A DNA stretch of 40,684 bases, from NCBI RefSeq assembly GCF_026013545.1, contig NZ_JAPDOG010000031.1, positions 1 to 40,684 on the forward strand. Direction: 5' to 3'. The notes beneath the pieces were generated by a model. The model had not been told where the DNA came from, made no database searches, and worked only from the letters and a program-made list of their open reading frames with translations. The position numbers were made by a program, and so were the translations under genes. Source of the stretch: Defluviimonas salinarum (GTDB taxonomy: Bacteria > Pseudomonadota > Alphaproteobacteria > Rhodobacterales > Rhodobacteraceae). Below, piece by piece: positions 1 through 40,684 of this stretch (its first letter is position 1; every line of letters starts with the position of its first letter).

Positions 1-467
1 GCGCGCACGCCGTAGGAGACGACGTTGAACCACTTGCCCGACATGTTGACCGGCGAGCCGTGGGTGAGGTGGCCGCCCGAGTTGAGGTCGAGCCCCATGA
101 AGGTGTCTCCGGGCTTCAGGAGCGCCAGGAACACCGCCTGGTTCATCTGGCTTCCCGAGTTCGGCTGGACGTTGGCGTAGTTGCAGTTGAAGAGCGCCTT
201 GGCGCGCTCGATCGCCAGCGTCTCGGCGACGTCGACATACTGGCAGCCGCCGTAGTAGCGCTTGCCCGGATAGCCCTCGGCATACTTGTTGGTCAGCACC
301 GAGCCCTGCGCTTCGAGCACGGCGAGCGAGACGATGTTCTCCGAGGCGATCAGCTCGATCTCGTCGCGCTGACGGCCAAGCTCGTCGCGGATCGAGCCGA
401 AAAGCTCGGGATCGCGGGAGGAAAGCGGTTCAGTGAAAAATCCGGTGTCGCGGATTGCGGTGTCCAT
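1..467 (-). CDS. glyA: Serine hydroxymethyltransferase, 5' part only (gene runs off the left edge)
   Basis: PLP enzyme that interconverts serine and glycine and loads one-carbon units onto tetrahydrofolate in the cytoplasm. The reverse strand reads in one frame from an ATG at 467 to the window edge, about 155 codons. It shows the family's N-terminal signatures: [11 protein letters not shown], then [15 protein letters not shown], then [15 protein letters not shown] and a [10 protein letters not shown] segment. An AGGAG ribosome site lies just upstream of the ATG. The PLP-lysine region lies outside the window. The identification is firm; completeness cannot be judged. Confidence 0.97.
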
Positions 468-518
468 AAGCGTCTCCTGAGGCCAGCGGGATGGCGGGGT
501 TGTAGCGGAGGAAGTGGG

Positions 519-543
519 AGGTCGGAAGCGCGGAATCCGACCT
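519..543. other. 8-bp perfect hairpin in the glyA / multicopper oxidase gap
   Basis: AGGTCGGA at 519-526 pairs perfectly with TCCGACCT at 536-543 around a 9-base loop. It lies upstream of glyA and downstream of the oxidase, both on the minus strand. On the plus strand it is followed by GTTTT, but no plus-strand gene ends here. On the minus strand there is no T-run after it. It could be a weak terminator for the oxidase gene or an element in the glyA leader. Confidence 0.4.
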
Positions 544-598
544 GTTTTGATACGCAGGCGAAACGAATTCCACTATAGGAAACTTTTCGCCCGCCGCG

Positions 599-2038
599 TC
601 AGACCACGGTGAACTGGCCCATCATGCCGGCATCCTCGTGTTCGAGGATGTGGCAGTGGTACATGTAGGGAAGCTCGGGATCGGCGTAGTCCTGGAACGA
701 CATCCCGAGCGCGACGGTTTCCTCCGGCCGGATCAGCACGGTGTCCTTCAGCCCCGCCTCATGCGCCGCCGGCGGCTGGCCGTTGCGGGAGAGGATTCGG
801 AACTGGACGTCGTGAATATGGATCGGATGCAGCATCGGCGTCCGGTTCGTCCAGGTCCAGGTCTCGGTTGCGCCGAGCGGCACGGAAAAGTCGATGCGCC
901 CGTGGTCGTAGCGCCGCCCGTTGATGGTGAAATCGCCCATCATGCCCATGCCCGTCATCGCCAGCTCGAAGTCGCGCGCCGCACCGGTCGCCTTGGGCGG
1001 CGCCGGAAGCTCGGCGAGACGGTCGGGCAGGGGGGGCGCCGCGCGGGCCCTGCGCGGCCGGATCTCCAACACGTCATGCGTACCGGTGATGCCCATCATC
1101 GTAACTTCGGCGCCGAAGGTTTCGGCGCGAAGCATCACCGCCGCGCCGTCGGAGAGGTCGACAAGGTATTCGCCGCGCTCGCCGGGGCTGAGGATCGCGC
1201 CGCGCATGGCGACCGGCGCGGCGAGAAGCCCGCCATCCGAGGCGATCTGGTGGAAGGTCAGCTCGTCGGAGAAGCTGAGACCGTAGAAGCTGCCATTGGC
1301 GCCGTTGAGGATTCGGAGCCGGATCAGCGGCGCGTCGAGTTCGAGCACCGGGCCGACCTGGCCGTTCACCAGCATCACGTCACCCTGCATCCCGGCCATG
1401 CGGTCGTGCATGTTGAGTTCGTAGGGCATCTGGCCGTCGGCATCGAAGCGACGGTCCTGAAGGATCAGGGTGAAGTCGTCCTCGCCGTGGCTGCGAGGCA
1501 GGGGCAGCGCGTCCTCCTCGTCATCGGCGACCCGGATCACGCCTGCCATGCCGGCCCAGACATGCGCACCGGTCCTTTCATGCTGATGGCCGTGGAACCA
1601 GAAGGTTCCGGCCTTCTGGGCAAGGTTGAACTCCGGCTGCCAGACCGCGCCCGGCGCGATCGACTGATGCGGTCCGCCATCGGCGGCGGCGGGCAGGTGC
1701 AGCCCGTGCCAGTGCAGCGTCATCGGCTCGGCAAGGCCGTTGGCCACGTCCATGCGCAGCGTCTCGCCGGCGCGGGCCGCAAGGATCGGGCCGAGGAATG
1801 GGGCGTTGATGCCGATGGTGCGGGTCTCCACCCCGGCACGGAACTCGTGCGCGCCGGGCGCGACCGAGAGGTCGAAGACGCGCTTTCCGTCCAGCGCCTG
1901 GCCCTCGCTCAGGGGCGGCTGCACGAAGGGACGTCCCTCGGCGGCCCAGGCGGCGCGCGCGCGGATCAGGGACGGGGCGGCGAGGGCGGTCAGGCCGGCC
2001 AGCACGCTGCGACGGGAAAGCGGGGGACGGATCGGCAT
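599..2038 (-). CDS. Tat-exported multicopper oxidase (CueO/laccase-like)
   Basis: A 479-residue multicopper oxidase that oxidises a substrate (often Cu(I) or phenols) while reducing O2 to water in the periplasm. The N terminus is a twin-arginine signal (SRRSVLAGLTALAAPS) ending near AWA. All four copper-binding blocks are present: HWHGLHLP, FWFHGHQHE, HPIHIHDVQF and, at the C terminus, YHCHILEHEDAGMM, which supplies the Cys-His-Met/His ligands of type 1 copper. A methionine-rich stretch (TGMGMMGDF) is compatible with copper handling but shorter than the Met-rich insert of CueO. The gene is divergent from nadK across about 100 bp. No copper-responsive operator was recognised, so a role in copper tolerance is inference; a general laccase-like role is the alternative. 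Confidence 0.9.
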   Translation of the reverse strand: MPIRPPLSRRSVLAGLTALAAPSLIRARAAWAAEGRPFVQPPLSEGQALDGKRVFDLSVAPGAHEFRAGVETRTIGINAPFLGPILAARAGETLRMDVANGLAEPMTLHWHGLHLPAAADGGPHQSIAPGAVWQPEFNLAQKAGTFWFHGHQHERTGAHVWAGMAGVIRVADDEEDALPLPRSHGEDDFTLILQDRRFDADGQMPYELNMHDRMAGMQGDVMLVNGQVGPVLELDAPLIRLRILNGANGSFYGLSFSDELTFHQIASDGGLLAAPVAMRGAILSPGERGEYLVDLSDGAAVMLRAETFGAEVTMMGITGTHDVLEIRPRRARAAPPLPDRLAELPAPPKATGAARDFELAMTGMGMMGDFTINGRRYDHGRIDFSVPLGATETWTWTNRTPMLHPIHIHDVQFRILSRNGQPPAAHEAGLKDTVLIRPEETVALGMSFQDYADPELPYMYHCHILEHEDAGMMGQFTVV

Positions 2039-2139
2039 CGGGGCGACTTTCCTAAGGCGGCGCGGCGTGGCGCCGCCGGATGGGGTTGTCTTCGTGGTCC
2101 TGTCGGTGGATCAATGCACGAGGAACGCAAGCGGGGCCA

Positions 2140-2910
2140 GTGGTGTCGGAGCGGACGAAGATCACATTTCTGGCAAGCGAGGCCGAGGTCGCGCAGGCCG
2201 CGCTCGCCCGGCTCGCGGCGGCCTATGGGTCGACCCCGATCGAGAAGGCCGAGGTGATCGTCGCGCTCGGCGGCGACGGTTTCATGCTGCAGACGCTGCA
2301 CGCGACCCAGGCGATGGACGTGCCGGTCTACGGCATGAATTGCGGCACGATCGGCTTTCTCATGAACGAATACGACGAGGAAGGGCTCACTGCCCGGCTC
2401 GCCGAGGCCGAGGAAGAGGTCATCAACCCCTTGGTCATGCGCGCCGTCGGCGTCGACGGCACCTTGCACGAGGCGCTTGCGATCAACGAGGTCTCGCTCT
2501 TGCGCGCCGGTCCACAGGCAGCGAAGCTCCGGATCACCATCGACGGCAAGGTCAGGATGGAGGAGCTGGTCTGCGACGGCGCGCTCGTCTGCACCCCGGC
2601 CGGATCGACCGCCTACAACTACTCCGCCCACGGGCCGATCCTGCCCATTGGCGCCGAGGTGCTGGCGCTGACCGCGATGGCCGCGTTCCGGCCCCGGCGC
2701 TGGCGTGGCGCGCTCCTGCCCAAGACCGCGAAGGTGCGTTTCGACGTGCTCGACGCCGCCAAGCGCCCGGTCATGGCCGATGCCGATGGCCGCTCGGCGC
2801 CTAACGTGGTCTCGGTCGAGGTCCGTTCGGAGCCGGCGATCCGCCACCGCATCCTCTTCGATCCCGGCCACGGGCTCGAGGAGCGGCTGACCCGCGAGCA
2901 GTTCGTCTGA
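2140..2910 (+). CDS. nadK: NAD kinase
   Basis: Phosphorylates NAD to NADP using ATP in the cytoplasm. The family's GGDG motif is clear ([13 protein letters not shown]), followed by [12 protein letters not shown] and the [15 protein letters not shown] substrate-binding block. The length of about 256 residues is normal for short alphaproteobacterial NAD kinases. The reading frame is open back to an ATG at 2080, but the extra residues are arginine/tryptophan-rich and unlike the family. A GTG at 2140 (or 2143) just before [11 protein letters not shown] fits the usual N terminus better. The gene converges on the response regulator with only four bases between the stop codons. Confidence 0.93.
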
Positions 2911-2914
2911 TCCG

Positions 2915-4290
<1,376 letters not shown>

Positions 4291-4294
<4 letters not shown>

Positions 4295-5814
4295 GCAGTG
4301 TCGCCCATTCGTGTCCGCTCCTGCGAGACGAAACGGATGAGCCAGTCGAGCTGGGTAAGCGCGTCGTGGCCGAGTGTCGACAGGTCGATCGCTTCGCGCC
4401 GATGCGCGGTCGTGTTCAGTACCTGCGCGAGGGCCTGAAGCCGTGCGGCGCCGACGGCGCCCGCGAGCGCGATCAGCACATGCGTCTCGGCCCGGATCGC
4501 GGCGCGGTCGCCATCGGCGAGGGCCGCCACGAGTCCGCGCTCGGTCTTGCGCAGATCGGCGTTCAACCGTTCCATCAGCTCGCACGACGCCGCCGGGCCG
4601 GCGATGTCGATGAGCCGGTCGAAGCATTCGCGGTCGAACTCGGCGGTCTCCTCTGTCGCGAGGAACTGCTCCTGCGGTTCCGCGGTGCGGCCGAGCACCT
4701 GGGCGATCGTCTGGCCGAACGTATCGATCCCGGCAAGCGGCTTGGCGAGGATCGCGTCAGCGCCCGCGGCATAGATCGCGTCGCGGTTGGCACGCAGCAC
4801 ATAGGCGGTGACCGCGATGATCGGCATGTCCGAATGGATGCGGCCATTGGCACGCAGGGTCCGCATCACCTCGATCCCGCCGAGCCGGGGCATTTCGATG
4901 TCGATCAGCGCGAGATCGAAATCCTCGCGCTCGAGCCAGTGCAGCGCCTCGACGCCGTCGTGGGCGATCTCGAACTCGGCGCCCATCTTCGACAGCATGT
5001 GGGCGATGATCGTCTGGTTGGTGGGGTTGTCTTCTGCGACCAGTACCTTGGTGCGGCTCAGATCGGGCAGTTCCGCCATCGCTTCCGTTGCGGCAATGGT
5101 CCAAGTGTCGGGCGGCAGTTCCAGCGTGACGAGCGCCCCCCCGTCGGGACGGTTCTCGACGGCGATCCTGCCCCCGAGCCGGCCGGTCATGTGCTTGGAG
5201 ATGTGCATGCCGAGCCCGTGGCCCGGCTTCGCGGTCCCGTCGGGCCGGCCCTCGTACTCGAACAGCCGGGTCAGCGCCGCATCGGAGAAGCCCGGCCCCT
5301 GATCCGCAACCGACAGAAGCAGCGCACCGGACGGCGCCATCCGCACGTCAAGGCTGACGGTGCCGTCGTCGGTGTACTTCATCGCGTTCGACAGAAGGTT
5401 CGACAGCACCCGCTCGAGCGCGATCCGGTCGAGCGTCAGCACATGCGGCACATCCTCGGCGCGGGTGACACGGAACTCGAGCCCCTTCTCGCTGGCGCGG
5501 CCGGACCAGCGCATCTCGATATCGTAGAGAAAGCGGGCGATCTGCAGGTTGGCGGGGTGGGTGGCGGCGAAATCGTCCTCGCCGAGCACCATCGCCAAAC
5601 CTTCCTCGAGCAGGCGGGCGAGGGTCTCGCTTGAGGCGCGCACCCGCTCAAGTTGCAGGCGCGTCGCGTCGGTCAGGCTGTCGTGATCGACCAGGCGCAG
5701 GCCGCCGATAATGTCAGATACGGCCGCGCGCAAGTCGTGCCCCAAAAGGGTCATACGGCCGGGATCGCTCGCCTCATTAGTTGACGTAACGGAAACCGGA
5801 TCGCTGTCGTGCAT
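4291..5814 (-). CDS. Soluble hybrid histidine kinase with receiver and HPt domains
   Basis: A 507-residue protein. It has a short N terminus, a HisKA helix with H26 in LLGHDLRAAVSD, an ATPase domain (N box SNLLSNAMKY, G1 VADQGPGF, G2 GHGLGMHISK), a receiver with phospho-Asp D305 in LALIDIEMP, and an HPt-like C terminus with H445 in ETHVLIALAGAVGAARL. No membrane segment and no recognisable sensor domain precede the kinase core, so it probably receives its signal through a partner or from the cytoplasm. The expected route is His-Asp-His-Asp, ending on the sigma-54 regulator encoded immediately downstream with a 4-base overlap. I chose the ATG at 5814; an ATG at 5913 in frame adds an unconvincing arginine-rich leader. 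Confidence 0.88.
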
Positions 5815-5937
5815 CGCGCGGCCTCGCCCGCCCCTGGATTGGCGGAAAATGGATTGATACAAGTAACGGTTGCATGTTGGAATGTTTGTACGCGATGAAA
5901 ACTCGTGCGCCAACCTGTCTGAAACGTCAGGTAAACG

Positions 5938-5964
5938 GCCGCGTCCGGAAGGTCCGGACGCGGC
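5938..5964 (-). terminator. Likely rho-independent terminator after prpE
   Basis: An 11-bp perfect stem: bases 5938-5948 (GCCGCGTCCGG) pair with 5954-5964 around a 5-base loop. It starts about 15 bases past the prpE stop. On the minus strand the stem is followed by CGTTT, a short T-tract. Confidence 0.65.
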
Positions 5965-5978
5965 AGGTTTTCCAAGCC

Positions 5979-7877
5979 TCAGCCTCGGTCTGCCGGATAG
6001 CCGAGCCCGCCGAGCGCCACGGTGATCTCGTCGAGGATCGCCGGATCGTCGATGGTCGCGGGCATCTTGTAGTCCTCGCCATCGGCGATCTTGACCATCG
6101 TGCCACGCAGGATCTTGCCCGAGCGGGTCTTCGGCAGCCGGTCGACGACGGTGGCGAGCTTGAAGGCCGCGACCGGGCCGATCTGGTCACGCACGAGCTT
6201 CACGCATTCCTTGACGACATCGGCATGGTCGCGCTTGGAACCCTTGTTGAGGCAGAGGAAGCCCACCGGCATCTGGCCCTTGAGCTGGTCGGCGACCCCG
6301 ATCACCGCGCATTCGGCGACATCGGGATGGGAGGCCAGCACCTCCTCCATCGCGCCGGTCGAGAGCCGGTGGCCCGCGACGTTGATGACGTCATCGGTGC
6401 GCGCCATGATGTAGAGATAGCCGTCCTCGTCGACATAACCGGCGTCGCCGGTCTCGTAATAGCCCGGGAAGTGGTTGAGGTATGACTTGCGGAACCGCTC
6501 CTCGGCGTTCCACAGCGTCGGCAGCGTGCCCGGCGGCAGCGGCAGCTTGACCGCGATCGCGCCGAGCGTGCCCGGCTTCACCGGGTGGCCGCCCTCGTCG
6601 AGCACCTGCACGTCGTAGCCCGGCATCGCCACCGAGGGGGAGCCGATCTTGACCGGCAGTTCCTCGATGCCGATCGGATTGGCGGCGATGGCCCAGCCGG
6701 TCTCGGTCTGCCACCAGTGGTCGATGACCGGCACCTTGAGATGGGTCTGCGCCCAGGTGATGGTGTCGGGATCGGCGCGCTCGCCGGCGAGGAACAGCGC
6801 CTGCATCGACGAGATGTCGTACTTCTTGATGAACTCGCCCTCGCGGTCGTCGCGCTTGATGGCGCGGAGCGCGGTTGGCGCGGTGAAGAAGCTCTTGACC
6901 TTGTGGTCCTCGATGACGCGCCAGAAGGTGCCGGCATCGGGGGTGCCCACCGGCTTGCCCTCGAAGACGATGGTCGTCGCGCCGGCGATCAGCGGCGCGT
7001 AGCAGATGTAGCTGTGGCCCACGACCCAGCCCACGTCCGAGGCCGCCCAGAACACGTCGCCCGCCTCGACGTTGTAGATGTTCTTCATCGTCCAGTTGAG
7101 CGCGACGAGATGGCCCGCGGTGGCGCGGACGACGCCCTTCGGCGCGCCGGTCGTGCCGGAGGTGTAGAGGATATAGGCCGGATGGTTGCCCTCGACCGCT
7201 ACGCAGTCGGCCGGCTCGACCCCCGCCTGGGCCTCGTGCCAGTCGAAGTCGCGGCCGGGGACCAGCTTTGCGGTCTCCTGCTCACGCTGGAAGATCAGCG
7301 TGAAGTCGGGCTTGTGCTTGGCTTGCTCGATCGCGGCGTCGACGAGGGGCTTGTAATGCACGACGCGGCCCGGCTCCAACCCGCAGGAGGCGGCGATGAT
7401 CGCCTTCGGCTTGGCGTCGTCGATGCGCACCGCGAGCTCGTGCGCGGCGAAGCCGCCGAACACGACCGAATGGATCGCACCGAGACGGGCACACGCGAGC
7501 ATGGCCTCGAGCGCCTCGGGCACCATCGGCATGTAGATGATCACGCGATCGCCCTTTGCCACGCCCTTGGCCTTCAGCGCGCCGGCGAGGCCCGCCACGC
7601 GGTCCTTCAGCTCGGCGTAGGTGATCTCGCGCGCCGAATGGGTGATCGGGCTGTCATGGATGATCGCCACCTGGTTGCCGCGTCCGGCCGCGACATGGCG
7701 GTCGACCGCGTTCCAGCAGGTGTTGACCTCGGCATCCGTGAACCATTCGTAGAGCGGTGCCTTTTCGGCGAAGAGCGCTTTCGATGGGGCTTTGACCCAG
7801 TCGATCGCCCCGGCCGCCTGCATCCAGAAGCCTTCCGGGTCCGCCTTCCAGCCAGAATAGATCTCGGAATATCCCAT
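5979..7877 (-). CDS. prpE: Propionyl-CoA synthetase
   Basis: A 632-residue AMP-forming acyl-CoA synthetase of the acetyl/propionyl-CoA synthetase branch; it converts propionate, ATP and CoA to propionyl-CoA. The N terminus (GYSEIYSGWKADPEGFW) is typical of PrpE rather than AcsA. The adenylation motif is YTSGTTGAPKGVVR, the substrate region has WWQTETGW, and the C-terminal catalytic lysine motif is PKTRSGKILRG, where the lysine is often acetylated in this family. An AGGAGG-type ribosome site precedes the ATG at 7877. The 240-bp leader carries TTTGCAAA boxes (separate entry), which supports control by a short-chain acyl-CoA-sensing regulator. Acetyl-CoA synthetase activity as a side reaction is possible. 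Confidence 0.9.
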   Translation of the reverse strand: MGYSEIYSGWKADPEGFWMQAAGAIDWVKAPSKALFAEKAPLYEWFTDAEVNTCWNAVDRHVAAGRGNQVAIIHDSPITHSAREITYAELKDRVAGLAGALKAKGVAKGDRVIIYMPMVPEALEAMLACARLGAIHSVVFGGFAAHELAVRIDDAKPKAIIAASCGLEPGRVVHYKPLVDAAIEQAKHKPDFTLIFQREQETAKLVPGRDFDWHEAQAGVEPADCVAVEGNHPAYILYTSGTTGAPKGVVRATAGHLVALNWTMKNIYNVEAGDVFWAASDVGWVVGHSYICYAPLIAGATTIVFEGKPVGTPDAGTFWRVIEDHKVKSFFTAPTALRAIKRDDREGEFIKKYDISSMQALFLAGERADPDTITWAQTHLKVPVIDHWWQTETGWAIAANPIGIEELPVKIGSPSVAMPGYDVQVLDEGGHPVKPGTLGAIAVKLPLPPGTLPTLWNAEERFRKSYLNHFPGYYETGDAGYVDEDGYLYIMARTDDVINVAGHRLSTGAMEEVLASHPDVAECAVIGVADQLKGQMPVGFLCLNKGSKRDHADVVKECVKLVRDQIGPVAAFKLATVVDRLPKTRSGKILRGTMVKIADGEDYKMPATIDDPAILDEITVALGGLGYPADRG

Positions 7878-7972
7878 TGTCGTGCCTCCTCCAAAGCCTG
7901 AGGCAAGTTATGCGGGGCTGTCCGCGCCACGCAATGGTGTTACCGGTCACAAGCGGGGCGGGACGCAAAAAA

Positions 7973-8061
7973 TTTGCAGAAAGTTGATGGTGCGGTCCGC
8001 AAATTTTTGCAAACCTTCCTGAATTACGCGTCTTGGAGCTAATTAGATCGGGGTTTGCAAA
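7973..8061 (-). promoter_or_regulatory. TTTGCAAA boxes upstream of prpE (RamB/ScfR-type operator)
   Basis: The exact palindrome TTTGCAAA occurs at 8006-8013 and 8054-8061, and a degenerate copy TTTGCAGA at 7973-7980. Half-sites adjoin them: GCAAA at 7999-8003 lies just before the 8006 copy. Two exact 8-mers within 60 bp of a very GC-rich genome are unlikely by chance. From memory, RamB-like regulators and the Rhodobacter PccR (ScfR family, propionyl-CoA responsive) recognise paired TTTGCAAA boxes, in PccR separated by four bases. The spacing here differs, so the assignment to that regulator family is inference. Confidence 0.6.
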
Positions 8062-8118
8062 TTTCTTCGGCGGGCCGCTGAAAACTCGGCCGCACCGATT
8101 CTTTTCTGTCCCGGCGGG

Positions 8119-10398
<2,280 letters not shown>

Positions 10399-10502
10399 GC
10401 CTCATCCTCCCCGTGAAAACTCGTTTAGCATTAAACTATATTGCGGCGTCGCGAAAGTCCCTTTGCACAGCCGAGGCGCCGGTTTGCTGATCGTCATATC
10501 AC

Positions 10503-10518
10503 GCCCGGAGCTCCGGGC
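10503..10518. other. 16-bp perfect palindrome between maeB and cdd
   Basis: GCCCGGAGCTCCGGGC reads the same on both strands. It lies in the 225-bp divergent gap between maeB and cdd. It could be an operator for either gene or a hairpin in the cdd leader. No known site was recognised. Confidence 0.35.
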
Positions 10519-10623
10519 ACGCGGAAATTCGCAAGGCGCCAGGTTTCGCCGTCGAAACGGCCGAGCGACCTTGCATCGGCGCGGCTGCGGACGCAGTCTC
10601 GGAGCGGTAACAAGGAGGGTGTG

Positions 10624-11016
10624 ATGTCGCTCACGGATGCTGCGCGCGCGGTCAGGGAAAACGCCTATGCGCCCTATTCCCATTTCAAGGTCGGCGCGGC
10701 GGTACGCGGCCGCTCCGGCCGGGTCTATGCCGGCTGCAACGTCGAGAACGTGGCCTCCCCCGAAGGTACCTGCGCCGAGGCAGGTGCGATCGCGGCGATG
10801 GTCGCGGCCGGCGAGACCGAGTTGACCGAGGTCGCCGTCGTTGCCGACAGCCCTTTGCCGATCTCGCCCTGCGGCGGTTGCCGCCAGAAGCTGGCCGAGT
10901 TCGGCCGCCACGACGTCGCCGTGACGCTCTCGACGCTGGACGGCAAGATCATGGAGACCACGATCGGCGACCTCCTGCCCGGCCGCTTCGGGGTCGAGCA
11001 CATGGGCCGCGGCTGA
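10624..11016 (+). CDS. cdd: Cytidine deaminase
   Basis: A 130-residue tetrameric-type zinc cytidine deaminase, converting (deoxy)cytidine to (deoxy)uridine for pyrimidine salvage. Substrate binding is seen in NVENVA. The zinc site comprises the Cys of TCAEAGA, with the catalytic Glu, and the two Cys of PCGGCRQ. The ATG at 10624 is preceded by a strong AAGGAGG ribosome site at 10612-10618; the frame is open further upstream but without family similarity. It is the first gene of the salvage run, one base before deoA. Confidence 0.96.
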   Translation: MSLTDAARAVRENAYAPYSHFKVGAAVRGRSGRVYAGCNVENVASPEGTCAEAGAIAAMVAAGETELTEVAVVADSPLPISPCGGCRQKLAEFGRHDVAVTLSTLDGKIMETTIGDLLPGRFGVEHMGRG

Positions 11017-11017
11017 G

Positions 11018-12325
11018 ATGGATGCACGCTCGATCATCGCGGGCGTCCGGAATCGACGGGGGCTGGAGGACGAAGCCGCGACCTGGTTCGCGGACGGGCT
11101 CGCCTCGGGCGAGGTGACCGACGCGCAGGCCGGCGCCTTCGCGATGGCGGTGCTCCTGAACGGGCTTGGCGCGGACGGCCGGGTCGCGCTCACGCGGGCG
11201 ATGCGCGACAGCGGACGGGTGCTCGAGTGGAAGCTGCCGGGGCCGGTGGTCGACAAGCATTCGACCGGCGGGATTGGTGACTGCACCTCGCTCCTCATCG
11301 CCCCGGCGCTCGCGGCCTGCGGCGCCTGCGTGCCGATGATCTCAGGGCGCGGCCTCGGCCACACGGGCGGTACGCTCGACAAGCTTGAGGCGATCCCCGG
11401 CTACCGCTGTGACGTCTCGGTGGAAGAACTGCACCGGCTCGTGGCCGAGATCGGTTGCGCCATCGTCAGCGCCTCCGCCGATATCGCGCCGGCCGACCGG
11501 AGGCTCTATGCGATCCGCGACGTGACCGGCACGGTGGAGTCGATCGACCTGATCACCGCCTCGATCCTCTCGAAGAAGCTCGCCGCCGGGCTCGAGGCGC
11601 TGATCCTCGACGTCAAGGTCGGCTCCGGTGCCTTCATGAAGACGCTGCCGGAGGCAGAGGCGTTGGCGCAGTCGCTGGTCTCGACCGCGAACGGCGCGGG
11701 CTGCATGACGGTGGCGCTGATCACCGACATGGACCAGCCGCTAGCGGCCTCGGCCGGCAACGCACTTGAGGTGATCGAGGTGATGGAGACGCTGACCGGG
11801 GTCGAGGTCAACCAGGCCCTGTGGGACGTGACCGTGGCGCTTGGCGGCGAGGCGCTGGCGCTTGCCGGGCTCGCAGACAACGCGGGCGAGGGGGCGGACC
11901 AGATCGAGGAGGCGCTGGAATCGGGCCGCGCGGCCGAGACCTTCGGGCGCATGGTCGCGGCGCTCGGCGGGCCGTCGGATTTCGTCGAGCGCTATCCCGA
12001 CCGGTTGCCGGCCGCGCCGGTGGTCGTGGATTTCGTGACCCCGCGCGACGGGTTCGTCGCCCATATCGACGGCGAGATGCTCGGCCAGGCGGTGGTTCAT
12101 CTCGGCGGCGGGCGGCTCCGGGACGGCGACCGGATCAACCCCTCGGTCGGCTTGTCGCAGATCATGGGGGTCGGCGAGCCGGTCGAGAAGGGCGAGGCGC
12201 TGGTCCGGATCCACGCCGCCACGCCTGCCGCCGCCGAGGCGGCGGTGGCGTCGGTGAGAGCGGCGATCCGGATCGAGGACGACGAGCCGGACGAGCCGGT
12301 GCTGATCCACAAGAGGATCGGCTGA
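11018..12325 (+). CDS. deoA: Thymidine (pyrimidine-nucleoside) phosphorylase
   Basis: A 435-residue enzyme that splits thymidine/deoxyuridine with phosphate to the base and deoxyribose-1-phosphate. The family signatures are VVDKHSTGGIGDCTS (phosphate and ribose binding), SGRGLGHTGGTLDKLE and KKLAAGLEALILDVKVGSGAFM. The C-terminal region is the usual PYNP alpha/beta domain. The start lies one base after the cdd stop and the end overlaps deoB by one base (TGATG), indicating coupled translation. Its product feeds directly to DeoB. Confidence 0.96.
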   Translation: MDARSIIAGVRNRRGLEDEAATWFADGLASGEVTDAQAGAFAMAVLLNGLGADGRVALTRAMRDSGRVLEWKLPGPVVDKHSTGGIGDCTSLLIAPALAACGACVPMISGRGLGHTGGTLDKLEAIPGYRCDVSVEELHRLVAEIGCAIVSASADIAPADRRLYAIRDVTGTVESIDLITASILSKKLAAGLEALILDVKVGSGAFMKTLPEAEALAQSLVSTANGAGCMTVALITDMDQPLAASAGNALEVIEVMETLTGVEVNQALWDVTVALGGEALALAGLADNAGEGADQIEEALESGRAAETFGRMVAALGGPSDFVERYPDRLPAAPVVVDFVTPRDGFVAHIDGEMLGQAVVHLGGGRLRDGDRINPSVGLSQIMGVGEPVEKGEALVRIHAATPAAAEAAVASVRAAIRIEDDEPDEPVLIHKRIG

Positions 12326-13533
12326 TGGCGCGCGCGTTCCTGATCGTGATGGACAGCGTCGGCGCTGGCGGCGCGCCGGATGCCGGCGCCTTCTTCAACG
12401 GCGACCGTCCCGATACAGGTGCCAATACGCTCGGCCATATCGCCGAAGCCTGCGCGGCGGGCAAAGCGGAGGAGGGGCGGTCCGGCCCCCTGCGGATGCC
12501 CCATCTCGAAGCGCTCGGGCTCGGCGCGGCGGTGCGGCTTGCGTCCGGCGCGGCGATGAAGGGGTTCGATGCCGAGCCTGAGGGCCTCTGGGGCGCGGCG
12601 ACCGAGGTTTCGAAGGGCAAGGACACACCCTCGGGTCACTGGGAACTGGCCGGCGTGCCGGTGCCCTGGGACTGGCACTATTTCCCCGACTCCGAGCCCG
12701 CCTTTCCGGCTGACCTGATGGAAAAGGTCGCGCGGCTTGCCGGGATCGGGGGGACGCTTGGCAATTGCCATGCCTCGGGGATTCCGATCATCGAGGCCCA
12801 TTGCGAGGAGCATCTGCGGACCGGCTGGCCGATCTGCTATACCTCGGCCGACAGCGTGTTCCAGATCGCCGCGCATGAGGAGGCGTTCGGGCTCGACCGG
12901 CTTTTGAAGCTCTGCGAGGAGCTTGCGCCGACGCTGCATGCGATGAAGGTCGGCCGCGTCATCGCGCGGCCCTTCACCGGCGAATGCGGCAACTTCCGCC
13001 GCACCGCGAACCGCCACGACTATGCGATCGCGCCGCCGTCGCCGACGCTCTGCGACTGGGTGCAGGAAGCCGGCGGCAAGGTCCATGCGATCGGAAAGAT
13101 CGGCGACATCTTCTCGCGCCGGGGCATTGACGATGTGAAGAAGGGTCCGGACGCTGTACTTTTCGAACATTTACTCGCTACTACCGATACATCTGAGCCC
13201 GGCTCCTTGACCTTTGCGAACTTTGTCGAGTTCGACACGCTTTTTGGCCACCAGCGCGACGTGTCGGGCTATGCGCGCGCGCTCGAATGGTTCGACGGGC
13301 AGGTCGGCCTGTTCCTCGCGAAGCTCCGGCCCGGCGATCTCGCCGTCTTCACCGCCGATCACGGCAACGATCCGACCTGGAGCGGCACCGATCACACCCG
13401 CGAACGGGTGCCGGTCGTCGCGTATGGAGCGGGGGCTCGCGGCTTAGGCCATGTCGGCTTCACCGATGTCGGGGCCTCGATCGCGGCCCATCTCGGGGTG
13501 CCGTCGCAGGGGCCGGGAAGGAGCTTCCTGTGA
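12325..13533 (+). CDS. deoB: Phosphopentomutase
   Basis: A 402-residue alkaline-phosphatase-superfamily mutase that moves phosphate between C1 and C5 of (deoxy)ribose, linking nucleoside phosphorolysis to central carbon metabolism. The metal-binding start (FLIVMDSVGAGGAPDAG), the phospho-Thr region DTGANTLGHI and the C-terminal metal motifs NFVEFDTLFGHQRD and TADHGNDPTWSGTDHTRE are intact. It follows deoA with a 1-base overlap. No deoC aldolase gene is present in this window, so deoxyribose-5-phosphate must be cleaved by an enzyme encoded elsewhere. Confidence 0.96.
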   Translation: MARAFLIVMDSVGAGGAPDAGAFFNGDRPDTGANTLGHIAEACAAGKAEEGRSGPLRMPHLEALGLGAAVRLASGAAMKGFDAEPEGLWGAATEVSKGKDTPSGHWELAGVPVPWDWHYFPDSEPAFPADLMEKVARLAGIGGTLGNCHASGIPIIEAHCEEHLRTGWPICYTSADSVFQIAAHEEAFGLDRLLKLCEELAPTLHAMKVGRVIARPFTGECGNFRRTANRHDYAIAPPSPTLCDWVQEAGGKVHAIGKIGDIFSRRGIDDVKKGPDAVLFEHLLATTDTSEPGSLTFANFVEFDTLFGHQRDVSGYARALEWFDGQVGLFLAKLRPGDLAVFTADHGNDPTWSGTDHTRERVPVVAYGAGARGLGHVGFTDVGASIAAHLGVPSQGPGRSFL

Positions 13534-13621
13534 GACCGTTTGGCTTTGAACGTCCCGTCGTCCCGGCGTGCAGCGCGCGTACAGCCGCCGTACAGACGTC
13601 TTACCGAAACGGGGCGCGCGT

Positions 13622-14611
13622 ATGAGTGGCCTGCTGCCCAAGGTCGAACTGCACCTGCATCTCGAAGGCGCCGCCCCGCCCGGCTTTATCCGCGGCCTCG
13701 CCGCCGAGAAGAAGGTCGATATCGCGCGCATCTTCGACGAACGCGGCAACTATGCCTATGACGACTTCTGGCACTTCCTGAAGGTCTACGAGGCGGCAAC
13801 CGAGCCCCTGAAGACGCCGGAGGATTACCACCGGCTGACGCTCGCGGTGCTCGAGGAAAGCGCGGCGGCGGGCGTGATCTATTCGGAAACCTTCCTCAGC
13901 CCCGACTTCTGCGGCGGCCGCGATCTCTCGGCCTGGCGGGAATTCCTCCACGCGATCCGCGAAGCTGCGGACCTCGCGGAACGGCGTGACGGGATCGTGC
14001 TCAGGGGCATCGTCACGCCGATCCGGCATCTCGGCCCGGAGAAGGCCAAGGAGGTGGCTCTCTGCGCCGCCGAGACGGCGGGCGACTGGGTTGTCGGCTT
14101 CGGGCTAGCCGGTGACGAAAAATCAGGCAAACCCAAGGACTTCTCTTGGGCTTTTGATGCGGCGCGCGAAGCCGGTTTGCGGCTTACCGCCCATGCCGGC
14201 GAATGGGGCGGGCCGGAGAGCGTCCGAGACGCGCTGCGTGACTTGCGGGTGGAGCGGATCGGCCACGGCGTCCGCGCCATCGAGGATCTGGCGCTCGTCG
14301 ACGAGCTGGCCGAGCGGGGCATCGTGCTCGAGGTCTGCCCGGGGTCGAACATCGCGCTCGGTCTCTATCAGGACTGGCGGTCCCATCCGATCCACGAGTT
14401 GCGCGAGCGGGGCGTCAAGGTGACGGTCTCGACCGATGACCCGCCCTTTTTCCACACCACGATGGCGCGCGAATACGACCGTCTGGCCACGGCTTTCGAC
14501 TGGGACGAGGGCGTCTTCGACGAGATCGCGAAAACCTCGGCCAAGGCCGCGTTCTGCGATGAGAAAACGCGCGAAAACATACTGAAGAAACTGGAGAAAG
14601 CGCATGCTTGA
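13622..14611 (+). CDS. add: Adenosine deaminase
   Basis: A 329-residue zinc hydrolase converting (deoxy)adenosine to (deoxy)inosine. Ligands and catalytic residues appear in order: HLHLEG near the N terminus, HAGEWGG, the GHG of ERIGHGVRA, and STDDPPFF. The ATG at 13622 gives the standard start ([12 protein letters not shown]); the frame is open 18 codons upstream without family similarity. An 88-bp gap separates it from deoB. Its last 8 bases overlap upp. In this salvage cluster it handles purine nucleosides. Some bacterial relatives act on adenine instead, but no such substitution was evident. Confidence 0.94.
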
Positions 14612-15236
14612 GCATCTGACCGTCGTCACCCATCCGCTCGTCCAGCACAAGCTGACGATCATGCGCGAAAAGGAGACCTCGACCAATTCCTTCCGCCGGC
14701 TCCTGCGCGAGATCAGCCAGCTCCTGGCCTACGAGATCACCCGCGAGATGGAGATGGGGACGAAGCGGATCGAGACGCCGCTCTGCGCGATGGACGCGCC
14801 GGTGATCACCGGCAAGAAGCTCGCGCTGATCTCGATCCTCAGGGCCGGGAACGGACTTCTCGACGGGGTGCTTGAGCTCATCCCGGCAGCGCGGGTGGGG
14901 TTCGTCGGGCTTTACCGCGACGAGAAGACGCTGCAGCCGGTGCAGTATTACTACAAGGTGCCGGCCGAGCTGGAGGACCGGCTGGTGATCGTGCTCGACC
15001 CGATGCTCGCGACCGGCAATTCCTCGGCGGCGGCGGTGGATCTGTTGAAGAAATCGGGGGCGAACAATATCCGTTTCATGTGTCTTCTGGCGGCACCCGA
15101 GGGCATCGCCCGGATGAAGGAGGCGCATCCGGATGTGCCGATCGTGACGGCGGCGGTGGATGAGCGGCTGAACGAACACGGCTATATCGTGCCCGGGCTA
15201 GGGGATGCGGGAGACCGCATGTTCGGCACCAGATAG
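14604..15236 (+). CDS. upp: Uracil phosphoribosyltransferase
   Basis: A 210-residue enzyme making UMP from uracil and PRPP. The PRPP-binding loop is [13 protein letters not shown] and the C-terminal uracil-binding segment is [20 protein letters not shown], both canonical. It is the last gene of cdd-deoA-deoB-add-upp and recovers the base released by DeoA. It starts 8 bases inside add, so it is probably translationally coupled. No clear terminator follows it. Confidence 0.97.
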
Positions 15237-15301
15237 GGCTTTCTCCTTTACGTTTCCGGTGGCCTTTGGCATCCTGCCGGGACCAAGAACCGAGGCGGGC
15301 A

Positions 15302-16036
15302 ATGCAGGTAAAAAGGCAGGTCTTGGCGACCGCTCTTGTGACGTTCTTCACGGCGGGCGGCGCCATTGCGCAATCGGGCACGGAGCCGTACGCTCCGTCG
15401 GAGGAGCCGCCGGCGGGCTTTGAAGGGCACCGCTACGTCGACACGGCGGGCTGCGTCTTCCTGCGGGAAGACGCCGGCGGGACGGTGGCATGGAAGCCCC
15501 GGCTCGCGCGCGACCGCACGCCGATCTGCGGCGATGAGCCGACCTTTCCCGATGGTCCCCCGGCGGAGCTGCTGACGGCGAAAACGCCTGAGGCCGTGGC
15601 GCCCGAGATCGAGGCGCCGGAGGCCGAGACGCCCGAGCCGCAGGTTGCCGAGCCGCAGGTTGCCGAGCCGGCTGAGGCCCCGCCGCCCGCTGTGGCGGAG
15701 CCGGTCGAGCCGGAACCGGCCGCCGTCGCCGAGCCGGAACCGGCCGCTGTCGCAGAGCCGGAGGTCCGGGTTGGGGAGGTCGCATCGCTCTCGCGCGCGG
15801 AGGCGGCGGGCGGACGCTACATTCAGGTGGGCGCCTTCGTCGGAATGCCGCGGGTCGATCGCGCGGCGGCCAAGCTTTTCGAGCTCGGCTTTGGTGCGGC
15901 CGTGGTCGAGGAGCGCGCGAGGGGACGGAAGATAAATACCGTGCTTGCCGGGCCGTTCGATGACCCCGGCGCGCTGGCCGCTGCGCTGCAAGCGGTGCGC
16001 AGGGCGGGTTTCAGCGACGCCTTCCCGCGCCCCTAG
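15302..16036 (+). CDS. Exported SPOR-domain protein
   Basis: A 244-residue protein. An N-terminal signal peptide (KRQVLATALVTFFTAGGAIAQ) ends near AIAQ. A short conserved region with two cysteines follows (GCVF and PICG), then a Pro/Glu/Ala/Val-rich linker of about 75 residues with exact repeats (EPQVAEP twice, EPAAVAEP twice). The last 75 residues are a SPOR domain (YIQVGAFVGMPRVDRAAAKL ... TVLAGPFDD). SPOR domains bind denuded septal peptidoglycan, so a periplasmic role in division or wall remodelling is likely. The ATG at 15302 was chosen over one at 15266 because it begins the signal peptide. Its TAG stop shares a CTAG palindrome with the stop of the convergent gene. Confidence 0.82.
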   Translation: MQVKRQVLATALVTFFTAGGAIAQSGTEPYAPSEEPPAGFEGHRYVDTAGCVFLREDAGGTVAWKPRLARDRTPICGDEPTFPDGPPAELLTAKTPEAVAPEIEAPEAETPEPQVAEPQVAEPAEAPPPAVAEPVEPEPAAVAEPEPAAVAEPEVRVGEVASLSRAEAAGGRYIQVGAFVGMPRVDRAAAKLFELGFGAAVVEERARGRKINTVLAGPFDDPGALAAALQAVRRAGFSDAFPRP

Positions 16037-17052
16037 TTGGCGCAGATTCCCTGAAGCGCGACCCAGTCGCTGTCCGACAGGATCGGGCCGGGCGGGGCGA
16101 TCTTGCGGAACGGATCGGCCTCGATGAGGCCGAGCACGCTCTCGCCGCTCGGGTCGAGCATGTAGGCATAGGGCGTGGCGGGCAGGCCCGCCGCCGCGAA
16201 GCGCTTCAGGAGCCCCTGGTCCGTGACCGGCGCGGGCACGCGGGCCAGCAGGCGTTCGCCGTAGCCCGCGAGCGCGCCCGCGGGCAGGTCGCCCGTGGTG
16301 AGCAGCGCCAGCGTCGCCCGCAGCCCGGCGTGGTCAAGAAGGTCGATCATCGGGTCGTCGGCGAGGAGGCGCTGGCTTTCCGCGAGAATCGCGCCGGCGG
16401 CGGGTTCGGGTGTGTCCTGCGCCTCGATCAGCGGCCGGGCTATGAGAATCAGGCCGCCGGGCAGGTGCGCCGCGCGGCCGAGCGCGTCGGGCACGACGAT
16501 CACGTCGCCCGAGGCGCCGACGAGGTGGTTGCGCAGCCGCTGGAGCGCGGCGCGCCCCTCGGGCGCGGCGCAGGCCGGGCCGGTGAGCCGCGTGAGGTCG
16601 GCGAGAGCCGCGCGGCCGATCTCCTGGCGCTTGGAAAAGGGGAGCGCCTCGGCGGTGTGGCGAATCAGCGCCTGCGGCATCCAGGCGAGGCCGAGCGCGA
16701 GGACCGCGACGAGGAGCGCGCCAAGGAGGATGCCGCGAAGTCTTCCGGGATGCGGGCGGCGCGCCGCGATCAGGCGGTGGACCTTGGAGATCGCGGCGAT
16801 CATCGCCTCGTCATCGATCTCGAGCTCTTCTCCGGCGTCGGGGCCGGGGCTGTAGATCGCGGGGCGGCGGCCTGGATTGCGGCGGTGGGTGGCGGGCAGC
16901 GACCAGTGGGTGAGCGCGCGGGCGCTGCGGGTCTCGGAGATCACCAGCGTCGCGTCGCCGAAGGACACGATGACCTCGCGCCTTTGCCCGTCGGCGGCGT
17001 CGCGCCACAGGCCGGTGCATTCCAGCCGCTGATATTCCTTGAGCGCCGTCAT
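16033..17052 (-). CDS. Membrane protein resembling a catalytically dead M48 peptidase
   Basis: A 339-residue protein of unknown function. The N-terminal 100 residues are soluble and possibly cytoplasmic. One membrane helix lies at about 105-126 (LRGILLGALLVAVLALGLAW), and the rest should be periplasmic. Around residues 190-226, HLPGGLILIARPLIEAQDTP followed by AILAESQ resembles the M48 pattern of LPGG, a hydrophobic strand, then LAHExxH. The zinc-binding HExxH is absent: AESQRL stands in its place. I therefore read it as a pseudo-peptidase, by pattern only. The ATG at 17052 begins the plausible protein; the open frame to 17196 is low-complexity shadow. It overlaps the SPOR gene tail-to-tail. 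Confidence 0.7.
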   Translation of the reverse strand: MTALKEYQRLECTGLWRDAADGQRREVIVSFGDATLVISETRSARALTHWSLPATHRRNPGRRPAIYSPGPDAGEELEIDDEAMIAAISKVHRLIAARRPHPGRLRGILLGALLVAVLALGLAWMPQALIRHTAEALPFSKRQEIGRAALADLTRLTGPACAAPEGRAALQRLRNHLVGASGDVIVVPDALGRAAHLPGGLILIARPLIEAQDTPEPAAGAILAESQRLLADDPMIDLLDHAGLRATLALLTTGDLPAGALAGYGERLLARVPAPVTDQGLLKRFAAAGLPATPYAYMLDPSGESVLGLIEADPFRKIAPPGPILSDSDWVALQGICAN

Positions 17053-17149
17053 GGGCGGGGCGGGCCTGCTCGCTGCCTCGTTCGGGGCGAGGATAACCGA
17101 TCGGCGGGGGGCGAACAATTGGGGAGCGGGCGCGCGGGTGTTCGGCGGC

Positions 17150-17203
17150 GGGGGGCTGTCTGCCCCCCCCGCGCCCCCCGAGGATATTTCGGGCAAGATG
17201 AAG
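17150..17203. repeat. Extragenic hairpin-plus-tail element, copy A
   Basis: A G-run/C-run stem (17150-17156 with 17162-17168) is followed by a C-rich stretch and then GAGGATATTTCGGGCAAGAT. The same architecture recurs at 25157-25209 and, inverted, at 20533-20590. Here it lies just past the stop of the minus-strand acyl-CoA synthetase and may end its transcript. Confidence 0.6.
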
Positions 17204-17215
17204 TGTGGTGCGCGG

Positions 17216-18841
17216 TCAGAGGTCTTTCGCGCGGGCGCGGAGTTCGAACTTCTGGACCTTGCCGGTCGAGGTCTTGGGCAGGTCGCAGAAGACGATCTTC
17301 TTCGGGGTCTTGAAGCCGGCGAGCCGGGTGCGGACGAAGGCGATGAGGTCGGCCTCGGTCGCCTCGCGCCCCTCCTTCAGCTCGACGAAGGCGCAAGGCA
17401 CCTCGCCCCATTTGTCGTCCGGTTTCGCCACCACGGCGCAGAGCGACACCGCGGGATGGTGCATCAGCGCGCCCTCGACCTCGACCGAGGAGACATTCTC
17501 GCCGCCCGAGATGATGATGTCCTTGGCGCGGTCGGTGATCTTGATATAGCCGTCCTCGTGCTGGAAGGCGATGTCGCCGGAGCGGAAGAAGCCGCCCTTG
17601 AACGCCTCCGCCGTGGCCTTGGGGTTGCGGTAGTAGCCCTTCATCACGGCGTTGCCGCGGATCGCGATCTCGCCCACGGTCTGGCCGTCGCGCGGCACCG
17701 GATGGCCCTTCTCGTCGTGGACGGTGATGTCCTCCATCATCGGCATCAGGACCCCGGTGCGGGCCTTGATCGCCGCGCGCTCCTCCTGCGGCAGCGCGTC
17801 CCAGTCGTCGCGCCAGATGCATTCGGTGACATGGCCGTAGGTTTCGGTCAGGCCATAGACCTGGGTGACGCGGAAGCCCAAGGGCTCGATCGCGGCGAGG
17901 GTCGCGGCGGGAGGGGGCGCGCCGGCGGTGTAGACCTCGACCACGTGGTCGAAGTTGCGGCGGTCGCCGTCCTTCGCGTTGATGATCGAGTTGAGCACGA
18001 TCGGCGCGCCGCCGAAATGGGTGACGCCCTCGTCGGCGATCGCGTCGTAGATGTTCTTCGCGGTGATGTCGCGGCAGCAGACCACCGTGCCGCCGACGGT
18101 CGGCATCATCCAGGTGTGGCACCAGCCGTTGCAGTGAAAGAGCGGCACGATGGTGAGGTAGACCGGATGGATGCCGACCTTCCAGCTCACCGCCGTGCCC
18201 ATCGAGAGCAGGTAGGCGCCGCGGTGGTGGTAGACCACACCCTTCGGCCGCCCGGTCGTGCCGGAGGTGTAGTTGAGCGCGAGGCTCTCCCATTCGTCCT
18301 CGGGCATCTTCCACGGCGCCGAGGCGTCGCCCGTGGCGAGGAGCGCCTCGTACTCGGTGTAGCGGCCGCTTGCCGGATGGCCGGCGTGCGGATCGGGAAC
18401 CTCGATGATCTCGGGCGCCGGCCCCTCCATCAGCGCGACCGCCTCCTCGGCGAGCGGCAGGAAAGCGGTGTCGACGAGCGCGAGCTTCGCCTGGCCGTGG
18501 CCGAAGATGTAGCCGACCGTGTCGGCATCGAGCCGGGTGTTGATCGTGTTGAGGACGGCGCCCGCGGCGGGCACGCCGAAATGCGCCTCGGCCTGCGCGG
18601 GCACGTTCGGCAGAAACGTGGCGACAACGTCGCCCGGCGCGATGCCGCGCCTGGCGAGCGCCGAGGCGAGCCGGCTCACCCGGTCATGGTACTCGGCGTA
18701 GCTGCGGCGGGTGGTCCCATAGACCAGCGCGGTATGGCCCGCGAAGACATCCGCCGCCCGCTCGAGGAAGGAGAGCGGCGTCAGCGGCACGAAATTCGCC
18801 GCATTGCGTTCCAGCCCGGTTTCGTCCGCCATCCAGCCCAT
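17216..18841 (-). CDS. AMP-forming acyl-CoA synthetase
   Basis: A 541-residue fatty-acid/acyl-CoA ligase that activates a carboxylic acid through an acyl-AMP. It has the AMP motif NYTSGTTGRPKGVVYHHRG, VPLFHCNGWCHTW, the YGLTETYG motif and the C-terminal KTSTGKVQKFELR with the catalytic lysine. It belongs to the medium-chain/methylmercaptopropionate-type branch rather than classical FadD; the exact acid is unknown. The ATG at 18841 has a GGAGG site (minus strand) directly upstream. It sits near the beta-oxidation block, suggesting a fatty or branched acid. It has a paralogue at 38675-40318, with long near-identical stretches such as EDEW and NYTSGTTG. Confidence 0.88.
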   Translation of the reverse strand: MGWMADETGLERNAANFVPLTPLSFLERAADVFAGHTALVYGTTRRSYAEYHDRVSRLASALARRGIAPGDVVATFLPNVPAQAEAHFGVPAAGAVLNTINTRLDADTVGYIFGHGQAKLALVDTAFLPLAEEAVALMEGPAPEIIEVPDPHAGHPASGRYTEYEALLATGDASAPWKMPEDEWESLALNYTSGTTGRPKGVVYHHRGAYLLSMGTAVSWKVGIHPVYLTIVPLFHCNGWCHTWMMPTVGGTVVCCRDITAKNIYDAIADEGVTHFGGAPIVLNSIINAKDGDRRNFDHVVEVYTAGAPPPAATLAAIEPLGFRVTQVYGLTETYGHVTECIWRDDWDALPQEERAAIKARTGVLMPMMEDITVHDEKGHPVPRDGQTVGEIAIRGNAVMKGYYRNPKATAEAFKGGFFRSGDIAFQHEDGYIKITDRAKDIIISGGENVSSVEVEGALMHHPAVSLCAVVAKPDDKWGEVPCAFVELKEGREATEADLIAFVRTRLAGFKTPKKIVFCDLPKTSTGKVQKFELRARAKDL

Positions 18842-18936
18842 TTGGTCCTCCCCGACCGGTCCCGTGTCGCTAACGGACGCGATTATTGCCGATGGCTGAG
18901 ATTGTTGGGAAGCATGAACCGACATCCGGAGAGACC

Positions 18937-19860
18937 ATGGCGACCGCGACGATAATGCCCGAGACCAACCGCACATTGCTCGCCGCGGTCGCGATCCTCG
19001 GCTATGCGCTGGCGATCGGGTACACCGACAATTACGTCCAGGTGATCGCGCGCGAGGCCGGGCTCTGGCAGTTCCACGCGACCCGCACCGTGATGGCCTT
19101 CGCGATCGTGGCGCTGGTGGCGGTGCCGCTTGGCCTGAGGCTCCGGCCTCGGAAACCGGGGGCGGTCGCCTTGCGCAGCGCGATCCACGGGGTCGCGATG
19201 TTCATCTATTTCGGCTGCCTCGCCTTCCTGCCGGTGGCGACGGTGGCGGCGGGGCTCTTCACCGCGCCGATCTTCACGCTCCTGATCTCGCGCTTCGCCT
19301 TCGGCATCCCGATCGGCCCGTTCCGGGTCGCCGGCGTCGTGCTCGGCTTCGCCGGGGCGATTCTCGTGCTCGGGCCGGGGCAGGGCGGTGCGATCGGCCT
19401 GGCGACGGTGCTGCCGATCGCGGCGGGTGCGCTCTATGCGCTTGGCAATATCGCGACGCGGCAATGGTGCGAGGGCGAGAGTGCGGAGACGCTGCTTCTG
19501 GGCTTCTTCGCGATGCTCGGCCTCCTCGGCCTCGTCGGCTGTGCGGTGCTGGCGCTCTGGCAGCCCGCGGTGCCGGAGGGCGCGGACGGGTTCATCCTGC
19601 GCGGGCTGGTCTGGCCCTCGCCGGATTTCCTCTTCTGGACCTTCGTGCAGGCGGCCGGATCGCTGATCGGCGTCGGGCTGATGATCAAGGCCTACCAGAT
19701 CGCCGAGGCGAGCCGGGTGGCGATCTTCGAATATGTGATCCTGCCGGCCTCTGCCTTCTGGGCCTTCGTGCTCTGGGGCGATGTCCTCGACCTGCGGGCG
19801 GTGGCCGGGATCGGCCTGATCTTCGCGGCGGGCCTTATCATCGCGCTCCGGGGGCGCTAA
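18937..19860 (+). CDS. EamA/DMT-superfamily permease
   Basis: A 307-residue integral membrane protein with about ten hydrophobic helices in two five-helix halves, the EamA (RhaT/RarD-like) layout. Conserved hallmarks are the tandem repeat structure, TAPIFTLLISRFAFG at the end of helix 4, and EYVILPASAFWAFVLWGD in the second half. It probably exports or imports a small metabolite; the substrate cannot be inferred. The ATG at 18937 has GGAGAG upstream; an ATG at 18886 adds a hydrophilic leader and is less likely. It is divergent from the acyl-CoA synthetase and followed 11 bases later by the sulfotransferase gene. Confidence 0.82.
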   Translation: MATATIMPETNRTLLAAVAILGYALAIGYTDNYVQVIAREAGLWQFHATRTVMAFAIVALVAVPLGLRLRPRKPGAVALRSAIHGVAMFIYFGCLAFLPVATVAAGLFTAPIFTLLISRFAFGIPIGPFRVAGVVLGFAGAILVLGPGQGGAIGLATVLPIAAGALYALGNIATRQWCEGESAETLLLGFFAMLGLLGLVGCAVLALWQPAVPEGADGFILRGLVWPSPDFLFWTFVQAAGSLIGVGLMIKAYQIAEASRVAIFEYVILPASAFWAFVLWGDVLDLRAVAGIGLIFAAGLIIALRGR

Positions 19861-19871
19861 CCTCCGGCGCC

Positions 19872-20528
19872 ATGATCCTGTCGCGCGGCCGCCGCTACAT
19901 CTTCATCCACATCCCGAAGACCGGCGGCACGGCGCTGGCGCTCGCGCTCGAGAGCCGGGCGATGAAGGACGACGTGCTCGTGGGCGATACGCCGAAGGCG
20001 AAGCAGCGCCGGCGCCGGCTGAAGGGCGTCGAGACCGCCGGGCGGCTCTGGAAGCACGCGACGCTCGCCGATATCGAGGGGCTGGCGCGCCCGGAGGAGA
20101 TCGCCGCGTTCTTCGTCGTCACCCTCGTGCGCAATCCCTGGGACCGGGTCGTGAGCTATTACCACTGGCTGAAGGCCCAGAGCTTCGACCATCCCGCCGT
20201 GACGCTCGCGCGACGGCGCGACTTCAGCGGCTTCCTGAACGCTCCCGAAACGCGCGCGGCGCTCGCCGGCCACCCCTATGCGCGCTATGTCACGACCGGG
20301 GCGGGCCGCGAACGCTGCGACCTTTTCCTCCGGCTCGAACATCTCGACGAGGACATCCGCCCGTTCGAGGCGCATCTCGGCTTCCGCCTCGCGCCGCTGG
20401 CCGTCGCCAATTTGTCGGACCGCGCCCGGGACTGGCGCCGCTACTACAGCGACGCGGATGCCGGAACGGTCGCGGAGGTCTGCGCCGCCGACATCAGCCG
20501 CTTCGGCTACGCCTTCGACCCGGCCTGA
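19872..20528 (+). CDS. Sulfotransferase-family protein
   Basis: A 218-residue protein with the two PAPS-binding signatures of sulfotransferases: the 5'-phosphosulfate loop in FIHIPKTGGTALA near residue 12, and the 3'-phosphate motif LVRNPWDRVVSYYHW. It should transfer a sulfonate group from PAPS to an unknown acceptor, possibly a carbohydrate, as in the related sulfotransferase-2 group. There is no signal peptide or membrane helix, so it is cytoplasmic. It begins 11 bases after the DMT permease and may be co-transcribed with it. No glycan biosynthesis genes are nearby. Confidence 0.8.
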   Translation: MILSRGRRYIFIHIPKTGGTALALALESRAMKDDVLVGDTPKAKQRRRRLKGVETAGRLWKHATLADIEGLARPEEIAAFFVVTLVRNPWDRVVSYYHWLKAQSFDHPAVTLARRRDFSGFLNAPETRAALAGHPYARYVTTGAGRERCDLFLRLEHLDEDIRPFEAHLGFRLAPLAVANLSDRARDWRRYYSDADAGTVAEVCAADISRFGYAFDPA

Positions 20529-20532
20529 TCGT

Positions 20533-20590
20533 CTTCATTGCGGAATTACCCCACGGGGGTCCGGGGGTGTGAAACCCCCGGCTTCGCCCC
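20533..20590. repeat. Extragenic hairpin-plus-tail element, copy C (inverted)
   Basis: CCGGGGGT (20561-20568) pairs with ACCCCCGG (20574-20581) around a 5-base loop. On the minus strand the sequence continues CCCCCGTGGGGTAATTCCGC and CAATGAAG, closely matching copy B at 25157-25209. It lies between the convergent sulfotransferase and fadJ-like genes, where it can act as a terminator in either direction. Confidence 0.65.
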
Positions 20591-20591
20591 C

Positions 20592-22793
20592 TCAGGCCGC
20601 CTTGGCCTCTGAGCCGAAGCGCCCGTAGAAGCCCTCGCCCTTCGCTGCCAATTCCCGCAGGAGCTTCGGGGCGGCGAACCGTGCGCCATGCGCCGCCTCG
20701 AGCCCCTCGCAGATCGCGACCGCCCGTTCCGCCCCGATCATGTCGAGCCAGGAGAACGGCCCGCCAGACCAGGGCGCGAAGCCCCAGCCGAGGATCGCGC
20801 CGACATCGCCCTCGCGGATGTCCTCGAGCACGCCTTCCTCCAGCGCCCGGACCGCCTCCAGCACCTGCGCCATCATCAGCCGGTGCTGGACCGCGCTCAG
20901 GTCGGGCTGGTCCCCGGACACCGGCCAGCTCTCGGCGAGACCCTCCCAGAGCCCGGTGCGGCCGCCCTTGTCGTCATAGGCATAGAACCCGGCACCCGCC
21001 TTGCGGCCGAGGCGCCCCTTGTCGGCCATCGCGAAGAGAACCTCGTCGACGGCGCTGTCCGGGTAGGCCGCGCCCATCGCCGCCTTTGTCGCCTTGGCGA
21101 TCTTCACGCCAAGGTCGATCGAGGTCTCGTCGACAAGCTGCAAGGGTCCGAGCGGGAAGCCGAGGAGCTTCGCCGCGTTCTCCACCAGCGCCGGCTCCAC
21201 CCCCTCGGCCACCATGCGGATGCCCTCGTTGATGTAAGGAATGATGCAGCGGTTGGCGTAGAAGAAGCGCGCGTCGTTGACGACGATCGGGGTCTTGCGG
21301 ATCTGGCGCACGAAATCGAGGGCCTTCGCCACCGCGACGTCGCCGGTCTCCTTGCCCTTGATGATCTCCACCAGCATCATCTTGTCGACCGGAGAGAAGA
21401 AGTGGATGCCGATGAACTGCTCCGGCCGCTTCGAGGCCTTCGCGAGGTCCGTGATCGGCAGGGTCGAGGTGTTGGTGGCGAAGACCGCGCCTTCGGGGAT
21501 CACCGCCTCGGCCTTCGCCGTCACCTCGGCCTTCACGCCCATGTCCTCGAACACCGCCTCGACGATGAGGTCGCAGCCGGCAAGCGCGGCATAGTCGGTG
21601 GTGGCGGTGATCCGGCCGAGCACCTCTGCCTTCTTCTCCGCCGTGACCTTGCCCCGCTTCATGCCCTTGTCGAGAAGCCCGTCGGAATAGGCCTTGCCCC
21701 TGTCGGCGGATTCCTGGCTCGCGTCGATCAGCACCACCTCGATGCCGGCATTGGCCGAGACATAGGCGATGCCCGCGCCCATCATGCCGGCGCCGAGCAC
21801 GCCGACCTTCGCCACCTTCTGGTCCGCGACGGCGGGCCGGTTCGCGCCCTTCTCCAAGGCCTCCTTGTTGAGGAACAGCGACCGGATCATGGCCGACGAC
21901 GAGGGGTTCATCAGGATTTGCGTGAACCAGCGCGCCTCGATCTTCAGCGCGGTGTCGAAGGGCACCATCGCGCCCTCGTAGACCGCCGACAGAAGCGCCT
22001 TGGCCGCGGGGTAGACGCCTTGCGTCTTGCCGAGCACCATCGCGCTCGCGCCGACGAAGGTCATGAAGCCCGCCGGGTGGTAGGGGGCACCCCCCGGCAT
22101 CTTCCAGCCCTTCTGGTCCCAGGGCTTGACGATCTCGGCATCGGTCGCCGCGAGCACCCATTCCTTCGCGCGTGCGAGCAGGTCTTCCGGCGCGACGACC
22201 TCGTCGATCAGCCCGGAGGCCTTGGCCTTCTTCGGATCGAGCATCTTGCCTTCCAGGAGCACCGGTGCCGCCGCCATCGCGCCGACCATGCGGGAAAAGC
22301 GGGTGGTGCCGCCGCCGCCGGGGAAGAGGCCGACGAGGATCTCGGGCAGGCCGATCTTCGCCTTCGGATTGTCCGCCATGATCCGGCGGTGACAGGCGAG
22401 CGCCACCTCGGTGCCGATCCCCGCGCAGGTGCCGGGGATGGCGCAGACCACGGGCTTGCCGCCCTTCAGGGTCTTGGGATCCATGCCCGCGCGTTCGAGC
22501 TTTCGCAGGATATGGTGGCCCGACATGGTGAAGTCGAAAAGCGCCTGCGCGGGGTCGTCGCCCGACTCTTCGCGGATCTTCGCGAGCACGTTAAGGTCCA
22601 TGCCGCCGGCGAAGTCCTTCTTTCCGGAGGTGACGATGATGCCCCTGACCTTGTCGTCGGAGAGCGCACGGTCGACCATCTCGTCGACCAGCCCGAAGGC
22701 CTCGCGGGTCATCACGTTCATCGACTTGCCGGGCACGTCCCAGGTGAGGGTGGCGACGCCGTCGGCGTCCACGGAATAGGTGAAGTCGCTCAT
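20592..22793 (-). CDS. fadJ: Bifunctional enoyl-CoA hydratase / 3-hydroxyacyl-CoA dehydrogenase (FadJ/FadB-like)
   Basis: A 733-residue beta-oxidation alpha subunit catalysing hydration of enoyl-CoA and NAD-dependent oxidation of 3-hydroxyacyl-CoA. The N-terminal crotonase domain (about 1-200) has both catalytic glutamates: E129 in GIGTEVALACH and E151 in LPEILVGLFPGGGG. The dehydrogenase domain has the Rossmann motif GVLGAGMMGAGIA (331-343) and the catalytic His in GIHFFSPVDKM. A C-terminal dehydrogenase repeat completes it. Its start overlaps the cupin stop by four bases (ATGA). With the thiolase upstream it forms the core beta-oxidation pair. FadB versus FadJ cannot be settled by sequence alone. 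Confidence 0.93.
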   Translation of the reverse strand: MSDFTYSVDADGVATLTWDVPGKSMNVMTREAFGLVDEMVDRALSDDKVRGIIVTSGKKDFAGGMDLNVLAKIREESGDDPAQALFDFTMSGHHILRKLERAGMDPKTLKGGKPVVCAIPGTCAGIGTEVALACHRRIMADNPKAKIGLPEILVGLFPGGGGTTRFSRMVGAMAAAPVLLEGKMLDPKKAKASGLIDEVVAPEDLLARAKEWVLAATDAEIVKPWDQKGWKMPGGAPYHPAGFMTFVGASAMVLGKTQGVYPAAKALLSAVYEGAMVPFDTALKIEARWFTQILMNPSSSAMIRSLFLNKEALEKGANRPAVADQKVAKVGVLGAGMMGAGIAYVSANAGIEVVLIDASQESADRGKAYSDGLLDKGMKRGKVTAEKKAEVLGRITATTDYAALAGCDLIVEAVFEDMGVKAEVTAKAEAVIPEGAVFATNTSTLPITDLAKASKRPEQFIGIHFFSPVDKMMLVEIIKGKETGDVAVAKALDFVRQIRKTPIVVNDARFFYANRCIIPYINEGIRMVAEGVEPALVENAAKLLGFPLGPLQLVDETSIDLGVKIAKATKAAMGAAYPDSAVDEVLFAMADKGRLGRKAGAGFYAYDDKGGRTGLWEGLAESWPVSGDQPDLSAVQHRLMMAQVLEAVRALEEGVLEDIREGDVGAILGWGFAPWSGGPFSWLDMIGAERAVAICEGLEAAHGARFAAPKLLRELAAKGEGFYGRFGSEAKAA

Positions 22794-23263
22794 GTTCTGT
22801 CTCCCTGGTAGGGCGTGCCATCCTTGTGGGTGAAGGTCGCCTTGCCGTCCTTCAACTCCACTTCCAGATCGACATCGGAGTAGGTGGCTTTTTCGGGGTT
22901 CATGCGGGAGCCGATCACGAGGAACCGTGCCTCTGCCCCGCTTCTGTTAATGAAATGATGCCCGTTCGGATCGCCGGCCGGGAAGGCCGCGCAGTCGCCC
23001 ACGCGCATCACGGTTTCGCCCGCGTCCTGCACAAGCGTGCATTCGCCTTCTGTCACCATCACGAACTCGTCCTCGCGGTGGTGCCAGTGGCGCAAAGACG
23101 AGAGGGCGCCGGGCGCGAGGATCACCTCGTTCGCGCCGAACTGCGTCAGCCCGCCGGCGTCACCGAGGCGGAGCGAGGAGCGCCCAGCCATCTGGCTGGC
23201 ATAGGGCTCGGGGTAGATGGAGCCGGTCTTGACCGGAACCGTCGTCTTGTCGATCACCGGCAT
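22790..23263 (-). CDS. Cupin-domain protein between fadA and fadJ
   Basis: A 157-residue single-domain cupin. Metal ligands are probably in LRHWHHREDEFVMVTEGE (His-x-His with Glu) and the second motif FPAGDPNGHHFIN. It carries no DNA-binding domain or signal peptide. It starts 3 bases after the thiolase stop and overlaps the fadJ-like start by four bases, so it is embedded in the beta-oxidation operon. A small-molecule binding, isomerase or sensor role is possible; none can be chosen from sequence. Confidence 0.8.
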   Translation of the reverse strand: MPVIDKTTVPVKTGSIYPEPYASQMAGRSSLRLGDAGGLTQFGANEVILAPGALSSLRHWHHREDEFVMVTEGECTLVQDAGETVMRVGDCAAFPAGDPNGHHFINRSGAEARFLVIGSRMNPEKATYSDVDLEVELKDGKATFTHKDGTPYQGDRT

Positions 23264-23266
23264 CGG

Positions 23267-24478
23267 TCAGACCCGCTCGATGATGGTGGCCGCGCCCATG
23301 CCGGAAGCGATGCAGAGCGTGGCAAGCCCGGTGCCTTTGCCTGTGCGTTCGAGTTCGTCGAGGAGCGTGCCGATGATGATCGCGCCGGTGGCGCCGAGGG
23401 GGTGGCCCATCGCGATCGAGCCGCCGTTGACGTTGACCTTGCCCGCATCCACGTCGAAGGCCTGCATGAAGCGCAGGACGACCGACGCGAAGGCCTCGTT
23501 CACCTCGAAAAGGTCGATGTCGGAGACCTTCATGCCCGAGTCCTTCAGGATCTTTTCCGTCACCGGCACCGGACCCGTGAGCATGATCGTCGGATCGGTG
23601 CCGATCTTCGCGGTGGCCCGGATCCGGGCGCGGGGTTTCAGCCCGTGCGCCGCGCCGAATTCCCTGTTGCCGATGAGGAGGGCCGCCGCGCCGTCGACGA
23701 TGCCGGAGGAGTTGCCGGCGTGGTGGATGTGGTTGATCCGCTCCAGATGGGGATATTTCATCAGAGCGATCTTGTCGAAGCCGGGCATGACCTCGCCCAT
23801 GTCCCGGAAGCTGGCCTTGAGGGCGCCGAGGGTCTGCATGTCGGTGCCGGGGCGCATGTATTCGTCATGGTCGAGAATGGGCAGGCCGTTCTGGTCGCGG
23901 ATCGTCACGATGGACTTCGCGAAACGCTTCTCCTCCCAGGCCTTCGCGGCGCGGTTCTGGGATTCCACGGCCAAGGCGTCAGCCTCGTCGCGGGTGAAGC
24001 CGTATTCGGTCGCGATGATGTCGGCCGAGATGCCCTGCGGCACGAAATAGGTCTTCATCGCGAGGCTCGGATCGACGGCGATCGCCGCCCCGTCCGAGCC
24101 CATCGCGACGCGGCCCATCATCTCGACCCCACCGGCGATATAGGCAGACCCGGCGCCGCCCTTCACCTGGTTGGCGGCGAGGTTCACCGCCTCCATGCCG
24201 GAGGCGCAGAAGCGGTTGATGGCGAGGCCGGGAATGCGCTCGTCGAGATCGGAGAGCAGGACGGCGGAGCGCGCGAGGCAGCCGCCCTGTTCGCCCACCT
24301 GCGTGACATTGCCCCAGATCACGTCCTCGACCGCGTGGCCGTCGAGCCCGTTGCGCTCCTTCACCGCGTTCAGGATCCTCGCCGAGAGCGCGACGGAGGT
24401 CACCTCGTGCAGGCTGCCATCGGCGCGGCCCTTGCCGCGGGGGCTGCGGACGGCGTCGTAGATAAAGGCTTCGGTCAT
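23267..24478 (-). CDS. fadA: Acetyl-CoA C-acyltransferase (beta-oxidation thiolase)
   Basis: A 403-residue thiolase that cleaves 3-ketoacyl-CoA with CoA. The nucleophile is in NRFCASGMEAVN, the catalytic His in GGSIAMGHPLGATGA and the second Cys in TLCIASGMGAA. The ATG at 24478 has GGAGG five bases upstream; the preceding in-frame codon at 24481 is TTG and not needed. It lies directly upstream of the cupin and fadJ-like genes and 12 bases after the glutathione-transferase-like gene, so all four are probably one transcript. Confidence 0.94.
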   Translation of the reverse strand: MTEAFIYDAVRSPRGKGRADGSLHEVTSVALSARILNAVKERNGLDGHAVEDVIWGNVTQVGEQGGCLARSAVLLSDLDERIPGLAINRFCASGMEAVNLAANQVKGGAGSAYIAGGVEMMGRVAMGSDGAAIAVDPSLAMKTYFVPQGISADIIATEYGFTRDEADALAVESQNRAAKAWEEKRFAKSIVTIRDQNGLPILDHDEYMRPGTDMQTLGALKASFRDMGEVMPGFDKIALMKYPHLERINHIHHAGNSSGIVDGAAALLIGNREFGAAHGLKPRARIRATAKIGTDPTIMLTGPVPVTEKILKDSGMKVSDIDLFEVNEAFASVVLRFMQAFDVDAGKVNVNGGSIAMGHPLGATGAIIIGTLLDELERTGKGTGLATLCIASGMGAATIIERV

Positions 24479-24490
24479 CAAGTCCTCCGG

Positions 24491-25129
24491 TCAGTTCGGA
24501 GCCCGGTCGGCGGGATTGCCGGGCATCAGGTCATAGGGGTGTTTCCAGCCGGGCAGGGCGGAGATGTTGCCCAGCCAGCGGTCGATTTCGGGCCAGTCCT
24601 TGGCGTCAAAGCCGAAGGGCTCGGGGTAATAGAGGTAGCCGCAGGCCGAGATGTCGGCGATGGTCGGGCACGCGCCGACGATCCAGTCGCGGGACTTCAG
24701 ATGGGTGTCGAGCGTCGCGTAGGCGTTTTTCAGGCGCGCCTGCAGGAAGTCGATGACCTCCTTCGGGCGCTTCGCCTCGGGCAGGAAATTCATCAGGAAC
24801 CGGGTCGTGCCGGCCTGCGAGGACATCTTGTGATTGTCCCAGAGCACCCAGCGCAGCACTTCTTCGGCCTCGCCTTCGGCGCCGCCGAACCTGCCGGTCC
24901 GGGTCACGGCGTGGTACATGATCGCGCCGGATTGGCTGATCACGGTGCCCTCCTCCTCGAAGACCGGCACCTCGCCCATCACGTTGAGCTTGCGGAACTC
25001 CGGGCTGCGGGTCGCGCCGTCGAAGAAATCGACGAAGACCGGTTCCCAGTCGTAGCCCGAAAGCTCGAGTGTCAGTGCCGCCTTGTAGGCGTTGCCGCTC
25101 TCGCCGAAGCAGTGGAGTTTCGCCGTCAT
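24491..25129 (-). CDS. Glutathione S-transferase-family protein
   Basis: A 212-residue protein of GST fold. The N-terminal thioredoxin-like domain starts KLHCFGESGNAYKAALTLEL and contains the cis-proline strand GEVPVFEEEG and the glutathione-binding SQSGAI. The all-helical C domain has the conserved DISACGYLYY region. The start at 25129 is the first with a plausible ribosome site (GGGAG); the upstream open frame is shadow. Its position as first gene of the thiolase-cupin-fadJ run suggests protection from, or processing of, reactive acyl intermediates, which is inference. Confidence 0.86.
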   Translation of the reverse strand: MTAKLHCFGESGNAYKAALTLELSGYDWEPVFVDFFDGATRSPEFRKLNVMGEVPVFEEEGTVISQSGAIMYHAVTRTGRFGGAEGEAEEVLRWVLWDNHKMSSQAGTTRFLMNFLPEAKRPKEVIDFLQARLKNAYATLDTHLKSRDWIVGACPTIADISACGYLYYPEPFGFDAKDWPEIDRWLGNISALPGWKHPYDLMPGNPADRAPN

Positions 25130-25156
25130 GCCGCGCTCCCTTGGCTGGCGGCGGGA

Positions 25157-25209
25157 GTGGGGGCTTCGCGCCCCCACACCCCCGCGGGGTATTTCCTCAA
25201 TGAAGAAGA
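25157..25209. repeat. Extragenic hairpin-plus-tail element, copy B
   Basis: GTGGGGGC (25157-25164) pairs with GCCCCCAC (25170-25177) around a 5-base loop, followed by ACCCCCGCGGGGTATTTCC and CAATGAAGAAG. It matches copy C at 20533-20590 (reverse strand) and, more loosely, copy A. It lies in the 270-bp gap between the GST-like gene and the 70-residue gene. Nothing else was recognised in that gap. Confidence 0.65.
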
Positions 25210-25399
25210 ACGGCTTGTTAACCAGAATCGGGCGACCCTTTCCGTGCGGTACAGGCTGGGGAGCCGATGACCGCCAATGGAGAAGTCGCCCCGGTCTTCC
25301 CGAGAAGCACCCGCATCGGTCGGGCCGGCGGGGAAGCCGGGGCGCGCCTGCTGCTTCTTCATTGTCCAAATACCCATTCCACCCTCTCCATCCCGCGCC

Positions 25400-25612
25400 T
25401 CACGCCGTCCGCTCATCAAGCCCGGCCTTGAAGAGCCGCACACGGTGGCCGAGCGTTTCGGGGTCCGTCACGCTGGCGAAATGCTCGAAGACGAAGGTCA
25501 GCGCCTCGTCGGTCGTCAGCCCGGTTTCCGCCGCGAAGCGGGTGAGCCTGCGGTAGGCGTCGTTGGTCATCGCGGCGGGGAAGCGGCGGGTCAGGCGCAG
25601 GCGTTTCGGCAT
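25400..25612 (-). CDS. 70-residue protein of unknown function
   Basis: A small basic-to-amphipathic protein (MPKRLRLTRRFPAAMTNDAY ... LFKAGLDERTA), predicted largely helical, without cysteines or membrane segment. The N-terminal arginine-rich strand followed by helices loosely recalls small ribbon-helix-helix proteins, but the match is weak. It sits 71 bases downstream of the acyl-CoA dehydrogenase in the same direction, across a strong hairpin. The frame is open further upstream through the dehydrogenase gene; the ATG at 25612 is the reasonable start. Confidence 0.6.
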   Translation of the reverse strand: MPKRLRLTRRFPAAMTNDAYRRLTRFAAETGLTTDEALTFVFEHFASVTDPETLGHRVRLFKAGLDERTA

Positions 25613-25631
25613 TCTCGTCTCCGGCGTGGGA

Positions 25632-25654
25632 GGCGCCCGCCCCCGGCGGGCGCC
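25632..25654. other. 9-bp GC hairpin between the acyl-CoA dehydrogenase and the 70-residue gene
   Basis: GGCGCCCGC (25632-25640) pairs with GCGGGCGCC (25646-25654) around a 5-base loop. No T-run follows on the minus strand, so it may be an mRNA-stabilising or attenuating hairpin rather than a simple terminator. Confidence 0.45.
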
Positions 25655-25683
25655 CGGTCGTGCACGAGGTCTTCCGCGAAAGC

Positions 25684-27459
25684 TTAGAACGCCTCCGCCG
25701 GCAGGCTCATCACAGGTTCGGCACCCGACCGGATCCGCGCGAGGTGGGTCGCGGTCAGCGGCAGCTGGCGCGCCATGTAGTAGCGCCCGGTCGCGAGCTT
25801 CGTCTCGTAGAAGGCGCGGTCGGCGGCGGCGTTCGCAAGCGCGGCCTGCGCCGCCTTCGCGGAGCGGGCCCACATCAGGCCGAGGCAGACATGGCCGAAG
25901 AGATGCATGAAGTCGTAGGAGCCGGACAGCGCGGCATTGGGGTTCTTCATGCCCTCGGCCATGAAATACATGCCCGCGGCCTGGAGATCCTTGGAGGCGG
26001 CCTTCAGGGGTTCGAGGAAGTCGGCGTTCAGCGCCTCGTCGCCCTCGTTCTCCTTGATGAAGCCCTTCACAATCTCGAAGAAGGCCATCACCGGCTTGCC
26101 GCCGTCGGCCGCGAGCTTGCGGCCGACGAGATCGAGCGCCTGCACGCCGTTCGCGCCTTCGTAGATCATGGTGATCCGGGCGTCGCGGGCGAACTGCGAC
26201 ATGCCCTGTTCCTCGATATAGCCGTGGCCGCCGAAGATCTGCTGGGCGTTCACCGCGGCCTCGAAGCCCTTGTCGGTCAAAAAGCCCTTGATCACCGGCG
26301 TGAGGAGCGAGATCAGCCCCTCGGCTGCCGCGTCGTCGGAGCGGTGGGCGCGGTCGAGAAGCGCTGCGCCCCAGAGGACGAAGGCGCGCGCGCCCTCGAG
26401 GAAGCTCTTCTGGTCCATCAGGTTGCGGCGGATGTCGGGATGGACGATCAGCGGGTCGGCCGGACCTGAGGGGTTCTCGGCCCCGGTCACGGCACGGCCT
26501 TGGAGCCGCTCCTTGGCATAGGTGACGGCGGCCTGGTAGGCGGGCTCGGCCACCGCGTAGCCCTGGATGCCGACCGCGAGCCGCGCCTCGTTCATCATCG
26601 TGAACATCGCGGACATGCCGCGGTGCAGCTCGCCGAGGAGATAGCCCACGGCACCGTCGTAGTTCATCACGCAGGTGGCGTTGCCGTGGATGCCCATCTT
26701 CTCCTCGATCTTGCCGACCGAGACGCCGTTGCGCCGCCCGAGCGAGCCGTCCTCGTGCACAAGGAACTTCGGCACGATGAAGAGCGAGATGCCGCGCGTG
26801 CCCTCGCCGCCGCCCGGCGCCTTGGCGAGGACGAGATGCACGACGTTCTCGGCCATGTCGTGGTCGCCCGCCGAGATGAAGATCTTCTGGCCGGTGATCC
26901 GGTAGCTGCCGTCATCCTGCGGCTCGGCCTTCGTGCGGATCTGGCCGAGATCGGTGCCGCAATGCGGCTCGGTCAGGTTCATAGTGCCGGTCCAGTCGAG
27001 GCTGATCATCTTCGGCGCATAGGTCGCCTTCTGCGCCTCGGTCCCGTGGGCGAGGATCGTGCCGACCGCGCCGTGGGTCAGGCCCTGGTACATGTTGAAG
27101 GCCATATTGGCGGAGACGAAGATCTCGCCGACGGCCGTGTACATGATCGTTGGCAGGTTCTGCCCGCCATAGGCCTCGGGCAGGTCGAGCCCGTTCCAGC
27201 CGCCGGCCTTCATCGCCTCGAACGCCGCCTTGAAGCCCTCGGGCGTGTAGACGACCCCGTTTTCCAGCCGGCAGCCCTCGCGGTCGCCGCTCGCGTTCAG
27301 GGGCGCGAGCACGTCGCGGGCGAGCTTGCCCGCCTCTTCGAGGATCGCCGAGGTGAAGTCCGGCTCGAGCTCGCCGTAGCCCGGCACGTCGCTCGACGAG
27401 ACCTCCAGAACCTCGTTCAGGACGAATTGCATGTCGCGGGTCGGCGCCGTGTAGCTCAT
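25684..27459 (-). CDS. Acyl-CoA dehydrogenase, long (about 590-residue) type
   Basis: A 591-residue FAD enzyme introducing the alpha-beta double bond in acyl-CoA. Landmarks are [19 protein letters not shown] (FAD/substrate loop), [30 protein letters not shown] and the catalytic glutamate region [20 protein letters not shown]-terminal extra helical domain distinguishes this group from the roughly 380-residue short/medium enzymes. Some members of the long group are the methylmercaptopropionyl-CoA dehydrogenases (DmdC); whether this one uses that substrate is not decidable here. It starts 21 bases after the MerR gene, suggesting joint control. Confidence 0.9.
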
Positions 27460-27480
27460 GTTGGGTCTCTCTCAGGGTTG

Positions 27481-27873
27481 TTATTCGGAGGTCTTTGCCT
27501 TCTCGGCCATCAGCCGGTCGCCCATATCGATCATCTCGGCGAGTTCGGAGATGAGCGTGTCGAGATCGTCGCGCTGCCGCCGCATCTCGGCGAGCCGCTC
27601 GCGGGAGCGGGCGACGACTTCGCGGATCTGGACCTGGTGCTGGTCGTCCATGTCGTAGAGGTCGAGAAGCTGGCGGATGTCCTCGAGGCTGAAGCCGAAA
27701 CGCTTGCCGCGCAGGATCAGCTTGAGCCGGCCGCGGTCGCGCCGGGTGAAGAGCCGCTTCTGGCCGTCGCGGATCGGGTAGAGAAGCTCCTTCGCCTCGT
27801 AGAAGCGAAGCGTCCGCGGGGTCACATCGAAGGTCTCGCACATTTCGCGAATGGTCATCAGTGTATCTGTCAT
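27481..27873 (-). CDS. MerR-family transcriptional regulator next to the acyl-CoA dehydrogenase
   Basis: A 130-residue regulator with an N-terminal winged helix (MTIREMCETFDVTPRTLRFYE), the MerR DNA-contact arm (FTRRDRGRLKLILRGKRFGF) and a long C-terminal coiled coil (about 75-115). No cysteine metal-binding loop is present at the C terminus, so it is not of the metal-sensing type. MerR regulators of this short form (LiuR-like) control acyl-CoA catabolism in other proteobacteria, which fits the downstream dehydrogenase. The start at 27873 is uncertain: 27858 (MTIREM) and 27888 are also in frame. Confidence 0.86.
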   Translation of the reverse strand: MTDTLMTIREMCETFDVTPRTLRFYEAKELLYPIRDGQKRLFTRRDRGRLKLILRGKRFGFSLEDIRQLLDLYDMDDQHQVQIREVVARSRERLAEMRRQRDDLDTLISELAEMIDMGDRLMAEKAKTSE

Positions 27874-27955
27874 CAGTCGCCGTCCCATGATTGTCGTAGC
27901 GTCATGTTACGGGAAATTGGTCAGTTGCCCACACCATACAAGCGAAGCTTACGCG

Positions 27956-27993
27956 CACGTCACTGTAACGTGGCGTCAGAAAATTCGTGACGT
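27956..27993. promoter_or_regulatory. Cluster of ACGT-core sites upstream of the MerR gene
   Basis: ACGT occurs at 27957-27960, 27968-27971 and 27990-27993. CACGT at 27956-27960 and ACGTG at 27968-27972 form an inverted repeat, and TGACGTAA ends the cluster. The 11- and 22-base spacings put the cores on one face of the helix. The segment is AT-richer than its surroundings and lies in the 182-bp gap between the two MerR genes, so it is a plausible autoregulatory operator/promoter. Confidence 0.4.
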
Positions 27994-28055
27994 AATGTCG
28001 TTAATGATTGACCCAGCGTCAGGGACATTTTCTTAGGCCGCCGAAGGACGTGAAA

Positions 28056-28427
28056 TCAGCGTTTCAGAGAGTCGGCAGTCCTGTCGCGCAGCTCCCGGAG
28101 GTCGGCGATGGTGGCGTCGAGCTCGTCGCGCTGGCGTGAGAGTTCGCCGAGCTGGCGGTCCGCCATGTCGATCCAGACCTGGTACTGTTCCTCGGTGCCC
28201 TTCGCGTCGTAGAGCAGGAGCCACTGGCGGATTTCTTCGAGGCTGAAGCCGAAGCGGCGGCCGCGCAGGATCAGCGTCATCCGCGCCACCTCGCGCGGGG
28301 TGTAGAAGCGCGACCGGCCGTCCTTCTGCGGCGCCAGAAGCTCGATGTATTCGTAGTAACGCAAGGTGCGGGGCGTGACGTCGAAACGCGCGCACATCTC
28401 TTTGAAGCTCAAGAGCTCATCCGGCAT
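28056..28427 (-). CDS. Second MerR-family transcriptional regulator
   Basis: A 123-residue paralogue of the regulator at 27481-27873, sharing the pattern KEMCARFDVTPRTLRYYE, then a contact arm and RGRRFGFSLEEIRQWL, followed by a coiled coil. No C-terminal cysteines are present. The ATG at 28427 has a strong GAGGAGG site upstream. The two genes are tandem in the same direction and both point toward the acyl-CoA dehydrogenase, suggesting duplication with divergence of effector or operator. Both probably regulate fatty or branched acyl-CoA degradation, by context. Confidence 0.86.
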   Translation of the reverse strand: MPDELLSFKEMCARFDVTPRTLRYYEYIELLAPQKDGRSRFYTPREVARMTLILRGRRFGFSLEEIRQWLLLYDAKGTEEQYQVWIDMADRQLGELSRQRDELDATIADLRELRDRTADSLKR

Positions 28428-28493
28428 GGCGGTCCTCCTCGCGCGAAACCTAGCCGCAGGAGAACCGCCAGACAACTCGGATGAGAGGCCCGG

Positions 28494-29639
28494 TCAGTTG
28501 AGGAAGCCGGGTGCGAAGAAGTAAAGGCCGTAGGCCACGATCAGGGCCGGGATCGTCGAGAAGACGGTGGCCATGATCGCCGCGCGGGGCGCGAGCGCGA
28601 TCGCCGGGAAGAGCGCGTCGCCGTCGTTCGAGATCGCGTTGGCGAGAAGCGCCGAGAACGGGATCGCACCGTTGACGTACAGCGTCGCGACAAGAACCTG
28701 CGGCCCGCAGCCGGGGATGAAGCCGATGGCGGCGCCGATCAGCGGCAGCACCGGCGCGATCGACTGGAAGAGCGCCTTGAGGTCGAGCCCGGCATAGGCG
28801 GCGGCATAGTCGTAGGCGAGATAGGCGATGATCACCCAGACTGAGATGAACGAGGTTTCCTCGGCCATCCGGGTCACCGGGCGGTCGGCCGGGTTGGTCA
28901 TCGCGGTCACGGGCGAGATGGTCCAGATCGCGAGGCCGGTGAAGACGCCGGCGAGTGCGAAGACCGCGACCGGCACGCCGAGGATCTGGGTGATCTCGAT
29001 CTGGCCGATCTGCGCGGCGCCGACGATCAGGCCGGGGATTGCGGCGGCGAGATAGGCGTAGTCGCGCAGGCGGGTCTGGCCGATCCGCGGCGCAATCTCG
29101 CAGGCCCCGCCCTGCGGGCGGTAGTCGACGGCGACGTAGCGGTCGATGAGCCAGCCGGTGAGGATGCCGGCCGTGAACTGGATCGGCAGGAGCACCAGCG
29201 CCGCTTCGGGCCGGGTCGCGATCAGCAGGAACGCCGCGTCGCCCATCGTCGCCGTCAGCGTCGCCACCACCGCACCGAAGGAGACCTTGCCCGAGGCATA
29301 GGCCGCCACTACCACGACCGCGCCGCCGCAGCCGGGCGTCGCGCCGAGGAAGGCGGCGATCGGTACCTGCATCGTCTTGGCCTTGCCCATCGCCACGCCC
29401 ATGTCGAAGCGGAAGAGCTTCTCGAGCCCGTAGAAGAGGAGAAGCGTCGCCGCGACGAAGGCCGAGACCTGGACGAAGGCATCCTGCATCAGTCCGCGCG
29501 TGAGCGCTCCGAGTTCGCCCGGCGCCAGCGCAAGCGCGACGAGCGCGGCCACCAGCAGAAGGCGGCGCGGGCGGAACTGACCGAGGCGCGCGAGGCCGAT
29601 TTCGGGCAGGGCGGTAGTGTTCACGTCCGGGCTGTGCAT
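28494..29639 (-). CDS. Putative 10-helix manganese/heavy-metal exporter (ArsP_2-type)
   Basis: A 381-residue membrane protein with about ten hydrophobic helices. Two related motifs face each other in the two halves: FLGATPGCGGAVVVVAAYAS (first) and GFIPGCGPQVLVATLYVNG (second), each with a PGCG core, typical of the putative manganese/heavy-metal exporter family (from memory Pfam PF11449). The paired Cys in PGCG motifs may bind the metal. The ATG at 29639 follows an AGGAT ribosome site. A Fur/Mur-like box lies 15 bases upstream. The ion and direction are not proved. The long open frame upstream to 30104 is shadow. Confidence 0.78.
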   Translation of the reverse strand: MHSPDVNTTALPEIGLARLGQFRPRRLLLVAALVALALAPGELGALTRGLMQDAFVQVSAFVAATLLLFYGLEKLFRFDMGVAMGKAKTMQVPIAAFLGATPGCGGAVVVVAAYASGKVSFGAVVATLTATMGDAAFLLIATRPEAALVLLPIQFTAGILTGWLIDRYVAVDYRPQGGACEIAPRIGQTRLRDYAYLAAAIPGLIVGAAQIGQIEITQILGVPVAVFALAGVFTGLAIWTISPVTAMTNPADRPVTRMAEETSFISVWVIIAYLAYDYAAAYAGLDLKALFQSIAPVLPLIGAAIGFIPGCGPQVLVATLYVNGAIPFSALLANAISNDGDALFPAIALAPRAAIMATVFSTIPALIVAYGLYFFAPGFLN

Positions 29640-29653
29640 GGTATCCTGCGATT

Positions 29654-29672
29654 GCGAATTATTCTCAATTGC
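29654..29672 (-). promoter_or_regulatory. Fur/Mur-type box in front of the exporter gene
   Basis: GCGAATTATTCTCAATTGC (minus strand GCAATTGAGAATAATTCGC) resembles the Fur-superfamily operator core TTGAGAATAATT and lies in the short AT-rich gap upstream of the exporter. In Rhodobacterales the manganese-responsive Fur homologue Mur uses similar sites; which of Fur or Mur binds is inference. Confidence 0.55.
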
Positions 29673-29744
29673 GGAAGATAGCACTTGCGACGGATTTGGC
29701 AAGCGCCAATAAATCGGCCGGCGGAACTTTGCGGGGACGACGGC

Positions 29745-30179
29745 ATGAATGAGCAGAAGCAGGCGCTTGCGCGGCAGTTCATCGAGGCGATCCCCTACTC
29801 GCGCGCGCTCGGCATGGTGCTCGACGAGATCGGCGACGGGGTGGCGGTGATCTCGATGCCCTATGACGCGCGCATTGTCGGCGACCCGGAGACGGGGGTG
29901 ATCCACGGCGGCGCGGTGTCCGCGCTGATGGACACCTGCGGCGGGGCGGCGGTGATGAGCCATCCCTCCAATCCCGGCGGCACCGCGACGATCGACCTCA
30001 GGATCGACTACATGCGGCCGGCGAAGCCCGGCCAGCGCATCACCGCGCGGGCGGAATGCTACAACATCACCCGCACCGTCGCCTTCGTCCGCGCCACCGC
30101 CCATGACGAGGACCTGAGCCGTCCGGTCGCCACCGCGACCGGCGCCTTCACCGTAGAACGCGCGGAGGGCAGGGCATGA
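29745..30179 (+). CDS. PaaI-like hotdog thioesterase (first of pair)
   Basis: A 144-residue hotdog-fold protein that would hydrolyse an acyl-CoA. The family core GVIHGGAVSALMDTCGGAAV contains the conserved HGG and the catalytic acidic residue, followed by the DLRIDYMRPA strand. The ATG at 29745 has GGGGA upstream. It overlaps the next thioesterase gene by four bases (ATGA), so the pair is a coupled operon with the MATE gene. The substrate is unknown; the fatty-acid gene neighbourhood suggests acyl-CoA turnover. Confidence 0.86.
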   Translation: MNEQKQALARQFIEAIPYSRALGMVLDEIGDGVAVISMPYDARIVGDPETGVIHGGAVSALMDTCGGAAVMSHPSNPGGTATIDLRIDYMRPAKPGQRITARAECYNITRTVAFVRATAHDEDLSRPVATATGAFTVERAEGRA

Positions 30180-30691
30180 CCCGGCGGCCGAAACCCGAGC
30201 CCGTGCAGGTCGTGAAGGAACGCCGCGACGCGGCCCTGCGGGCGATCGTGCACGGCGTGCCCTTCATCCAGTTTCTCGGCATCGAGTTCGAGCGGCGCGG
30301 CGACGAGTTGACCGCGGTGTTGCCCTTCGGCGAGCGGCTGATCGGCAATCCGCTCTTGCCCGCGCTGCATGGCGGGGCGACGGCGGCTTTCCTCGAGGTC
30401 GCCTCGATCATTGAACTTTCGTGGTCGCTGATCTGGGAGGAGATGGAGAGCGGCCGGCTCGATCCCAAGACGCTCGATCCCGGCCATCTGCCGCGGCTGC
30501 CGAAGACCATCGACTTCACCGTCGACTACCTGCGCACCGGCCTGCCGCGCGACGCCTATGCGCGGGCGCGGGTGAACCGCTCGGGGCGGCGCTATGCCTC
30601 GGTCCATGTCGAGGCCTGGCAGGACAACCGCTCGCGGCTCTTCGCGCAGGCGACCGGGCATTTCCTGATGCCGGGCCGCGGGGATGGATGA
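30176..30691 (+). CDS. Second hotdog thioesterase
   Basis: A 171-residue hotdog-fold protein with the core LLPALHGGATAAFLEVASII (HGG and Glu in the position of the catalytic acid) and the strand TIDFTVDYLRTGLPRDAYAR. It has about 30 extra residues between the HGG helix and the DFTVDYLR strand compared with its neighbour. It overlaps the first thioesterase by four bases and the MATE gene by eight. The two probably differ in acyl preference or form a mixed assembly. Confidence 0.84.
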   Translation: MTRRPKPEPVQVVKERRDAALRAIVHGVPFIQFLGIEFERRGDELTAVLPFGERLIGNPLLPALHGGATAAFLEVASIIELSWSLIWEEMESGRLDPKTLDPGHLPRLPKTIDFTVDYLRTGLPRDAYARARVNRSGRRYASVHVEAWQDNRSRLFAQATGHFLMPGRGDG

Positions 30692-31988
30692 GATCACCCA
30701 CCGGCGGGTCCTGAGGATCGCGCTGCCGATCGTCCTGTCGAACGCGACCGTGCCGCTGCTGGGCGCGGTCGATACCGGGGTGGTCGGCCAGATGGGGGAG
30801 GCGGCGCCGATCGGCGCGGTCGGCGTGGGCGCCGTGGTGCTCGCGGCGCTCTACTGGATATTCGGATTTCTGAGGATGGGCACCTCGGGCCTCGTCGCGC
30901 AGGCGCACGGCGCGCAAGACCCCGCCGAGACCGGGGCGATCCTGATGCGGGCGCTCATGATCGGCCTCATGGGCGGGTTCGCCTTCATGGTGCTGCAGGT
31001 GCCGCTCTTCCACGCGGCTTTCCTGCTCGCGCCGGCCTCCGAGGAGGTGGAGCGGCTGACGCGCGCCTATCTCGCGATCCGGATCTGGGGAGCGCCGGCG
31101 ACGATCGCGCTCTATGCGGTCACCGGCTGGCTGATCGCGGTCGAGCGCACGCGCAGCGTGCTGGTGCTGCAGCTCTGGATGAACGGGCTCAACATCGGGC
31201 TCGATTTCCTCTTCGTGCTTGGCTTCGGCTGGGGCGTCGAGGGCGTCGCGGTGGCGACGCTGATCGCGGAATGGACCGGGCTCGGGCTCGGGCTCTGGCT
31301 CTGCCGGGGGGCGTTCGCGGGCGGGCAGTGGCGCGACTGGGCCCGGGTATTCGACCGGGTGCGGGTGGCGCGGATGATGCAGGTGAACGGCGACATCATG
31401 GTGCGGTCGGTCGTGCTGCAGGGGGCCTTCACCACCTTCGTCTTTCTCGGCGCGGGCTTCGGCGACGTGACGCTGGCGGCGAACCAGGTGCTGCTCCAGT
31501 TCCTCGAGATCACCGCCTACGGGCTCGACGGCTTCGCCTTCGCCGCCGAGACGCTGGTGGGCCAGGCGGTGGGCGCGCGGCGCGCGTCCCATGTGCGCCG
31601 CGCCGCGGTGGTGACGAGCCAGTGGGGAATCGGTGGAGCGCTGGCGCTCGGCGCGGGCTTCTGGCTCGCGGGGCCGTGGCTCATCGACCTGATGACGACG
31701 GAACCCGAGGTGCGGCTTGCCGCGCGCTCGTTCCTGCCGTGGATCGCGCTGGCGCCGGTGATCGGCATCGCGAGCTGGATGTTCGACGGCATCTTCATCG
31801 GCGCGACGCTGTCGCGCGAGATGCGCAACGCGATGCTGGTCTCGGTCGCGATCTATGGCGTGGCGCTCGCGGTCCTGCCGGGGGCCTTTGGCAATCACGG
31901 GCTCTGGGCGGCGCTGATGGTGCTCAACGTCGCGCGGGGGGCGACGATGGCGCTGCGTTACCCGAGGGCCGAGCAGGTGGCGGCCTGA
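30684..31988 (+). CDS. MATE-family efflux transporter (DinF-like)
   Basis: A 434-residue protein with about twelve hydrophobic helices in two six-helix halves. The MATE pattern is seen in the N-terminal RIALPIVLSNATVPLLGAVDTGVVG and in NQVLLQFLEITAYGLDGFAFAAETLVGQAVG, the DinF-subgroup motif. It exports organic cations, drugs or metabolites in exchange for H+ or Na+; the substrate is unknown. It overlaps the thioesterase gene by eight bases. It is the last ordinary chromosomal gene before the mobile region, and its stop lies about 10 bases before the first structured non-coding sequence. Confidence 0.88.
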   Translation: MDEITHRRVLRIALPIVLSNATVPLLGAVDTGVVGQMGEAAPIGAVGVGAVVLAALYWIFGFLRMGTSGLVAQAHGAQDPAETGAILMRALMIGLMGGFAFMVLQVPLFHAAFLLAPASEEVERLTRAYLAIRIWGAPATIALYAVTGWLIAVERTRSVLVLQLWMNGLNIGLDFLFVLGFGWGVEGVAVATLIAEWTGLGLGLWLCRGAFAGGQWRDWARVFDRVRVARMMQVNGDIMVRSVVLQGAFTTFVFLGAGFGDVTLAANQVLLQFLEITAYGLDGFAFAAETLVGQAVGARRASHVRRAAVVTSQWGIGGALALGAGFWLAGPWLIDLMTTEPEVRLAARSFLPWIALAPVIGIASWMFDGIFIGATLSREMRNAMLVSVAIYGVALAVLPGAFGNHGLWAALMVLNVARGATMALRYPRAEQVAA

Positions 31989-31997
31989 GCGCCGGAG

Positions 31998-32062
31998 TGA
32001 CCCAAGACCGGGATTCCTCCAGCCCCGGCTCTGATGGCGTGACCGCTCTCCCTTGTGGGTCA
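31998..32062. other. Nested inverted repeats at the edge of the mobile region
   Basis: TGACCCA (31998-32004) pairs with TGGGTCA (32056-32062), and inside it CCGGG (32008-32012) pairs with CCCGG (32024-32028). No coding frame of merit lies here. The position, right after the MATE stop, suggests it is an insertion-sequence end or the 5' part of the larger structured region that follows. Confidence 0.35.
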
Positions 32063-32188
32063 TTGCAGGCCCACCTTGGAACACCGATGGTGTCGGGGGG
32101 CGGTGTTACTACACTTGGGCACACCTTCCGCCCCGTTATCGCTGTGAAGACCGCCGCGCCGGGGGGTACTCTGGATTCGGAGAGGGGG

Positions 32189-32358
32189 TGCTTGGCGCCT
32201 GCTTGACCGGGTAGTGCCAAGCAGCGGGGAGGCGAAATTCAGGCGCCGGTTTCCCGCGGGCAGGGGTGCCCGGCCTCATCCCCAAGATTCTGATCGGGCA
32301 CCCCTGTCAGTTTCTCGCAGCGAACCGGGAACTGCGAGAGGTGCCCGCTCACGCGGGC
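32189..32358. ncRNA. Candidate structured non-coding RNA with five stems
   Basis: Between the MATE gene and the IS5 remnant, about 440 bp (31989-32431) hold no credible gene. Within them are TGCTTGGC/GCCAAGCA (32189-32196/32216-32223), which is mutually exclusive with GGCGCCTG/CAGGCGCC (32194-32201/32240-32247). Further on are a perfect 12-bp stem CAGGGGTGCCCG with 32295-32306, TCTCGCAG/CTGCGAGA (32313-32320/32332-32339), and GCCCGC/GCGGGC (32343-32348/32353-32358). The alternative pairing of the first two stems recalls a switching RNA or a mobile-element guide RNA. The strand and class are unknown. Confidence 0.4.
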
Positions 32359-32498
32359 TTGTCGAACGTCAATGGCGTGGTCGATCCTGTGGTCATCACG
32401 ATGACTTGCAGTCGATAATTCTGATGTAATGGGCGTTGTTGTAGAACTCGGCGCCGGAAGGATTCACGTTGCGAATCCGGTAGGTTAAGACGTTCGGC

Positions 32499-32942
32499 AT
32501 GAACAAGCCCGAACCTGCCCGCTACCGCACGACGAACTGGAAGTCCTACAATGAAGCGCTGAGGCGTCGCGGATTATTGCTGATCTGGCTCGACAAGGAC
32601 ATGGTGTGGCTTGCCGCCAGGGCCGGGTGTTCAGGCCGGCCACCGGTATATTCCGATGCCGCGATACAGTTCTGCCTGATGGTGAAGGTGCTGTTCGGCC
32701 TACCGCTTCGGCAGACGACGGGGATGGTGTCCAGCATCCTCCAGATGGCCGGGCTGGATTGGCCGGTCCCCGACTTCTCGACCCTGAGCCGCAGGCAGAA
32801 GAACATCACCGTCGGTATCTCGAGCCGCCGGTCGCCGGGTCCGCTGAACCTGTTGGTAGACAGCACAGGGATCAAGTTCCTGGGCGATGGCGAATGGCTG
32901 GCCCGCAAGCATGGCACCCATCGCAGACGCCAATACCGCAAG
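32499..32942 (+). pseudogene. IS5-family transposase, N-terminal part (interrupted)
   Basis: 148 codons from ATG 32499, beginning MNKPEPARYRTTNWKSYNEA and running through the first catalytic Asp region LLVDSTGIKFLGDGEW to RRQYRK. The frame then enters the inserted element and stops at 33011 after unrelated residues. Joined to 34331-34819 it gives a 310-residue DDE transposase of normal length with all three catalytic positions, so the break is recent or has been tolerated without further decay. No active transposase can be made from this copy. Confidence 0.88.
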
Positions 32943-32949
32943 ATGGGAT

Positions 32950-32960
32950 GGTTGCCGCCC
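32950..32960 (+). repeat. IS1111-type left subterminal inverted repeat
   Basis: GGTTGCCGCCC, perfectly complementary to 34313-34323, seven bases from the left junction. Confidence 0.85.
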
Positions 32961-33026
32961 ACCCCTGACGGCATCGCAATGTGCCAAGGTCGTGGTGTCG
33001 AGGCCACGTAGCGGAGAGGACGGCAA

Positions 33027-34055
33027 ATGAAGGATACGATGATCGGGGTAGATCTGGCAAAGAATGTGTTCCAGCTCCACGGAGCGTCGATGGCTGGCGA
33101 GTTGCGCTTTCGCAAGAAGCTGTCGCGGGCACAGTTCCGCAAGTTCATGGCGGATCATCTCCCGGCCATTGTGGTCATGGAAGCATCCGGCAGCGCCCAT
33201 TACTGGGCGCGTGAGATGATCGGCCTGGGGCATGAGGTGAAAATGATCGCACCGCAGTATGTGCGCCCCTTCGTGAAGCGCCAAAAGAATGACGCCGCCG
33301 ATGCCGAAGCGATCGTGATCGCCGCGCAGAGACCGGAAATGCGTTTTGTAGAGCCGAAGTCCGAAGAGCAGCAGGCGATGGCCGTGCTGTTCCGGGCTCG
33401 CGAACGCCTGGTCCACCAGCGCACGGATTTGGTGAATGCCATCCGCTCGATCTGCTATGAATACGGCCACGTCATTCCCGTGGGTATCCATCAGGTCAAG
33501 CGTATTGCGGCGATCCTGGATGAACCGCATTGCGACCTGCCCGGGCTGGTGCAGGACGAATGCCGGGACCTCCTCGCAGAAATCGCCGCCAAGACAGTTC
33601 AGATAGACGCCAAGACCCGGAAGGCCAAGGAACTCATGGCATCTGCCGATGTCGCAAAGCAGCTTCAGACGATGCCGGGTGTCGGACCGATGGTCGCATT
33701 GGCGATCACAGCGTTTGTTGCCGACATCAAAAGCTTTCGAAGGGGGCGCGACTTTGCCGCGTGGCTGGGGCTCGTGCCACGGCAACACTCTTCGGGCGGC
33801 AAGGTGCGGCTTGGCAGGATCTCAAAGGCAGGCCAAAGCGATATCCGGCGCCTGTTGATCATTGGCGCAATGTCACGTCTGAACTGGATGGGGCGGCAAT
33901 CCATCCCCGAGGGATCGTGGCTGTCGCGCTTGCAGGCTCGCAAACCGAGGATGCTGGTCGCGATCGCGCTTGCGAACAAGATGGCCCGCGCGATCTGGGC
34001 CATGCTGACGAAAGGGGAGAACTATAGGGATCCGGCGCTGGCATCGGTTGCGTGA
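33027..34055 (+). CDS. IS110-family (IS1111-type) transposase
   Basis: A 342-residue DEDD/serine transposase. The RuvC-like N-terminal domain has D9 (MIGVDLAKNVFQ), E52 (VVMEASGS), D89 and D92 (RQKNDAADAEA). A coiled region follows, then the C-terminal Tnp_20 domain with TMPGVGPMVALAI and the conserved serine motif RQHSSGGKVRLG (Ser255/256). The length is full and no frameshift is seen, so it may be active. The ATG at 33027 lies 84 bases from the left end of the element. These enzymes act with an element-encoded guide RNA, expected here in the right end. Confidence 0.93.
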   Translation: MKDTMIGVDLAKNVFQLHGASMAGELRFRKKLSRAQFRKFMADHLPAIVVMEASGSAHYWAREMIGLGHEVKMIAPQYVRPFVKRQKNDAADAEAIVIAAQRPEMRFVEPKSEEQQAMAVLFRARERLVHQRTDLVNAIRSICYEYGHVIPVGIHQVKRIAAILDEPHCDLPGLVQDECRDLLAEIAAKTVQIDAKTRKAKELMASADVAKQLQTMPGVGPMVALAITAFVADIKSFRRGRDFAAWLGLVPRQHSSGGKVRLGRISKAGQSDIRRLLIIGAMSRLNWMGRQSIPEGSWLSRLQARKPRMLVAIALANKMARAIWAMLTKGENYRDPALASVA

Positions 34056-34312
34056 TCATCTCATCGCAAGGAACAGCCACGCGCCGGTGAAGGGGGGTAC
34101 GAAGTCGACGACCAGAATGGGCAAACGATCGAAGCGATCCGGATCGGGAAAACCAGCAGATGGACCGGAGCCTCAAAGCTCGCGCGCAAGATTTTGGACC
34201 TGCTCCGCAGATCACCATCCCGGCCAGCGGCAATGAAGGGCCGCACATACAGGCCTGACAGAAGACCGCACTTCGAGCACCTGCCTACTGGATCAGAAAC
34301 GTCTTGCACCGC
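34056..34312 (+). ncRNA. Candidate guide RNA (seekRNA/bridge RNA) region of the IS1111-type element
   Basis: This 257-bp stretch downstream of the transposase has no credible gene and ends at the right subterminal repeat. IS1111-type elements place their guide RNA gene in the right non-coding end, so it is the expected location. The segments GATCCGGATCGGGA (34140-34153) and AGATCACCATCCCGG (34210-34224) resemble the target's right flank AGATCCATCTCGGGA (34330-34344), which could reflect guide matching. Fold and boundaries were not computed. Confidence 0.45.
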
Positions 34313-34323
34313 GGGCGGCAACC
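34313..34323 (+). repeat. IS1111-type right subterminal inverted repeat
   Basis: GGGCGGCAACC, perfectly complementary to 32950-32960, three bases from the right junction at 34326. Confidence 0.85.
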
Positions 34324-34330
34324 ACAGAAG

Positions 34331-34819
34331 ATCCATCTCGGGATCAACGAGCAGACGTTGGAGGTTCGTGCCGTCGAGATCACCGGGAGCCATGTCGGCG
34401 ATGCGCCGGTGCTGCCTGACCTGCTCGGCCAGATCCCGGCGGACCAAGAGATCGGTAGCGTCACCGCAGACGGTGCCTACGACACCCGCAAGTGCCACGA
34501 TGCGATTGCTGACCGCGGCGCTCAGGCCGTCATCCCACCACGGAAGAATGCCAAGCCGTGGAAGACTGTCACCGCCGGGGCGGTCGCAAGAAACGAAGCA
34601 TTGCGCGCCTCGAAATGCCTCGGCCGCGCGCTCTGGCGACGATGGAGCGGATACCACCGCCGGAGCCGCGTCGAAACGAAGATGCACTGCGTGAAACTGC
34701 TGGGCCAGCGGCTCATGGCGCGGGACTTTGACCGCCAGGTTGCGGAGCTCCACGTCCGCATCGCCATCCTGAACCGCTACACTGCGCTCGGCATACCTGT
34801 CACTGAAGCCGAGGGATGA
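34331..34819 (+). pseudogene. IS5-family transposase, C-terminal part (interrupted)
   Basis: 162 codons continuing the frame of 32499-32942: IHLGINEQTLEVRAVEITGS, then VTADGAYDTRKCHDA with the second catalytic Asp, and GYHRRSRVETKMHCVK with the catalytic Glu, ending TEAEG. Apart from the insertion no frameshift or stop is seen. Any start codon within this fragment would be fortuitous. Confidence 0.88.
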
Positions 34820-34873
34820 GTCTGCCCGGGGATAGGGGAATCTCGGCCATCAGCCGATTTGTGCAACAGAGCC

Positions 34874-34969
34874 GCTACCGCCCGCCCGCGCCGGAAAGCT
34901 TCCTTCCAATGGACCAGAGGCCGATGATGCACCAACAATCAACACGGACCACTCGATGGGGGCAGTCCA
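34874..34969 (-). mobile_element. End fragment of another insertion sequence
   Basis: Read on the minus strand from 34969, the sequence begins TGGACTGCCCCCATCGAGTG, resembling an IS3-family terminal repeat, and is cut at its other side by the right end of the IS5-family element. It abuts the broken IS3 orfA exactly where that gene's similarity stops, so this element probably inserted into that gene. Its family assignment is tentative. Confidence 0.45.
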
Positions 34970-35079
34970 ACGCAGATCTGCCGAACCGCGTCGCCGATCG
35001 TCATTCTTTGCCCCTGCAGCACCTCGACCTGCCGCAGCTTCAACACGATGTCCTCGGGCTTGTCTCGCTTTCCTGCCAT
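34970..35079 (-). pseudogene. IS3-family orfA, 5' fragment
   Basis: From ATG 35079 the minus strand reads MAGKRDKPEDIVLKLRQVEV then LQGQRMTIGDAVRQI, the start of an IS3-family OrfA helix-turn-helix protein. Similarity ends after 37 residues at the junction with the neighbouring IS end. A GGAGG site precedes the ATG. The element's own left end appears to lie at 35144, with TGATCCTCCCCCACCGAAG on the minus strand. No OrfB is present. Confidence 0.75.
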
Positions 35080-35144
35080 CTTTGGTCCTCCTCGACGGGA
35101 CAAATCTATCCCAGTTGGCGAGCCACTTCGGTGGGGGAGGATCA

Positions 35145-35559
35145 AGGCCGAGATGATCCTGATGCACTGGCATGAGGCCGAGGGATTTCAGTCAAAAGAC
35201 GAGCCAGACCCCGGTGCATGATTGCGGCCCCTCGGCCAAACCGCTCCCCATCTCTCGGTAAATCGGATGACCCGCGGCTGGCGACAGGAACGGCGGATTG
35301 CGGTCTTTCGCTGCGGAAGCGACGAATGTCCGGTCTGGTCCCGTCCTCGCCAGCCAGACATGGGGGAATACTATGTCTGCTGTGATGCGGAGACCGGCTG
35401 TTCTTTACGCAGCACCACGTCGTTTTGCCCGCAAGACAAGTGACGAAAGCGCAATTTGACGGTTGGCAATGGAGCCTCCGAATAGGTAGAAATTTGTGAC
35501 CTATATCGTTGGGCAGCGGGAGTACTCGGGAAATGTCGATATGTAGAGGCTCTTGAGGA
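35145..35559. other. Non-coding stretch between the IS remnants and the AsnC-type gene
   Basis: About 415 bp without a credible gene. Short open frames lack family similarity. The last 120 bp are AT-richer than the flanks and must contain the promoter of the AsnC-type gene; no clear -35/-10 pair was assigned. Confidence 0.4.
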
Positions 35560-36051
35560 ATGAAACCGACTGCCCTCGACGCCGCCGACATTCGTATCCT
35601 TTGCGCGTTGCAGCAGAATGGTCAGCTCAGTAAATCGAAGCTGGCGGAGTTGGTAGGGCTTTCCTCTACTCCTTGCTGGGCGCGCTTTGCCCGGCTGAAG
35701 AAGGCGGGCCTGATCCGCGGGTACCGTGCGGACCTTGCGCTGGGTAAGATAGTCGATGTCTCCAAGGTCGTCGTAACTGTTTCTCTGAAAAGCCACCGCA
35801 AGACGGATTTTGACCGCTTCGAGGCGCATATCCGCAGCCTTAACGCGGTCACCGACTGCGTCGCGACTGGCGGTGGGATGGACTACGTGATGACCGTTGT
35901 CACAACCAGCCTTTCGGCCTTCCAGACGCTGATGGAAGACATGCTGTCGGCGGAACTCGGGATAGACCGTTACATGACCTATTTCGTGACACGCGAGGTC
36001 AAATCGGTGCAGCCGGACCTTGCCCAGCTGTTGGCCCAACCAGCGAAGTGA
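35560..36051 (+). CDS. Lrp/AsnC-family transcriptional regulator
   Basis: A 163-residue regulator: N-terminal winged helix (LDAADIRILCALQQNGQLSK, then LAELVGLSSTPCWARFARLK) and a C-terminal ligand-binding RAM domain with the characteristic G-x-x-D element (VATGGGMDYVMTVVT). Members respond to amino acids or related small acids and bind repeated sites as octamers. The ATG at 35560 has a GAGG site. It precedes the demethylase-CoA ligase operon in the same direction; a pair of 14-bp direct repeats lies in the following gap. It is therefore the likely local regulator. Confidence 0.92.
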   Translation: MKPTALDAADIRILCALQQNGQLSKSKLAELVGLSSTPCWARFARLKKAGLIRGYRADLALGKIVDVSKVVVTVSLKSHRKTDFDRFEAHIRSLNAVTDCVATGGGMDYVMTVVTTSLSAFQTLMEDMLSAELGIDRYMTYFVTREVKSVQPDLAQLLAQPAK

Positions 36052-36080
36052 CCCGAGAACGCGCTCAACGGACGCGCAAA

Positions 36081-36125
36081 GTCCGAACGGTCTGAGTTGA
36101 ACATCAATTTGGTCCGTTCAGTCTG
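36081..36125 (+). promoter_or_regulatory. Pair of 14-bp direct repeats upstream of the demethylase gene
   Basis: GTCCGAACGGTCTG (36081-36094) and GTCCGTTCAGTCTG (36112-36125) match at 11 of 14 positions, with a 31-base period of about three helical turns. GAACGG (36085-36090) and CCGTTC (36114-36119) also form an inverted repeat. The location between the AsnC-type gene and the operon it probably controls makes this a good operator candidate. Confidence 0.5.
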
Positions 36126-36233
36126 CTCGGTATGAATCTTCAGTCCGATCTTGCAAGCTGATTGCCCCTAAAACCACGGCCAGTTCGACAAGATCTCGTG
36201 GTCCGTGAGGACCCGCAGGAAAGGGCAATCAGA

Positions 36234-37376
36234 ATGGCAAAATCAGACGATTTCGGTTTCGGAACCCAGATCCGGAAATCCCCGTATTTCGACGCGACGG
36301 TCCGATGGGGCGCAAAGGGCTTCTCGGTCTACAACCACATGTACATCCCGCGCGACTTCGGCGATCCGGAACAGAATTTCTGGAACCTGATCAACGACGC
36401 GATCCTGTGCGATGTGGCAGTCGAGCGTCAGGTCGAGATCACCGGCCCTGATGCCGCGAGGTTCGTTCAGATGCTGACCCCGCGCGATCTTTCGAAGATG
36501 GCGGTCGGGCAATGCAAGTATGTTCTCATCACCAATGCCGAAGGCGGCATCCTGAATGACCCGATCCTGCTGCGCCTGGCGGAGAACCACTTCTGGATCT
36601 CGCTTGCGGACAGCGACATCCTGCTCTGGGCACAGGGCGTCGCCGTGCATTCGGGCATGGATGTGACGATCCGCGAACCGGATGTATCGCCGCTCCAGCT
36701 TCAAGGGCCGAAATCCGGCGAGGTGATGAAGGCGCTCTTCGGCGACAGCATCATGGACCTCAAGTATTACTGGCTGCGCGAAGTGGAGCTGGACGGCATT
36801 CCGCTGATCGTGTCGCGCACCGGCTGGTCGAGCGAACTGGGATATGAGCTTTACCTGCAGGACGGGTCGCGCGGCGACGAGCTATGGGAAAAGATTATGG
36901 CGGCGGGCAAGCCTTTCGGCCTGAAACCCGGCCATACCTCGTCGGTCCGCCGCATCGAGGGCGGCATGCTGTCCTATCACGCCGACGCCGACATCAACAC
37001 CAATCCCTACGAGCTTGGGCTTGGTCGCCTCGTAAGCCTCGACATGGAGGCCGAGTTCATCGGCAAGGCCGCGCTGTGCCGGATTAAGGAAGAGGGCGTC
37101 TGCCGCAAGCAGGTCGGGCTGGTCATCGACGGGTCGCCACTCAAAGGGCCGAACACCACCTTCTGGACCGTCAACAAGGGCGGTGCGTTCGTTGGCAAGG
37201 TCACCTCGGCCGTCTATTCGCCGCGGCTGGAACAGAACATCGCCCTGGCCATGGTCTCTTTGGATGCTGCGCAGATCGGCGCGGAAGTCGAGGTCGTGAC
37301 CGCGTCCGGCCCGACGCGTGCGAGGATCGTGGAGCGCCCGTTCTACGATCCGCAAAAAAGCCTTGCCGCTGCCTGA
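36234..37376 (+). CDS. GcvT-fold, DmdA-like tetrahydrofolate-dependent demethylase
   Basis: A 380-residue GcvT/DmdA-type protein, expected to move a methyl group from an onium or methylated substrate to tetrahydrofolate. Strong DmdA-like blocks are SVYNHMYIP (31-39), VERQVEITGPDAARFVQMLT (63-82), GGILNDP (104-110, the DmdA-type N-D where T-proteins have D-D), ISLADSDILLW, and the C-terminal barrel with TNPYELGLG and FIGKAAL. It differs from DmdA as I remember it in SRTGWSSELGYELYL, closer to other GcvT relatives, so I do not name it dmdA. The ATG at 36234 follows AGGAAAGGG; 24 codons further upstream are also open. It is first of four tightly spaced genes. Confidence 0.8.
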   Translation: MAKSDDFGFGTQIRKSPYFDATVRWGAKGFSVYNHMYIPRDFGDPEQNFWNLINDAILCDVAVERQVEITGPDAARFVQMLTPRDLSKMAVGQCKYVLITNAEGGILNDPILLRLAENHFWISLADSDILLWAQGVAVHSGMDVTIREPDVSPLQLQGPKSGEVMKALFGDSIMDLKYYWLREVELDGIPLIVSRTGWSSELGYELYLQDGSRGDELWEKIMAAGKPFGLKPGHTSSVRRIEGGMLSYHADADINTNPYELGLGRLVSLDMEAEFIGKAALCRIKEEGVCRKQVGLVIDGSPLKGPNTTFWTVNKGGAFVGKVTSAVYSPRLEQNIALAMVSLDAAQIGAEVEVVTASGPTRARIVERPFYDPQKSLAAA

Positions 37377-37405
37377 TTGTCATCAACCAGACTGGAAAAG
37401 TAGCC

Positions 37406-37855
37406 ATGTCCGACCTTTCGATCGAACTGCATTGGCACCGTACCGAAGCGGGCTTCGAGCTGGGCAAGTATTCTGCCGAGCATGTCGTGCGCTACAACAA
37501 CAGCTATGAAGTGCAAGCGGATGCCGCCCCGGATTGGGGCGGCAAACCGGAAAACACCAACCCCGAACAAGCGCTCGCCTCGGCATTGTCTAGCTGCCAC
37601 ATGATGACCTTCCTGGCACTGGCCGCGAAGGCGAAGTGGCCGGTGGCCAGCTACCACGATCACGCAGTTGCACATCTCGGCAAGAACCCCAAAGGACAGA
37701 TGTCAGTCACGCGTATCGACCTGCACCCGGTGGTGCGTTTCGATACCGGCTTCGCGGTCGACAACAAGACGTTGGATGAAATGCAGGACCGCGCCCATCG
37801 CTACTGCTTCATCGCCAACACGCTCGCCGACAGCGTCGAGATCAACGTCCTTTAG
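37406..37855 (+). CDS. OsmC-family protein
   Basis: A 149-residue OsmC/Ohr-type protein that reduces organic hydroperoxides through two cysteines, C64 (ASALSSCHMMTFLALAAK) and C134 (HRYCFIANT), both present. It also keeps the conserved NPEQALASALSSC helix. It starts 29 bases after the demethylase stop and ends 22 bases before the crotonase gene, so it is part of the operon. Its presence suggests that the pathway generates peroxides or reactive sulfur/thiol species; this is inference. Detoxification by other thiol chemistry is an alternative. Confidence 0.87.
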   Translation: MSDLSIELHWHRTEAGFELGKYSAEHVVRYNNSYEVQADAAPDWGGKPENTNPEQALASALSSCHMMTFLALAAKAKWPVASYHDHAVAHLGKNPKGQMSVTRIDLHPVVRFDTGFAVDNKTLDEMQDRAHRYCFIANTLADSVEINVL

Positions 37856-37877
37856 GCACCGGTTAGGGAGAAAACCT

Positions 37878-38678
37878 GTGCAAGAGAGCGATATCCTGCT
37901 GCGCGATCTGGATGACGACGGCATTATGCGCCTGACGCTGAACGACGCGCGGCGCCGCAACGCCCTGTCCGAAGCGATGCTGGGCGAGCTGGGCGCAACC
38001 ATTGCCGAGGCAGGGGCAAACCCCTCTGTACGGGTCGTCATCCTAGCCGCACACGGAGCAGCCTTTTGCGCGGGGCATGACCTCAAGGAAATGACCGCCG
38101 GCCGGTCCGCCCCGGATCGCGGCAAAGCCTACTTCACCAAGGTCATGGCGCTGTGTTCGGGCGTCATGCAATCGATTGTGAATTGCCCGAAACCCGTCAT
38201 CGCCGAGGTCACGGGGATCGCGACCGCAGCGGGCTGCCAGTTGGTCGCCAGCTGCGATCTCGCCATTGCCGCGGACACCGCGCAATTCAGCACGCCGGGT
38301 GTCCATATCGGGTTGTTCTGCTCCACGCCGATGGTGGCGCTGTCGCGGAACGTGGCGGGCAAACACGCGATGGAGATGCTGCTGACGGGGGACATGACAT
38401 CGGCTGCCCGCGCGGCCGAGATTGGGCTGGTCAACCGGACTGTCGCCCCCGATGCGTTGAGGGAGGCGACCATCGAGATGGCCCGCAAGATCGCGTCCAA
38501 ATCCAGCATGACGCTCGCCACAGGAAAACGTGCGTTCTACGTTCAACGCGAGCTGCAGCTGGCGCAGGCCTATGACTACGCCTCCGGCGTGATGGTCGAA
38601 AATATGCTCGCCCGCGATGCGGAAGAGGGCATCGGAGCGTTCATCGAAAAACGCGCGCCGCAATGGCAGGATAAATGA
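37878..38678 (+). CDS. Non-canonical crotonase (ECHDC3-like), lacking both usual catalytic glutamates
   Basis: A 266-residue crotonase-fold protein. The oxyanion-hole elements are kept (FCAGHDLKEM and GIATAAGCQLVASCDLA). At the positions of the two hydratase glutamates it has Q121 (in AGCQL) and G141 (in STPGVHIGLFCS). It closely resembles the eukaryotic ECHDC3 group (GHDLKE, AAGCQLVASCD, GLFCSTP), whose reaction I do not know. An enoyl-CoA hydratase or DmdD role is therefore unlikely. The start is GTG 37878, preceded by AGGGAG; the frame is open far upstream through osmC but unrelated. Its end overlaps the acyl-CoA synthetase start by four bases. Confidence 0.84.
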   Translation: MQESDILLRDLDDDGIMRLTLNDARRRNALSEAMLGELGATIAEAGANPSVRVVILAAHGAAFCAGHDLKEMTAGRSAPDRGKAYFTKVMALCSGVMQSIVNCPKPVIAEVTGIATAAGCQLVASCDLAIAADTAQFSTPGVHIGLFCSTPMVALSRNVAGKHAMEMLLTGDMTSAARAAEIGLVNRTVAPDALREATIEMARKIASKSSMTLATGKRAFYVQRELQLAQAYDYASGVMVENMLARDAEEGIGAFIEKRAPQWQDK

Positions 38679-40318
38679 GGCTTATGGTGGAAAATCCCTA
38701 CAATACCGGTCTGGATCGCAACCCGGCGAACTACCAGCCGCTTACACCGCTGACCTTTCTCGAACGCGCTGCCAGCGTCTTCCCCGACCACACCGCGATT
38801 GTTCACGGCACGCTGCGTCGCAACTATGCGGAGTTCTATGCGCGTTCGCGGCGGCTTGCCTCGGCACTGACCAAGAACGGGGTCCGGCGCGGCGACACGG
38901 TGTCGGTGCTGTTGCCCAACACACCGGCGATGCTCGAATGCCATTTTGGCGTTCCGATGTGCGGCGCGGTCCTGCATTCAATCAACACCCGGCTGGACGC
39001 GGCAATCATCGCGTTCCAGCTCGATCACGCCATGTCCAAGCTCGTGATCGTGGACCGCGAGTTCATGCCGCTGATGCAGGACGCTCTTGCACTTGCCACG
39101 GTGAAGCCTGTCCTGATCCAATACGACGATCCGGAATACGACGGTGCACGGACACAGTTCGAGGCCGCCGACTACGAGGTGTTCCTGACCCGTGGCAACC
39201 CGGATTTCGCCTGGCTGATGCCCGAGGACGAGTGGGACGCCATCTCGATCAACTACACCTCCGGAACCACCGGCGACCCCAAGGGCGTGGTGTCGCATCA
39301 CCGGGGCGCCTACCTGCTGGCGCAGGGCAATGCGCTGACGACTTCGATGCAGAAACATGCGGTGTATCTGTGGACTCTGCCGATGTTTCACTGCAACGGC
39401 TGGTGCTTCCCCTGGACGATGTCGGCCATCATCGGCACCCATGTCTGCCTGCGGCAGGTGCGTGCTGAGCCGATCTGGAATGCCCTCGCCGATGAAGGCG
39501 TGACCCACCTCTGCGGCGCCCCCATCGTGATGTCGCTGCTGATCTCGGCGCCGGATACGGTCAAACGCAGTCTTGACCGTACCGTGCAATTCTTCACGGC
39601 CGCCGCGCCCCCCCCTGAAAAGCTTCTTGCCGACATGCGGGATGCGGGCTTTGACGTGACCCATCTTTACGGGCTAACGGAAACCTATGGCCCGGCGGTC
39701 GTCAACGACTGGCACGAAAACTGGTCCGGGCTGCCCCGCGCCGAGCAGGCCACGCTGAAATCCCGTCAGGGCGTGCGCTATCTGGCGCTGGAACAGCTGG
39801 ACGTTCTAGACCCCGAGACGATGTGCCCCGTGCCGCGCGATGGCAAGACCATGGGAGAGGTCATGTTCCGCGGCAATGTCGTCATGAAGGGCTATTTCCG
39901 CAATCCCAAGGCGACGCAGGAGGCCTTCGCCAGCGGCTGGTTCCATTCGGGCGATCTGGGGGTCATGCATCCCGACGGCTACATCCAGCTCAAGGACAGG
40001 TCAAAGGACGTCATCATCTCGGGCGGTGAGAATATTTCCTCGATCGAAGTCGAAGAGGCACTGTACCGGCATCCTGCCGTCGCGGTCGCGGCCGTCGTTG
40101 CAATGCCCGATGAAAAATGGGGCGAAACGCCCTGTGCATTTGTCGAACTTGCAGCAGGTCAGAAGGCGGATGAGACAATGCTTCGCGCGTGGTGCCGCGA
40201 GCACCTTGCACCCTACAAGGTTCCCGGAAAGTTCGTGTTCGTGCCTGTTCCAAGAACGTCCACCGGAAAGATCCAGAAGTTCATCCTGCGCGAGCAAGCA
40301 AGGGCTATCGCCACCTAA
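38675..40318 (+). CDS. AMP-forming acyl-CoA synthetase of the accessory operon
   Basis: A 547-residue acid-CoA ligase with adenylation motif NYTSGTTGDPKGVVSHHRG (193-211), MFHCNGWCFPW, YGLTETYG and the C-terminal catalytic lysine motif RTSTGKIQKFILRE. It is a paralogue of the enzyme at 17216-18841, alike over its whole length but differing in the substrate-pocket region around 290-340. The ATG at 38675 overlaps the crotonase stop; ATG 38684 (MVENPYNTG) aligns better with the paralogue and could be the true start. It probably activates the carboxylate left after demethylation, or the substrate itself. No terminator is obvious. Confidence 0.87.
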   Translation: MRLMVENPYNTGLDRNPANYQPLTPLTFLERAASVFPDHTAIVHGTLRRNYAEFYARSRRLASALTKNGVRRGDTVSVLLPNTPAMLECHFGVPMCGAVLHSINTRLDAAIIAFQLDHAMSKLVIVDREFMPLMQDALALATVKPVLIQYDDPEYDGARTQFEAADYEVFLTRGNPDFAWLMPEDEWDAISINYTSGTTGDPKGVVSHHRGAYLLAQGNALTTSMQKHAVYLWTLPMFHCNGWCFPWTMSAIIGTHVCLRQVRAEPIWNALADEGVTHLCGAPIVMSLLISAPDTVKRSLDRTVQFFTAAAPPPEKLLADMRDAGFDVTHLYGLTETYGPAVVNDWHENWSGLPRAEQATLKSRQGVRYLALEQLDVLDPETMCPVPRDGKTMGEVMFRGNVVMKGYFRNPKATQEAFASGWFHSGDLGVMHPDGYIQLKDRSKDVIISGGENISSIEVEEALYRHPAVAVAAVVAMPDEKWGETPCAFVELAAGQKADETMLRAWCREHLAPYKVPGKFVFVPVPRTSTGKIQKFILREQARAIAT

Positions 40319-40684
40319 CATCGGAGCGGACACGCGGCTTCACTCTTTGTTCGCCTTCCGACCCTTTGATCCACTCGACACTCTGCGCTCGCTGCGAATG
40401 ACCGCATTCTCGAACTCCGCCGCACGATTCCGACTCTCAATCGAAGGTCTGCAAAGGTGAAGAACCTCCAACGCGGGCCGACCCGGCACCAGGCTGCACC
40501 CTCGCGCCGCGGCCCGCATCAGAAATCCTTCACCATCCTATCTAATCTCGCGGAGTGCGCGAATGGCGTGAGAACGGCGGAGCAATAGTCGGCCACGGTA
40601 GCGGCGGGATGATCCGGCTGCGGGCGGCGTAAAAGTCGGCCACTTTTTGCCCTTTCTGGCGACAGGGAGGGTGGGAGGATTTTC
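40319..40684 (+). mobile_element. Non-coding tail holding the probable left end of an IS21-type element
   Basis: These 366 bp hold no credible gene. AGTCGGCCAC occurs at 40587-40596 and again at 40634-40643, a 47-base period. Repeated short motifs near the end are typical of IS21-family elements, in which several copies bind the transposase. The window ends 41 bases later in a purine-rich GGGAGGGTGGGAGG stretch that may be an upstream translation signal. The left boundary is not defined. Confidence 0.4.

Follow-up and report, generated by a model that had tools for sequence, protein, structure and literature searches.

A mobile operon with a DmdA-like GcvT clade and an ECHDC3-type crotonase, a candidate second route of S-demethylation and methanethiol release

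The window (the whole stretch of DNA analysed, 40,684 bases, which is the entire contig C25) carries an operon encoding an AsnC-type regulator, a GcvT-fold protein, an OsmC-family protein, a crotonase and an acid-CoA ligase. From sequence comparisons, we lean towards the reading that it provides a second demethylation and demethiolation route, distinct from dmdABCD and running in parallel with it, which acts on a dimethylsulfonio carboxylic acid. Candidates for the starting acid are DMSP, dimethylsulfonioacetate (DMSA) or a related compound.

Organization, mobility and regulation of the locus

The first-pass annotation described an AsnC regulator followed by four same-strand genes; all five were confirmed at their coordinates, and Pfam and NCBIfam profile matches agree with the families it had assigned (Table 1). 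The gaps are indeed 29 bases between the GcvT and OsmC genes and 22 bases between the OsmC and crotonase genes, and the crotonase and ligase genes share a 4-base ATGA overlap. The GcvT frame could be extended to a TTG at 36162, but among the 52 retrieved relatives that align from residue 1, 51 have ATG as the corresponding first codon. The transposase genes upstream are real, whereas the IS material also claimed for the downstream side is not demonstrated, since the window spans the entire contig and that flank is its end. No Rfam match at gathering threshold was obtained in 32000-40684, and a known RNA element at the locus was rejected. On the same contig, a DmdC-like (41%) dehydrogenase gene (25684-27459) precedes the operon by 8 kb, on the opposite strand, and could supply dehydrogenation in trans.

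Table 1. Features of the operon and its upstream region
Feature	Coordinates	Strand	Details
PF13737 transposase gene	32499-33011		upstream of operon
IS110-type transposase gene	33027-34055		upstream of operon
PF01609 transposase gene	34304-34819		upstream of operon
AsnC/Lrp-family regulator	35560..36051	+	PF13404 and PF01037 over cut-off (HTH_AsnC-type, AsnC_trans_reg)
First operator-like box, near-palindrome GTCCGAACGGTC	36078..36093	.	PWM 16.9 (+), 19.9 (-, at 36080)
Second operator-like box TTGGTCCGTTCAGTCT	36109..36124	+	PWM 23.6; 31 bases from first box
GcvT-fold demethylase, DmdA-like clade (proposed sulfonium:THF methyltransferase)	36234..37376	+	ATG, 380 aa; GCV_T 148 bits, GCV_T_C 72 bits
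OsmC-family protein	37406..37855	+	PF02566 62.5 bits, over cut-off
ECHDC3-type crotonase	37878..38678	+	GTG start; ECH_1; PRK08139 400 bits (cut-off 313)
AMP-forming acid-CoA ligase	38675..40318	+	AMP-binding; PRK08162 912 bits (cut-off 677)

A scan of genome contigs was used to collect related loci, namely the best 80 of 551 relatives. The order AsnC-GcvT-OsmC-crotonase-CoA ligase is kept in 49 of these 80, far beyond chance, and the AsnC gene lies directly 5' of the GcvT gene in 74. Thus, the neighbourhood search suggested by the annotation finds the order well outside this genome, and a unique or artefactual arrangement was rejected. The same annotation considered the set acquired. Indeed, operon copies are present on Phaeobacter plasmids, the GcvT copies of Halomonadaceae and Fodinicurvata are nested in the 84-row GcvT tree, the G+C of the operon is lower, and the one sampled genome of the same genus has no match; together, these sequence data support horizontal mobility.

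The AsnC protein is likely a local regulator of the operon and would control it through paired GTCCGTTCGGTC-like boxes. The only place in the draft genome that matches TTGGTCCGTTCRGTC with zero mismatches is the second box. In 74 of the 75 AsnC-GcvT spacers, the same 75 on which the matrix was trained, the best PWM site scores higher than any site in 75 shuffled spacers; in an untrained check, the top 7-mer occurs in 30 of the 75, against a maximum of 8 across 20 shuffled sets. Allowing up to two mismatches, the genome pattern search gave 20 places versus 16 with the reversed control. The single one-mismatch place (C21:21479) is inside open reading frames, and the 12 kb stretch that holds it contains no second box with a score over 11. 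The regulator thus appears to act locally, and we rejected a wider AsnC regulon for this genome.

A GcvT clade beside DmdA

Judging from profile scores and phylogeny, the GcvT protein belongs to a separate clade, clade A, beside DmdA. It scores 369.8 bits against PRK12486 (DmdA), below the NCBIfam equivalog cut-off of 410; in 295 genomes, the over-cut-off matches to this model reach at least 419.9 bits and the next among the matches listed has 386.4. In the GcvT tree, read unrooted since the outgroup rows L003 and L123 are poorly aligned and on very long branches, the 22 DmdA rows constitute one group (SH-aLRT 100) with the window protein outside. DmdA membership was therefore rejected, in keeping with the annotated departure from DmdA, for which phylogeny had been named as a check. 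As the gene order is not unique either, neither of the two outcomes that would have refuted the annotation has come about. The protein nonetheless shares features with DmdA. It carries the GCV_T folate-binding and C-terminal barrel domains, as DmdA membership requires, many invariant columns are common to clade A and DmdA, and the best PDB sequence match (E 2e-76) is 3tfh, deposited as a GcvT-like aminomethyltransferase and named DmdA in PMC7487153. Identity to the plasmid-borne DmdA of P. inhibens is 38%. Scores against the TMAO demethylase (231 bits) and LigM (63 bits) models are both under cut-off. Another sub-cut-off relative, clade C2 (360.5 bits), is encoded on a Marivivens plasmid together with a ligase, an acyl-CoA dehydrogenase and dmdD.

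Of the 295 genomes sampled from the window's family, 49 have a clade-A match. Canonical DmdA is also carried by 33 of these 49, which counts against the second-route reading, and 16 are without DmdA over cut-off. As to individual residues, the DMSP-specific 'W171' of PMC7487153 could correspond, by our own count, to Pelagibacter W197; clade A keeps Trp at this position, but the consensus of the 22 DmdA rows is Tyr, which makes the residue uninformative here.

Clade-A neighbours include one-carbon genes: MetV and MetF in L010, L012, L063, L067, L084, L137 and L223, and PurU and FolD in L010, L013, L063, L067 and L183. They fit a 5-methyl-THF product, in line with the methyl recovery on tetrahydrofolate that the annotation had predicted. 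LigM-type O-demethylase loci contain C1 genes as well. The operon resembles them by fold class and, in L063 and L067, by the MTHFR and formyl-THF deformylase neighbours; it differs by the low LigM score of its GcvT protein and by the acid-CoA chemistry that follows.

Crotonase, ligase and the link to methanethiol oxidase

The operon crotonase exceeds the PRK08139 cut-off and carries the blocks of this ECHDC3 family (PDB 3myb, 2vx2). It scores 227 bits against 2vx2, ECHDC3 by name, which we take to be the human protein, and shares with it the GxATAAGCQL and GLFCSTP blocks. Among the 16 crotonase matches of the genome, two are of ECHDC3 type: in contrast to the family at large, the operon gene is a recruited copy, and the second copy over cut-off, at C88, is presumed to be housekeeping. 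At the columns of the DmdD catalytic glutamates, the operon protein has Gln121 and Gly141. With both glutamates missing, its sequence argues that it cannot be an ordinary hydratase, as the annotation had stated, and a normal enoyl-CoA hydratase was rejected. According to PMC3660561, DmdD gives no methanethiol from MMPA-CoA, and its E121A substitution abolishes methanethiol release; a crotonase devoid of these glutamates must therefore work otherwise.

The ligase, proposed from its sequence to be a methylthio-acid CoA ligase, shares 48% identity with its counterpart in the P. inhibens dmd cluster, which likewise exceeds the PRK08162 cut-off, and the same family occurs in the Marivivens dmd cluster. 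For the OsmC protein, thiol or peroxide protection is proposed on similar grounds. Its two redox cysteines, C64 and C134, are conserved in 97% or more of the 71 rows aligned, and it matches PDB 2d7v (E 8.7e-25); its scores against the four NCBIfam models for OsmC/Ohr peroxidases that it matches, and against the OsmC_like_Se domain model, stay below the respective cut-offs. PMC10936201 describes no H2O2 from three Rhodobacteraceae oxidases, which counts against a peroxide role.

In 10 of the 49 clade-A genomes, which hold 41 SBP56 genes, the clade-A GcvT gene has an SBP56 (methanethiol oxidase) gene no more than 5 kb away, versus 2 of 125 genomes for canonical DmdA (Fisher 6e-5, a P value that overstates independence since the genomes are related). 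Against the second-route reading, no SBP56 is found within 5 kb in 39 of the 49, and none at E 1e-60 in 16. Further cases are L231, from another family, and L232. In L128 and L132, SBP56, ferredoxin, CoA_binding, rhodanese, crotonase, ligase and GcvT genes follow each other on one strand; L223 and L232 have likewise one-strand clusters, with no ferredoxin called in L232. The crotonase is thus physically linked to methanethiol oxidase genes, and rhodanese and sulfur-dioxygenase-like genes recur beside the clade-A operon genes. These sulfur-gene neighbours favour a sulfonium substrate, narrowing the initial choice of a sulfonium, ammonium or methoxy acid. The GGDC[ST] block is present in the SBP56 of all 15 checked loci near clade-A GcvT (two of them repeat a genome), a likeness to SBP56 cluster 1 of Rhodobacteraceae methanethiol oxidases as given in PMC10936201. 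SBP56 itself stands outside the five-gene operon of the window; the genome has it on another contig, C36.

Among 31 SBP56 genes chosen by SBP56 score alone, a crotonase with the ECHDC3 signature is encoded no more than 6 kb from seven and another crotonase near three, although this type makes up just two of the 16 crotonase matches in the window's own genome. For four of the seven (L212, L216, L221 and L230), the genome has no clade-A match; a ligase is also present in two of these four. In L216, the end of an acyl-CoA dehydrogenase gene is directly upstream of the SBP56-crotonase cluster, which suggests a dehydrogenation step there. For SBP56 less than 60% identical to that of L129, a signature crotonase is near 4 of 25 genes (L042 and L224 being the same contig), which is each time the one encoded in the clade-A operon itself, and crotonases of other kinds are near 4. 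The link was also not seen outside the window's family, which weighs against the reading: there, none of 14 SBP56 stretches has a signature crotonase and one (L231) has a clade-A GcvT, 13 of the 14 carrying a more distant SBP56 type. The genome panel overlaps in part with the named loci (for instance, L042 and L224 share a contig, as do L082 and L226), so we did not sum counts from both.

Proposed route, alternatives and implications

In the proposed route, the GcvT protein would use tetrahydrofolate as the acceptor for one S-methyl group and so form 5-methyl-THF and a methylthio acid, as its relationship to DmdA and the C1-gene neighbours suggest. The PRK08162 ligase, in view of its family and the occurrence of this family in dmd clusters, would convert the methylthio acid to a CoA thioester. 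The ECHDC3-type crotonase would then free methanethiol without the hydratase glutamates, which would make the acyl-CoA dehydrogenase (DmdC) step dispensable. SBP56, encoded alongside in some genomes, would oxidise methanethiol, and the sulfane sulfur would be handled by rhodanese and the sulfur-dioxygenase-like protein. Protection by OsmC against thiol or peroxide by-products would be the weakest step. With dmdABCD, the operon shares the GcvT fold, the 3tfh match, invariant columns, the ligase family and methanethiol as proposed product. On the other hand, its GcvT protein belongs to a separate clade, it has its own AsnC regulator and OsmC, a DmdC-type acyl-CoA dehydrogenase is absent from the set, and its crotonase is of another type, lacking both catalytic residues of MTA-CoA hydratase.

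It could be that the operon merely duplicates the DMSP pathway, with a divergent DMSP demethylase, a ligase giving MMPA-CoA, and DmdC and DmdD/AcuH encoded elsewhere finishing the reactions, the crotonase being accessory. The ligase family common to dmd clusters, the gene content around clade C2, the DmdC-like gene on the window's contig, the 16 clade-A genomes without DmdA over cut-off and the L216 dehydrogenase adjoining crotonase and SBP56 would all agree with this. However, it is the ECHDC3-type crotonase, and not DmdC or DmdD, that travels with the ligase and near methanethiol oxidase. Clade-A loci have no DmdC match (E 1e-12, half of length), the DmdD matches listed for them (30 of 38) are paralogues (25-31%), in most cases the operon crotonase itself, and most clade-A genomes already possess DmdA; we find such redundancy unlikely. 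A methylated ammonium or methoxy acid as substrate, with the sulfur genes as incidental neighbours, appears quite improbable: the GcvT fold does serve N- and O-demethylating enzymes such as TMAO demethylase and LigM, and the Lichenihabitans relative (L183) is beside an aminotransferase and an FAD oxidoreductase, but SBP56, rhodanese and sulfur-dioxygenase-like genes recur alongside, SBP56 more commonly than beside DmdA, and the best PDB match is DmdA.

We regard it as very unlikely that OsmC-crotonase-ligase constitutes an independent fatty-acid or stress module, simply co-transferred with GcvT. Several loci do keep GcvT without the trio: none of the three genes follows GcvT in 11 of the best 80 of 551 relatives, though two of the 11 have little flanking sequence, and in L063 and L067 of Halomonadaceae a divergent trio (37-53% identical) lies some kilobases off. 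In Paracoccus seriniphilus, crotonase and ligase genes follow a LysR gene, apart from GcvT. Against this, the association was re-formed as crotonase-ligase-GcvT in L128, L132 and L232, and the G187 copies of all four genes are broken together.

Regarding the substrate of the favoured sulfonium route, PMC7221440 describes methanethiol release by R. pomeroyi from DMSA, a compound not recognised by DmdA, and reports that three other bacteria, including a Halomonas, gave no volatiles from it. The operon is a candidate for the methanethiol-from-DMSA pathway proposed there without named genes. In sea water, DMSP demethylation is counted through dmdA, according to PMC13360808; a mobile second clade, found in 49 of 295 genomes of the family, 16 of them without DmdA over cut-off, could be missed or miscounted. 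In human cells, the enzyme making methanethiol from 3-methylthiopropionate is referred to in PMC6302742 as an unknown C-S lyase. It is conceivable, if rather doubtful, that the ECHDC3 family, human ECHDC3 included, is this missing lyase, releasing methanethiol directly from methylthioacyl-CoA (3-methylthiopropionyl-CoA) upstream of SBP56/SELENBP1, and that the operon is a bacterial version fed by a new sulfonium demethylase, possibly for a DMSA pathway. Collectively, an operon moving between marine bacteria looks, from its sequence, like a second route of S-demethylation and methanethiol release, and it hints at a function, with testable chemistry, for the poorly understood ECHDC3 crotonases.

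A conserved operon beside insertion elements

Re-reading of the window bore out all five genes of the first-pass annotation, including their shared strand, the two gaps of 29 and 22 bases and the overlap of 4. A domain scan assigned the products to AsnC/Lrp, GCV_T with GCV_T_C, OsmC, ECH_1 (PRK08139) and AMP-binding (PRK08162). The window is an entire contig, C25, of a 5.0 Mb draft genome; three transposase genes lie 5' of the operon, and on the 3' side of the ligase 366 bases remain before the contig ends. The G+C content is 60.9% in the operon versus 67.8% in bases 1-32000. The stretch 32499-34819 looks as if a DDE element had been invaded by an IS110-type element. Separately, a beta-oxidation-like set occupies 17216-27459 on the strand opposite to the operon.

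Features of the window
Feature	Position	Strand	Remark
Acyl-CoA ligase	17216-18976	-	54% identity to operon ligase
FadB-type protein	20592-22793	-	
Acyl-CoA dehydrogenase	25684-27459	-	41% identity to P. inhibens DmdC
DDE transposase-type part PF13737	32499-33011		same orientation as PF01609 part
IS110-type transposase	33027-34055		between two DDE-type parts
DDE transposase-type part PF01609	34304-34819		same orientation as PF13737 part
AsnC	35560-36051	+	operon
GcvT	36234-37376	+	operon
OsmC	37406-37855	+	operon
Crotonase	37878-38678	+	operon
Ligase	38675-40318	+	operon

Among the best 80 of 551 relatives of the GcvT protein in named genomes (83-93% identity), the full order AsnC-GcvT-OsmC-crotonase-ligase is kept in 49 loci; 71 loci have sufficient flank, and 43 of these keep it. 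The 31 loci of the 80 that depart from it hold AsnC-GcvT only (8), GcvT only (3) or mixed arrangements (20). No further neighbour recurs widely in these 80 loci: the next most frequent cluster, defined at 45% identity and 60% length, is found in 5, and its three scanned members are all MTHFR. The clade formed by the window protein and its close relatives (clade A) is present, at ≥65% identity, in 49 of 295 genomes of the window's family. The sole same-genus genome sampled, G010, gave no match at E 1e-60, and genome G187 carries a decayed operon copy. Plasmid copies of 80-90% identity occur in six records, five from Phaeobacter inhibens and one from Loktanella, and one of two P. inhibens plasmids inspected was typed as conjugative. 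In the tree, Halomonadaceae and Fodinicurvata copies are nested within those of Rhodobacterales.

The AsnC-GcvT spacer carries paired boxes, whose best site tops all shuffled spacers in 74 of 75 cases with a matrix trained on the same spacers; an untrained 7-mer count is consistent with them. None of 77 stretches before AsnC holds a site over 7, and a search of the own genome for a further site gave no convincing second place.

Position of the GcvT protein relative to DmdA

The window protein scores 369.8 bits on the DmdA equivalog model, below the cut-off of 410, and the canonical DmdA of the same genome (L161) reaches 581.6 bits. Across the 295 genomes, above-cut-off matches (125 genomes) score at least 419.9 bits, the next among the matches listed being 386.4. 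In a tree built by a quick method, with SH-aLRT support only and unusable rooting, the window protein is separate from 22 DmdA rows, which include the Pelagibacter DmdA part, L161 and P. inhibens DmdA, and further clades branch between them. Canonical DmdA accompanies clade A in 33 of its 49 genomes and is absent from 16. 'Non-DmdA' homologue clades appear in passages of PMC7487153. Another clade, C2, probably represents a further DMSP demethylase clade: it scores 360.5 bits, also below the cut-off, and on a Marivivens plasmid (L185, 7977-13136) its operon includes a ligase, an acyl-CoA dehydrogenase and dmdD. The set of GcvT-fold proteins is large in genome G000, with 28 GCV_T domain matches (25 above cut-off); 19 of the 28 fall within frames 790-1103 aa long.

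Methanethiol oxidase and C1 genes as neighbours

SBP56 is a methanethiol oxidase (MTO), according to passages of PMC5739008 and PMC10936201. It is encoded in 33 of 49 clade-A genomes versus 60 of the remaining 246 (Fisher 1.6e-8) and, among DmdA-less genomes, in 7 of 16 with clade A versus 12 of 154 without. Physical linkage is also observed, SBP56 lying within 5 kb of the clade-A gene in 10 of 49 genomes and of canonical DmdA in 2 of 125. A longer cluster appears in some clade-A members of 65-67% identity: loci L128 and L132 carry, in this order, SBP56, 2Fe-2S ferredoxin, CoA_binding_2, rhodanese, crotonase, ligase and GcvT, and subsets of the cluster are retained in L129, L130 and L134. No such subset is present in L131, which is sister to L129. 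Locus L223 presents on one strand SBP56, ferredoxin, CoA_binding, rhodanese, a metallo-beta-lactamase protein, AsnC, GcvT, crotonase, ligase, an AraC gene and MetV-MetF; an OsmC frame of this genome lies in L107. A related metallo-beta-lactamase protein in L200 scores 355.7 bits on a sulfur transferase/dioxygenase model, under the 625 cut-off, and matches, though not as top PDB chain, the ETHE1 persulfide dioxygenase 4chl (E 7.6e-20). PMC10936201 describes sulfane sulfur as what the oxidase produces, with which rhodanese and dioxygenase neighbours would fit, and reports no H2O2, from which the idea of OsmC as a peroxide remover gains nothing.

Two side observations concern SBP56 itself. In L228, from genome G066, canonical DmdA and SBP56 are separated by 73 bases. 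Of the 31 stretches chosen for a high SBP56 score (L193-L222, L230), 27 have CoA_binding_2 beside SBP56, mostly with a 2Fe-2S ferredoxin; a word search for ferredoxin in the two MTO papers (PMC5739008, PMC10936201) found no match.

The C1 neighbours MetV, MetF, PurU and FolD lie 3' of GcvT in Halomonadaceae (L063, L067). MetV/MetF recur in L010, L012, L084, L137 and L223, and PurU/FolD in L010, L013 and Lichenihabitans L183. These enzymes together would oxidise 5-methyl-THF as far as formate, which favours a methyl over a methylene product. The L183 plasmid (3892-11182) encodes a 57% GcvT relative beside MTHFR, PurU, FolD, an aminotransferase, an FAD oxidoreductase and ABC transporters; its substrate is perhaps methylated and amino-acid-like.

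Crotonase chemistry and candidate substrates

DmdD has two glutamates where the operon crotonase and 2vx2, named ECHDC3, have glutamine and glycine instead (Gln121 and Gly141 in the operon protein). At least 97% of the 74 family rows in the alignment keep both residues, and H67, E71, C120 and C148 are conserved to the same degree. Since these glutamates are replaced and DmdD E121A is inactive (passages of PMC3660561, where DmdD also frees no methanethiol from MMPA-CoA), the crotonase, if it releases methanethiol, would have to do so through other groups. The operon ligase shares its NCBIfam family with the dmd-cluster ligases of P. inhibens and Marivivens.

To what extent do these enzymes accompany SBP56 without the demethylase? 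Of 38 stretches around SBP56, 31 (L193-L222, L230) were picked on high SBP56 score alone, excluding five genes previously found beside clade-A GcvT; the remainder were picked for nearness to GcvT or DmdA, or bear a distant SBP56 type. Within 6 kb of SBP56, an ECHDC3-signature crotonase is found in 7 of the 31 (L193, L200, L212, L216, L217, L221, L230) and a crotonase of another kind in 3 (L199, L206, L219); for comparison, 2 of the 16 crotonase matches in the own genome are ECHDC3-type. The ligase adjoins the signature crotonase in L200, L212, L217 and L221. L212, L216, L221 and L230 come from genomes without a clade-A match, three of which have DmdA, and the genomes of L200 and L217 carry clade A elsewhere. 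Since the crotonases found near SBP56 are spread over three or more branches, not all forks being well supported, their linkage as one inherited block is unlikely, and the absence of a signature crotonase near SBP56 in 14 stretches from other families opposes a general rule. In L216, the end of an acyl-CoA dehydrogenase gene lies immediately upstream of the SBP56-crotonase cluster, which argues against a dehydrogenase-free mechanism. On Sinorhizobium meliloti pSymB (L188, 5833-9505), an ECHDC3-type crotonase near a CoA-binding protein and an O-acetylhomoserine aminocarboxypropyltransferase gene is possibly another methanethiol-related context.

The reading we favour is that a sulfonium acid would be demethylated onto THF and activated with CoA, the crotonase then releasing methanethiol. 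The operon with its conservation, the separate clade, the loss of the glutamates and the physical linkage to SBP56 and C1 genes are all shown; substrate class, direction, the crotonase reaction and the role of OsmC are inferred from them. In the open-licence PMC literature on DmdA with its paralogues and structure, DmdD, sulfonium demethylation, SBP56, methylthiopropionate with SELENBP1, ECHDC3 and DMSA, as far as its text was available, no description of the operon was recognised, and nothing was found there on ECHDC3 with methanethiol. DMSP is a possible substrate. Passages of PMC7221440 report that R. pomeroyi frees methanethiol from DMSA, that DMSA gave no volatiles with three other bacteria and gonyol none with three strains, and that DMSA is not recognised by DmdA, so that an additional pathway was proposed. 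The operon is a candidate for this additional DMSA pathway.
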